A stretch of DNA of 64,000 nucleotides, taken from assembly GCA_025617745.1 (NCBI GenBank), contig CM046861.1, positions 15,133,563 through 15,197,562 on the forward strand. Direction: 5' to 3'. This document shows, piece by piece, positions 1-64,000 of this stretch (the first letter of the stretch is position 1; every line of letters starts with the position of its first letter). This DNA comes from Heliocidaris erythrogramma. Its lineage: Eukaryota; Echinodermata; Echinoidea; Camarodonta; Echinometridae. The notes beneath the pieces are model-generated. The model did no database searches and had not been told where the DNA came from. It saw only the letters and a program-made list of their open reading frames with translations. The position numbers and the translations under genes were made by a program.

Positions 1-2026
1 ATTTTTTATCATACTTCATATCTTTGTAGACATAGTCATTAAAAAAGATGAACAATAACTTTAACTTCATGAATAAGGACAATACTACGTGGGAATTCAT
101 ACAATTTTCTTTCAGCAGAATGCAAATTTGTAGGTATAGTGTATACTAGAAACATTTTTTATAAGTCACAAATAAGTTTCAAATTAAAACAAAGAAATTG
201 TGAACATAATGTGCGACCTGACTTGAAAGCAAGGGGCAGGGTTATGAGAAAAATAAATTTCAGTTAAAATTATCAAGCGTTACATATTCATAAATTTAGA
301 TATAAGAACTTTCCACCTCCTTTCATATAGGTTCAAAGTGTTCCAAAGCCAACACAGCATCCATTCTATCACATCAACAATTATGGTATGGTGTTCAGTA
401 ACAGCTGATTTAAAATCATATCAAATAATGTATGTCGAGCAGAAGAATGGAACACAATAAAGATCAGATTTAAACTTTTTTTATGAACGCATCTTGCACC
501 GTTCATGAACAGTACCGGAATAAAAGAAAAATACTAAAACATATGCATAATTTTCCAATTTATGAAAAATTGACAATTCATCCACCATATTAAAAGACAA
601 GCTACCTATTATAAGCGACTTTGACTACTACAAAGGTACTCTGCTTACATGCTCTATAAAAATATTATAGTTTCTAATAAACAAAAAGAGTAACTAAAAC
701 TAAGGCATCTGCAAATGATAGGAGTGATCCATTCGTTTTGCAACAAGAATGAACTCAAAAATGTATAAATTAGCTATTAAATGCTTCTGTGACAAACCAC
801 TTCAGGATTTTTAAAATAAGAGTGATGTTGTATACTCATATATTTAGTTTTATACAACACCTGAGTAGATCCTTGTAATTTGATTGGCTGCGATACAGCG
901 CACGTAATGATACTACCGGACTTTGCCCATAGATCTATGTGTTATTTTACGCTCGCGAGCGACCGGCCCAGCGCCGTAACTTTGGATTAATAATAATAAT
1001 AATAATACAACGCACTTATATAGGATCTACTCAGATGTTGTATAAAACAAATAATGAATTTTTTTCATTCGTGCAATGGAAAGAATATTTTCATTCGTTG
1101 AAAATATTCTTTCCATTGCACTCATAAACATTCATTATTTGTATAATATACAGTAGTTCATTACGAAATATGGGTAGATTACTTGTTGTGTACCATCCAT
1201 TCCGTAATACATATTACGGAATTAACTGATGCTACGAAGTAAAGATTCTATATACCCAATAATATTACAAATTAATTTTAAAAGAAACACCGACAAAAAA
1301 GGGAATGATTGGTCCGATAATTCTGTATTATTAAGCGATGAAGTCTTTCTGGAGTATTAAGAATAATTTCAAATAGTTTACTTACTATTAAATAATAAAC
1401 TACATGTCACAAATTACACATATTCTTAATCATTTTTAATACCAATGTATTGACGTAACAGGTTACATGAAACGATTTACATGTTGGAGTTTGGATATAT
1501 ATCAGTACTTCATCTGAACCAGGAAAATCCATCATCAATTTACTAACTATTAAATATATCAATATGAATTGCAAATAATTATTTGTGATGCAAGATTTGT
1601 TTCTAATAGATAAAGTTACTGAATCTAGAAAATGGGAAATATATGCTTTATATCGGACGTAAATCCTCCAGATTTCCCCCACTTCAAAATGATAGCAACA
1701 CAGAAGAAGAGATTGAAAATAATTTCATATTCTAGGTGCTTACGTGACAAATGATTATCTTGAGAATTCAACTCATTATTCACTAGGTACCTTTAACATT
1801 TACAGTCAGGACGTTAAGATATTAAATGAGAAGAAATAAGACATCACAGTCTGTTTGACACTTACTCCTGTCGTTGTTTAAATGGTTCCCAGAACTTCAT
1901 ACACAAAAGCTTAGTTTGTTTCGTAATGGAATGATCAGATAACGGTCATTATTTTCCAGATCAAATAAATTATCAGATAAAATATATAAACTACTGCAAA
2001 GAGGTAGTGTCAGGCAGCTACATTTC
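1..2026. other. 3' flank of TRIM copy T1; no gene
   Basis: AT-rich sequence without a credible coding region. Blocks of it (about 10-300 and 1790-2026) align by eye with 6940-7250, 12480-13003, 17230-17480 and 60150-60370, all of which lie downstream of TRIM copies or of places where one seems to have been lost. It is therefore part of the duplicated unit. A foldback insertion occupies 847-1140. Confidence 0.6.
847..1140. repeat. Composite foldback (MITE-like) insertion
   Basis: 27-bp arms at 847-873 and 1022-1048 are inverted with one mismatch. Immediately beyond lies a second hairpin: 1071-1092 is a perfect 22-bp reverse complement of 1100-1121, and 1049-1058 pairs with 1131-1140. The interior ends in an (ATA)n stretch at about 989-1005 of the kind found in invertebrate SINE and MITE tails. 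No coding capacity. Confidence 0.65.
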
Positions 2027-3834
2027 TTAGTGGAATATATAAAGCCTGTCAGGAGTGCATCTCTCCTGATCGGAACTTTTGAAAGTAGTACCAGTTCCTC
2101 TCAGGCTTCTCAATCTTGTAATCAGTGATTAGATTCCTGACATGCTCTAGCTCGTTGGTTTACTCATCGATACTGACCAAACCCTCAACATACTTGACCC
2201 AAGCAATCATAATTAAATTCCCTTGAGACACAGTAGCATGTAGAAGTCCACTCGATTTCGTTAACTGATATCGCACATTCCCTTCTTGATCAATGATTCG
2301 TATTGTATTACAATAAATCATTGTAACTAGTGATTTTCCCAGGTTCATTCCCATCGCATGGTATATGTCTGTTTGCCTTTCCACATGCTGGTGAGAATAC
2401 CTGAATCTTCTTTGCTTTTCTGGAGCTGATATAGATCTGATCATTACTGTCTACAGTGAGGCTAGCAAACCCGCCCTCGGCATGATTCAAAGTTTCAAAG
2501 TTCGCAACCATCTTCTCACATTCTGGTGTGTACAGTGTGGCATTGTTTGAGAGATCAAGGACTACACATAGCTCCTGTCAGAGAGGAAACCTAATTCACG
2601 GATATCAACATTCTTGAGAATTCTCTGCTGCAGCTGACTATTACGAGAAAAGATCACCACACCGCCTGTATTGCATCCCACTGCCATCCTACCGTCTGGT
2701 GTAGGAACCATGGCATTCATGGTATTTTTATCGGGCAACGCGATATTCTTTCCCACTGAATTCACGATCTTACCAATTCATAAGCTCGTCCATTCCAACA
2801 TTTCTCTCAAACGTGACACATTTCCCTTTCTTGCTTGATCTCCTCGGCTGCTTGTAGTCAGGATCGCCCTGTCCCAAACCTTCTTTTAATTTTTGACATA
2901 GCGTGTCGTGTACAGCCAAAGCATCCATCTCTACTGGTATCTTTGTCCAATTGGTCACCAGCTCAGCTATGGTGGTCAAGTGAGCGATCTGCTGCTGAGC
3001 CAATTTCTTCATTTCATCCATTTCTGTCACGGCTTCTGTGGTCTGATAGTTGACTTCACAAATAAGAAGCTCTTTCCTCTCTGTCAACTGCCGGACTGAT
3101 TCTTCATAGGCTTTGTTAATATCATGTTTGCACTGCTTATTTGCATTACTAACGCTATAGTTCTGTTCATCAATGAAATCAACGTATTTCTGAAAGCAAG
3201 AACGTTTCTTGTCCGCCTTGGATTTTAGATCTTCGACACTTCTTAAATGGTTGCTTTCATAAACCGTGGCCTCGATGACCCGATGTCCTTCGTCCTTATG
3301 CTCCATTACAACACACCTGAAGCAGGCACATTTCTTGCAGTCACAACAGAAGCACTCCTCGTCCTCCTTCGGATGTTTCCTGCATTTACGATATCTTCGT
3401 ACTAAGACCTTCCCCGATGTGATCTCACGCATGGCTAGGACCTCATGGTCGCTGATTGCGTCCCACTTTGAGTGCATAGTTTGACAAGACATACAAAAAT
3501 ACCTGAAACAGTCCTGACAGTAGACTACAGCTTGGGGCTTGTCCTCGGATTTACAATTGGTGCAAACCTGATATTGATTTTCTACATCCTCAATGAGAGA
3601 CTTTAAAGCTAGATTTACCGGCAATGTGCTTACATCTTGGTTGGGTACTTTGGTTTCAGCTCTGCAAAGTGGACAGATAAGCTTCTGGTCGTTACCATGA
3701 CATTCGCTGAGCCGTTTCAGACATTCCTTGCAGTAGGTATGAGAACAAGACAAGATCTTGGGGTCGCTGAAGATGTCCAGACACACAGGACACTCAAGGC
3801 TTTGAACACTGACTTGCTTGAATTCACCAGCCAT
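2027..3834 (-). pseudogene. TRIM E3 ubiquitin ligase copy T1 (broken)
   Basis: The first ~355 codons from the ATG at 3834 are open and encode an N-terminal RING (C3HC4, starting near residue 15), two B-box-type zinc fingers and a coiled coil, as in intact copies T3 and T5. The C-terminal propeller half is broken. A +1 insertion near 2772 creates a stop shortly after the coiled-coil linker, and two further frame changes lie near 2565 and 2320. A tyrosine codon has become TAA at 2161-2163, and a short deletion near 2075 removes the residues before the natural stop at 2027-2029. RING-type TRIM proteins transfer ubiquitin to substrates in the cytosol; a truncated RING/B-box/coiled-coil protein could still be made. 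The leader donor and acceptor are intact, so transcription is possible. Calling it a pseudogene is inference from several independent lesions. Confidence 0.85.
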
Positions 3835-3844
3835 GATTACGATT

Positions 3845-4607
3845 CTACAGAAATACAAAATGTATAAAAATAATGATAATGATTAGTATGGGTTTTTTCA
3901 TCTGATGGAATTCAAAAACAATTATAAGTGAGCTCCTCACTAACACCTTTTCCCTGTAAAAAAACAAAACATATTTACTTATTTTTGTATTTTCTTAATC
4001 TACACAGAAATTAATAATTTTCAGTTAAGAAAATGAAATAAAATTTCGAACTAGTGCATTTGTATTTCCTCTCAGTTACAATGACAAACTTATTTTTTTT
4101 TTCTCTTCCCACCCTCTCCCTTATACTCTTTCTTACTTTCTCTCTATTCTTTTTTTTTTTTTTTTTTTGCTACTCTCTTTGTATTGACCTCCTTATAACA
4201 CGATTTTGATATCATATTTCTGTCAGTGATAGGCTTATTTTGTCTTTTAAAGTTGCGGCATCATGGCATATTGCATTCATAAATATGTTGTTATTATTTA
4301 ATTGGATTTTAAAATAATGTTTACATATTTCAACCTCAGTTAGTTTATTTTAGACCGAATAGTATAATTATAAAAATCTAAATCAAACATAAAAGAGGCT
4401 CTCCGCTTTCAAAGCAGATGAAATACCAAAAGCAATACTAGTAAATACCTTAAGCAAAACATAAACACTGGCATAATACTACATGTACTTCCAAAATCTA
4501 TTGAGGCAGTCGCAGCTTGTTCTGTCTGAAGAGCATTCTGGTATTATAATGAAGATTAAATGTTTTGTACATTCATAAACAAAATAATTCACAATAATAC
4601 AACTTAC
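3845..4607 (-). other. Leader intron of T1 with upstream non-coding exon end
   Basis: Read on the minus strand, a donor (exon ...TTTTG, then GTAAGTTG) begins at 4607 and a pyrimidine-rich acceptor ending CTGTAG lies at 3845-3850, eleven bases before the ATG. The same donor and acceptor arrangement recurs at T5 and T4, which supports a shared 5'UTR intron. The extent of the leader exon upstream of 4608 is unknown. Poly-T tracts near 4100 and 4150 lie inside the intron. Confidence 0.65.
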
Positions 4608-4608
4608 C

Positions 4609-5189
4609 AAAATGAAAGAGGAACATGAAAAACGAACACTCATTAAATTATGAATGACATTCATAAGATCACGAGCTTTCTAACATGACAAATGTTCCTT
4701 CCGGGTTTACGTTGAAGTAGACATTATAGTCTGGTTTCCAATGTTCTATTGTTTTTAAATATATTTTGGCATAGTTTGGCAAACTGATAATACTCCCCAA
4801 TTATCTTATTTTCTCTGCTCGAAATCTCTACGTTTACCTAGACTCACTCAAACTTTTGCAGTCTTTAGAAAAAAACAAATAAAACCGAATAAAACAAAAT
4901 AGATAGAGTGTTAGGGAGTCAGACTAACCGTATAAGGACAATGTAAACAAAATCATTCAGAATTGTCATTGCAATACTTTGGAACTGACAGTTTTGATGT
5001 CTCACCTATTCCTCATTCACTGCATATTAGCCTAATGTATTTATTAATATATTATATCAGTAAACATTATCTTTCAATTTCATATAGCACCGGTTATCCT
5101 GGGTAATATAAACATGTATGTCTTGAGTTTGTCAGTCTGTTTTTAGAAACTGGAAACTCCCACCAACCCCTGACACAGACAATCAGAAC
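4609..5189. other. Duplicated upstream flank of T1; no gene
   Basis: No coding region is visible. The segment shares long blocks with 39440-39780, 52670-52760 and 59100-59720, and its last ~100 bases (5090-5189) recur at 16370-16480, 47455-47570 and 59570-59690. It is the upstream half of the TRIM duplication unit and presumably contains the promoter. I see no convincing TATA box. Confidence 0.5.
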
Positions 5190-6727
5190 AATGCTGAAGG
5201 CTTGTCTCGAATGGGTGGGGTGCGGGAGCGGGATGGGAGCGGGATGGGAGCGGGAACGGGCACACCCTTTCGAGACAAGCCCCCCCCCCCCCGGTTATCT
5301 CGAATGGACGCGTTCCCAGCGAGAAGTTCAATGAACGCGCCACTTCGAGACAACCGGGGGGGGGGCTTTCCTCGAATGGGTGTGTTGAGTAGACTTTTGT
5401 AACAGACGTTTTAGAATTTTTTTTTGAAAAATGTACTCTTGCTGGTTTTTTTCGTTTTTCTTTTGTCTAAGATGTAGAAAATATAAAAAAACGGTATCTA
5501 AAAATGCTTTTGACAAGGAAATCATTATTTGTGCAAAATAAATAGGAGAATTGAATAATTATGCATTAAAACACACGGGGAAGAAAGGGCAATTGGCGTA
5601 GCTAGGATTGTTAATTTATTTTTATTTTTTTGGCGTGACCTGTTAAATATTGTGAAATTGTGTTACAGACATGTGCTGACATAAGCCAAGGTGTGTTTAT
5701 CATCTTTCCAAAGTTAGAAACACCTTTTAATGCCACTATCATTCTATCAATACCCACTATCAAAAGTCAAAACTCATATCAAAAGGTCGTTTGTACCCGG
5801 CCCACAACTCCCCATACAAGGGGTAGGCCTATGCTCGTAACTCCTTTTCAAAAGTGACCCCCTATTCCGGAGAAGTTGGAATTTGTTTTACCCCCTATCC
5901 CGGGGAATTTTCTGAGATATTGGACCCCCTATCCAGGCAATTACCCCCCCCCCCCCCCCCCCCACCTATCCCCGGGGAGGAAACCACCAGAGTCTGCGAA
6001 AATTGACCCCTATTTACATTTTCCCGGGAATATTTTTTCATCTTCCTCATTCATCTTCCTATTTTCTTACTCACCCACCAATAAGGGGTGGGGCATGGCC
6101 ATCTTGTGCCTCCCCCCCCCCCCCCCCCGTAAAAAAATACGCCGCAGTGAATTAACATTCTATTCTGGACTGTCTGCCCGACCAGACCTTTGAATTTTAA
6201 ATGAACATTCCATTATGAATTCATGCAACCTCATACATTCATTTGACAACCCCCGGTTATCAGTGACGGCACCGGGGGGCATGGGGGGGCATTTGCCCCC
6301 CAGTCAGAAGCTTTGCCCCCCAGTTGCCCCCAATAATTTTCGGAGTGAAAAAAATAAAAGGGTGGAAAATTTTGTTTGTCCGCCCTTGCCCCCAACAATT
6401 TCTTTTGCCCCCCATTTGTCCCCCCCCCCCCCCACCCCACTTTAAAAATCCTGGTGCCGCCACTGCCGGTTATATTTTCTACATCTTAGACAAAAGAAAA
6501 ACGAAAAAACCAGCAAGAGTACATTTTTCAAAAAAAATTCTAAAACGTCTATTACAAAAGTCTACTCAACACACTCATTCGAGGAAAGCCCCCCCCCCCC
6601 CCCCCCCCCGGTTGTCTCGAAGTGGCGCGTTCATTGAACTTCTCGCTGGGAACGCGTCCATTCGAGATAACCGGGGGGCTTGTCTCGAAAGGGTGTGCCC
6701 GTTCCCGATCCCATCCCGATCCCATCT
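5190..6727. mobile_element. Large foldback element with ~250-bp inverted ends
   Basis: The left end (about 5220-5490) is the reverse complement of the right end (about 6470-6715), interrupted only by poly-C length differences. Inside the arms, short motifs such as TCTCGAATGG and TTCGAGACAA recur in both orientations. The middle (5490-6250) holds poly-C runs and CCCCTATCC-like repeats and has no coding frame I trust. Sequence homologous to the TRIM unit stops at about 5189 and resumes near 6800, which shows this is an insertion. I do not recognise a transposase. Confidence 0.7.
6253..6473. mobile_element. hAT-type MITE with 8-bp target duplication
   Basis: The element 6261-6465 begins CAGTGACGGCACC and ends GGTGCCGCCACTG, so the termini are near-perfect inverted repeats. 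It is flanked on both sides by CCGGTTAT (6253-6260 and 6466-6473). CAGTG termini and an 8-bp target-site duplication are the known hallmarks of the hAT superfamily. The ~205-bp interior is G/C-homopolymer rich and non-coding, so it is a non-autonomous copy. It sits inside the foldback element and is therefore younger. Confidence 0.8.
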
Positions 6728-6797
6728 CTCTCTCATTTCTCTCCTTATTTTTCTATCTCTCTCTCTCTTATCTCTCTCTCTCTCTCTCTCTCTCTTT
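6724..6797. repeat. (CT)n microsatellite
   Basis: A long impure TCTC tract. The equivalent position in the duplicated units (16980-17140) is also a CT tract. Confidence 0.9.
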
Positions 6798-7587
6798 GGA
6801 ACACACCCACCTACACAAACAAATTCCCCCTTGTCCTTGTAAAAAATATATGCATAAATTCCTGTAAGTCAGTCATTACAAAACATCAGCCCAAACTTGT
6901 CTAGAAATTCTTTGTTTGAAATCAAGTTTTAATCATAATGTATTTGTTTGTAGACATGGTCACTAGAAAACATACAAAATTAATTTAAATTCATGAATAT
7001 GTATCACACTATCTGGGGATAGAGAAATAAATTCATACGTGTACAATTCTTTCAGCAAAATGTCATGTTTAGGCACAGTCTATATACCAGACACAATTCG
7101 TGACGTAATGATTGAGTTTCAAATAATAATAAAAATGTGAACATAATGTGCGTACCTGAAATTAATTAGCAGGGTGAAAAGTGAAGCTTATGAAGAAAGA
7201 AGTTAGAAGTTAGAATTATCAAGCATTACATTATGATTGTCATATTGGTCTGAGTTTAAAAGCCAAAGTACTGCATCCATTCAATTACATCAACAATATA
7301 TGGGGTGGGATTCATTTAATACAGCTGATTGAAAATCATATTCAGTCAACTCATATAATAAATTGTACTTGTCGTAAAATGTGGAAAAATTAATGGAACA
7401 AAGTATACTAAAAATAATAACCCAGTGTTAATATCAGTGTATAGATGTAACATATTACATAAACCCATGTTGAAGTTTGGCTTGGAAATATATCACCACT
7501 TCATCTCAACCGGAAAACCCACGGTCGATTCATTGACTATCAAATATACTAACATGAATTACAATACACACATACACACACACACAC

Positions 7588-7588
<1 letters not shown>
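6798..7588. other. TRIM-unit 3' flank copy; no gene
   Basis: Aligns by eye with 1-300, 17140-17560 and 60030-60440. It includes the shared block with ACATCAGCCCAAACTT at 6882. It ends in a (CA)n tract leading into the (TA)n tract beside the Penelope-like element. No coding region. Confidence 0.55.

Positions 7589-7632
<44 letters not shown>
7589..7632. repeat. (TA)n microsatellite bordering the PLE palindrome
   Basis: About 22 TA dinucleotides, immediately adjoining the outer end of the left PLE arm. A matching (TA)n tract lies beyond the other arm at 10707-10732. Confidence 0.9.
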
Positions 7633-7634
<2 letters not shown>

Positions 7635-8646
7635 ATGGTGTACCTGCTCAATCCGACCTTAGGTTTCGTGCCTCTCTCAAGACACTCCTCAGGGATAATG
7701 AGCTTGGCTTTGGTGTTCGGCATCTGCGATGCTTCCTGGATCGATTTCACGGTCTGGTGGCTTTCTTTTGGGACATTGTGTGTGCCTACATCCTGTTAGG
7801 ATTTCAGCTCTTTTGTTTAGTGATTCTTTGTTCGCTATGATCAGAAGCTTTTCATCCATGCACAAATTGCATTGGCCACTCTTTCTCCTAAGCAGGTTTG
7901 ACTTTTTAGCAATTTCCCATGATAAGCTGTAACCCGTGTTTGATTTTTTCAATTCCCATACATATTTAGATAGCTGGGTTTCCTTACTGTATTTCTCGTG
8001 GGTGAATGATTTAATATGATTCCTATAGCGCTCCTTGAAGGGCCCTCCCGCTAGACCAAAGTATGCCTTTTCCGTATTCCCATGGCGCACTGTCGCTTTG
8101 TACACAATAGCTTTCTCCAAACATTTTCCATTGAGTGGACATGCGGTTTTTTTGCAATTGCATTTTCTCTCATTTGTGACTGTCGCTTTTGATTTCTCTA
8201 TTACTCTTTTGTTATGTCCTTTTATTATCGAATCGATATTCCTCATACAACTGTAGCCCACTTTCAAAGTATTCTTATTGAAAATCTTATTGAGTTTGTG
8301 CCCCTTGGGGAAATGCTTTTCCACCAGTTTTAAGAATTTGCCCGCTATGTTGGTTTTAACATTAATGCTATATGGGGGGCTAAACCAAGTCACTTTCCTT
8401 CCTCGATTCTTTCTTTTTTTGTTTTTTTGTTTGTTATTTTCATGGTTCTTGGTTTCTTCGACGTACTGCATTTTCTTATCGTATCCGCTTGCCTTTAAAG
8501 CGTCTTCGTACATGGGGGCCGCATTTTGGAAAATGCCCTTCGTCGATGATAACGATGAAATGCGCTTTTCCACAGCTATGGGGATTTGCTTGATTATTGG
8601 AGCGGGGTGATTCGATTCCCGGTTTATGTAGAGTGGGGTATCATTC
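7631..8646 (-). mobile_element. Inverted 1016-bp copy of the PLE 3' end (left arm)
   Basis: This segment is the exact-length reverse complement of 9630-10645 (paired coordinates sum to 18276 at both ends), and the minus-strand translation is identical to the C-terminal part of the plus-strand PLE protein. It carries the GIY-YIG-like region, the stop and a hammerhead-like core at 7664-7692. The long minus-strand ORF 7689-9146 is a chimera of this arm with antisense sequence from the loop and is not a separate gene. Confidence 0.9.
7664..7692 (-). ncRNA. Hammerhead-ribozyme-like core, left PLE arm
   Basis: Minus-strand mirror of the core at 10584-10612: CTGAGGA, a stem II hairpin beginning GTGTC and ending GGCAC, then GAAA. 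It lies just after the PLE stop codon. Hammerhead motifs in the terminal repeats of PLEs are established for the family. I could not resolve helices I and III or the cleavage triplet by eye. Confidence 0.55.
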
Positions 8647-10587
8647 AATGTTGAATTTAGAAAGGTGGATAGCAGTTTCCAAAGAAAGCTTTCTGAGGAT
8701 GTTAAGGAAATTAGGAATTCTAACAAATTACTTGTAAACGCGGATAAAACTAGAAATGTATATTCAATGAATCCACATGAGTACGAAAAGCTGCTAACGG
8801 ACAATATCACATCAAAATATAAAAGGGCAAATAATGAAGTTGTTGAGGAAATTAAAAGCGAATCCGCGTCCATAGCGCAGAAGTTAGATATTGCTGATAG
8901 AGTAAACCCCACTGTCAATAAGGCAGCATTCATAACATTGAAAGACCATAAGGAAAATTTCAACACCCGCCCGCAAGTTAGATTAATCAACCCCACTAAG
9001 TGTGAATTGGGTCGGGCCAGTAAGCGCATTCTCGAACGTATCAATTCCGACATACGATCAAAAACCCGTCCAAACCAATGGACCAGCACAGCCGATGTGC
9101 TCAATTGGTTCGCAAAACTCCCAGACAAACAGTCGCTAACTTTCATTGTATTCGATATTGTCGATTTTTACCCTTCCATTTCGGCCGAGTTATTATCAAC
9201 GTGCATCAATTGGGCCAAAACCTTCACAAATGTGAACAAAATTGAGCATGACACAATATTACATGCCAGAAGAACGCTTTTGTATGACAACGATGAGAAA
9301 GCATGGGAAAAACGAGAGGGAAAAAAGCAATTTGACGTTGCTATGGGAGCATATGACGGGGCGGAGGTCTGTGAACTAGTGGGGCTATACGCGCTATCCC
9401 TAATGAAAGGAAAAATCAACACACATAGTGAAGGGTTATATAGGGACGATGGATTAGCCGTTCTGAAAAAGACCACGGGTAGTAGGGCAGATAGGGCCAG
9501 AAAAGACTTGATCAGTATCTTCAAAAACATGGGATTAAAAATCACAGTCCAAACAAACCTTAAAGTGGTCGATTATTTGGACGTCACGCTTGATCTAGAC
9601 AATGGATCGCATCGACCATTTAGAAAGCCGAATGATACCCCACTCTACATAAACCGGGAATCGAATCACCCCGCTCCAATAATCAAGCAAATCCCCATAG
9701 CTGTGGAAAAGCGCATTTCATCGTTATCATCGACGAAGGGCATTTTCCAAAATGCGGCCCCCATGTACGAAGACGCTTTAAAGGCAAGCGGATACGATAA
9801 GAAAATGCAGTACGTCGAAGAAACCAAGAACCATGAAAATAACAAACAAAAAAACAAAAAAAGAAAGAATCGAGGAAGGAAAGTGACTTGGTTTAGCCCC
9901 CCATATAGCATTAATGTTAAAACCAACATAGCGGGCAAATTCTTAAAACTGGTGGAAAAGCATTTCCCCAAGGGGCACAAACTCAATAAGATTTTCAATA
10001 AGAATACTTTGAAAGTGGGCTACAGTTGTATGAGGAATATCGATTCGATAATAAAAGGACATAACAAAAGAGTAATAGAGAAATCAAAAGCGACAGTCAC
10101 AAATGAGAGAAAATGCAATTGCAAAAAAACCGCATGTCCACTCAATGGAAAATGTTTGGAGAAAGCTATTGTGTACAAAGCGACAGTGCGCCATGGGAAT
10201 ACGGAAAAGGCATACTTTGGTCTAGCGGGAGGGCCCTTCAAGGAGCGCTATAGGAATCATATTAAATCATTCACCCACGAGAAATACAGTAAGGAAACCC
10301 AGCTATCTAAATATGTATGGGAATTGAAAAAATCAAACACGGGTTACAGCTTATCATGGGAAATTGCTAAAAAGTCAAACCTGCTTAGGAGAAAGAGTGG
10401 CCAATGCAATTTGTGCATGGATGAAAAGCTTCTGATCATAGCGAACAAAGAATCACTAAACAAAAGAGCTGAAATCCTAACAGGATGTAGGCACACACAA
10501 TGTCCCAAAAGAAAGCCACCAGACCGTGAAATCGATCCAGGAAGCATCGCAGATGCCGAACACCAAAGCCAAGCTCATTATCCCTGA
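8647..10587 (+). CDS. Penelope-like reverse transcriptase with C-terminal GIY-YIG-like domain, 5'-truncated
   Basis: An uninterrupted frame of about 640 residues. Seen in the sequence: RT block LKDHKENFNTRPQVRLINP; motif A FDIVDFYPS; motif B MGAYDGAEV; motif C YRDDGLAVL with the catalytic aspartate pair; a Lys/Asn-rich linker; a cysteine cluster (CNCKKTACPLNGKC); and a GIY-YIG-endonuclease-like segment with AIVYKATV and AYFGLAGGPFKERYRNH. PLEs copy their RNA at the target site using these two activities. The N-terminus is missing: PLE homology begins exactly where the inverted arm ends (8646/8647), and no ATG is seen at the expected place. The absence of stops across ~1.9 kb and the perfect arms suggest a recent insertion. 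The RT is unlike the PLE at 27005-28630 (different motifs), so two PLE lineages are present. I have not assigned a named clade. Confidence 0.88.
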   Translation, partial: NVEFRKVDSSFQRKLSEDVKEIRNSNKLLVNADKTRNVYSMNPHEYEKLLTDNITSKYKRANNEVVEEIKSESASIAQKLDIADRVNPTVNKAAFITLKDHKENFNTRPQVRLINPTKCELGRASKRILERINSDIRSKTRPNQWTSTADVLNWFAKLPDKQSLTFIVFDIVDFYPSISAELLSTCINWAKTFTNVNKIEHDTILHARRTLLYDNDEKAWEKREGKKQFDVAMGAYDGAEVCELVGLYALSLMKGKINTHSEGLYRDDGLAVLKKTTGSRADRARKDLISIFKNMGLKITVQTNLKVVDYLDVTLDLDNGSHRPFRKPNDTPLYINRESNHPAPIIKQIPIAVEKRISSLSSTKGIFQNAAPMYEDALKASGYDKKMQYVEETKNHENNKQKNKKRKNRGRKVTWFSPPYSINVKTNIAGKFLKLVEKHFPKGHKLNKIFNKNTLKVGYSCMRNIDSIIKGHNKRVIEKSKATVTNERKCNCKKTACPLNGKCLEKAIVYKATVRHGNTEKAYFGLAGGPFKERYRNHIKSFTHEKYSKETQLSKYVWELKKSNTGYSLSWEIAKKSNLLRRKSGQCNLCMDEKLLIIANKESLNKRAEILTGCRHTQCPKRKPPDREIDPGSIADAEHQSQAHYP

Positions 10588-10645
10588 GGAGTGTCTTGAG
10601 AGAGGCACGAAACCTAAGGTCGGATTGAGCAGGTACACCATGGAT
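9630..10645 (+). mobile_element. Right arm of the PLE inverted repeat
   Basis: Reverse complement of 7631-8646 over 1016 bp. The 983-bp loop (8647-9629) carries the single-copy RT core. The arm includes the 3' coding end, the stop and the hammerhead-like core. Confidence 0.9.
10584..10612 (+). ncRNA. Hammerhead-ribozyme-like core at PLE 3' end
   Basis: CTGAGGA at 10584-10590 fits the CUGANGA box. It is followed by a hairpin (GTGTCTT pairing with GAGGCAC, G-U pairs included) and GAAA at 10609-10612, the second invariant box. It overlaps or directly follows the PLE stop codon. Catalysis is inferred from family knowledge, not shown. Confidence 0.6.
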
Positions 10646-10706
10646 TAATATGCTCTGCTGTAAGGCATAGAGCACTCTTTGGAAGTACTCAATATTTCAA
10701 CTTTCG

Positions 10707-10732
10707 TATATATATATATATATATATATATA
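10707..10732. repeat. (TA)n microsatellite beyond right PLE arm
   Basis: About 12 TA repeats, mirroring the (TA)n tract at 7589-7632 on the other side of the palindrome. Confidence 0.85.
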
Positions 10733-10784
10733 GCAAACAATTATGTTGAAATAAAAACACCGCAAGACGTAAAATTTCGTGACG

Positions 10785-10807
10785 TTTCGGTCAAAGACCT
10801 TTATCAA
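10785..10807 (-). ncRNA. Degenerate hammerhead-like core (PLE relic)
   Basis: On the minus strand: TTGATAA (CUGANGA with two changes), a perfect GGTC/GACC stem around TTT, then GAAACGTC. The layout matches PLE terminal ribozymes, but the first box is mutated, so activity is doubtful. It lies 50 bases outside a (TA)n tract and belongs to a different PLE family from the neighbouring one. Confidence 0.5.
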
Positions 10808-11304
10808 AGTAAAAGACTGAACACGTTCAAAGTAATAATAATCAGATGCGTGAATTATGAAGACGCGGGCAGTTGCTTAATTGGATACAAAAAAAATAGG
10901 CGCGAGAATTGAGATTTTGGTCGCAAGTGACGCCACAAAGAAATTTTTTTTTTAATGTTGCGCGTATTTTGAAAAGAAATTAAAAGCCATGATCAAAGCA
11001 GTAAGAATGACGCAACAAAGAGGCAAGACATGACTTGACGCGCAATTTTACAAAAACTATGTCTGCTGCGCAAAAAAGGGGGATATGCGCAAAGCAGTAA
11101 GAGAAAGAGAGAGAAAGGGAGAAAAAAAGGGGAGGGAAGAGAAAAGTAAAGTCCATTAAAGTCCAATCAATTAGAGTTCATACAATTAGAGTTCATTTGG
11201 CTGATCTTGAATGAACGAAAAGTGGCATTCATGAAAAGCGGCTGGAAAGTTCCCAGTTTGAAGATTATCCTCTCCTCCATGGTCTTCCTCTGTCTCTCGT
11301 CCGC
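10808..11304. other. No gene; purine-rich stretch
   Basis: Contains a GA-rich segment at about 11100-11150 and otherwise unremarkable sequence with many CGC-containing words. Short frames here have no recognisable domain. Confidence 0.4.
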
Positions 11305-11554
11305 GCAGGTTCGCAGAACAGAAACTTTGATATCACAAATTCCTATTGGTTTATCACATAAACCCAATTTTTGATATCAAGAAATCGAATTTGTGATATC
11401 ACAAATTCAATTCGTGATATCACAGAATCGAATTTGAGATATCACAAATTGAATTCATGATATCACCAATTCGATTTCTTGATATCAAAAATTGGGTTTA
11501 TGTGATAAACCAATAGGAATTTGTGATATCAAAGTTTCTGTTCTGCGAACCTGC
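11305..11554. mobile_element. Foldback element with 86-bp arms and GATATC core
   Basis: Arms 11305-11390 and 11469-11554 are reverse complements throughout. The 78-bp core consists of repeated self-complementary words (TTTGTGATATCACAAATTC-like), so almost the whole element is palindromic at two scales. Non-coding. Confidence 0.85.
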
Positions 11555-11563
11555 GACTTAACT

Positions 11564-11704
11564 CTAACTGCGACTTAGGGCGAAATCTTTTATGTCATTC
11601 TTTTGTTACGTTTCGCCCTAACCCACACTCGTTTCGCCCGAACGTCGAATTTCTATTGTGACGGAATGAACCTATTGTTAGGTTTCGCCTTAAGTCGCAG
11701 TTAG
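11564..11704. mobile_element. Short TIR element, 22-bp ends
   Basis: 11564-11585 and 11683-11704 are inverted with one mismatch. The interior carries further TTTCGCCC words. It abuts the previous foldback element, and an (AT)n tract follows at 11708-11724. Non-coding. Confidence 0.6.
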
Positions 11705-12017
11705 GTAAATATATATATATATATGTATATAATGTGATGGAGATGAATTTACTTCTACAAATCGCTTTGGTGTACGTAATATTGAAGAACGTGGTGCGAT
11801 TATTGCAATTCAAGTGATTGCAGGATCATTCGGTGTAGTTTGAAGCTTTCATCCAAAATACATGAAAAAGGGCACAGCAAAACCCTAACAAAACACTAAA
11901 TGTTACAATAAGAAGAAATGTGTGAAAATTATTCACAAATTATTCACAAATTATTCAAAAAGGCATGACAGTAATTAACGGAGTAATAAACGATATACTC
12001 TGTACAGTGTCACTCAT

Positions 12018-12347
12018 CGGCGTAAATCCGTTTCGAGGAGTGGGGGATGAACGAAATCTTTTACCGAAATTTTCGAGCGCGATTACACACACGAGCACCC
12101 CCCCCCCCCCCCCCCACCCATTGATAAATAAAATCGCAATTATTGTGACCTTCTAATCCTTTCTTTGGTTTTTAATAGCATTTCAAACATAAATTTAACT
12201 ACTATAACTGTCGGGTATCATAGATTTATAAAACAACTGATTTATTAAATTATTATTTCTTCATTAACAGTGGGGGTATATTTGTACAGGCCATCCCCTC
12301 CCTTAAAAGTGGGGGTATATATACCCACATCCCCCGGGATTTACGCC
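12018..12347. mobile_element. MITE-like element with CGGCGTAAATCC ends
   Basis: Short inverted termini at 12018-12029 and 12337-12347 enclose a poly-C run (12099-12115) and GTGGGGGTATAT repeats. No coding capacity, and no clear target duplication found. Confidence 0.45.
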
Positions 12348-13003
12348 AGTGGTGTCCCTCTTTATAACTGTTTCAGATTAAATTTCCTGACTAAACCTGA
12401 AGAAGTCCTTTTGACGTAAGCATATAACTAGTGATCCTGCGTCATCCTCGATTTGCAATCACATCACTGTATATGTATATATATTCTTAATAAAATTTAC
12501 ATTCAAGAACTTAAGATATTAATTGAGAAGTAATAAGAAACCAGGGCAATTCCACGGTATCAGAAGGACAATCACACACACAAACTGTATCTGAATTTCC
12601 TTCCGTTACTGTGGAATTGCCCACCACAATCAGTTTGACAGGATATTGTGATTTGATTTTACAAAGTAAAAATTATCATTTGTCATAATGTTTGAACTTG
12701 AAGCTTTACAATCCTGTCATTGTTCATTATTAATTGTCTAAAGGCTTGACATCAAGTGGTATCTAATGCTTATATTCATGTATAAACTTCCTCTAGATTA
12801 TTTTCTCGTGGAAGTAGTTCCAATCTTAAAATATCTTCGATATAAGACAAAATGTTGCTGAGAACTTTATACACGATAGCTTTAACTAGTTTCCGTATTA
12901 ATGCAATTATTATAAACGGTCATTAGTTTCTGGAGCAAATCAATTATGAAATTGAATTCATGAACTAATGCAAAGAGGTATCCTGTTAGGCAACTATTAT
13001 TTC
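12348..13003. other. 3' flank of TRIM copy T2; no gene
   Basis: The part from about 12480 is homologous to 1790-2026 and 56650-57062, the region directly downstream of TRIM stop codons. Within it, CCACGGTATCAGAAGGAC... is unique, and its short GGAATTGCCC/GGGCAATTCC pairs (12543-12556, 12611-12623) suggest a small inverted-repeat insertion. Confidence 0.45.
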
Positions 13004-13978
13004 TTAGTGAAATATATAAAAACTGTCAGGGGTGCAGAATGCCAGCTCTCCTGATCGGAACTCCTGAAGGTAGTACCAGTTCCTCTCAGGCTTATCAATC
13101 TTGTAATCAGTGACTAGATTCCTGACATGCTTTAGCTCTTTGGTGTACTCATCAATACTGACCAACCCCTCATCATACTCGATCGAGGCGATGAGGATTG
13201 TATTCCCTTGAGACACAGCAGCGAGTAGTCTACTTCTCGATTTCGTTAATTGATATCTAACATTACCTTCGTTATCAATCATTCGTATTGTATTATTACA
13301 TCCAATGATATAGAAATCGTTGTCGCTTATGATTTGCCAAGGTTCATATCCATGGCATGGTATTTCTCTGATCACCTTGCCACCAGCTGATGAGAATACC
13401 TGGATCTTCTTAGCTTTCCAATAGCCGACATAGATCTGATCATCAATGTCCACAGCAAGACCACCGTCCACGCATTTCTCGTCACTCAGGGTCTCAAACC
13501 TAACATCCAACTTTTTGAACTCTTGTGTGTAGAGTGTGACGATGTTACTAAAATCACGTACAACATACCGACCATCAGATAAAATGCCTAATTCACAGAT
13601 CTTGACATCTTTGAGCACTGTTGGCTGGAGCTGACCATCAGCAGAGAAGATCTCCACACCACCTGTACAGCATCCAACAGCCATCCTACCGTCTGGTGAA
13701 GGAACCATGGCATTCATGCTATTCTTGGGCAAGGCAATGCTCTTTCCCACTGAATTCACAATCTTACCAAGATCTAGCTTATCCAGTCTCACGTTTCTCT
13801 CAAAAGCAACGCACTTCCCTTTCTTGCCTGATTTTCGTTGCTGCTTGTAGTCAGGATCATCTTGCCTCAAAGCTTCTTGTAATTCTTGACATAGTGTGTC
13901 GTGAGCTGCCAAAGCATCCATCTCTACTGGTATCTTAGTCCCATTGGTCACCAGGTCGGTTATTGTGGTCACGTGAGC
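13004..13978 (-). pseudogene. TRIM copy T2, C-terminal half only
   Basis: An open frame of 322 codons encodes the end of the coiled coil and the entire C-terminal propeller-like region found in T3 and T5 (residues ~280-610 there), ending at the normal stop. RING and both B-boxes are absent: homology ends abruptly at about 13979, where a CG-rich tandem repeat starts. No start codon or leader exon is retained, so an E3 ligase cannot be made. The frame itself is undamaged, so the truncation looks recent or the fragment has been maintained by chance. Loss by insertion plus deletion is inferred. Confidence 0.88.
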
Positions 13979-13980
13979 AA

Positions 13981-14304
13981 TCTCCCTGATAGCAGAAAGT
14001 GTTAAAAAATGACGTGATATTTACGTCGCGGTTTTCGTCTTTTTTACGTCATGTAATTACGTCAATAAGACGACAACTTGCACCAACGCAAGACGTCAAG
14101 AGGACGTCTTATTTTGACGTCATCTCTACGTCTTCATTCCTCTTCCCTGATAGCAGAAAGTGTTAAAAATGACGTGATATTTACGTCGCGGTTTTCGTCT
14201 TTTTTACGTCATGTAATTACGTCAATAAGACGACAACTTGCACCAACGCAAGACGTCAAGAGGACGTCTTATTTTGACGTCATCTCTACGTCTTGTACAC
14301 TGTA
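13981..14304. repeat. Two tandem 161-bp units rich in ACGTC
   Basis: The block starting CCCTGATAGCAG at 13984 recurs at 14145 with a one-base difference in an A run and otherwise near identity. Each unit holds about ten ACGTC/GACGT words in both orientations, giving strong local self-complementarity. It begins exactly where T2 homology ends. Confidence 0.85.
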
Positions 14305-14700
14305 AAAACTAAAGTGCTACTTTTAGGGGCATGTATAGTGACTGCACCTGAAATGCTGTTTATAGCACTTGTAGTGTGCTAATTTACCAGCAAAAAAAAA
14401 AATGTGACCGTGGCGAGCCTCGAACCAGGTTCCGCTGATTGAGAGGCGCTGACGTTACCGATGGACTAACAAATGCTTCTTGCAATCCAGTTTAGTCATG
14501 GGAGTCAAGTAGATAACATGAACTATGTGGTGTCGTAAATTCACTATGTAACAATATGATCTCCTCTAAATCGTACAATGTGAGTTAGTCTAGCGGTAAT
14601 GCCAGCAATTCTCGATCAGCGGACTTCAACATTTGCATTGCGTATTTTCGTGTGTTTAATTCCTCACAATAATTGATTTTGGGACACAGTTTCATCAATA
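14305..14700. other. Non-coding, with tRNA-like relics
   Basis: Minus strand 14410-14470 has an A-box-like TAGTCCATCGG and a B-box-like GGTTCGAGGC. Plus strand 14583-14615 has a similar TAGTCTAGCGG head. These resemble the heads of tRNA-derived SINEs facing each other. No intact tRNA fold found. Confidence 0.35.
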
Positions 14701-14945
14701 ATGCCTAATCGGTGTATAGTTGCGGGCTGTAGCAAGACCCCTAAAAGATGGTGTAAGCCTACATCATTTTCCTAAAGATGAAAATCTACGGAAATTGTGG
14801 GTCGCAATAGTAACGCTCACGCGGGCAGAGTGGCAAGGGCCGGCCAAGTGAGTGGAGTACAATCTGCAGCGATCACTTTGCCGAAGATGATTTTGAGGAT
14901 CCTGGCCTGTATTCCGAATTTGGCATGAAGATAAGGATAAGCTAG
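14701..14945 (+). pseudogene. THAP zinc-finger domain fragment (frameshifted)
   Basis: Across two frames the sequence reads as a THAP domain: ATG, then a C-x4-C pair (RCIVAGC), the spacer GVSLHHFPKDE, the tryptophan region LRKLWVAI and EWQGPAK, and the C-x2-H pair in ICSDHFAEDDF. A one-base insertion near 14747 and a four-base TGAG duplication near 14849 break the frame. THAP domains bind DNA and occur in both cellular regulators and P-element-type transposases. Nothing downstream shows a transposase core. GTGAGT at 14849 could instead be a splice donor, but no acceptor is evident. Confidence 0.7.
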
Positions 14946-15035
14946 CTATAAAAGATTCAGCTATTCCAACGATCAGACTTGGAGTCAAGTCTTCCAATCT
15001 GTTTTTCAACGACAGCAGCTGCAGCAGCTTCACCC

Positions 15036-15168
15036 GTAGACCGAAAATTCTGTCTCTCGCTCGTTAGCTAAGACGACCTAACGAACGATCGATCGAGAGA
15101 CAGAATTTTCGGTCTACTTCACCCGTAACTCTAGGGAGCTGCAACGCGTTGGAGCTCCCTGGAGTTAC
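15036..15168. repeat. Two adjacent hairpins separated by CTTCACCC repeats
   Basis: 15036-15059 pairs perfectly with 15094-15117 (24 bp). 15125-15140 pairs with 15153-15168 with one mismatch. CTTCACCC occurs immediately before the first hairpin, between the two, and after the second, like a target duplication used twice. Confidence 0.75.
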
Positions 15169-16011
15169 TTCACCCGGCCACGGCCCTTCACCGTATTCTG
15201 CGAGGGGTTCAAACATATAATATGGTCGAATTTTCCTTTGCCACTCGAGCTTCTTTGCATTCGGGGTCTGATAAATCATCTGATAAATCAGAGTTCGTAT
15301 CTGCATAGCTCAGAAAAGTCCTCCAACTCAGAATCGCGGGCACTTTTCCTTTCTCTATATAAGTTACTCGAATTCAGCCAAAATCTAAGTCAGTACTAAC
15401 GTACTATATAAAGCGAAGTAAAAAAAAACCGTAAGTGAAATAAACAAAACAAAAGCGTTCACCAGTCGCTATGTACGAGGGGAACAGTCACTGCCGTATT
15501 AAAGATGTGTAGGACATTGTACATACATGCAGACGCATAAAACGGCTGTGCACGCGTTTATGACCAATGCAAAACTTTCGTTCGGCAAGCTCAGATGGAT
15601 GAGAACATTGTTCAAAAGAAAAGCTAAAAACAAAACAAGAGCTGTATATTTGGGCAAAATCGTTTTCTGATCTTGTAGAAAATATATTGCTAATGATTAT
15701 TCACTCCTAAGATTATATTGATTAATTTCCTTTTTTCATAAATTGTCCGTTGAACAGAGGGGTCAAATACCGCATTCTGTGTACAATATTATATGCTGCA
15801 GCCTGCAGATCTTGTGCCTCTTACTTTTCATACGTCACTTGGGGGTTAGCCAATCAGCTCACGAGTTTTAAGGAACGGTCCCAAAACCTCTACTTTTCCC
15901 CCTTTTTCGCCAAAACAAGACATAATTTGGACAATCAATTGGCAGATTCGTGATTAGAAGGCAAAACTACATGGAAAGAGCACCCATTTTCTCTCTAATT
16001 TAGTCAACCTT
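15169..16011. other. No gene recognised
   Basis: Mixed sequence without a domain-bearing frame. Short ORFs (for example 15750-15953) look random. Confidence 0.4.
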
Positions 16012-16975
16012 TAAAGTCTTGGTTCTTTTTTTTTCACTAAATTTTGCATAGTTTGGCGAACTGACGTTACTCCCCCCCCCCCCCCCCCCATTATTATCTT
16101 ATTTTCCCTGCTCGACCTCTCTCAGTTTACCTAGACTCATTCAAACTATTGCAGTCTTTAGACAAACACATTTTTAAAAAAATGATTGTAAAAATAATAT
16201 ACAAAACAAAATAGAGTGCCAGATAGTCAGACTAACGATATGACAATGTAAACACAAGCATTCAAAATATGTCACTCAAATACTTTGGAGCTGACAAAGA
16301 GTTTTATGAACTCACCTATTCCTCATTCACTGCATATTTTTGCGTTTTACAATGTAATATAGCTCCAATTATACTGGGTAGTATAAGCATGTATGTCTTT
16401 TGTTTGTCAATCTGTTTTTAGATACTGGGAATTCCCACCAACCTTTGACGCAGACAAGCAGAAGGAGATGGTAATCGACCTGATATTTATATCCCATGCA
16501 GGGGGTCGGCGGTATGAAGAGATGATGAGCTCGCAAATGAAATATGATTTTTTTTTTACCACCATCTGCAGTTTCATTTAAGAATTTTCTCATTTTCAAG
16601 AAAAGGTTATTAATGAAAATGTTATTATATTGTTTCATTATTATAGTATCATTATTTTTATTATTATTATAGTATTTTACGTCACCTGTGCCGGGGGGGG
16701 GGGGGGAATTGTTTATCAAACTCTCATGGGTTATATTTCATCCAATCTCTTCTTGACCCTCTCCTATTTTTTCATCTCTCTTTTTCTTTCTCTCTCTCTC
16801 TAATGTCCTTTGGCAAGACATTAATCTACATTTGCCACTCTCCACCCAGGTGTAGTAAATGGGTACCTGGTAGGAATTTATTCCTTGAATGCTTTCAGCG
16901 CCTTATAGGGCAGCTGGGCTAAAGCCAGGGTAATATTGGATATGAGCGCTATATAAATATCCAATATTATTATTA

Positions 16976-17020
<45 letters not shown>

Positions 17021-20000
17021 GCTCTCTAATCTCTATCTCTATATCTATTTCTCTCTCTCTTTCTATCTCTTTCTCTCTATTTCTCTCCGATTCCCTTTCT
17101 CTCTTTCTCTCACTCTCTCTCTTTCTCTCTTTCTCTGGAACACACCCACCAACACATACACTTCAGCTTACTATACAGTCAGTCACAACAGAACATCAGC
17201 CCAAACTTCTCAAGAATAACTTGTTTATCAGTGAATTCCAGTTTTAAAGACAATGTATATTCTTATAGTGTCCATCATATTTTAGAAAATGCAAATTTTA
17301 GGTAAAAATAATACCAGACACACTATGTATAGGTACATGGACAAAATAAGTTTTAAATAATAACAAAAATTGTAAACATAGTGGGAACCCGACTTGAAAC
17401 CAATCTGCTGGGTTATAAGAGAAACTTATGAATAAAGTTCAGTTAGAATTATAAAGAGTTACATAATTTAGTTGAAAGAGTTTCCCCCATTCTAAACTAC
17501 CGTGCATAGCATGATTTTCATATTGGTCCATTCAATTACATGTACATAATATGGGATGGAGTGCATGCAGTACAGCTGACTGAAAATCATATTCAACAAT
17601 GTACGTCAAGAAAGAACAATCAAACATATACAAGAGAAACAAATTACATTCATGACAATGTGTATGAAATCATTTAGCATTATAATTTCCTACGTACTAC
17701 CAACAATTTAAATGACAGGCCTCCTCTTATGTGATAATTAAGTGAAACTAAACACTTCCCTAGCAACCCCTGTCAGAAAAGTGTTATATTTTCTATCAAG
17801 CTATAAAGCGTAAGCATATCAAAGGTATAGAGTACATGTTCTTCCCTTCCAGAACATTTCAGGAATTAAAAAATTAAAATGTTCTGTAATGTGCTTGTTG
17901 ATTGCATATTAAAGGCACTTTTTTATTATCTACTTTTTCTTATGAGTATGAGTATTGTCATCAACTAAGTAACATCAGACAGGCAAATGTTAAATGAAGT
18001 TACTACAAGGAGGAATGTCAGTCAAAACATGCATTGCAAAGATATGTAATATCATTTTTTAATACCATCCAATGAAATGTATTATTAAATTATTAAGAGC
18101 CAACTATTACAATGTTGAATTAGACATTTTAACCATGTCCCAAAGCCTACAGGTTGAACATATTCTTAATTTTACCCACGATTTTTACTGACATTATGTA
18201 TAACATCATTTTTATTTTTAAATTTCGAAATAAATCGGCAACTGCATTTCAATAACAAGTGAAGAAACTTTAGAGCAATACAATATAATTATTTAGAGTG
18301 CAAGGTACAGATTTATAGAGTCACTGCCTAATTCAATTATCTAATATCCAATAATCTAACAGTAATCGCACTTGCCCACTTTTAGATAAAAGTAACAGTG
18401 ACAAAGAACTTGAAACTAGCTCACTTGTCCACATACATTTTAAATGAATATATTGAATATTGTTAATTTCACTGATTATTCACAAGTACATTGTAGAAAT
18501 TTACATATCGAAAGTTAAAATATTATTGTAAAAATAATAATACCTATATTCCTGGTTTGACATCTCAAGAGTACCTATTGCCATTGTTCATAAACTCTAG
18601 ATCACTTTATCTCAGTAGTTCATATCTTTACAAGCAAAAGATTTACATTTATATCCAAAATGTTGACAAGGACTCCCTACGCAATAGCTTGGTAAGTAGT
18701 ATGCAAACGATCATAATTTTTTATTATTAAGATTATATTATATTTTAGACGAAGGTATTATTGAGTTTTCGTTTTTATGTCTTTGTGAAACAGTTTGTCA
18801 CGTCCATGACATTTCCGTAGATCGCTGACAAGAGTTATGACTGTCATGGAGTTGATTTGATGAAACGAATGAAAGAAAATCTAGTTTGAGAAGTGTCACC
18901 GCACTCACACTGTACTGCCTGCATGGTAAGATGGCGCTAGACAAATCTGGACAGGAAAGAAAAAAGGAAAAAAGCTCAGTCAGTCTCTGATCAAGTGGTT
19001 TTTCGGGGTATTTGTACTTTGGGGGGTTATTAATTATACGGACAATATTGTACCTATCATCAATGGGACTAATATAGGGCCTATATTACGAAGTGCAGGC
19101 AACTCTCCCTGGAATAATGTTCCGAAGCCCCCCCCCCCCCCCCCCCATGCTCAAACTGAGATTACTGAGTTTTTTAGATTAGAAAGGATGGCACTTTGTG
19201 AAAATGGGTCTCGATACACATAACCCGGGATTGTTAACCCAGATTCGATGAATTATTGTATAAGCGAGGGAGCAACACGACCGAGCGGCAGCATTTTTTT
19301 TAATCCAAAAGAATACAGCGACCTAGCAATAGATTTTTGGGGAGATAAAATTTTGAACATTTCTAATTTAGGGGCGCAAAATGAAAAAAAATTATATTCG
19401 AGGAATTTAGCAAGGTAATTGGTAGGCAATGTTCTACTTTATGCACTAATATCCCATGGGGACACAAAATTTAACAAGCTTCTGCCTTATGATGGGGGGG
19501 GGCAAAACAACTAGAGTCAATCAATGGTTGACACTTTAAAAACGCCATATAAAACTATGCCCTATAATTGGGGGCGCGAAATCGCTATAACATGAACAAA
19601 TGCGAGAGATCAAAGCGATTGAGCTTTCGAAATTTCAAACCCTATGAAACATTATTTCTTACGCATTTTGTCCTTGCCTGGGGCACAAATAACCCTCAAA
19701 GACATAAATTTTCTTGTATTTCTCTCCCATTTCTGGCTCTCTTTTACGTCTTTTACGTTGCGCGCCGCCCGGGGCACGTGCGCCCTCTTGCCCTCGTAGA
19801 TACGCTACTGCCAACTGTACTGGCGTGTCTAGATATTGATCTATCAAACCGTACCATACATGTTCACAATTCCAAATGCTTATACTTCCGATTACTCAAA
19901 TATCTTAAACCAGGGCGTTATACGTCATAATTACTCCGGAAATGAAATAAGGACTTGCATTCATCATTTTATGCGCGCATTATTTTCTCCAAAATATAAT

Positions 20001-22090
20001 TATTCCAAAGGTCCGCGATATTATTGCGAAAATGAATTAGGGTTCATATATATTTAACAGACAGAACAGGGTTCAAATTTCTGAAAATGAAATAAGTACG
20101 GCGAATCCGTAGGTGGGAGGGGGAGAAACGACTTCTTTAGAAACCGATTCAAAGGTGCATCCAAGGGAACAACAACAAAATCCAGGACTGAGGTTAGTGG
20201 GTGCCACATCCTCTTGTAGGGGGGTAAAAGAAGACAATTAGAGGAAGTAGATCCCACACATTTCCTCAGAAATTTCCGCAGAAATCAAGAATTTATTTTA
20301 ATAATTCATTATAATCATTTACTTATATCTATATATTATGTACAGCGTACTTGTACACTTATCAAGAAAAAAATGAACATGTACATAATTTTTATGCCAT
20401 TGTCTTTTCTTTCTGTTGGAAACAAAAATAAATACGAATTTGAATTTAAATTTGAATTTGAATTTGAAAGTGAAAGTGAAGAGAAGCAGAAGAAGGAAAA
20501 CGAGAACAAGAAAATAAAAGGAATGCTAAAAAAAAGAAGGAGGATAATTAGAAAGAAATATAAAATGGATGCTAAGATAGAGGACAACTTAAAGAAAGCA
20601 AGGTAGATGTCCGAAGCCAATTAAAGACAGGCCCACATAACAGCACAATACTTTGTAGTCTCAGGTGGGAAAGTCAAGTAAAATGACCCCTCCCCCACAA
20701 ACAGAATCCACATACAAAATTAACTTCTCCCGATTTAATGAACTGCACACCAATTGACCTATTTTCCCTACAAATTAATTTAGTTTCCTGCAATCCCAGG
20801 GACAGGCGTAGGAGTTTGGGTCATTGCCGCCCCTCGCCCCCTCCCCCAACACGATAACGAGGGAGCCTTGTCATTTTTTAATTCATTCATTCATTCAAAT
20901 TAACATTTATTTTCTTCCATATATATTGTGCCTCATGGTTAAACCTATGCATAACATCGCCATTGGTGATTACATGAATTATGAGGCCTATACACCACAA
21001 GTGGTTGACAAAAAAAGCTTATAGTCTCAAGTTAGATATTCACATTTTAAATTCAAAGTTTAAAAAAACCAACAAAAAAAAACAGCTCGTCGTCGGAAAC
21101 GACTTTGCCATTTCAAAATTGATCAGCCTCCTTCGCTTTCTCTTTCTCTCTCTCTCTCTCTCTCTTTCACTTTCTCACACTTCCGTCTTCTTGTTCGTTC
21201 TTCTTTTTCCTTCTCTCTCTCTCTCTGGTTCTCCTTCTCCTCCTCCTCTCTTACTTCTTCTTCTTTTACTTTTTTTCTCTCAAAAGGAGGAGGCACCCCC
21301 TTTCCCTCCCTGGACTCGCCAATCTATATGCAGCACGAGTCTGTAAAAACGTTACACTTTTCTATTTGTCTATTGCTCTAAGAGGGAGTTGTAAATATGG
21401 ACGTATTTCATATTATACTTGTGGAATAGTGTCCCCCGTTTTTTTGGTAACATATTCATGGGATGATATTTCGCAGTTGTCTGCACAGGAGTCGATTGAG
21501 GTAACTGGGTCAAAACCTATGTCAAAACCCACTTGCGCCAACTCCAAACCAGTTATTTTCCTGATAAGGAATCCATGGACCAACTTGGGCCTGGAATGTT
21601 TATGAAATCTTTGGGTTTTTTACGTCGAGATGGGTCAGGCTTGTCCAAGGGATTATTGAAGAATCAAACTGCTCTATTCCTGATGATTCGGAGCATAAAC
21701 TCTTTCAAAGAGGTTCTTCCCAATAGATCTATAGCCTAAATACGTGTTGGTGTCTTGCAAGACCCCCATGCTTCCCCAAAGACGTTTCTGACATGGATGA
21801 AGCTTAGTTTTGCTGCGATGATTTGACCATCGCCCATCATTATCTGGCGGTAGGCCTATGCACCAGAGGCCTACTTAATACTTAATTGGAAAGAATCCAT
21901 AAAAATTAACCTTAACATGATTTGATAAACAATTTTGATAGAAACACACTCTTTCTTGCTTGTTGTTCCATCCCCCACAAACCTAAGTTGGCGCAAGTCG
22001 GTTTTGACCTGACCTAAATTTGGCTCTGTGCAGCCAACCATAAAATATTATTCCATGAATATGATATCAAAAGTACCATGGGTAAATACT
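16012..22090. repeat. Segmental duplication, copy A
   Basis: Nearly collinear with 59215-64000 (copy B) at high identity in long blocks: 16012-16740 with 59215-59945, 17140-18740 with 60025-61630, 18840-19130 with 61735-62050, 19150-20750 with 62160-63815, and 21930-22090 with 63860-64000. Copy A has extra sequence at 16745-17000 (including a SINE tail and CT tracts) and 20760-21720. Copy B continues past the window. The first ~2.7 kb is TRIM-unit flank, but no TRIM coding sequence remains in either copy. I see no real gene; the Lys/Glu-rich frame at 20373-20606 is low complexity. Confidence 0.85.
16800..16980 (+). mobile_element. SINE/LINE-type 3' tail
   Basis: Contains AAATGGGTACCTGGTAGGAA, CAGCGCCTTATAGGG and GAGCGCTATATAAATATCC followed by (ATT)n, a tail common to short retroposons of marine invertebrates. 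It is absent from copy B at the same position, so it inserted after the duplication or was lost from B. Confidence 0.6.
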
Positions 22091-22436
22091 CTACAAGTAC
22101 ATAACATAGTTAAGTTCATATTTACAACTCATCATCTTATTATAAAATTGGTGTACTCTTTCTGTAATCTTGGCAATAGGTTATTTCATCCCCAATCATG
22201 CCTAACCCCCCCCCCCCCCCCCCCCCCCCGTGGCGGATCCAGGGGACCGGGGACCCGCGCACCCTCCCCTGACAATTTAAGAGCAGGACATTTGAACGCC
22301 GCATCCAGAGAGGCATGTGGTGATAGCTGTAATCTGAGCTAGTGAAAAGTTTTTAATGTTTTATACTATATTAAGTTGAGGTCTGTGATAGCATTGCATA
22401 TACATGTATGTGCATGCTGTGTCCTCGTAAGTTTGA
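22091..22436. other. No gene; poly-C run and hAT-like terminus
   Basis: A long poly-C run (22207-22229) is followed by GTGGCGGATCCAGG, a word typical of hAT-type MITE termini, also present at 39540-39553. No matching second terminus found. Confidence 0.35.
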
Positions 22437-22630
22437 GTCTTCAGTGCAGGCGTTGTGGCGTGCGCCTGTAATCCAGCTACCAGTGGAAGTTATAAACTGA
22501 TTCAGCGGACCCAGGTTCGAGACTGAGTCACGTCTTTCGGATGGTGACGTTAAAGGTCGGTCCTAGATAAATAATCATATCCGATTGATACACGTCTGTA
22601 AAAAACCCAATTACACACACACACGCAGTC
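22437..22630 (+). mobile_element. SINE with SRP-RNA-like/tRNA-like head
   Basis: The head reads GTGGCGTGCGCCTGTAATCC then AGCTAC, strikingly like the 7SL RNA Alu domain. It is followed by a tRNA B-box-like CAGGTTCGAGAC, a core with CTTTCGGATGGTGACGTTAAA (a core seen in several invertebrate SINEs, from memory), and a (CA)n tail at 22613-22625. Non-coding; presumably transcribed by Pol III. Confidence 0.6.
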
Positions 22631-23573
22631 GGAAGTTTGAAAGATATGTTATCATTGATAGTTTGGGGGAATAGGAAGGTTTACGATCTATGCATTGATT
22701 TGAATATGAAATTGTAGAAAGGGCATTCTACTTTGAATGTGGAAAATGAACGAAAATATTATGAATTTGTATAATACAAAGTACTGTAGGTTTTTTCCTG
22801 AAAATTATACCAGAAGTTGTAATCGACGAAATAAATCATTGGCATGGTTGGATGAAACTGTTTTCACATAACAGTTTATCGATTGGCAGGTTTTTAATGG
22901 GAATAGGAAGAATTGCTTTACTGAGCATCAAAATGGTAAATTGGTCACAGGGAATCCACTTACAAGACTTGAAAGTGTAAAATAAATGGAAAATTATGAT
23001 TTTGTATAATAAAAAGTTGTCTTTTCCTGAAAATGAGATCCAACGTAATCGACGAAATAAATCATTGGCATGATTTGATGATACTGTTTTCACAATACGG
23101 TTAATCGATTGGCAAGTTTTTAATGGTATAGGAAGAACTGTTTTAATGCATAGCGTATTGCTGTAATTAGCAGTGGAATAGTAATATAGATTTTCCCGCT
23201 AGATTTCATATTTTTGTCAGTCAAATTAATTTAGATGCATTCTAATTCAGACACTATCGTCTAACGATCGATATCGGTCTTTCAAATTTTTTGAACTGAA
23301 ATTCATTTATGGACAAGATTATTTCAATTAATATCATTCTATTTTTCTTTATCCGCATTCGATTTATTTTCAGGGCATTCAAATTAGCGATCGTTCTTAC
23401 GAATTCGTTTAAGTACTATACGGTTTCAAATTTCGTTCATTAGATTTCAATGTTCATGCATTCAAATTAAGAAAGTACCCCAGAGGGGCCTGTTTGGGCA
23501 TTCACTTTCATTTTAAGGAATTCATTTTAAAATCAGAGATTCGTTGATCAACTTTCACGGATTTCGAGGTTTG
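22631..23573. repeat. Diverged ~240-bp direct repeats
   Basis: The block GTAATCGACGAAATAAATCATTGGCAT with its surroundings occurs at about 22818, 23046 and again at 25100, each with the same neighbours (TTGATTTTGTATAAT upstream; GTTTTCACA and GATTGGCA downstream). The first two are tandem. From 23200 to 23570 the sequence is AT-rich with many GAATTC-like words. Confidence 0.6.
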
Positions 23574-23574
23574 T

Positions 23575-24023
23575 AAAGACCTCAGCCTGACCCAAAACAA
23601 CCATATATTGACGTAAAGCTTAGTAAACAAAGAATATAATTACCCTGGGTATTCATAAATTTTCGTCTCCGTTTATCCAAAAAAAATAAAAAAAATAATT
23701 TTGTTTGGTCCGCCCCCTCCCTATGGCGTAACAACAGAGGAAACTGCAGGGGGTCGCCAGACGTGTGACGACATGTCATGTATACAGCTCCGAGTGCGTC
23801 TACACGATATGTCGTCATCAAATTTTCACCCCCCGCAAAGTAGCGTTCCTCAGAGACGGGGCCCTCGTCAGAAAAACCACCGGGGCTCAACATTCGGGAC
23901 GCTGTTACTCATTCCACAGGAAACGGAATCTCATGAAGTTGGTTTCAATTTGTTCAGAAAATATATAGCTCCCCGTGGATGAATAAAGGGTATATTTCAA
24001 AATTCGGTCAGGCTGAGGTCTTT
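23575..24023. mobile_element. TIR element with 18-bp perfect ends
   Basis: AAAGACCTCAGCCTGACC at 23575-23592 is the exact reverse complement of 24006-24023. The 449-bp element encodes nothing recognisable and has no clear target duplication. Its superfamily is unknown. Confidence 0.65.
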
Positions 24024-26109
24024 AATGATGTGCATGCGTGTGCCTCTTTGTCTTTGTATACATTTGTCTTTTTGCCTCTATTTAAGAAATAGACTTGTTT
24101 TTTATTAAGATTTATACATTTTAACCTCTCTTCATATATTTATGAATGGGATTTATTTTTGATTCATAACATATATGTATCAAATTCTATAAAAAACTTT
24201 CACATTTTATGTAATGACTGAATGATTGATTTCTACGTTTTCTTCAGTATTGATTTGTAACGTTGTGGAATGTCTTTCTTTTCATAGAAGGGTATGTATG
24301 TATGTATGCCTCAATCAGCCTTCTCCTATCCTCGTTTGAATTTTTCCTGTAGCGAACTGGGTGATAATCTGCCATTTTTTTCAATGTGAAACGGATAGGA
24401 GGTAAACGTGGTACTCATAAGCGCAACATGTAGAATGACCGAGGGCTTCCTAGCTCCCATTTTTAAAGGTTTTCCAAAAACTTACAATACACATTAAATC
24501 GAATGCACTTATTTAAAACTTGCCAGCCTTTTGATGAAATTGAATGACCGAAGAGTAGCAGAAGCCGGTTGCAGGTGAAATTGGATGCTTCGATTTCAAA
24601 CTTTTGCATGTACGTCAAATTTGAATGAAGAATTTTAAAACTCTGTTGCACAAAAAGTTCATTTGCACGCGTATAAATGACTTTGGATGCTCACTGGTTT
24701 AAATCGTTTGCTCTTTCTTCAGATGAGAATGAACCATTTGAAGAATTTGTTGCACGAATAGTGAATTTGGACGAATCAAAGTGATTTGATTGCTCTTTCC
24801 TTAAAGCGTTTGCTCTTAATAGGAATCTTGACGACCCATTTGAAAAATTCGTTGCACAGATCACGAATTTGAAGGAGCAAAAACGAAACTGCATTTACAT
24901 GTACCATGGCGATCATATCGTTTGTGAATTCGAATGCTCGAAATGTGAAATAGATTGAACAAACTGTGAAATTGAACGGGAAAACCTATAGTAATGGTGA
25001 CTAAGGAATCCAATTACAAGATTTGAAAGTGTAGAATAAGTGGAAAATTATGATTTTGTATATGTAAAGTATGTCTTTTCTGAAAATGAGATCCAACTTC
25101 GTAATCGACGAAATAAATCATTGGCATAGTTGGATGATACTGTTTTCACATTACAGTTTATTGATTGGCAAGTGTTAAAAGGGAATATCCATGTAGGAAG
25201 GGTTGTTTTTTATGCATGTTGCATTAATTAGCATTGGAATAGTAAATTGATGACAAGGGAATCCATGTAGATGATTCAGTATAATATGTTAATGTGAGAC
25301 TCTGTGGTCTCACAATGCAGCTCTTGCTGTAGTGGAGCTTTGTTTAGGGAAAGAAAAGTGAAAGAATCTTCGGATTTTGGTCCGAAAATAAGAGGAATCA
25401 TTTAGGCTCTATGGTGGAGAGAGCTTGAAGCCTAAACGTTGAGGTCTCAACTGGCTTAGTGCCATCTACGTTGGCTTTTTGTTTAGCATTAATGGAAATT
25501 TCGTCAGAAGAATATTTTTCACGATTTCAGACGAACTGCTTATCATTGGCAAGGATCGAAATATTTTATTACTAAAACACCGCTTCGTAGTGTCCACTGA
25601 ATAATCAAGGCCAAGTCATTGTAACTATCTGTAGTATTTTGGCATATTTTTATTGGAACATAACTTGATATCGTTGCGAGATTTGAATGAATATTGAGGA
25701 AAATGGGAACACTTCTTCATAATACCAGATGTGCTGGCCGGGTTTGACATCTTTAAAAAATGTTTCAAAACTAAGCGTAAGCCAATACGAATCTGAGATA
25801 ATTTAATAGTGATTCTAATGCGAGTAAATTAATAATTAAAATATAAATGACGGTGTCTAAGACAGAAAGTAAATCTATCACAGCATCAAGTTAAGAAAGT
25901 CTTAAATGACTTAAAAACAAAGGCAGATAAGAAAAAGTGATAAAATTAAACCGGGTTTAACATTCAGAATTGATGTAGAAATTTCGCCTTTAGTAGGCTG
26001 AAAAGTTTGGAAAGCAAAATTTTCATGATTTAGTTAAAGAATTCAATTGGAAAACAAGCTGCTGAAAACTGCTTATCCAATAAAAGCGAGCCAATGGAGT
26101 AAAGTGGAG
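24024..26109. other. No gene; short tandem repeats
   Basis: Two ~100-bp diverged tandem units lie at about 24706-24800 and 24800-24885 (GTTTGCTCTT ... ATTTGAA...ATT.GTTGCAC). A further copy of the 240-bp repeat lies at 25000-25260. The remaining sequence has no recognised feature. Confidence 0.45.
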
Positions 26110-26116
26110 TCAAAAG

Positions 26117-26155
26117 GGGCCTGAGCTTTCGATCCTAGTAGAAACTTCGTCAGAG
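26117..26155 (-). ncRNA. Hammerhead-ribozyme-like core, 3' end of PLE-2
   Basis: On the minus strand: CTGACGA (26153-26147) fits CUGANGA; then an imperfect stem (GTTTC/GGATC) with a TACTA loop; then GAAA (26130-26127). It lies downstream of the degenerate PLE-2 coding region in the same orientation, where PLE terminal repeats place it. Confidence 0.55.
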
Positions 26156-26818
26156 GCAAAAAGACAAACATAAAAAACAAGACAAGCATATATATAGACT
26201 ACAGACACAAAACAGTGCCTGTAACAGGAACTGTAAGGGGGGGCTGGGGCACAAAAAATGGAAACAAAAGGAGAGTGTGGGGAGCCAAGAGCAAGGAAGC
26301 AAGTGGGTGTGGAGCAAACACAAAGGCTTGGATATGCAAGGACAGTAAGGCTTCTTACGGAAAGTTTTGTCACCGTTTTCACCGCGGCCAAAGTTAAAAA
26401 GGCCGATTAGCGGGATTTTCTCCCGGATCTTGTCATATCCATCGGCGACTCTATGAGCCCCAAGCTCAAGTGTGGGTAATCTGTGGAAGCAAAGGATAAA
26501 TGGGGAGGCAACATCAAACAGGATAAGGAACAATGCAATGACAAGGGGTAAGAGAAAGGAAGAAGTACTGTACAAGTCCAGTACAGTGGAGTGGTAGGGC
26601 AGAAAATAAAGAGGGAGTCGAGTTGTCAGACACCATGTGCATTATATATGGCATATAGAGTAAAGTGTAGTGAAAAAATATATATTTGCTATCTACTGTA
26701 TACAAGACTATAAGATGTAAAGCATACTATATACTAAAAAATACATACATGTGCATATAAAGTCTGTAATATATGTGTCTAAACCCAACGAGGAGGTAAA
26801 ATGCAAATAAAATATTTC

Positions 26819-26851
<33 letters not shown>

Positions 26852-27004
26852 TATATATGTATATGCATGGGAGGTGTAAGGGTGCATACAGTGAGAAATA
26901 TGTAATAAAAATAGGGCACGGGGCCTGTATGGGAGATGGGAGGAGTAAAATAAACTAAATGGGAGTGGAAAGTATAATGTAAGGAAGGGGAGTAAAAAGA
27001 TGTA
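26156..27004. other. PLE-2 3' noncoding region with (TA)n tract
   Basis: Sequence between the PLE-2 stop and its terminal hammerhead-like core. It includes an interrupted (TA)n tract at 26818-26862. No independent gene. Confidence 0.5.
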
Positions 27005-28630
27005 TTAATCATTTCCCTCCTGGATGTTGAGGCCATGAGGTTGGATGGTGCGAAGTCGTCTCATCCAGTACTTCTCCCTGCTGGTACGGACTGTGTCGGG
27101 ACGGGTACCTAAAGATTCAATGCCCTGTAGAATCATATCACTGATGGAATGGTTAGGAAGCCTGGTTAAAATGGTGGCCCACTGGAGTGTCAAGCTTGGC
27201 TGTTTTGACAGTGGATCTGTGCCCATAGAAGCGTCTCTTGAGTGTGGTCTTGGTTTCCCCTACGTACTGGGTCCGGCAGACTCTGCAAGTGATGAGATAT
27301 ACAACATTAGTGGTGGAGCAAGTGATTGGTTTGGCGAGGGAGGTTGGTAGAGTTGCTGGTGAAAGTGTCGCCCTCGTGGATGTGTATAGCACATACGGTG
27401 CATTTGTTGGCTGTACATTTGAAGGTGCCGTGCTGAATGGGAGAAGAATGGCCGGTGAGAGAGGGGACTTCAGCACGAACGATGAGATCCTTGAGGTTGC
27501 GGGGGCGTCGGTAAGACAGGATTGGGGTACTGGGAACAGTACCCCAATTCTGAGACGATCAGAAGTGTTGAGAATACGGTGGTTGTCATGAAGGATATTG
27601 CGGAGAGGAGGGAGATTGGGGTGGAAGGTGGTCACGAGAGGTATTCCGTCATTGGTATCCTGGCTGTCAGTTTTCTGTTTGAGAACTTCAGATCTGGGGA
27701 GGGAAAAAACTTTGTTGATGGCTTGTTGGGCTGTCCTGGCGCTATGGCCCCTGGCTACGAGATGTCTCTTCAAGTTCCTGGCATGGAAGGAAAAGTCGGA
27801 ATCCTCAGAGCAGATACGGCGAAGTCTGAGGGCCTGACTGTAAGGGATGCCGGTTTTGCAGTGACGGGGATGGCAGCTGGATGAGTGGAGGTACTGGTGG
27901 GTATCTGTGGGTTTGGTGTAGAGAGTGGTGGTGAGACGTTTAGACTCCTTCTTGACTGTGACATTGAGGAAGTTGGTCTTCTGTTGGGAGAAATCAGAAG
28001 TGAATTTGATGGTCCTGTGGAAGGAATTGATGTGGGCAATGAATGTTTGGAGGCTGTCTTCCTCCCTGGTCCAGATGAAGAAGATGTCGTCGATGTAGCG
28101 CCACCAGATCCATGGACGACAGGGGGCTGAATCTAGCAGCTGCTGCTCCAGCTTGGTCATGAAGAGACAGGCGTAGGAAGGAGCCATCCGTGTGCCCATC
28201 GCTGTGCCGAATGCCTGTAGGTAGTGTTTGTCCATGAAAGTTGTTTTTTGTTAGTGACATGAGAGATTTGATGTCGGATACTGGGGGACTGGAGTGACCG
28301 CTGTTAGCCAATGCTGCACATGAGGCTGGAATACCTTCGTCATGGGGGATGTTGGTGTAGAGGGATGAAACATCAAAAGTGCCGATGATTGCAGTCTCGG
28401 GAATCTGGTCCTTGATGTCATTGAGTTTCCTGAGAAAGTCTGGTGTGTCATGGATGTAGGAGGGTGCAGTTGAGACAAGGGGTTTAATGTGGTGATCAAC
28501 AAAGAGGGAGATGTTCTCTGTAGGGGAACCATTTCCCGAGAGGATGGGTCGACCAGGGTTGCCAGGTTTGTGGATCTTGGAGAGGAGATAGAAACGAGCA
28601 GGTTTGGCATTAGTGGGGGAGAGAAAGAAT
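27005..28630 (-). pseudogene. Penelope-like element PLE-2: RT plus canonical GIY-YIG, frameshifted
   Basis: Minus-strand frames carry the middle and end of a classical PLE protein: ARFYLLSKIHKPGNPGRP near the right edge, FDVSSLYTNIPH (motif A), GTAMGTRMAPSYA (motif B), YIDDIFFIW (motif C), and a C-terminal GIY-YIG nuclease (VYLITCRVCRTQYVGET, then RRFYGHRS), ending GLNIQEGND. Frame changes near 28245 and 27155 break the protein. The N-terminal third is missing beyond about 28630, where PLE similarity stops. PLE 5' truncation is usual. The motifs are of the Neptune/Poseidon type (from memory), unlike the PLE at 8647-10587. Confidence 0.88.
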
Positions 28631-29799
28631 TCAATTAATAAAATTGACTATTTTGACAAACGATAGAGGCAAGGTTGGATTTTTGGTGGCTTTAGTTTAA
28701 ATGCAATCAATGCTCTGATCTGTTCCTTATTGTGCCCTTGGGGATTTTAGAATACAATCCATTTGCTACAAAATGCACACCTATTTTGTTATTTTCAGAC
28801 TGATGTGACAACCTGGAGGATAAGCAAAGTGCAAGTAAACGACACTAGATCTTGCAGGGTCTGACGGGATTTCGTCATAGCACGGAAACCCGAGTCAGAT
28901 TAGTGAGGATATGGTGTGTTTTTTTTGCAGCATTCAAAATGCTTGACGGACGTATACCACAGTCACAGGAGTCCGATCTGACAAGCGCTTTGATATGGCT
29001 GACGTTTTAGCACAGCAATTTCACTGGAGTCTGAATGGATAAGAAATTATTTGGCAGCATTTTAAATATGAGAATGACTGAGATTAGTCGAGGGTGGTAA
29101 AGCGTTACAAGGGGATTCAAGTTTCATTATCTTTGACAGATACTGTAGACTTCTTCAGATATTTTGGGATACTTTGGTTACATCATCTTTTTAGTTTCAC
29201 ATTGATAAACTTTTCAGTCTTTCAAAATTTTTGAAATAAATTTTCAGGTATCATTTATCTCTGTTATAATATCTCTGTTATAGCTGTAAATCTGATCAAT
29301 ACCGGAAAGATAATATTGTATATGAGAAGCCAAGGTATTAAAGCAATTGTTCTATTAGAGTTTTTAGAGTTTACATTGAAAAGACAGGTTAAAGAATGAG
29401 ATCTGATCACGTTTTGTTTTTAACATGTTTACTGTGATAAGCGAAAGAGGGGGATTTTGTAAGAAAAGGAAGCAAGTTTAGTCATACCTGGGCCTATTAA
29501 ATGATTGTAGCGCGTTTGTGTGAGGTATATGGTCAGGTACAATATTGTACCTCAGTTCCCTTCCAGCTGGCGATGCTAAAACAGCTACCATCTGTGTCAG
29601 TTATGTAACAGGTACGGTAGGTGGATAAGTGAAAAGGCAGAAGATCATTAATATTTTTTTTATAGACGATAGCTTCGTTCACATAATCATTGAAATTTTT
29701 GAGGAACCTTCGAAGGTAAACCCAAAGTATTTTGTTATTTTTTGCATAATTTTGTAATTCTGTATTGTATAGTTATTTTGCAATACACACGCACACTGA

Positions 29800-29805
<6 letters not shown>
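28631..29805. other. No gene recognised
   Basis: AT-rich sequence between PLE-2 and a small hairpin element. No domain-bearing frame and no clear repeat. Confidence 0.4.
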
Positions 29806-29838
<33 letters not shown>

Positions 29839-30109
29839 AACAATTAATGAAGTCCAGAGAAGACATTGGTAATGCATTGAATTCCAACTTTTCAACCTTT
29901 TCTGAGCAGAGCTTCACATACATATTTCACTTTGTTCATTACCCTGAGGAAGATCCGTGAGGATCGAAAATTTGGTGAAAATAAATATAAAAGTTGGAAT
30001 TCAATGCATTACCAATGTCTTCTCTGGACTTCATTAATTGTTTCTCTCTTCATGCTTTTCCAACACGCGGTTATGAAATATCATTATATATTCATATATA
30101 TATATATAT
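29806..30109. mobile_element. Hairpin element flanked by (TA)n, PLE-end type
   Basis: 61-bp arms 29832-29892 and 29989-30049 are reverse complements. (TA)n tracts lie outside at 29801-29820 and 30094-30109, with (GA)n on the left. The ~96-bp loop carries a hammerhead-like core. I read it as a non-autonomous copy of PLE terminal sequence, an inference from that core and from similarity of design to 39831-40774. Confidence 0.65.
29944..29969 (+). ncRNA. Compact hammerhead-ribozyme-like core
   Basis: CTGAGGA (29944-29950), then a perfect five-pair stem GATCC/GGATC closed by the tetraloop GTGA, then GAAA (29966-29969). Both boxes and stem II are intact. Helices I and III are not resolved by eye. 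Confidence 0.6.
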
Positions 30110-30264
30110 TTGTGTAAGGAAATAACATATACAACAGCTTTGGCAACTCCCGTGGAAATAAATACAATTGTGAAAGAATTGGGAGAATAATGGTTGCGTA
30201 GCTTAAATCAAAGTTCCCCAGAGCTGTCCTCCCCTTTTTGAAATTTTTGCAAAGGCTGAAAAAA

Positions 30265-30336
30265 TGTCTCCGCCGGGAATCGAACCCGGGTCGTTGGCTC
30301 AGAACGCCAATGCCTTAACCACTAGACCACGGAGAC
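30265..30336 (-). tRNA. tRNA gene, predicted anticodon TCT (Arg)
   Basis: A 72-nt cloverleaf: acceptor GTCTCCG/CGGAGAC, D stem GTCT/AGGC, anticodon stem TTGGC/GCCAA with seven-base loop GTTCTGA, T arm CCGGG-TTCGATT-CCCGG, discriminator A. A box TGGTCTAGTGG and B box GGTTCGATTCC are good, and T6 follows as a Pol III terminator. Counting from U33 gives anticodon UCU (arginine). The loop has an unusual G32, so the amino-acid assignment is tentative. Confidence 0.8.
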
Positions 30337-30677
30337 GGGTTAGTGGTTTCGGCGACACCAGATCCAATTGACCGACAGATTTTGACAAATCTTCAACCTT
30401 AATTAATTAATTCCTTTGTCGGGGGCAGGTGAGTTTTGAACAAAGACAAGCCGCGTGCCTCAGCTGGATCCAAGCGAATGCTTTAAGATACATGTATACA
30501 TTAGAATAAGTATTATTAACATTTGTGTAAGGAAATAACATATACAACAGCTTTGGCAACTCCCGTGGAAATAAATACAATTGTGAAAGAATTGGGAGAA
30601 TAATGGTTGCGTAGCTTAAATCAAAGTTCCCCAGAGCTGTCCTCCCCTTTTTGAAATTTTTGCAAAGGCTGAAAAAA

Positions 30678-30749
30678 TGTCTCCGCCGGGAATCGAACCC
30701 GGGTCGTTGGCTCAGAACGCCAATGCCTTAACCACTAGACCACGGAGAC
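30678..30749 (-). tRNA. tRNA gene, second direct copy
   Basis: Sequence identical by eye to the copy at 30265-30336, 413 bp further on, with the same promoter boxes and T6 terminator. Same tentative anticodon TCT. Confidence 0.8.
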
Positions 30750-30940
30750 GGGTTAGTGGTTTCGGCGACACCAGATCCAATTGACCGACAGATTTTGACA
30801 AATCTTCAACCTTAATTAATTAATTCCTTTGTCGGGGGCAGGTGAGTTTTGAACAAAGACAAGCCGCGTGCCTCAGCTGGATCCAAGCGAATGCTTTAAG
30901 ATACATGTATACATTAGAATAAGTATTATTAACATTTGTG

Positions 30941-30993
30941 TAAGGCATTGGCGTTCTGAGCCAACGACCCGGGTTCGATTCCCGGCGGAGACA
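30941..30993 (+). pseudogene. Truncated tRNA (5' part lost at inversion junction)
   Basis: Keeps the anticodon arm, T arm and 3' acceptor strand but lacks the 5' acceptor strand and most of the D arm, including the A box. The break falls at TAAGG, the junction of the inverted repeat. It cannot fold as a tRNA. Confidence 0.85.
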
Positions 30994-31334
30994 TTTTTTC
31001 AGCCTTTGCAAAAATTTCAAAAAGGGGAGGACAGCTCTGGGGAACTTTGATTTAAGCTACGCAACCATTATTCTCCCAATTCTTTCACAATTGTATTTAT
31101 TTCCACGGGAGTTGCCAAAGCTGTTGTATATGTTATTTCCTTACACAAATGTTAATAATACTTATTCTAATGTATACATGTATCTTAAAGCATTCGCTTG
31201 GATCCAGCTGAGGCACGCGGCTTGTCTTTGTTCAAAACTCACCTGCCCCCGACAAAGGAATTAATTAATTAAGGTTGAAGATTTGTCAAAATCTGTCGGT
31301 CAATTGGATCTGGTGTCGCCGAAACCACTAACCC

Positions 31335-31406
31335 GTCTCCGTGGTCTAGTGGTTAAGGCATTGGCGTTCTGAGCCAACGACCCGGGTTCGATTCCCGGCG
31401 GAGACA
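31335..31406 (+). tRNA. tRNA gene, inverted copy
   Basis: Complete 72-nt gene on the plus strand, matching the two minus-strand copies, with A and B boxes and T6 downstream. Same tentative anticodon TCT. Confidence 0.8.
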
Positions 31407-31501
31407 TTTTTTCAGCCTTTGCAAAAATTTCAAAAAGGGGAGGACAGCTCTGGGGAACTTTGATTTAAGCTACGCAACCATTATTCTCCCAATTCTTTCA
31501 C

Positions 31502-31504
<3 letters not shown>

Positions 31505-31537
<33 letters not shown>
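31505..31537. repeat. (TA)n microsatellite at the end of the tRNA palindrome
   Basis: Adjoins the outer boundary of the inverted repeat, as (TA)n tracts do at the other palindromes in this window. Confidence 0.85.
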
Positions 31538-31539
<2 letters not shown>

Positions 31540-32035
31540 ATATAAAAAAATGTATCTATGAACAGATTATATCATGGTCAATGTAATAAGCCAGTTCGGG
31601 GTTAGCGCATGGTACAAATGACCCCAAATATCCACAGATATTTTAGACATGGAGGGTCCCTTTATGTGCACTTCAGAAAAATAACTCTGGGAGTGATAGA
31701 GGTGCCTCATGAATAGCTTTTGTTTCCCCCTTTAAAAAGAATACTTCCACCTGGATATCATGGAATGCACCATTAGTGCATAATTGAATAATGATTACAT
31801 GACATTCATGAGCACATATCGAATATTAGTGTCAGTGGGTTTTAGAATTTGGTACAGATGACCTTTATCTGCTCATGCTCAGATTGCATCTCCGAAGTGG
31901 CTTATTCATTTGAACATGATTATGAAGTGCGCGATGAGCATGTTCAGCATAATTTTGCACAGTTTGAAACTAGAAATTTATAGGTGAGCGATCGCTTTTT
32001 TTAGAACCAGACAAAAGAAGTTAGTTAACAATTAC

Positions 32036-32082
<47 letters not shown>

Positions 32083-32398
32083 ATAATAATAAGTAAATAA
32101 ATAAAAAAGAATTTAGAAATGTTTACTGAAAAATATACACCATAAAAGAGATACGCCCTTATTTCACTCAAAGACATAGAAATATTTATGGAGTCATTTA
32201 TATTGGCATATTGGTACCAAGTATTATTGTTTAATGTATCGTATATCTTATTCTGACACCATTAATGGAATGATGATGGATTATTGTTATACAAATCTTC
32301 ACTCAACAAATAACATGAAAAGTAGTGTATTCATGGAATAATTTGTACACTAGTCGTTGGGCATGGCTATACCCATTAATATTTGATGGTATAAAAGC
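31538..32398. other. No gene; (TA)n tract
   Basis: AT-rich sequence with a (TA)n tract at 32038-32079. No recognisable frame or repeat boundary. Confidence 0.4.
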
Positions 32399-32522
32399 GT
32401 GTTTAATGTGTTGTGTCATGTACGTATAAGGAGTTCAGGTACGAGGATTAGGAAGGTTGCGTTGAGAAATTATTTTGCAGGAATTATAGAAAAGACTTGC
32501 TATTAAACCAACAACAACACAC

Positions 32523-32565
<43 letters not shown>

Positions 32566-32664
32566 CTCTCTCTCTCTCTCTCTCTCTTTCTCGTATCTCT
32601 ATTTTAAACACCGATCTTTCTCTCCCACTTTCTCTGTATTCTAGCTTTTTATTCGACTGCCTAT
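32399..32664. repeat. Direct repeat, left copy (LTR-like)
   Basis: From TTTAATGTGTTGTGTC through a poly-C/(CT)n tract to TATTCGACTGCC. It recurs at 34610-34871 with few changes apart from tract length. Directly upstream (32350-32400) is a TATAAAAG-containing block that recurs separately at 33618-33672. A solo non-autonomous LTR-type element is possible, but no primer site or coding region was seen. Confidence 0.6.
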
Positions 32665-32786
32665 TATTTGCCTGCGTTACGTTTGTATAGCGGGTAATTG
32701 TTGTTTGTCTCGTTAATGTATGCATACTTATACTTGGTAAGGGTTGTTGTCCAAGAGTAAGAAGTGATTATGCATAAGAATAGTTA

Positions 32787-33286
32787 TGTTTACACGTAGT
32801 ACATAGCATGGATGCTTTGTAAGTCTCGAAACTATTTTCATTGCGTTCATACAGGCCATGATCGATTTGCTTCTATCACCCATCGCTCTTTATTTATTCA
32901 TCGCTCACTCGCTGCCAAAACAATAATTACTGCGCCACACACGGTGACCCGAGTATAATTGGTATTGAAGTTTGTGCACAGGGGTCATATCATGCGAAGT
33001 TGCGAGTGAAGATAGCAGCGAGTGAAGCAACGATTGCGTTCACATTACAAATAGTCACAAGCGCGGTGGGTGGTCTACCGCAAAGCATCGATGCTTTGTC
33101 GCTGGATCCTGAGATTTACTCCTGCCAAACTCGCTGCCAGAATAGTTTCGAAACCTAGCTCCAACTCGCTTCTATCTCGTGACTATCTGCGTCCAGACAG
33201 CGTTTGGTCTTAAAACTATCTGGTCATGAGGAAAATAGTCTCGAAACCTAGATAGCATCGATGCTATCGGTCTACGTGTGAACGTA
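32787..33286. mobile_element. MITE with ~55-bp imperfect TIRs
   Basis: The left end (GTTTACACGTAG..., ATGCTTTG, TCTCGAAACTATTTTC) is the imperfect reverse complement of the right end 33227-33286. The interior repeats CGATGCTTTG, TCTCGAAAC and CTCGCT words. It is more CG-rich than its surroundings. Non-coding. Confidence 0.65.
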
Positions 33287-34609
33287 CCTAATGTTTTCCG
33301 CAGGTGGTGCGGGGCACGGGCATTAGGGTGTGGTAGAAGATGTTTGAGGAGTCATTCTAGCTTGCTCTTTCGTACGACAAATTTGTTTTTATTGTGACAA
33401 TTTGTGAAATTTTTATTGGGCAAAAGTGGATCCGAAGGATTCCAGAGTGTTTTCTTGAGTTTTATCTCTGTTTTTTTTTTTTTACCCTGGGCCTACTTGT
33501 CGCAGAATAAGTGTAAGGGCCTATTCATTTGTGGTCATTACATTTGTGTATTATGTACAGAACTATTTCGAATGTGCATATTCGCAATCGCATCGATATC
33601 GAATTAAACGAGCGGCTCCTAGTCGTTGGGCAAGGCTATATACCCATTAAAGTTTGATGGTATAAAAGCATGTTTAAAGTAGAACTTTAATGATTTTAAA
33701 TATTGGCTTAATACTTATTATTGCATAGATGGCATAAATTAAACAAGGTTATCCAAATTCAACGCTTGGAAAAACATTTGAAGTAATGATTATTATCAAT
33801 TATAAAATGGTAAAATACAGCCCCCGATATAGCAGCTGAAGAGCTCCTCGAACGCTGCTGAGATATGTGACGACACACCATGGACCAGTCCTGTCTAAGC
33901 AGACGATGTCCCATAACATCTTACACATTTTTCAGAGCCTATTTTGTCATCTCCTCTTCACTTATTTCTCTTCCTTCACTAGCGTCAGTCTTAATGTTAG
34001 TCTGTTGCCTCACTCTTAACTTCGTGTATGGTATTATTTTGATGAAAAATGCAGCGTTAAAAAAATAAAGGAATCAGTCACTTGTAAACAAAATAAGACG
34101 CCATTGTATTTTCAGCTGCTTGCACCGGGGCGTGTTCGGCGTTTCAAGAGGGAACGAATACCATCCTGCTATTATTCGGAGGGCTTTTCAATTTGAAAGT
34201 GGGGTTTATTTCATTGATCATTGACCCTTCTCCTGTGTATTTACAATCAAACGGTTTTAGCTATCAGAATCAGTTTCACTTTCCCTTTATAATGGTGTGA
34301 AATAAGGTCATGTTTAAATACACCAAACTCTTTATAATTTGATAAATAATTGCATTGCAATTACGTTCATTCATTATAGGACGTCGTCTGATTAAGCAGG
34401 ATCGATCCCGAGTGTGACGACATCAAAACATCGCTATATTTCTGGCGAATCCTCGGATATTCCAGATGCTGAGAAGAGCTTTTATTTGTGTTGTTTTTAT
34501 AATCATCAGATACGCAGTTGACATAAAACTTATACGATTGCCATCTGTAAGCTTCCCAGTTTCTAGTGATACATTAATTGCCATATTTGTGATTTTCTTT
34601 GAATAGCTA
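33287..34609. other. No gene; duplicated TATA-bearing block
   Basis: 33618-33672 repeats 32350-32405 (GTCGTTGGGCA...TATAAAAG). The rest has no credible coding frame. Confidence 0.4.
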
Positions 34610-34732
34610 CTTTAATGTGTTGTGTCATGTACGTATAAGGAGTTCAGGTACGATGATTAGGAAGGTTGCATTGAGAAATTATTTTGCAGGAATTATAGAA
34701 AAAAACTTGCTGTTAAACCAACAACAACACCC

Positions 34733-34802
<70 letters not shown>

Positions 34803-34871
34803 TATCTCTATTTTAAACACCGATCTTTCTCTCCCACTTTCTCTGTATTCTAGCTTTTTATTCGACTGCCC
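34610..34871. repeat. Direct repeat, right copy (LTR-like)
   Basis: Same sequence and orientation as 32399-32664, with a poly-C then (CT)n tract at 34730-34798. Confidence 0.6.
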
Positions 34872-37175
34872 GCCTCTCTTTTTTTTTACTTTCCACTCTG
34901 ACTCTTACTTGCATACACATGATACACGAACACTCGTATAAAATACTTGGAGGATATATATAATAATCAGAAATCAGCCAAATGTGTATGATTAATTTAA
35001 ATTTATTTGACGGACGCGTTTTACTTTCAGTACAAAGGTTACTTGTATGAATTGTATATTAGACCAACATCAACCATGTCAGCAAAATCATGAGGCCTAT
35101 TTCCGCAAAAGCAGATTTCAAAGTAAACTATATCACAGTAGGTTCCAAATTCTACGGACGTATTGTGTGAAGTTGATTTAAAACTACATGTATTTCATAT
35201 GACCAGTTTCATATAACACATGCCAAAAATGTCCCAAAAAGAGTTTTTCCCATTTGTTATAAATTATCACGGATTTCACATCAATCTACATCAAATTCAA
35301 ACATAAACACTGCATGTTCATCGAAAGAAATCATCAAAAGTCTTGGTACAATCTATAGTCATATTAGACATGTATACATACTTGACATGTTTGCCTTAAC
35401 AATGAAAAGAAATTCACTGAATATATACATTGTTTATACCTGGATGTTTGTATAAAGTCCTTTCTATATATTTCGTTTTTCCAGTGATATCAAGGCCCAT
35501 GTACACTGTTGGTAAGCCTTTTAGTTAATATCTTAATGATAAAGCAAGATCACAGTTCTAAGCAGTTGAAATTGTTTCATTTCCTACAGTCATGGCGATG
35601 GAGAAATAAAGAAATCAGTGATGAAAATGTTTATATAATCCCCAAACCGTTATGAATAGGGTCATACTCAATTTCCAAATGACTGCGACCATTGTCATTA
35701 ATGTAAATGGTCTTTTATAATTAAACAAGTACACATAACGTTTATATGCATTTGATGCGCCTATACAACCAACAGCGGACCTAGAAAAGTTCTTTCCATT
35801 GATTTTTTTTTTAGTTGTAATCGTAAGTGATTTCAGAACAATTTCAGCTTTGTTTCCCTTAAGGGCCAACTTTTAGCAATTTGCATTATTTCATATCAAA
35901 ATCCAATGTGCTGTTCATCTTTTGCAATGTAACATGTGATGCAACGAACCAGGGAGGAGGTCGCTGAACCAACGGATGATATGACAGGAAATTGTATTGT
36001 ATTACACGTTTCATTGCACAAGATTAACAGCACTGTTATCGTTGGGCGCAGCGTGCGTAAGTTGTCTTGGACTGTTTAACATTGCCCAAATGTGACTATT
36101 TGGATTTATGTAAACTATGTAAACAACGGAAAGAACTTTTCTAGGTTGATGAAATATCAAGTCGACTATTATATGAAGTCTACAAGGAAAAGCAGCCGAT
36201 AAGAATAAAATCACGCGTAGTAGCATTATGAAATACGTATAATTTATATTATAAAACTATTATAGTAATAAACAACAATTATCAAAAGGAACACGTAGAA
36301 ACATATCATATCACAAATAAGTTTTCTACATTTGGCCAGATGCTCTTGAGACAAATTTTCAAAATCATTCACATTTGGAAGTTTGAAATTCAATCAGAAC
36401 TATATTCCAATGGGGAGTATATTGATTTAAGAGAAGTCATTTGATATGCAGTGATATTTGAAAGACACAGTTCAACTTTTCGAGAGAAAAAATGTAAACG
36501 AAAAATTAATTTTTTACATCTGACAATGGCTGAAAACTCTCCTTGAGGATAAAAAGATGCATAAATATTGATTTTCAAGCGTAAATACTTTTTTAATGAC
36601 TATATATCTTTCCATTGCTTATCTTTAAATCTTGACATTAAGTCGCGGGAAGTGAAGATCAAAAGAAATCTGGTGTGCTAAAAGACATCAAAATAATGTT
36701 CATTAATCCTTTATTCTGTCAAATGAAATACTTTGTCAGTTTTAAATTATTTTGAGTTTTTAACTTCTGGTTCCATCAAAGGAAAGGATACCAATAAATG
36801 TTTACTAAGTTATTCAAATTTATGGATGTTTCTTTCCTGGGGACCGAGGTATTCCATTAACCTGTTATTAATGAATGAACTACAATACTTATTATTTATA
36901 TTAATTTTGGGGGTATTTTATTTTCAAAAATCAATATCTCCTGGATGCTGTCACCGTTGAATGTCGTGTTAAGTTTTCTGGGGTTGATTTTGTGTAAGCT
37001 AACTATACACAAATTATTTCTTCAGGCCTCAGGTGTAAGATTTATTAATAATGGATATATCAAATGCAATGATAGGCCTATTCCATTAAACCACTTAGAA
37101 GACAAAAGAATCTGAAGTTGTATCATAAGCAGACATCGTGTTATACGGCATTATGTCATACTATTTTCAGCATGT
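34872..37175. other. Intergenic region downstream of T3; no gene
   Basis: AT-rich. Short frames (35615-35869, 36390-36578) have no recognisable domain. The last few hundred bases form the T3 3'UTR side. I see no polyadenylation signal I would trust over the many AATAAA-like words. Confidence 0.45.
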
Positions 37176-38990
37176 TCAGTAGAATATGTGGAGTCTGTCA
37201 GGAGTGCAGAAAGCGATCTCTCCTGATCGGAACTGCTGAAGGTAATAACAGTGTCTCTCAGACACCTCAATCTTGTGATCAAAGATGATATTCTTTATGT
37301 GCTTCAGCTCGTTGGTATACTCATCGATGCACACAAATCCTATAGCATACCTGACCAAAGCAATCAGAATTGAATTTTCCCGAGTTGCAGCAGCGTATAA
37401 ATAGCCAATGTGTGTTGATACCTCGTGCATGTGCTTCACTTTACCTAATTTATCAATAAGCTTTATAGTACCACCGCAGCTAGTGATGACGTTGTCATTG
37501 TAGCATGATATTTGCCAACCCCCACACGGTATCTCTCTGATCGCCTTTCCTCCCGCATGCGAAAATACCTGGATCTTCTTAGCTTTGCTGTACCCGACAT
37601 AGATCTGATCATCACTGTCTACAGAAAGGCTTCCATGCCCAGCCTCATCATCACTAAGAGTCTCAAACCTTACATGCAGCTTCACACATTCTGGTGTGAA
37701 CAGTGTGACCTTGTAGATGGAGTCAAGTACAACGTAGCGGCCATTAGAAAGGAATCCTAATCTATGGATCTTGACATCCTTGAGCACTGTCTGCTGTAGC
37801 TGACCATCAGCGGAGAAGATTTCCACACCTCCCTTACAGCATCCCACTGCCATCTTACCGTCGATTGTAGGAACCATGACATTCATACTATTCTTAGTCG
37901 GCAAAGCGGTTTCCGTTCCCACTGAATTCAGGAAACCGAGCCCACTCTTTTCCACTTTTCTCTTAAAGACAATAGATTTCCCTTTCTTGCCTGCTTTTTT
38001 TGACTGCGTGTAGTCAGGATCCTCTTGCCTCAAAGCCTCTTGTAATTCTTGACATAGCGTGTCGTGTGCGGCCAAAGCATCCATCTCTACTGGTATCTTT
38101 GTCCCAGTGGTCACCAGGTCGGCTATGGTGGTCACGTGAGCGATCTGCTGCTGAGCTGATTCCTTCATTTCGTCCAGATCTTTCTCTACTCCTTCAGTCT
38201 TAGCTTTGACTTCACCAATGAGGCGCGCTTTCCTCTCTGTTAACTGTTGGACTGATTCTTCATATGCTTTGTTGATATCATCTATGCACTGCTTCTTCAC
38301 ATTGCTCACTCGATCTTTCTGTTCATCAATGATATCTACGTATTTCTGAAAGCAAGAACATTTCTTGTCTGCTTTGGATTTGAGATCCTCGACACTTTTC
38401 AAATGTTTGCTTTCATAAACCGATGCGTCTATGACTCGATGTCCCTCATGTGCATGCTCCATGACACTACATCTGAAACAGGCAAATCTCTTGCAGTCAG
38501 AACAGAAGCACTCCTCGTCCTCCTTCGGGTGTTTCCTGCATTTACGGTATCGTCGTACTGCTACCTTCCCTGATGTGATCTCACTCATGGCTAAGACCAC
38601 ATGGTCGCTGAAGTCTTCCCATTGGGAGTGCTTGGTTTGGCAAGTGATACAAAGATACTTGCCACAGTCTTGACAGTAGACAACAGCTTGAGGCTTCTCC
38701 TCCGATTTACAATGGGTGCAGCATTGATGTTGATTCTTCACGTCGTCAACGAGAGACTTTAAGGCTAAACTTGTCTGTAACTTAGTAATGTCTTGGTTGA
38801 AGACCTGGGTTTCAGCTCGGCAAACTGGACAAATGAGCTTCTGGTCGTTACTATGGCATTCGCTGAGCCGTTCCAGACAGGCCTTGCAGTAGGTATGAGA
38901 ACAAGACAAGATCTTGGGGTCGCTGAAGATGTTGAGACACACCGGACACTCCAGACTTTGAATAATGACTTGCTTGAATCCACCAGCCAT
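37176..38990 (-). CDS. TRIM-type E3 ubiquitin ligase, copy T3 (intact frame)
   Basis: 604 codons, single exon. Domains: RING C3HC4 at residues ~15-57 (CPVC...CSHTYCKAC...CPVC); first B-box ~85-130 with CTHC, CQDC, CITCQTKH; second B-box ~147-190 with CRKHPKEDEECFC and CFRC; coiled coil ~195-310; a lysine-rich linker (KKAGKKGK); and a C-terminal propeller-like region ~370-604 with DGKMAVGC, DGQL, DDQIYVG repeats. RING-B-box-coiled-coil proteins dimerise and ubiquitinate substrates bound by the C-terminal domain; in invertebrates such expansions are often linked to innate defence (family knowledge). The start at 38990 has A at -3 and G at +4. Another ATG two codons upstream is also downstream of the acceptor. 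The upstream leader donor is mutated. No lesion in the frame. Confidence 0.9.
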   Translation of the reverse strand: MAGGFKQVIIQSLECPVCLNIFSDPKILSCSHTYCKACLERLSECHSNDQKLICPVCRAETQVFNQDITKLQTSLALKSLVDDVKNQHQCCTHCKSEEKPQAVVYCQDCGKYLCITCQTKHSQWEDFSDHVVLAMSEITSGKVAVRRYRKCRKHPKEDEECFCSDCKRFACFRCSVMEHAHEGHRVIDASVYESKHLKSVEDLKSKADKKCSCFQKYVDIIDEQKDRVSNVKKQCIDDINKAYEESVQQLTERKARLIGEVKAKTEGVEKDLDEMKESAQQQIAHVTTIADLVTTGTKIPVEMDALAAHDTLCQELQEALRQEDPDYTQSKKAGKKGKSIVFKRKVEKSGLGFLNSVGTETALPTKNSMNVMVPTIDGKMAVGCCKGGVEIFSADGQLQQTVLKDVKIHRLGFLSNGRYVVLDSIYKVTLFTPECVKLHVRFETLSDDEAGHGSLSVDSDDQIYVGYSKAKKIQVFSHAGGKAIREIPCGGWQISCYNDNVITSCGGTIKLIDKLGKVKHMHEVSTHIGYLYAAATRENSILIALVRYAIGFVCIDEYTNELKHIKNIIFDHKIEVSERHCYYLQQFRSGEIAFCTPDRLHIFY

Positions 38991-39003
38991 AATCATTACG
39001 ATT

Positions 39004-39434
39004 CTACAGAAATACAAAATGTATAAAAATTACAATAATGATTAGGATGTTGCTTTTTTTCCATCTGATCACGGCATGTTGCATTCATTTATATGTTGTT
39101 ATTATTTAATTGGATTTTAAATCAATATTTACATATTTAACTTCAGTTATTTTATTGTAGAGCGAACATTATAATGATAAAAATCCAAACATTAACAGGC
39201 TCTCTGTTTTTTAAGGAGATGAAGTATCAAAAGCAATGAATAACTCCAGACAAAAAATTATAAACACTGGCATAATACTACTTCCAAAATCTATTGAGGC
39301 AGTCCTATATTGTTCTGTTTGAAGAACATTCTAATGATGCTAGTACTTTATGATGCATAAATGTTATGTACATTCAGCCCTATACCTCACGTGTATGCAT
39401 TTAACAGATGTGCAATTCACAATAACAACTTTCC
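39004..39434 (-). other. T3 leader intron with damaged donor
   Basis: The acceptor CTGTAG at 39004-39009 is intact. At the position of the donor used by T1, T4 and T5 (GTAAGTTG) the minus strand reads GAAAGTTG at 39433 downward, so the GT is lost. A GT three bases further (AAAGTTG) or another site would have to be used. Confidence 0.55.
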
Positions 39435-39830
39435 AAAATCATGACAGTTTTTCATGACAAACGAACAATGAAGTGAGTTATGAACAATATTAATAATGAT
39501 CACGAGCTAACACTACAAATGTTACTTCCGGCTTCCGCGGTGGCGGATCCAGGCAGGGACGCGATCAAGTACACATGCAGTCTGGTATCAAATGTTCTGC
39601 TGTTTTTTTTTTTAATCTATAATTTGCATAGTTTGGCGAATACCCCCATTTGTCTTATTTTCCCCGTTCGACCTTCTCTCCGATTACCTAGACTCACTCA
39701 AACTTTTGCAGTCTTTAGAAAAACAAATAAAAACAAATCATTGTAAATATATATATATATATATATATATATAGTGGAAGAAATTTCCCAAGAGCAAAAC
39801 ACTGGCGGTCACTCATAGTTGTGGAATGGA
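39435..39830. other. Upstream flank of T3; no gene
   Basis: TRIM-unit flank similar to 4609-4900. It contains GTGGCGGATCCAGG (39540), a hAT-terminus-like word, and a (TA)n tract at 39748-39772 next to the following palindrome. Confidence 0.5.
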
Positions 39831-39896
39831 ATACAGCGAAAGAAATGGACTATGAAATGGCCGTAGCTTCTATACTTCTCTTTTATTCAATCAAGC

Positions 39897-39920
39897 TTTC
39901 GATCTAAAGATCTTCATCAG
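39897..39920 (-). ncRNA. Hammerhead-ribozyme-like core, left arm
   Basis: Mirror of 40685-40708: CTGATGA, stem GATC/GATC with loop TTTA, GAAA. Confidence 0.65.
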
Positions 39921-40684
39921 GACGACTGTGTAAACAAAATACATAAGTACAATATGATGGCTGAAATAAAAAATATATAAAATAAAGTAAAGTTTAACTC
40001 TTGATTACTTATAATTTGGTTATCATTAATGTTAAAAGTAAATCGTTATGAACTACTTCTCGTTCTCTACTGCTAAACACATTATTCTAGTAAAACTGCT
40101 ACTACCCGGCACGTATCTGATCTTTGTTCCAAATATATCTTTATAATAACTATCAGCACCATAATTGCTTATTACATATTTAAAATCAGCATAAAAGTGT
40201 GACAACAATTCATTTATATATGTGTATGTGTTCAAACTGAGAGTATAGAGTAATTAATAAGTATAGACAATGAGAACAAAAAATTACCATGTATAGAGGT
40301 TCAGAGTACTAAGAACTTCATCCCGTCTTTGATGAAATCAACGGGTTTTCCATGAATCTATAGAGACGTATTAACACATACACATATATAAATGAATTGT
40401 TGTCACACTTTTATGCTGATTTTAAATATGTAATAAACAATTATGGTGCTGATAGTTATTATAAAGATATATTTGGAACAAAGATCAGATACGTGCCGGG
40501 TAGTAGCAGTTTTACTAGAATAATGTGTTTAGCAGTAGAGAACGAGAAGTGGTTCATCACGATTTAATTTTAACATTAATGATAACCAAATTATAAGTAA
40601 TCAAGAGTTAAACTTTACTTTATTTTATATATTTTTTATTTCAGCCATCATATTGTACTTATGTATTTTGTTTACACAGTCGTC

Positions 40685-40708
40685 CTGATGAAGATCTTTA
40701 GATCGAAA
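40685..40708 (+). ncRNA. Hammerhead-ribozyme-like core, right arm
   Basis: CTGATGA at 40685-40691, the commonest form of the first box. It is followed by a four-pair stem GATC/GATC with loop TTTA and GAAA at 40705-40708. It is preceded by CAGTC, which could supply a GUC cleavage triplet. This is the best match in the window. Confidence 0.68.
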
Positions 40709-41854
40709 GCTTGATTGAATAAAAGAGAAGTATAGAAGCTACGGCCATTTCATAGTCCATTTCTTTCGCTGTATATATATATATATATATATACAATAAA
40801 ATAGAGTGACAAGGAGTCAGATTATAATGCCAATGTAAACAAAAAGCATTCAAAATGTCACTCCAACACATTGAAACTGACCAAGAGTTATAAGAACTTT
40901 AATATCTATTCCTCATTCACTGGATATTAGCCTAAATGTACTGATCGTATTATTCTCTTTCACCTGCGACAAGGAATAAAACAATTAACACAATTCTCTG
41001 CGATTGGCCATGGTATTTATTCATATTGAAACGTTCAAATTATCGTTTCAAATATATCGCAATGATAATGGTGGTTCCAAAACAGTTAACGATAATAATA
41101 ATAGTAATAACAATAATCAGAATGATATTCAGAATAATATCTCTTTCAAGCGGTGTATCGTTTTCCAACAACACTAATACAGATATAATAATGATAATGA
41201 TCATACAATTTTCCTCATGTATTATTTGCTAAGCACACATTGATTAATATTATCTCATCCAACATAATTTATAACACATACTGTTCCATAACATAAGAGC
41301 AAGCAGTCTGAATGAACCTAGGAAGTAACCCGGCCGGGATTTAATGCCGTCACCGCTCAGCTCGCCTTTGATGACGATCGAACATCGAACCGAAATATTC
41401 ACCGCCCTACGAGCTGTGCGACATATTCTCACTTTTCGCCTGGCGCATAATTTCGGTTTCCACAAGCAAGGAGAGCTAGTCTCTTCTTCCAGCCTGACTC
41501 GAAATTTCGGCTAACGAACAAGGAGCACACCCAATTGAATAATGAAAGTATCAACGCTGATCTCTGGCCTGAGACACAGTAGCGCGATAATCAACACCCC
41601 TTTGCCTAACTCTGAGCGACAACTAAAGGCCGTATTGGTTATCCCCAGTATACAAACAAAGTGTAACAAATATTTAAACGGGTGCAATAAGTATCAAATG
41701 CATTCAGAATACCCATCATTGGCTCGCAGACTGTTTCACTTGCATAAGATAATAATTTATGTACAACAACATGCTAATTCCGCGATGAGGCGGCCTAAAA
41801 TTGGGTAAAATTCCGCCAAATCGCACTAAAATGAGACACAAACAAGGTCTCTAT

Positions 41855-42120
41855 AATTGCCGACAGCAAAACTGAAGAGCATAATTATGAAGAGCTTAAC
41901 TCCAAAAGGTGCTAAATCCTCTCTTGTTACTTGAGAGAAAACCGCATTTGTTGGTCAACATTTTTTTTTTTTTGTTGTAAATTCTCTCAAAAACTTAGAT
42001 TTACCTTGTTGTTCAAAAGACAAATAACATTGTGAAGATTATACTTACATCAATTACAATATTCATGAAAAGCGGATGTAGCGCCCCCTGGAAACGAGCT
42101 CTTCATTATGCTCTCCGTCC
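41855..42120. repeat. Inverted-repeat segment inside Ngaro 3' region
   Basis: AGAGCATAATTATGAAGAGCT near 41877 and its near reverse complement at 42098-42118 (GAGCTCTTCATTATGCTCT) bracket ~240 bp. A second inner pair, CTCTCTTG/CTCTCAA, surrounds a poly-T run. It is possibly a nested MITE or part of the element's terminal structure. Confidence 0.45.
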
Positions 42121-42400
42121 TAAATACAGTACCCAGCATAGACATGTAGAAAGCTAATTTGAGCTGAGATAACCCACTGTGCACACCAATACATTACCAC
42201 ATTTTTTCAACATCAGTAAAATGCATGCGATATTCTATTAGGGACTATTATGTGTACTAAGGGGCCCTAGCATGTGTATAAGTTAAGATCAGTAATGTAA
42301 AAGAGGGATGCGCACTCGAGAAGTTGTTATAATTATAACATGTGAGCCACGCCTAGATATTGGTTATGAAAGCAGACGACAACAGAATTCAAGGCTCAAA

Positions 42401-43057
42401 TTACAGACGAGAGTGCGTTACCAAAAATTCGGACAGTAATAGGGAGGTACCCTTGTCGGAAAGATGTACCCCGTCTTCATAATAAAGGTCAACTCGTTGG
42501 AAAGTAATATGTGGGTGTGCGATAATAACTCCTCCCATTTGGTGAGTGATCGCCCTCGCGTATTTGTTTGCTGCCCTGCGAACTCTGTCGGCCATGTTCT
42601 GTCCATCTGGAGGGAATGTTTTATATTTGATGGGGGTGATAATATCGGACCAGATTACTTTCACGTTGCCCGATATTGTTGATAAATAGTGGAGACAACT
42701 TGCGATTTCACCGAGCAATTGTCTCTTTCGGGTCACTCCTACGTCATTGATACCAACATGAAGAAGTACATGAGTTGGACGGCTTACCATATGTTTGAAA
42801 CTCTCAATGTAATGTCTCACGTCGGCTAATCGGAGCCCCCGTTTACCTCTCCAGATGAGGCGCACTGGAAGGCCAAGATTGAGATTTTTCCTTTCTTTGG
42901 CCAAAAGGGCCGCCCAGTGCACGATTGAGTCCCCGATGACCCACACCGTGGGCTGAAAGGATAAATAGCCGGAACCTGCAAGTTGTGATAAACAGAAAAA
43001 AGGGGGAGGGCAACCCGCAGTAACTTGCTCTATTTTATATCCAACAATGGGTAACAT
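42401..43057 (-). CDS. SGNH/GDSL hydrolase of the Ngaro element
   Basis: A 218-codon frame from an ATG at 43057. Block I holds the nucleophile serine (WVIGDSIV, about residues 37-45). Block III is LHVGINDVG (~residue 118). Block V is DGVHLSDKG with the Asp-His pair (~residue 195). The second conserved glycine block is less clear. SGNH enzymes hydrolyse esters, and their presence as an extra ORF is known in Ngaro retrotransposons; its role there is not established. The first ~30 residues look unlike the family. A polypyrimidine tract and acceptor (TTGCAG) end at 42976 and could make a spliced start there. The frame is intact although the neighbouring recombinase has a stop. Confidence 0.85.
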   Translation of the reverse strand: MLPIVGYKIEQVTAGCPPPFFCLSQLAGSGYLSFQPTVWVIGDSIVHWAALLAKERKNLNLGLPVRLIWRGKRGLRLADVRHYIESFKHMVSRPTHVLLHVGINDVGVTRKRQLLGEIASCLHYLSTISGNVKVIWSDIITPIKYKTFPPDGQNMADRVRRAANKYARAITHQMGGVIIAHPHITFQRVDLYYEDGVHLSDKGTSLLLSEFLVTHSRL

Positions 43058-43217
43058 AACAACATGTCCAGTTATTCACCATTTGACAAAACATTACAAA
43101 TATATTTACACAATATTCTAAAACTATACCCACAGGTAGATGTATTGTAACGTAAGCCCTCATGGGGTATGACGGTGATTATTTAACGATATGTCATAGC
43201 TATATACCTTAAAGAGC

Positions 43218-44093
43218 CTACAATCTAATGTAACCTTGGAATGCCCCTGAAACCCAACGACCCATTCTCTGTATTTGTGCATCAGAAAAACCTGCCATAG
43301 CAGCGGACGTTGCGGCTCCTATGCGAAATGAATGGGAAGTGTAATTCCGAACCGGCAATCCCAAAAATGAGACACTCCTAGTTAACACCTGATTAAATTC
43401 GTGACGGGCTAAAGGAGTGCCATCGAATTTCCTAAAAAATGCATCTCCATGGCTGTGGCGAACGTCCAAATACCTAACAATTGCTTTAACTGGGCACATC
43501 GAACCGCTTTCGGGTATTACTATGACACACCCCCTCCCATGTTAATCCGTTTTGGAAGCGCGGATTCGCACGCTGAGATTGCGCCGAGGGGTATTCCCCC
43601 GCACTATGACGTCACTGGCCAAAAGAGGGATTAAGCTGCCCTGGGACGCAAATTCGCCAATGCGCAAAAAGGCAAAAAATGCCAATAGAAAAGCGGCTGC
43701 ATATAATTTTGCATTATATGACGTTTTGCATACCAAGGGTAATGCTTTTAATAGCTTTTGCAGAATGGGCATGGTGATGGGGCAGCGTGCGTCCTGATGA
43801 GCATGGCGCCTGCGGCAACCCTCTACCAGGCGCCTAATGGGAAATGATTGTGTAATGTCGTTTCTATTGTTGCTGCGTTCGTAAAAGGACAAGGCCTCAA
43901 TATATGTGGAAACCGTGCTAGCCGAGTATTTGTGCCAGGACATATAAGAAATAAAAAGAGCAATCTGATCGATACTCGGAGGGGCCGTAATAGACAAATT
44001 GTAATCAATACGAAAACGCTGAAACGTATCCCAGGCAACTTTATAAGTACGCATAGTCATGATAGTGTTCTGAGCGCGAGAAGAGCTCAACAA
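43218..44093 (-). pseudogene. Tyrosine recombinase (YR) of the Ngaro element, one nonsense codon
   Basis: The N-terminal SAM-like region (YKVAWDTFQRF ... SASTVSTYIEAL) is followed by the catalytic domain: FLRIGEF (first Arg), then, after an in-frame TAA at 43542-43544, MCPVKAIVRYL, HSFRIGAATSAA (His-x-x-Arg), GRW (Trp in the His/Trp position) and the nucleophile tyrosine in GYIRL just before the stop. The frame is the same on both sides of the TAA, so a single point change from a glutamine codon (CAA) is the simplest explanation. YRs circularise and integrate DIRS-type cDNA through site-specific recombination. The 5' end overlaps the RT stop by a few bases and has no clear ATG, so expression by fusion or reinitiation is likely. 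Confidence 0.85.
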
Positions 44094-46315
44094 ACTGGCT
44101 CGCTCCCGATTAAGTTCCTCCAGAGATGGCTGGGAATCGGCGTTCCTTGCTGCTCGGCATTGGGGGCCAGACGTCGAAATCGAGACATCTGAAAACGGGA
44201 TAAAGAGTCGGCGATGTCGTTAGTATTACCTGGTACATATTTGGCTCTAAACCATATATTTGATGTCAAGCATGTCACTACGAAATGGCGCATAAGTCGC
44301 ATAATGCTGGTGCAACTAGATGTTTGCTTGTTAATGGCGGAAACCACGGATTGATTATCAGACCAAAATGTGACTCTCTTCCCCGACAGTCGATTGCCCC
44401 ACAAATGAACACCTACGACAATGGGAAACAACTCTAAGAAGGCAATCGAATACTTTGCCTCCTTGACTTCATCTGGCCATCTGGCCTGTGCCCACAGCCC
44501 ATCAAAATAGACACCGAGCCCAATGCTAGCCGCTGCATCTGTATAGAAGTGAAAACAGTCATTATTGCGCCAAATGCTATCAGCGAACATAACGGTCCCA
44601 TTAAACTGCTGCAGGAATGTACTCCAGGCTGACAGGTCTGCCTTAGCCCCATTGGTAAGCCTTATATGGTGATGGGGCCGGCTCACCCCCCTAGTCAAAT
44701 CTATTAAACGCCTAAGAAACGCCCTACCTGGACCTACTGCACGGCTTATGAAATTGAGGGAACCGATTAAAGATTGAATTTGGCGCAGAGTAAGCTTTGA
44801 TCGTGACGAATGGCAGCTGATCATATTACGTAGCGATTCTAGTTTTTCACCTGGGACCCTCACCTGCCCGCGCACAGTATCGATTTCCAAACCTAGGTAT
44901 GTAATGACCCTCGTAGGGCCCTCGGTTTTCTCCAACGCCAGTGGAACGCCGAAACGTTTGCACATATATTGAAAGCAACGCATTATGTAGCGACATTCTT
45001 CCTGAGATGAACCGGCAAAGAAAAAATCATCCAGGTAGTGAATAATTTGTTCAGAAGCCGCGATACGCCGACAGCTGCTCTCTAGAAACACGGAAAAACG
45101 TTCGAACATGGCGCACGATATACTGCAACCCATAGGCATACATCGGTCATAATAGTATTTACCCTCTACACACATACCAAGCAAATCAAAATCGTCGGGA
45201 TGCACAGGTAATAATCGAAAGGCTGATTTAATGTCAGCTTTTCCCATGAATGCCCCGTGATCTAATTTGGTAATCATCTTTACTGCCTTGTCAAAATTAG
45301 AGTATGAAACACTACATTCCTCCTGATTGATGTTATCGTTAACAGAGGCTCCGTGAGGAGAGGATAAATGTTGTATCAACCGAAACTCGCCCGGAGTTCG
45401 CTTGGGGACAACGCCTATTGGGGAACAACGAAAGTTTGGAAATGGCATTGATGGAAATGGGCCCACTATTCTACCCAACGAAACTTCCTTTTCTATCTTC
45501 TGCCTAACTATTTGTGGATGTTGATAAGCCGATTTAAGATTCCTGGAGCTCATCTGCACTCGTTCACCCCCAAAACTCAAAGAAAAGCCGTTTGAAAATC
45601 CCGATATTAGCCGCGACGCATCTGCCCAATTTTCGTAAGAGCGAAGAAATGGCAGCATAGCATTTAATCTAACTGGAGTTGGGGCTAGGACCCGATTTGT
45701 TTGATGAGGGTTGCGGGCGGGAGCAGGCAAAGGATCCATGGGATGCGTTCCCGCATCGATCGCATTTATGGGAGTACTTGCAGCCCTGGCCGCGAGCACA
45801 GCGGCCGCTGGCATTGAACGCAAAGCAGAGCCCGGCTTGTGATCGTGGACGGCCGGGTGCTGCGGACCCGTCCCGCCTATACGCGGGTTGCCAGTCGCGA
45901 CGGGGGCCCGTTGCCTGCTGTCTGCCCCTTTGAGTCCCCCAGCTTTGATTTTGCCCCTTCCCGAAGGCTCGAAAATTGCCACGATCCGGCCGAGCATGAG
46001 CAGCCATAACTCTGCATCCACGATCGCCCAAGAGCGCTCTGGTTGGCGAGCCTGGCGAAGGCGGAACTGAACGTCATAGTCGGCCCAATTGTAGCCGCAA
46101 TTGGCGGCAGTTCGCACAGTACTCATATACTTTAATAATTCCCGAGCTCGGAGAGGGTGTCGTTCTGTAAAGACGGACATATATATCAGCATGGCGCTGG
46201 TCCACTGCTCGATGCTCCGAATTATTGGAGATCGATTTGCAGGCCGCAACTGCAATCCCGCACCCGAAGAGAAAATTAAAGCTAACCGATCTTCACTTAA
46301 ATTTGGTGCTGCCAC
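44087..46315 (-). CDS. Ngaro reverse transcriptase - RNase H
   Basis: A 742-codon open frame. Residues 1-~110 read as part of the Gag-like protein. The true polymerase region is ~215-500: VVPKRTPGEFRLIQHLSSP (fingers), GKADIKSAFRLLP (motif A, Asp), MPMGCSISCAMFE (motif B), YLDDFFFAG (motif C, residues 427-430) and TYLGLEID. RNase H is ~585-705, with the acidic residues in FYTDAAAS, LELFPIV, WSDNQSVV and NDIADSLSRF. The order RT-RNase H, then YR, without integrase, places it in the DIRS/Ngaro group. The C-terminal stop overlaps the YR frame. No inactivating change is visible within the RT itself. Start unclear; probably made by frameshift or fusion with Gag. Confidence 0.9.
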   Translation of the reverse strand: MAAPNLSEDRLALIFSSGAGLQLRPANRSPIIRSIEQWTSAMLIYMSVFTERHPLRARELLKYMSTVRTAANCGYNWADYDVQFRLRQARQPERSWAIVDAELWLLMLGRIVAIFEPSGRGKIKAGGLKGADSRQRAPVATGNPRIGGTGPQHPAVHDHKPGSALRSMPAAAVLAARAASTPINAIDAGTHPMDPLPAPARNPHQTNRVLAPTPVRLNAMLPFLRSYENWADASRLISGFSNGFSLSFGGERVQMSSRNLKSAYQHPQIVRQKIEKEVSLGRIVGPFPSMPFPNFRCSPIGVVPKRTPGEFRLIQHLSSPHGASVNDNINQEECSVSYSNFDKAVKMITKLDHGAFMGKADIKSAFRLLPVHPDDFDLLGMCVEGKYYYDRCMPMGCSISCAMFERFSVFLESSCRRIAASEQIIHYLDDFFFAGSSQEECRYIMRCFQYMCKRFGVPLALEKTEGPTRVITYLGLEIDTVRGQVRVPGEKLESLRNMISCHSSRSKLTLRQIQSLIGSLNFISRAVGPGRAFLRRLIDLTRGVSRPHHHIRLTNGAKADLSAWSTFLQQFNGTVMFADSIWRNNDCFHFYTDAAASIGLGVYFDGLWAQARWPDEVKEAKYSIAFLELFPIVVGVHLWGNRLSGKRVTFWSDNQSVVSAINKQTSSCTSIMRLMRHFVVTCLTSNIWFRAKYVPGNTNDIADSLSRFQMSRFRRLAPNAEQQGTPIPSHLWRNLIGSEPVC

Positions 46316-46869
46316 AGAGGGCTTGGTCAGTAAACCGAGATCAACAAATTCACCCCGCCAGATTTTGTCTTTCAGGGAGATGTCAAGAGTGGCGCCTAGC
46401 TCGTCGCATACACCTACGAGTTGTTGGGGATAATTGAATTGCGACGAGCTCCCCAGCGGCCCCGCAGGGCTTGCAGGGATGCCGCAGGCATGGCACGGGT
46501 GCTAGTGCCGATCGCTGGCTGAAGAGGCGCATTTTGTTCGTTCAGCCCAAAAACCGCACTATCATTATGTAATGCCAGAACCGGCCATGACTCACCTGCC
46601 TCGTTGTCATTTTGGAGCACATTCGCTTCCTCCTCATCGATGTTGTCACCCAATCCACGGATTCGAACTGGAATCGGTTCCGGGTCCCGGGGGTGGCTGG
46701 GCACAGGCGCAGGCGTCTGCGAAGTCGTAGCCGCCGGCACTGCCGGCGAGGGGCGATGCAAAGCACGGGTGGAACCTTTCTGTTTAGAGGCCGTCTTTTT
46801 CCCCGTTGTCGCCCTTGTTGTCCGCTGCTTCTTCGTGCCTGGTTTTGACTTAGGCATTGTGACTGCCAA
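45669..46869 (-). pseudogene. Ngaro Gag-like protein (frame-broken)
   Basis: Starts at ATG 46869 with a basic, Ala/Pro-rich N-terminus (KPGTKKQRTTRATTGKK). The Gag-like reading then moves to a second frame near 46450 (QLVGVCDELG, WRGEFVDLGLL) and a third near 46010, where a C-terminal zinc region is seen: CFAFNASGRCARGQGCKYSH (CCCH finger), then CDRCGNASHGSFAC (knuckle-like). It ends at the stop at 45669. Gag would package the element RNA. The frame changes look like damage, though one programmed shift into RT cannot be excluded. Confidence 0.7.
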
Positions 46870-47399
46870 GTCCCCGATGGCTTTAAAAGTTATATCCTCT
46901 CAGCTCAGCTGGTATATATCTCAGTGAACCCGAACGAATTGCCAGTTGGTAGAAAAAAGTCAATGTAGTCTAGTTGCAGTGTAGCACATATAAAACTATA
47001 AATTGTAGGTGTTAAAGTAAAGGTTTGCCTTGGTGACAAAATTCAAGTATCCAAGCTCCAATCCGCCAAAATTTCAACATGAATGAAGTCAATGAAATCT
47101 TGTTGATGTGCAGATCAAAACTGTAACCAGCTTATGGAGCGTCGGAACAGAGGAGGAGCGAGCGGCAAAAACTTGCTTGTGCTTTCGGTATGAATACCAT
47201 GGCATGAATGAGATGTTTTTCTCGTTACAAAATATCTTTGAGAGGTCCGCCAACTATTTGCGGCTTGAGAATTGTTTACTTTTCGGCGACATAACTCCTC
47301 CTTGCGACCACCAACTTATCCGGTCGAGGATGTTACTCCGTCCCACAAATTATAAACAGCCGTCTCGGTGACTGTCAATAAACTATTTTAACTCTTTCT

Positions 47400-48079
47400 T
47401 CGATAGTTAAAATTAATTACATCATTAAACATGTTGATCTTTTCCTGTTAAACTGTATAGAGCAACTATTATCCTGGGTAATATAAACATGTATGTCTTT
47501 AGCTTGTCAATCTGTTTTTAGATATTGGGAATTCCCACCAACCTGACACAGACAAGCAGAAGGAGGTGTGAATTGTTTTGAAATTTACTACCCAATAAAG
47601 ACTCGATCGCATGCAAACTGAAAATCACATTTGGGGTGTATAGCAAGTGTTTTTATGTTAACCTTTAATAGAATTACCTCTAGATTTCGAGCCTATTATG
47701 GCATTATCGTTACATAATTGTAATTCATACTTTATTACAGCCACTTATAGTATACTAAATTACACTATGTATAATAGACGTCAATTAGAAAAAAGTCGTT
47801 CACAAAAGCGACTCCGATATTTGTTCACTTTGTTCTCATTGGCTGCTTATTCTTCTGATATCACGGCTCAAGATACAGTGAAAGCTAGTGTGGTGTAGCC
47901 ACTGATCTCTACGGGGACCCGTGCAAATCAGTGAAGTTTTTAGTAGGGGCAGATATTGCTATATTATTCTTGTTCCGGAGGTTCACATTCTCCACGTCAC
48001 AGAATTCATTATTCATAATGGCCAAGAGAGATAATTTATTAATCGGAGTCCGCTGGCTTTCTTGATAGGGAGCTTTTTA
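47400..48079. other. TRIM-unit flank fragment; no gene
   Basis: 47455-47570 repeats the block at 5090-5189 and 16370-16490. The remainder, to the 3' end of T4, is unassigned and has no credible gene. The T4 coding homology stops near 48080, so its 3' part was lost. Confidence 0.5.
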
Positions 48080-49078
48080 ATTCACAGATCCTGACATTCT
48101 TGAGCACTGTTTGATGTAGCTGACCATCAGCGGAGAAGATTTCCACACCTCCTTTACAGCATCCCACTGCCATCCTACCGTCGATTGTAGGAACCATGGC
48201 ATTCATACTCATTTCTTAGTCGGCAAAGCGATTTCCGTTCCCACTGAATTCACGATCTTACCAAGACCTAGCTCGTTCATTCCCACGTTTCTCTCAAAGG
48301 CAATACATTTTCCTTTCTTGCTCGATTGCCTTGGTTGTTTGCACTCAGGATCTTCTTGCCTCAAAGCTTCTTGTAAGTCTTGACGTAGCTTGTCGTGTGC
48401 AGCCAAAGCATCCATCTCCAGTGGTATCTTTGTCCCATTGGTCACCAGGTCGGATATGGTGGTCACGTGAACTATCTGCTGTTGAGCCGATTTCTTCATT
48501 TTCGTCCAGTTCTTTCTCTGCTCCTTCAGTCTTAGCTTTGACTTCACCAATGAGGCGCGCTTTCCTCACTGTTAACTGTCGGACTGATTCTTCAAATGCT
48601 TCGTTGATATCTGCGATGCATTGCTTCTTCGCATTGCTCACTCGATCTTTCTGTTCATCAATGAAGTCAACGTATTTCTGAAAGCAGGAACGTTTCTTAT
48701 CCGTCTTGGATTTGAGGTTCTCGACACTTTTCAAATAGTTACTTTCAAAAATTGATGCTTCGATGACCCGATGTCCTTCATGGGCATGCTCAATGACACT
48801 ACACCTGAATCACGCAAATCTCCTGCAATCAGAACAGAAGCACTCCTCGTCTTCCTTCGGATGTTTCCGGCATTTTCGGTACCGTCGTATTGCTACCTTT
48901 CCCGATGCGATATATGGCCGAGACCACATGGTCGCTGAAGCTTTTCCCATTTGGAGTGCCTGGTTTGGCAGGTGATACAGATATATCCGCCACAGTCCTG
49001 ACAGTAGAATACAGCCTTTGGGTTGTCTTCGGATTTATAATTGGTGCAAACCTGATATTGTTTTTCTACATCCACTAT

Positions 49079-49244
49079 AATGTTTGACGCATAGGTACAA
49101 CCATTAAATAGATAGATTAGACCATAGTTTATTGATGGTAGATCTGGCTCGGTGCAGATTTATTATTCCGACCTTTTTCTGCTTTATCGATCCTCTATTT
49201 TCCCAGTGTATGGAACGCCACATGGGTAATCACAACACTACATT
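49079..49244 (-). repeat. 3' LTR of the gypsy element
   Basis: A 166-bp segment bounded by AATGT and ACATT. On the minus strand it follows a purine tract AAGGAGG (polypurine tract) and ends ...GCGTCAAACATT next to TRIM sequence. CCACTAT lies directly outside (49072-49078) and again at 51484-51490. Confidence 0.65.
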
Positions 49245-50355
49245 CCTCCTTACTTTTGCATAGAATATAACTTATCAAAAAGTGTTCTAATCAATCAACC
49301 TCAATGCACTAAAAGCACAATAGTGTTTGACGCTTGAAAGGAATCCATGTATAACATATTTCCGTTATCATTAAAGATCTTACTCCAGATAAATATACGT
49401 TGGTCAGAACAAAACATGTATTATTTTCAGACTGCATAGTTTGCTTCCAATGCTTAGTATTGACTATTAATTCCTTTGTATGAAATCTACATAACTGAAC
49501 TTTCAATAACTTTTCATGATGTGAGCGCATTTCGTATTTGGTTCAATTTTTTACCTTTGTATGTAAGTAACTTTAAAACTTTACATTTAACAATAATACT
49601 TTGACTGCTTGTCATTTAAACAATTCTTCAAAACAAACTGGACTTGTTTCATTTGAAAGATATGTTCTAGAGAGAGACTTTTCCCTTTAAACACATCGAA
49701 ATGTACATATCACAAATAATAAACATGTATTAACCACTATTATCTGAAGAGAGGTTTTCCTCTAACAAATTATATGTAAATATCACAGAAAACATACATG
49801 TATTAAACATGAATAAAATGACTGGATTCCTAAAGGAACTATGAGGTTTTGGTTTCTTCGTTGTCTACTTTCTTTTCTCTCCTTTTTTTTTTGTTATCCA
49901 GCATGTAAATATTTACAATGAAATTTTAAAACTTGTGATACTCATTTTAAACAATCTTGTTTTGACTTGTATCACATTTCTCTCTGTCCTTGTGATAAAC
50001 CTTGGACTGCCAAAAGAAAAGGTGATGAACAATATTTCAGCATAAATTCACAAAACTTGAATTTGTTCTATCTTTGCTCTCAATGATTAGCACGAAACTG
50101 GTTGTTTGACATTCATATTTATAATTGTATGATTTTTTTTTTATTATTTTTTTTTTAAGTTAGAACCCAGGCCAGTATGAGGATTTTGAAAGGAAATTTG
50201 GTCACTGTAAGCAAATATAGATCAGATTTGTTGGACTCAACATATATTCAGTACATGTAATGAAATGACATGCATAAGAATCAGCAACATACATCTTCCT
50301 GTATTCTCATTGCCAGTTGTCTTCTTTCTTCATATCAGTCAAGTGTAATAGTCCT
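49245..50355. other. Gypsy 3' noncoding region
   Basis: Lies between the integrase stop and the 3' LTR. AT-rich with poly-T runs (50130-50158), no coding frame. Part of the insertion in T4. Confidence 0.5.
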
Positions 50356-51483
50356 TTAGATAAGAAGGGGGTGCACGATCACGAAGGGGGTTTCTTCGTG
50401 TTGGTTGAAGAGGGGTCGTGCATTCTGGTTTTGAGGGGGATTTGCATCATTCATGATAGGCATGTCATTGTCAAAGTTGTCAGTTTCATTTCGGACATTA
50501 TGTTGACCTTTTAGAACTTTGAAGTGCGATGAGTTTCGCGTAATTCTGTATGAGCCACGAGATGCAACAATTTGCGAACCACGAACTGCTACAACTTGCA
50601 GGGGTCTGGTGTCAAAAGGGGTCGCGAATTTCCCAGCATGTCCATCGCGTTTCACTAGGACATGATCACCAACTTTGATTCGTGATTCGCTGATTCTTTG
50701 ACGCTTTTCCGCGTTTGCCTTTTGCTTTCCCTTCTGTGACCGATCACGATTGCGAATTTCGGCATCGTGTGCTGCGTGTGTGAGAGGTTCAGGGAGACGA
50801 GTGCGGAGAGGGCGCTGAAATAATACCGTTGCGGGTGGTATTCCTGTTGTGGCGTGTCGCGTAGCTCTGTAATTCCGTAGAAATGTGTACAATTCCTGTT
50901 TCCAGGATTTCCTCTCAGCGGTTGATGTACGAATTACCTTCTTCAATACGCGCATAAATCTCTCCACTGCTCCATTGGCCTGTGGCCACAAAGGCGTTAC
51001 TCTGCGATGTGTAAAGCCAAGGTACTGTGCGAACTTCATGAAATATTCACTATTGAAGGGGGGTCCGTTATCAGTACGGACAACTTCCGGAACTCCGAAC
51101 ATTGCAAACACGCCATTCAAGTGAGGGATTACAGCTGAAATGATTTCAACTACCGGAAATCTACTGTAGTCGTCGACGATAACTAGCAGATGCTCTCCAG
51201 TTGGCAAATCACAAAAATCTACGTTTCATGTTCGCGAGACTTTGTAGCTCTGGATCCTCTCTGGAGATACAGTGCCAGCTGTTCTCTGAGATGGCTTTCT
51301 TGCATGCTTGCAGATTAGGATCAGATTCCGTTGCTGTGATGATTTCTTCTAGGGTGATAGACTTCGGCACTGAATTTTCGAGAATGAAGTTAACATGCTC
51401 TTCGGCATTTGGCTCCACTGCCGATGTGCTGTTGCGTGACGGATGCCTTGAGAGATAGTCAGCCGGATTGGAAACACTACATT
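50356..51483 (-). pseudogene. Ty3/gypsy RNase H tail and integrase (internally deleted element)
   Basis: 51209-51483 reads as the end of RNase H/connection (SNPADYLSRHP) and linker. 50356-51207 is an integrase core: VDDYSRFPVVE (first Asp), VVRTDNGPPFNS (second Asp), FTHRRVTPLWPQANGAVERFMR (Glu), followed by a C-terminal chromo/GPY-like region (KVGDHVLVKRDGHAGK ... YRITRN). The zinc-binding HHCC region before the core is missing, as are gag, protease, RT and the 5' LTR except for a few bases. Integrase inserts cDNA into the genome; this copy cannot move itself. Orientation is the same as T4. Confidence 0.85.
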
Positions 51484-51688
51484 CCACTATGCCAGACTTT
51501 AACTCTAGCTTAGGTTTCAGCTCTGCAGACAGGACAGCGCAGCGTTTGGTCGGTACCCTGGCATTCTAGGAGGTTGTCCAAACAGGCCTTGCAGTAGGTG
51601 TGAGAACAAGACAGGATCTTGGGATCTTTGAAGGTATTTAGACAGACAGGGCACTCCAAGCTTTGACATTCTTTAGGTCATCAGCCAT

Positions 51689-53300
51689 GGTTTGAATTTT
51701 AAACGGAATGTAAAGGGGAAAATAATGCTTCTTATTATTATGTTACTCATCTAATCGAATTTAAGGACGATGCTTTTTTTTACCGTCGCCTTTCCTATAT
51801 GTAGAATGTAATATGCACGGAAAAGATATTCATGATTATCTTAGAACAAATCATGCTGTACATCATTAAAATTTAAACATAAAAAATTAAACTGAATGAA
51901 TCCTTTGTCCCTCGTTTATGCATCACGTGTCCGAATGAGTAAACTTATGTTAATAAAAAGCCTGACGTAATACTTTGTCAAAAAGTTAGGAGGCCTATAA
52001 CTGTACATTACGAAACCTGGAAAACTAACCAAAATATCTCTCAGGTTGTCAAACACTCCTAAAAGTGTCGTAACATTTTTCCATCAAAGCCCATGGACCA
52101 ATTTTTCATCACAAAACATGCAAATAAAAAATCAAAAATTATAACATATTTCCATCAAGGAGAGGATGTCACACCCCCTCCCACATTAAGAAAAAAAGGA
52201 CCCTTTCACCATTATATCCCCCTAAGGATACTCTTGTTATTTATTTATTTTTTATTTATTTTTTTGGTTAAATATTACCTTCGTACTTCAGTTACTCAAA
52301 AGAGCTTACTTAGTCTGAATAGTGTAATTTTTTTTTAATTATTCAGGCAACAAAGTGGTGAAAACAAATCTTGTTCATAATCTCAATCTAAACCTTATCT
52401 TCTAGATATAAATATGGTGGTAGTACAACCAATAACAGCAAATTCCTGGACCGATAGAAAACAAGAGTAATTCTAATGACATGTTTACAAGTTAGACCTA
52501 CAATATCTACAGCCGAAAATATTACAATATTGAATCATTTTACACAAATAATCTTTGCCTTTTAACATCAGCAAATGTCTTGTAATATTACGAGCACTCA
52601 TGTGTCTCATATTTAATAAATCTAATCATCTGATAATACTACAGTCAGTAGAGTGAATACAACTTACCAAAAGTTAAACATCATTCCCCGAGAAAAATCA
52701 TAGAAACGTTACATGATCTCGGACTTTCCAAAACATGACAGACGTGCCTTTTCCTGGTTCACGATCAAATATATTAATACTAGCCTTGCTTCGATTCCAA
52801 TTTGCTTTGTTGTCTTGTAACCCAAACTGATATCGGTTATCTAGTCCAAGTCTTTCTCTTTGTTATCTCTATCAGTCCCTAACTCTATCTCAACCCAATG
52901 CCCTATCTAGACACTATTTCATAAAAACTTTGTTGTTCTTGTTATCATTTAATCACTTCATCTTCTTTCAACAGGGTAGCCTAAATCTGCAATTAGGCCA
53001 AAGAATACTATAAAATATTAGATATTATACATGTGTGCAATAAAACTTTTGAACAGAACCTATATTATGCCCACTTATAAAACACGTAATTTGGCAAAGT
53101 GACAAAATCTCATTGGATATGTACAAATAGACAGTAATGATCGTGGAATCAAGAACGGCAAATGAACCGTTGACTGAAGGGTAGACTAATACTAAATATT
53201 TCGTAATGTACACATAGCAAATATCGGGTTTCCCGGCCAATGTCGCAATCATCAGTCAATTTGTTAAATTTTGCTTCACTTTTGCACAAACACCTTTTAC
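51689..53300. other. T4 leader intron, leader exon end and flank
   Basis: A minus-strand donor GTAAGTTG begins at 52667, with exon sequence ending ...TTTTG at 52668, as in T1 and T5. The acceptor before the T4 ATG is not clear. 52680-52770 matches the T1/T5 leader region. The rest has no gene. Confidence 0.5.
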
Positions 53301-56300
53301 CGTATGGATTCAGTACCCCTCCACCCCCCCCCCCCCCCCCTCCCTGAAAAAAACATCAACCTGGACTACTCTAAGTACACTTTAAGTGCGACTTCTATTT
53401 TTTGAAATTCAGTGGGCACCTGCCGAACGGACAGTTTTCATATATACCTAGTTATAAAACAATATGCATTTTTACAACTTCACTCGTTCCTGCCAACTTT
53501 TCTCCTCAGAGTGCAGACAAGTTTGCTCTCAAATCATTTTGAGACATACATATGACTCGTGATAGGAATGAGTGAAGTTGTTAATATATGAGGTAAACTG
53601 TTTTTCTTCCAGGTGTATCTGAACTTTTGGGCCCAACTGTAGATGTCAGGAATTCGAATTAGCAAATGGACAATTGTAACAAATTATTGTGTTGGATAAA
53701 ATTAACGTGCACGTTGTTTATGTTTATCTTTTTTCCTTAATGAGGTGCTGATTTATAATTCATTTCCTTCCTTCGCTCGTTGCTGAAGCGCTTTTAACCT
53801 TGTGGGCTACTTTAAGTCGGTAAGGTGTATTTACTTTCATTATATTCGTATACTTAAAGCTTAAGTTGAAAAATGTTAACACTAAAACATATCTACATGA
53901 TATCACCCACCCTATAACCTAATGGAAGCAGAAATAAAGTAACCAATGTCTCACACCCCAAAGATTTAAAACAAAGGAAAACATTTGGAGGGAAGTTTCC
54001 ATGATTATGGGCGTCATTCTATTTCCGTTTCTTCTCTTTCCCTCTCACCATCGTCCCTACCACACACACTCAAACACACCCATCCTTTTACACGCATTTA
54101 CACTAGGGTAATATTTCCCAAAAGAATAAAGATTTATGGACAGGAACATTTGTTTCAGGGCCGGGAGATACAATAGCAGCTATGATTTATTGAAAACATT
54201 TTTGTCTAATGAATTGAAGTGTAAAGGTCTGAATACCTCCATCTCTGTATACGCTATTATTAATATTTTGCAAATGGAGTTACAAAATAAGTCTGATGAA
54301 TGGCTACAAAAGTTAATGCAGACAGAAACGATTGATATTTCTCCATCGTTGATTTCATAGAATATATTATTCTTTCTACAAACACAGATTAAAAGGTACT
54401 TTAAACATAATTTTGGAACAATAAGTCTATCAAAATAGTGATGGTCTTGATTTCCAGGTAAAATTGTAAACATATTGAGTTGACATGGTTGAGTTATACT
54501 TTAAACCAGATTGAAAGGCTATCTCATATTTAGCATCTTATTAATTTTGTGATATATGAGTTTCCCAGCTTCTAAGAAGACCATGGTTTTTGTTTTGTTG
54601 GGGTTTTTTTCATTTCGGTCAGGATCATATTCCAATCCTGCATCCTGAACATTATATAGAATGAGATTCTTTAATGCAGATGATGAAAAATAATGTTAAA
54701 TGATAAATGTTAAGAAGGAATCATTAAACATTATAGAAACCAGAATAAAAGTAACAAACACATGAATGAGAGAATGTATGGACAATGTCTGAATAAAGCA
54801 TTTTGTCCCATACACAAAATATATATTTCAACAAATAAGATATAATACTACACTTAATGACCATATACAATCTGTTTCAACGTTAGAGCGCTTAAATTAT
54901 GTAATCTTAAAGTGAAAAATTAAACTCCTGTAAATACATTTCATAATCATAAATTCCAGTACCTATCTATACAGATACATCACAACAAAGGCAGTGAAAC
55001 CCATTGATTAAAAAAAATCAAAAGAGAAGTTTCTTAACCAGTTAGAGTTTCATGAAAGCCGTTCTACAAATTAGTAATGACCAAAAAGTCACATCGGCGA
55101 TGTTGAGATCAGGATATTTTTATAATTTCCTCATATACCTTTTGAGGAACCAAACACAAAATCATGAAAATACGATTACATTCAAGTTCAGTACTCAGGT
55201 ACTGTACATGCTTAATAAATAAATAAAGGTAATATACAATTTATATACTCTTACACCCAGTATGAAATATTTTGTTACTATATTCTTTTTTGTGTGTGTG
55301 TATCTAATGTATCATTATTAGGTTATCAACGAGTAGCTTTAACGAAGGTAGAATAGCATAGGCTTATTATGAATGAAAAGGAAGCAGTTATGATCAATCT
55401 GCAAATAACGTGAATGATCTCATGATCTTACAACAAAAAATTTCTCTAAAATAATTCTCTCGAAAAAAAGGCATGAACTGAAAAATATTAACGTCCTCCT
55501 TGCTTACATAGCGCAATTCTTATATATCCTCAAATATGCGTTATATTATGAATTGTGTAACATCAATGCAGCAAAATTTAATATAACCTAAACTAACTAC
55601 AAGACGATACTATTAAAAAGAACATTGTCAGAGAACAAAATGATGCATTCTGTAAAACTAACGGATTAAATCTAAATGGAATTATGAAGAACAACTTATC
55701 AATGGTTAAATTAGAAATAAACAATGACCAACAGGCCGACAGCTCAATTCTTAATACTTAGGTATTGATGTAACTTATTATATAAATCCATTTATATGTT
55801 GAAGTTTGGAAATATTATATCGGTGCTACATCTTAGCCGGAGAAATCCCTGTTCAATTCACTAACTTTAAGGGATATTATAAAACGGGTTCAAGAATATA
55901 GCCATCCTGAATAACACCACGTGACCATGCAAAAAAAGTGATAACGCACGGCAAAAAGGCTCTAAAGCACGGCTGAGCTGCGCGTACGCGTCCCTCTGGT
56001 GCGTGCAAACTTAAAACGCAGTGGAATCGCGTAGTTTAATTGTCATTTTAGCGCAGGGATTACATGCGCGCACTGAAACGTGCATGACTTTTGTTGGCTG
56101 CGCTTCTGTGATGTCATCCAGGAAAGCAAATGGCAGCCTCCATGACTGTGCGACTCTTGGCGTTTCTATGGGGTTAGTAACCATTTTTATAGACTTCATA
56201 ATCATATTGACGACCCGTTATATAAAACTATTAATACATGTTTGTGAGTTCGTGCGTTAGTGCGATCTGGCAACCGCAGGTTTTTATCGTGGTGTCAAAC

Positions 56301-57062
56301 ACACTCGGCTTGCGCCTCGTGCGTATAGTACACCACGATGAAAACTTTTGTGTTTCCAGATTGCACCAACGCACTCCCAACCATGTATTAATAGTATACT
56401 AATGTTAAATACAAGATTTGAAATGCAAGGTCTATGATCTCAATAAATTAAGTCACTGAATATGAAGAATGAAAAAAATCTCATTTATGAAATTATTGTT
56501 AGGCAGAAATCCTCCAGACTTGTACCACTTCAAAATTAAAGTAACCATGAAGAAGAGCTTGATATTATTCAAATGAACTTTATGATATCCCCACGTGACA
56601 AAGAATAAACTTGAGAAGTCTTGATTTCGCTAATTATTCACACAAAGCATACCTTTGACATTTACATTCATGAAGCTAAGATATTGAAGATTTTCTCAGA
56701 ATCGTGTGATTTTACCAGGTAAATATGATTGATAAAGTCAGGTAATTATTTGTCGCTATGTTTCAAAACTTCTTAATCCTGGCGTGATGTATTTGTTACC
56801 TGTTTAGGGTCTAATATCAAGAGGTACTTATTGCCTATATTCATGTACTAGCTCCCTCTACACTATTTCTCTAAGAAGTTCAAATCTTTGTTTTTTTTTC
56901 GAAATGAGTCTATAAATGGTGGCCAAATGATCATACATAATAGCTCATCAGTTCCTGTAATGTAATGGTTATATAACGGTCATTATTTTCCGAATCAAAT
57001 CAATTATCAGATACATTATATCACATCATGCAAAGAGATATAGAGTCAGGCAGATACATTTC
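53301..57062. other. Intergenic region downstream of T5; no gene
   Basis: A poly-C run lies at 53325-53341. A small inverted pair, ACAACTTCACTCGTTCCTG near 53474 and its near reverse complement near 53562-53582, suggests a MITE. A palindromic element lies at 56227-56393. The final ~400 bases (56650-57062) are TRIM 3' flank similar to 1790-2026. No domain-bearing frame. Confidence 0.45.
56227..56393. repeat. Imperfect palindrome, ~70-bp arms
   Basis: TATTAATACATG...GTGCGTTAGTGCGATCTGG...ATCGTGGTG at the left pairs with CACCACGATG...CCAGATTGCACCAACGCAC...CATGTATTAATA at the right. It is very CG-rich in the middle compared with the surroundings. Probably a MITE. Non-coding. Confidence 0.65.
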
Positions 57063-58895
57063 TTAGTGGAATATGTAAAGTCTGTCAGGAGTACAGAAAG
57101 CGATCTCTCCTGACCGGAACTCCTGAAGACAGTACCAGTTTCTTTTATTGGGTTTCTCTATCTTGTAATCAGTGATGAGACTCTTGATATGCTTCAGCTC
57201 GGTGGTGTACTCGTCGATACTGACTAATCCTTCCTCGTGCTTGACACAGGCGACCAAAATTGTATTATCATTAGTAACAGTAGCATGTAGGTAATTACCA
57301 CTAGGGTCCTTTAATTTGTACTTTACCACCCCATCATTATCCACAGCACTTATAGTATCATTGCCAGATATTGTAATCAATAGTTTTGGATTAAGACTAA
57401 CAAGTTGCATAGGTTGATATCCATCACATTGTATCTCCCTGATCGCCTTTCCACCTGCTGGTGAGAAAACTTGCATCTTCTCAGCTTCACTGTTTCCGAT
57501 ATAAATTTGATCCTCACTGTCTACAGTGAGGCAATCGGATCCGCCGTCCATACGGAGAGTCTCAAACATCACATCCAGCTTCTCATACTTCGTTGTGTAC
57601 AGTGTAATGTTACTGCCATTCTGAATAACACACCGACCATCAGAGAGAAATCCTACTCCAATTATCGTAGTATTCTTTAACAATGTCTGCTCCAGGTGAC
57701 CGTCAGCAGAGAAGATATTGATACCCCCTTCATGGCATCCCACTGCCATTCTACCGTCTGGTGTAGGAATCATGGCATTCATGCTATCCTTAGTCGGCAA
57801 TTCAATATTCTTTCCTACTGAATTCACAATCTTACCAAGACCTAACTCATCCGTTCCCACGTTTCTCTCAAAGGCAACACACTTTCCTTTCTTGCTCGAA
57901 TGCCTTGACTGCTTGTAGTCAGGATCCTCTTGCCTCAAAGCCTCTTGTAATTCTTGACATAGCGTGTCGTGTGCAGCCAAAGAATCCATCTCTACTGGTA
58001 TCTTTGTCCCATTGGTCACCAGGTCGGTTATTGTGGTCACGTGAGCGATCTGCTGCTGAGCCGATTTCTTCATTTCGTCTAGTTCTCTCTCTACTCCTTC
58101 GGTCCTACCCTTGACTTCACCAATGAGGAGTTCCCTTTTCTCTGCCAACTGCCTGACTGATTCTTCATAGGCTTTGTTGATATCATTTATGCACTGCTCC
58201 TTTGCATTGCTTACGCGACCTTTCTGTTGATCAACGAAATCAACATATAGCTGAAAGCGGGAACGTTTCTTGTCCGCCTTGGATTTTAGTTCCTGGACAC
58301 TTTTCAGATGGTCACTTTCATAAACCGATGGGTCTATTACCCGATGTCTTTCGTCCTTATGCTCCATTACAACGCACCTGAAACAGGCAAATCTCCTGCA
58401 GTCACAACAGAAGCACTCCTCGACCTCCTTCGGATGTTTCTTGCATTTACGGTATCTTCTTATTAATACCTTTCCCGATGTGATCTCACTAACGGCTAAG
58501 ACCCCATGGTCATTGAAGTCTTCCCATTGTGAGTGCTTGGTCTGGCAAGTGATACAAAGATACTTGCCACAGTCTTGACAATAGACAACAGCTTGGGGCT
58601 TCTCCTCCAATTTACAATGGGTGCAGTATTGATGTTGATTCTTCACGTCATCAACGAGAGATTTCAAGGCTAAACTTGTCTGTAACTGAGTAATGTCTTT
58701 GTTGGGGACCTGGGTTTCAGCTCGACAAACTGGACAAATAAGCTTCTGGTCGTTACCGTGGCATTCAATGAGCCGTTCCAGACAGGCCTTGCAGTAGGTA
58801 TGAGAACAAGACAAGATCTTGGGGTCGCTGAAGATATTGAGACACACGGGACACTCAAGGCTTTGTACACTGACTTGCTTGAATTCACCAGCCAT
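57063..58895 (-). CDS. TRIM-type E3 ubiquitin ligase, copy T5 (intact)
   Basis: 610 codons in one exon with no lesion. RING residues C15/C18, C30, H32, C35/C38, C54/C57; first B-box ~88-130 (CTHC...CQDC...CITCQTKH); second B-box ~150-190 (CKKHPKEVEECFC...CFRC...H); coiled coil ~195-310; C-terminal beta-propeller-like region ~375-610 with repeated DGRMAVGC, DGHLEQTLL, DGRCVI, EDQIYIG motifs, NHL-like. Expected role: dimeric cytosolic E3 ligase whose propeller selects substrates. The reported frame extends 15 codons further upstream, but those are intronic; the ATG at 58895 follows the acceptor by ten bases and matches the other copies. The leader donor is intact at 59094, so this is the best candidate for a functional member. 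Confidence 0.93.
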   Translation of the reverse strand: MAGEFKQVSVQSLECPVCLNIFSDPKILSCSHTYCKACLERLIECHGNDQKLICPVCRAETQVPNKDITQLQTSLALKSLVDDVKNQHQYCTHCKLEEKPQAVVYCQDCGKYLCITCQTKHSQWEDFNDHGVLAVSEITSGKVLIRRYRKCKKHPKEVEECFCCDCRRFACFRCVVMEHKDERHRVIDPSVYESDHLKSVQELKSKADKKRSRFQLYVDFVDQQKGRVSNAKEQCINDINKAYEESVRQLAEKRELLIGEVKGRTEGVERELDEMKKSAQQQIAHVTTITDLVTNGTKIPVEMDSLAAHDTLCQELQEALRQEDPDYKQSRHSSKKGKCVAFERNVGTDELGLGKIVNSVGKNIELPTKDSMNAMIPTPDGRMAVGCHEGGINIFSADGHLEQTLLKNTTIIGVGFLSDGRCVIQNGSNITLYTTKYEKLDVMFETLRMDGGSDCLTVDSEDQIYIGNSEAEKMQVFSPAGGKAIREIQCDGYQPMQLVSLNPKLLITISGNDTISAVDNDGVVKYKLKDPSGNYLHATVTNDNTILVACVKHEEGLVSIDEYTTELKHIKSLITDYKIEKPNKRNWYCLQEFRSGEIAFCTPDRLYIFH

Positions 58896-58905
58896 GATTA
58901 CGATT

Positions 58906-59094
58906 CTACAGAAATACAAAATGTATAAAAATAGTAACAATGAATAGTATGAGGGTTTTTCTACTGAGGCAGTCGTAGCTTGTTCTGTCTGAAGTGCATT
59001 CTAGTATAGTGAAGCTTAAATGTTTGTACATTCAGGCATATAACTCACGTATAAACATTTTTATAACAGAATAATTCACAATAATACAACTTAC
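58906..59094 (-). other. T5 leader intron (189 nt)
   Basis: Minus-strand donor GTAAGTTG begins at 59094 after exon ...CTGACTTTG. The acceptor TTTCTGTAG ends at 58906. Both match consensus and are shared with T1. The leader exon continues upstream of 59095 for an unknown distance. Confidence 0.7.
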
Positions 59095-59214
59095 CAAAGT
59101 CAGGACATATTTTCATGACAATCGAATACTCAAGTTAGTTATGAACAATATTCATAAGATCACGAGCTTTCTATTAAACACGAAAAAATGTTATTTCCGG
59201 GTTCACACATGTAG

Positions 59215-62200
59215 TCTGGGTTCTTTTTCACTAAATTTTACATAGTTTGGCGAACTGATGTTACCCCCCCCCCCCCCCCCCCCCATTATTATCTTATTTT
59301 CCCTGATCGACCTCTCTCCGTTTACCTAGACTCATTCAAACTATTGCAATCTTTAGACAAACACATTTTTAAAAAATGATTGTAAAATAATATACACAAC
59401 AAAAATAATATACACAACAAAAAGAGTGCCAGGTAGTCAGACTAACTATATATGACAATGTAAATACAAGCATTCAGAATTGTCATTCAAATACTTTGGA
59501 GCTGACAAAGAGTTTTATGAACTCACCTATTTCTCATTCACTGCATATGTTTGCGTTTTACAATGTAATATAGCTCCAATTATACTGGGTAGTATAAGCA
59601 TGTATGTCTTTAGTTTGTCAATCTGTTTTTAGATACTGGGAATTCCCACCAACCTTTGACACAGACAAGCAGAAGGAGATGGTAATCGACCTGACATTTA
59701 TAGCCCATGCAGGGGGTCGGCGGTTAGAAGAGATGATGAGCTCGCAAATGAAATATGATTTTTTTTTTACCACCATCTGCAGTTTCATTTAAGAATTTTA
59801 TCATTTTCAAGAAAAGGTTATTAATGAAAATGTTATTATATTGTTTCATTATTATAGTATCATTATTTTTATTATTATTATAGTATTTTACGTCACCTGT
59901 GCCGGGGGAATTATTTATCAAACTCTCATGGGTTATATTTCATTCAATCTCTTCTTGATCCTCTCCTATTTCTCATCTCTTTCCCTCTATTTCTCTCCGA
60001 TTCCCTTTCTCTCTTTCTCTCTTTCTCTGGAATACACCCACCAACACATACACTTCAGCTTACTATACAGTCAGTCACAACAGAACATCAGCCCAAACTT
60101 CTCAAGAATAACTTGTTTATCAGTGAATTCCAGTTTTAAAGACAATGTATTATTCTTATAATGTCCATAATATTTTAGAAAATGCAAATTTTAGGTAAAA
60201 ATAATACCAGGCACACTATGTATAGGTACATGGACAAAATAAGTTTTAAATAATAACAAAAATTGTAAACATAGTGCGAACCCGACGTGAAACCAATCTG
60301 CTGGGTTATAAGAGAAACTTATGAATAAAGTTCAGTTAGAATTATGAAGAGGTACATAATTTAGTTGAAAGAGTTTCCCCCATTCTAAACTACTATACAT
60401 AGCATGATTTTCATATTGGTCCATTCAATTACATCAACATAATATAGCACGAAGTTCATGCAGTACAACTGACGGAAAATCATATTCAACAATGTACGTC
60501 AAGAAAGAACAATCAAACATATACAAGAGAAACAAATTACATTCATGACAATGTGTATGAAATCATTTAGCATTATAATTTCCTACCAACTACCAACAAT
60601 TTAAATGACAGGCCTCCTCTTATGTGATAATTAAGTGAAACTAAACACTTCCCTAGCAACCCCTGTCAGAAAAGTGTTATATTTTCTATCAAGCTATAAA
60701 GCGTAAGCATATCAAAGGTATAGAGTACATGTTCTTCCCTTCCAGAACATTTCAGGAATTAAAAAATTAAAATGTTCTGTAATGTGCTTGTTGATTGCAT
60801 ATTAAAGGCACTTTTTTATTATCTACTTTTTCTTATGAGTATGAGTATTGTCATCAACTAAGTAACATCAGACAGGCAAATGTTAAATGAAGTTACTACA
60901 AGGAGGAATGTCAGTCAAAACATGCATTGCAAAGATATGTAATATCATTTTTTAATACCATCCAATGAAATGTATTATTAAATTATTAAGAGCCAACTAT
61001 TACAATGTTGAATTAGACATTTTAACCATGTCCCAAAGCCTACAGGTTGAACATATTCTTAATTTTACCCATTATTTTTTACTGACATTATGTATAACAT
61101 CATTTTTATGTTTAAATTTCGAAATAAATCGGCAACTGCATTTCAACAACAATTGAAGAAACTTTATAGCAATACAGTATAATTATTTAAAGTGCAAGGT
61201 ACAAATTTATAGAGTCACTGTTTATTTCAATTATCTAATATCCAATAATGTAACAGTAATCCCACTTGCCCACTTTTAGATAAAAGTAACAGTGACAAAG
61301 AAGTTGACACTAGCTCACTTGTCCACATACTTTTAAATGAATATCTTGAATATTGTTAATTTCACTGATTATTCACAAAGTACATTGTAAAAAATTACAT
61401 ATCGAAAGTTAAAATATTATTGTAAATATAATAATACCTATATTCCTGTACCTATTGCAATTGTTCATAAACTCTAGATCACTTTATCTCAGTAGTTCAT
61501 ATCTTTACAATCAACGTAAGATTTACATTTACATGTATGTATTTACATGACTATCCAAAATGTTGGCAAGGACTCCCTACGCAATAGCTTGGTAAGTAGT
61601 ATGCAAACGATTATAATTTTTTATTATTATTTAGTCGAAGGTATCGATATTATTAAGTTGTCGTTTTCATGTCTTTGTGAAACAGTTTGTCAGGTCCATG
61701 ACATTTCCATAGATCGCTGACAAGCGTTATGACTGTCATGGAGTTGATTTGAAGAAACGACTCCCTGATAGAAAATCTAGTTTGCGAAGTTCCACAGCAC
61801 TCACACTGTACTGCCTGCATGTTAAGATGGCGCTAGACAAATCTGGGCAGGAAAGAAAAAAGGAAAAAACTCAGTCAGTCTCTGATCAAGTGTTGCTTTT
61901 CGGGGTACATGTACTTGTACTTTTTTTTTTTTTTTTTTTTTTTTTTGGGGGGGGGGGTATTAATTATACGGACAATATTGTACCTATCATAGGGCCTATA
62001 TTACGAAGTGCAGGCAACTCTCCCTGGCATAATGTTCCGAAGGGCCCCCCCCCCCTAAAAAAAAATTAAAAATGGCAACACCGTTTCTCAGTGGCGTATC
62101 TAGGTTTTTCTGGTGCCCGGGGCAAACTATAAAACCTGCCTCCCCCCCCCCCCCCCCCCATGCCCAAACTGAGATTACTGAGAGTTTTTAGATTAGAAAG

Positions 62201-64000
62201 GATGGCACTATGTGAAAATGAGTCTCGATGCACATAACCCGAGATTGTTAACCCAGATTTGATGAATTATTGTATAAGCGAGGGAGCAACACGACCGAGC
62301 GGCAGCATTTTTGTTTGTTTTTTTTTAATCCAAAAGAATACAGCGACCTAGCAATATATTTTTTGGGGAGTTAAAATTTTGAACATTTCTAATTTAGGGG
62401 CGCAAAATGAAAAACATATATTCGAGGAATTTATCAAGGTAATTGCTAGGCAAAGTTATGATTTCTTTCCAATGTTCTACTTTGAAAGTTCTTTATGTAC
62501 TTATATCCCATGGGGGAACAAAATTTTACAAGCTTCTGCCTTATGCTGGGGGGGGGGGGCAAAGCAACTAGAGTCAATTAATGGTTAACACTTTAAAAAC
62601 GCCATATAAAATTATGCGCTGTAATTGGGGGCGCGAAAGCGCTATAACATGAACATATGCGGGTGAGCAAAACGACTGAGCTTTAGAAAATTTCAAACCC
62701 TATGAAACATTATTTCTTACGCTTTTCGTCTTTGCCTGGGGCACAAATAAACCTCAAAGACATAAATTTTCTTGTATTTCTCTCCCATTTCTGGCTCTCT
62801 TTTACGTCTTTTACGTTGCGCGCCGCCCGGGGCACGTGCGCCCTCTTGCCCTCGTAGATACGCTACTGCCAACTGTACTGGCGTGTCTAGATATTGATTT
62901 ATCAAACGGTACCGTACATGTTCACAATTCCAAATGTTTATACTTCCGATTACTCAAATATCTTAAACCAGGGCGTTATACGTCATAATTACTCCGGAAA
63001 TGAAATAAGGACTTGCATTCATCATTTTATGCGCGCATTATTTTCTCCAAAATATAATTATTCCAAAGGTCCACGATATTATTGCGAAAATGAATTAGGG
63101 TTCATATATATTTAACAGACAGAACAGGGTTCAAATTTCTGAAAATGAAACAAGTACGGCGGATCCGTAGGTGGGAGGGGGCGAAAGGACTTCTTTAGAA
63201 ACCGATTTAAAGGTGCATCCAAGGGAACAACAAAAAAATCCAGGACTGAGGTTAGTGGGTGCCACATCCTCTTGTAAAAAAAGGGGGAAGAAGACAATAA
63301 GAGGAAGTAGATCCCACACATTTCCCCAAGAATCAAGAATTTATTTTAATAATTCATTATAATCATTTACTTTTATCTATATATGTACAGCGTACTTGTA
63401 CACTTATCAAGAAAAAATGAATATGTAGATATATTTTTTATATTTTCTGTAAGTAATAATACCTGTAATGCCATTGTCTTTTCTTTCCGTTGGAAATAAA
63501 AATAAATACGAATTTGAATTTGAAAGTGAAAGTGAAGAGAAGCAGAAGAAGGAAAACGAGAACAAGAAAATAAAAGGAGTGCTAAAAAAAAGAAGGAGGA
63601 TAATTAGAAAGAAATATAAAATGGATGCTAAGATAGAGGACAATTTTTGATCAACTTAAAGAAAGTAAGGTAGATGTCCGAAGCTAATTAAAGACAGGCC
63701 CACATAACAGCACAGTACTTTGTAGTCCCAGGTGGGAAAGTCAAGTAAAATGACCCCTACTCCATAAAATGAATCCACAAACAAAATCAACTTCTCCTGA
63801 TGTAATGAACTGCACACCAAGATCTATAGCCTAATTATGCGTTGGTGTCTTGCAAGATTTTGATAGAAACACACACTTTCTTGCTTGTTGTTCCATCCCC
63901 CACAAACCTAAGTTGGCGCAAGTCGGTTTTGACCTGACCTAAATTTGGCTCTGTGCAGCCAACCATAAAATATTATTCCATGAATATGATATCAAAAGTA
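59215..64000. repeat. Segmental duplication, copy B (continues past window)
   Basis: Partner of 16012-22090, same orientation and order. Differences: no SINE tail or long CT tract at 59945-60000, a longer poly-T/G run (61921-61959), an extra segment at about 62060-62150, and absence of 20760-21720. It starts within the upstream flank of T5. No TRIM coding sequence and no recognised gene; the Lys/Glu-rich frame 63468-63650 is low complexity. Confidence 0.85.
62089..62868. mobile_element. Possible hAT-type non-autonomous element
   Basis: Starts CAGTGGCGTATCTAGG and ends CTCGTAGATACGCTACTG, which is the inverted form with few changes. The neighbouring 8-bp segments do not match, so a target duplication is not confirmed. 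Copy A keeps the right terminus (to 19810) but lacks the left one. Non-coding. Confidence 0.5.

Follow-up and report, generated by a model that had tools for sequence, protein, structure and literature searches.

Layout of the palindrome and its surroundings

The window analysed here, a stretch of 64,000 nucleotides of Heliocidaris erythrogramma (contig CM046861.1), contains a palindrome at 39748..40792, where a first, sequence-only reading had placed it. Its inverted arms (39831-40237 and 40368-40774) are 407 nt each, 99% complementary (402 nt and 99.0% identity as trimmed by BLAST), and separated by a spacer of 130 nt. The (TA)n tracts described for both sides are present, the right one from about 40772 to 40793, and the interior is indeed free of an RT gene, with no stop-to-stop frame of at least 120 aa overlapping the palindrome. 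Two features were absent from that reading: the left end exceeds the right end by 57 nt (39774-39830), and the left copy continues across most of the spacer, to about 40366-40376 (Table 1). The optional 57 nt, called the tail in the following, define two types of ends, tail (T) and no-tail (N). On the minus strand, the tail contains an ATG followed by a frame that stays open to the tail end (MSDRQCFALGKFLP, read by eye), which may be the start of a PLE ORF, as in other PLEs.

The palindrome is surrounded by RING/B-box genes and several retroelements. Minus-strand ORFs at 42401-46501, perhaps a DIRS-like element, encode an RT and a GDSL-like hydrolase; a possible tyrosine recombinase was also noted there by eye. 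Three tRNA genes of equal score are located at 30265-31406, the first two inside a 413-bp tandem duplication (30108-30945). A comparison with a plasmid collection gave no match to the sequence.

Table 1. The palindrome and its flanks, in positions of the window.
Feature	Positions	Strand	Remark
Left (TA)n target flank	39747..39773		tandem repeat, 27 bp
Tail, 57-nt extension, T end	39774..39830	-	found in left copy only
Left (T) copy, antisense, 5'-truncated near reference 3755-3765	39774..40366	-	exact walk; BLAST reaches 40376
Hammerhead-like motif, left arm	39881..39939	-	core and descriptor; outer stem by eye
Right (N) copy, sense, 5'-truncated at reference 3901, tail absent	40373..40771	+	mapping to reference copy
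Hammerhead-like motif, right arm	40666..40724	+	core and descriptor; outer 9-bp stem also in folding
Right (TA)n target flank	40772..40793		sequence reading, inverted-repeat search

A hammerhead-like motif in each arm

Both arms carry CTGATGA-A-GATC-TTTA-GATC-GAAA, the hammerhead-like core noted before (40685-40708 on the plus strand and 39897-39920 on the minus strand). The complete motif of each arm reads UUUUGUUUA-CACAGUC-GUC-CUGAUGA-A-GAUC-UUUA-GAUC-GAA-AGCU-U-GAU-UGAAUAAAA and consists of a bulged stem I, an extra A followed by stem II, and a palindromic AGCU that replaces stem III. It follows the type I order of CUGANGA, stem II, GAA, U-H, and stem I according to a descriptor written post hoc, and departs from the type I pattern by the one extra A before stem II and by an inner stem I of just 3 bp. 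A PLE-type descriptor, composed after the cores had been seen, found five cores in the window versus one in 120 first-order Markov windows; the five are those of the two palindrome arms, the pair at 7692/10584, and one at 29944. Judged by hand, each arm contains a hammerhead-like core of the minimal PLE kind.

The covariance search proposed as a check of this motif turned out negative, which counts against the earlier reading. The Rfam hammerhead models gave no match at gathering cut-offs in the whole window, and none at E<=10 in either 39600-41000 or 40650-40760. However, this result carries less weight because PLE hammerheads are minimal and lack helix III, as described in the part of PMC6155905 covered here, and because even the motif of a sister PLE at 10584 reached only 16.8 bits with Hammerhead_HH9 (E 0.057, gathering score 52). 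Folding of four hammerhead regions was uninformative (z values of 0.29, 0.02, −1.30, and −0.17).

In the right arm, cleavage is predicted to occur after 40712. The predicted cut would lie about 59 nt upstream of N, so that the putative start sites T and N would both be on its 3' side. Whichever strand is transcribed, the RNA contains one hammerhead in sense orientation, close to the 3' end of the transcript, and the second one as antisense. Therefore, the idea that the RNA could cleave itself at both ends in either transcription direction is wrong by geometry.

Long copies of the PLE family behind the arms

PLEs are a third class of eukaryotic retrotransposons. A search of the genome (1.06 Gb, 26 contigs) with the arm, which the sequence-only reading had proposed, revealed that long copies carry an RT frame and a 3' UTR that terminates in the arm. 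A 501-bp query yielded 95 matches (40 of the 349 first-look candidates were scored), and 20 loci were examined together with about 7.5 kb of upstream sequence. The RT of the long copies was recognised by PF00078 (E 1.6e-9 for the frame of L035 and 7.1e-10 for that of L041); the window copy itself lacks it. The GIY-YIG signal of the long-copy frame was weak (PF01541, 17.6 bits, under the cut-off of 22.6, E 0.0048), and a comparison of the frame with PDB sequences gave no match. The longest arm seen, that of L041, reaches back about 4.1 kb from the N end, to reference position 227. Tail-containing ends were seen only as outer ends, with none upstream of the ORF in the 20 loci, and a tandem source copy (a direct second copy, pLTR) was not seen in any of these loci.

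An open frame of about 60 codons in the arm had been considered as the end of the PLE ORF. This was dropped, since the ORFs of L041 and L035 stop 1.2-1.4 kb upstream of the N end, and the G that removes a stop codon in the right arm is an A in 27 of the 28 other insertions. In the long copies this arm frame is 3' UTR, in line with the palindrome being coding-free. The proposal of two PLE terminal segments joined head to head is thus supported: the arms are the 3' end of an RT-carrying PLE family and do not belong to an unrelated DNA transposon. As far as the letters tell, the palindrome represents two 5'-truncated copies of one PLE 3' end, arranged head to head inside (TA)n; one ends at the putative start site N, and the other extends 57 nt beyond this point, to the putative start site T.

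Pairing of T and N ends across the genome

Genome-wide, the end patterns detected 117 N ends and 120 T ends, and none with the reversed controls. Outward-facing neighbours within 12 kb were analysed for 100 of the 117 N ends and 100 of the 120 T ends. Among these listed ends there were 50 head-to-head neighbours, 48 of which were T-N, two T-T, and none N-N, whereas 2,000 shuffles of the labels gave a mean of 25.1 T-N pairs and a maximum of 37. Five direct neighbours and one tail-to-tail pair were also present among the listed ends. The spans ranged from 73 to 9933 bp, with a median of 671 bp; the longest is more than double the length of the reference and may reflect chance proximity. About half of the listed ends had no listed partner, and single copies exist (L023, L024, L038, L048); therefore, twins are not obligatory.

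When 26 head-to-head loci were read in letters, 21 had a simple structure, a single T end paired with a single N end (L022, L032-L034, L036, L037, L039-L045, L049, L050, the window, and L053-L057). The other five were complex: L025/L029/L052 is T-T with an N end beyond, L051 has three T ends, L046 has a T end from another family, and L026 and L047 contain an inverted fragment that lacks a T end. Both T-T loci have a duplicated flank, 1268 bp with 99.7% identity and an N end beyond at C10:52.24 Mb, and a repeat of 150 bp at L051, and we read both as later rearrangements. The complex locus L046 (G000:C3:53058604-53068024) is a chimeric twin: one end begins with tail sequence from a third PLE family before changing to the first family, and the other is a first-family N end.

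In the fetched loci, TA adjoins every N end (24 of 24) and every T end that has a complete tail (19 of 19), in one case via a broken run; these counts are biased towards TA, since TA made up about 20 nt of the query and was a requirement of the end patterns. The flanks of L056 are not pure TA, and TATATACATACATA is present on both sides, a possible target duplication of 14 nt.

With (TA)n as a common target, such pairs might also arise when the same PLE inserts twice, independently, into a single tract, or by later recombination between copies, and the direct neighbours, the tail-to-tail pair, and the duplicated flanks show that other arrangements exist. However, separate insertions should also yield N-N and other orders, but N-N was found in none of the 50 head-to-head neighbours among the listed ends. 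They should, in addition, leave TA between the copies, which was absent in most of the junctions read, and the junctions are 0-6 nt overlaps or short inserts. Since the arms of an insertion also have rare alleles in common (see below), we regard this origin as scarcely credible.

Variable inner breakpoints

To compare the inner ends, 30 sequences were mapped onto one real PLE copy, the reference. The inner ends of the twins vary, for example 4072/2334 (L033), 4257/3641 (L036), 3952/3256 (L039), and 3645/3643 (L045), compared with about 3755-3765 and 3901 in the window. As judged by eye among the mapped sequences, there was no clear bias towards a longer no-tail arm. In 16 junctions that were walked, the two copies overlap by 1-6 nt in eight, are flush in one, and are separated by inserts of 3-34 nt in seven. 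Because the truncation points differ between otherwise similar palindromes of the genome, most palindromes of the family were probably formed anew upon insertion. Not all breakpoints are independent, since the T arms of L028 and L032 stop nearly alike, at 3703 and 3702.

These differences bear on the earlier view of the palindrome as a minimal mobile unit of its own, or alternatively as a foldback DNA transposon. One full-length head-to-head pair would fit this view, as the junction of L041 recurs in L025/L052/L029, elsewhere and with other flanks. However, the mapped twins differ in their inner breakpoints, so that the minimal unit is unsupported for the window copy; moreover, the two outer ends of a twin differ, as just one side has a tail, and the arms correspond to the 3' UTR of an element that encodes an RT. 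The identical terminal repeats and constant interior of foldback elements or MITEs are lacking, as the ends differ by the tail and the inner breakpoints vary. Likewise, the direct tandem hammerhead repeats of retrozymes were not found at the locus, where the arms are inverted and there is no tandem array. We therefore consider an autonomous mobile unit highly improbable.

Similarity of the two arms of one insertion

In the 18 of 19 pairs with sufficient overlap, 46 of 9152 sites (0.50%) differ between the two arms of an insertion, versus a mean of 1.00% for deranged arm pairs, none of 1,000 derangements being as low as the true pairs. The difference persisted for reference positions 3901-4290 alone (0.51% versus 0.94%, 0 of 2,000 as low) and without L041 and L046 (0.54% versus 1.00%, 0 of 2,000 as low). 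Alleles private to both arms of one insertion numbered seven, versus 0.24 expected and at most four. At 13 common variable sites the arms agreed in 32 of 36 comparisons versus 57% after shuffling (3 of 5,000 as high), computed before the last loci were added. An origin of the arms from two random RNAs, which had been our first expectation, is opposed by these shared rare alleles. On the other hand, some of the arm differences in L032, L041, L045, L049, L050, and the window involve alleles that also occur in other insertions. Such differences are not expected from one RNA and speak against a single RNA template. Gene conversion between the arms could mimic a shared template.

Rare alleles common to both arms would also be expected from self-priming, in which a strand folds back and copies itself so that one arm is a copy of the other; it was proposed, with an antisense template, in 2013 (in the part of PMC3846280 covered here). 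A local fold-back visible at the L034 junction and the nearly equal inner ends of L045 are compatible with this mode. However, a copied arm should end like its template, yet 48 of the 50 neighbours among the listed ends are T-N; T-N twins thus need two starts. Furthermore, the T arms of L037 and L034 hold nothing but tail sequence at the outer end, followed by a jump, and the N arm of L053 is shorter than 20 nt, so that in these insertions neither arm could have templated the end of the other. Self-priming is therefore an unlikely explanation.

Probable twin-primed insertion

We consider it likely that the palindrome is a twin-primed PLE insertion with starts at T and N that were joined at their ends, and thus a by-product rather than a unit made to move. 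It is probably a dead-end double PLE insertion, in which two copies of the element's 3' end meet head to head. Related insertions in the genome suggest that copying is, as a rule, initiated once on either side of the cut and from two distinct start points. The RT/GIY-YIG protein, possibly acting as a dimer, would cut both strands of a (TA)n site, and both 3' ends could prime, as (TA)n is self-complementary. One RT would initiate at T and a second at N, using either a single RNA or RNAs from one source; their cDNAs would end at different positions and then be joined, with an overlap of 0-6 nt or with short inserts.

More tentatively, and with somewhat less than an even chance in our view, the reaction may be an asymmetric one in which two RT subunits hold one RNA at adjacent start sites, each extending one (TA)n strand. 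If so, a normal insertion would be recognisable by one tail end plus one no-tail end, and the tail would correspond to the distance that separates two active sites on one template. The origin of inverted PLE ends was left open in 2013 and was partly addressed by biochemistry in 2024. Dozens of separately formed and readable twins now allow the models to be compared from genome sequence, and they predict for the enzyme two starts per insertion, one at each site.

Other PLE families in the window and the genome

The one-of-each rule has been shown for one PLE family only. Seven head-to-head T-T pairs, one of them inside a tandem array, were found in a second family (among 25 of 92 T ends, with close neighbours picked by eye and T ends only), and the rule may therefore not be general. 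In the window, a copy of this family spans 7591-10732, with inverted arms of 1022 bp that are 100% complementary, hammerhead cores in both arms, TA tracts on both sides, and a right end that is 55 nt longer; Pfam gave nothing for the frame of this family. At G000:C11:19213279-19216082, T ends of the second family recur every 389 bp, five on the minus strand and then three on the plus strand, a satellite-like, head-to-head array.

A small, old twin of a third PLE family is located at 29799-30109 (arms of 84 bp, 87% complementary, core at 29944), and its right end seems to be about 38 nt longer. A further PLE, with RT and a weak GIY-YIG, lies at 26095-28647 on the minus strand; its hammerhead-like core (26127-26153) failed the descriptor.

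Comparison with known systems

In LINE-1 twin priming, each of the two target strands primes a cDNA, the two products are joined in inverted orientation, and different parts of one RNA are used. In the twins described here, by contrast, both cDNAs would start close to one and the same end of the RNA, at sites separated by 57 nt.

Inverted PLE ends have been published before, as has the tail. Inverted pLTRs and 3' extensions are also mentioned in a curation guide (PMC8969392, in the part covered). A strict one-of-each (T-N) rule was not stated in the parts of the open-access literature covered. The closest biochemical counterpart is Poseidon PAc, a PLE of Anolis. In the passages of PMC11167929 covered, purified PLE protein cuts and extends both strands, two adjacent start sites have a spacing that equals the tail, and hammerhead mutants still inserted. 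Our family resembles it in its AT-rich target, in a pair of neighbouring putative start sites that would account for the tail, in a hammerhead-like motif upstream of these sites, and in the proposed cutting and extension of both strands. Poseidon PAc is described there as tandem repeats, whereas here two copies meet head to head within (TA)n and each pair has a single tail, and those passages contain no per-insertion pairing of start sites. In bulk, the two strands were reported not to differ in start site (PMC11167929, same passages), which would fit insertions that each use both start sites, with either strand receiving either start.

For Pen2/Pen3 of the rotifer Adineta vaga, the covered part of PMC3846280 describes few copies and proposes self-priming on an antisense template; here, tens of twins can be counted, and the count opposes copying of one arm from the other. 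The metazoan retrozymes (PMC7229834, in part) are similar in that they are non-coding units with type I hammerheads that were suggested to be moved by PLEs. However, they are direct tandem repeats of about 170-400 nt that give rise to circular RNAs, whereas the arms of the palindrome are inverted.
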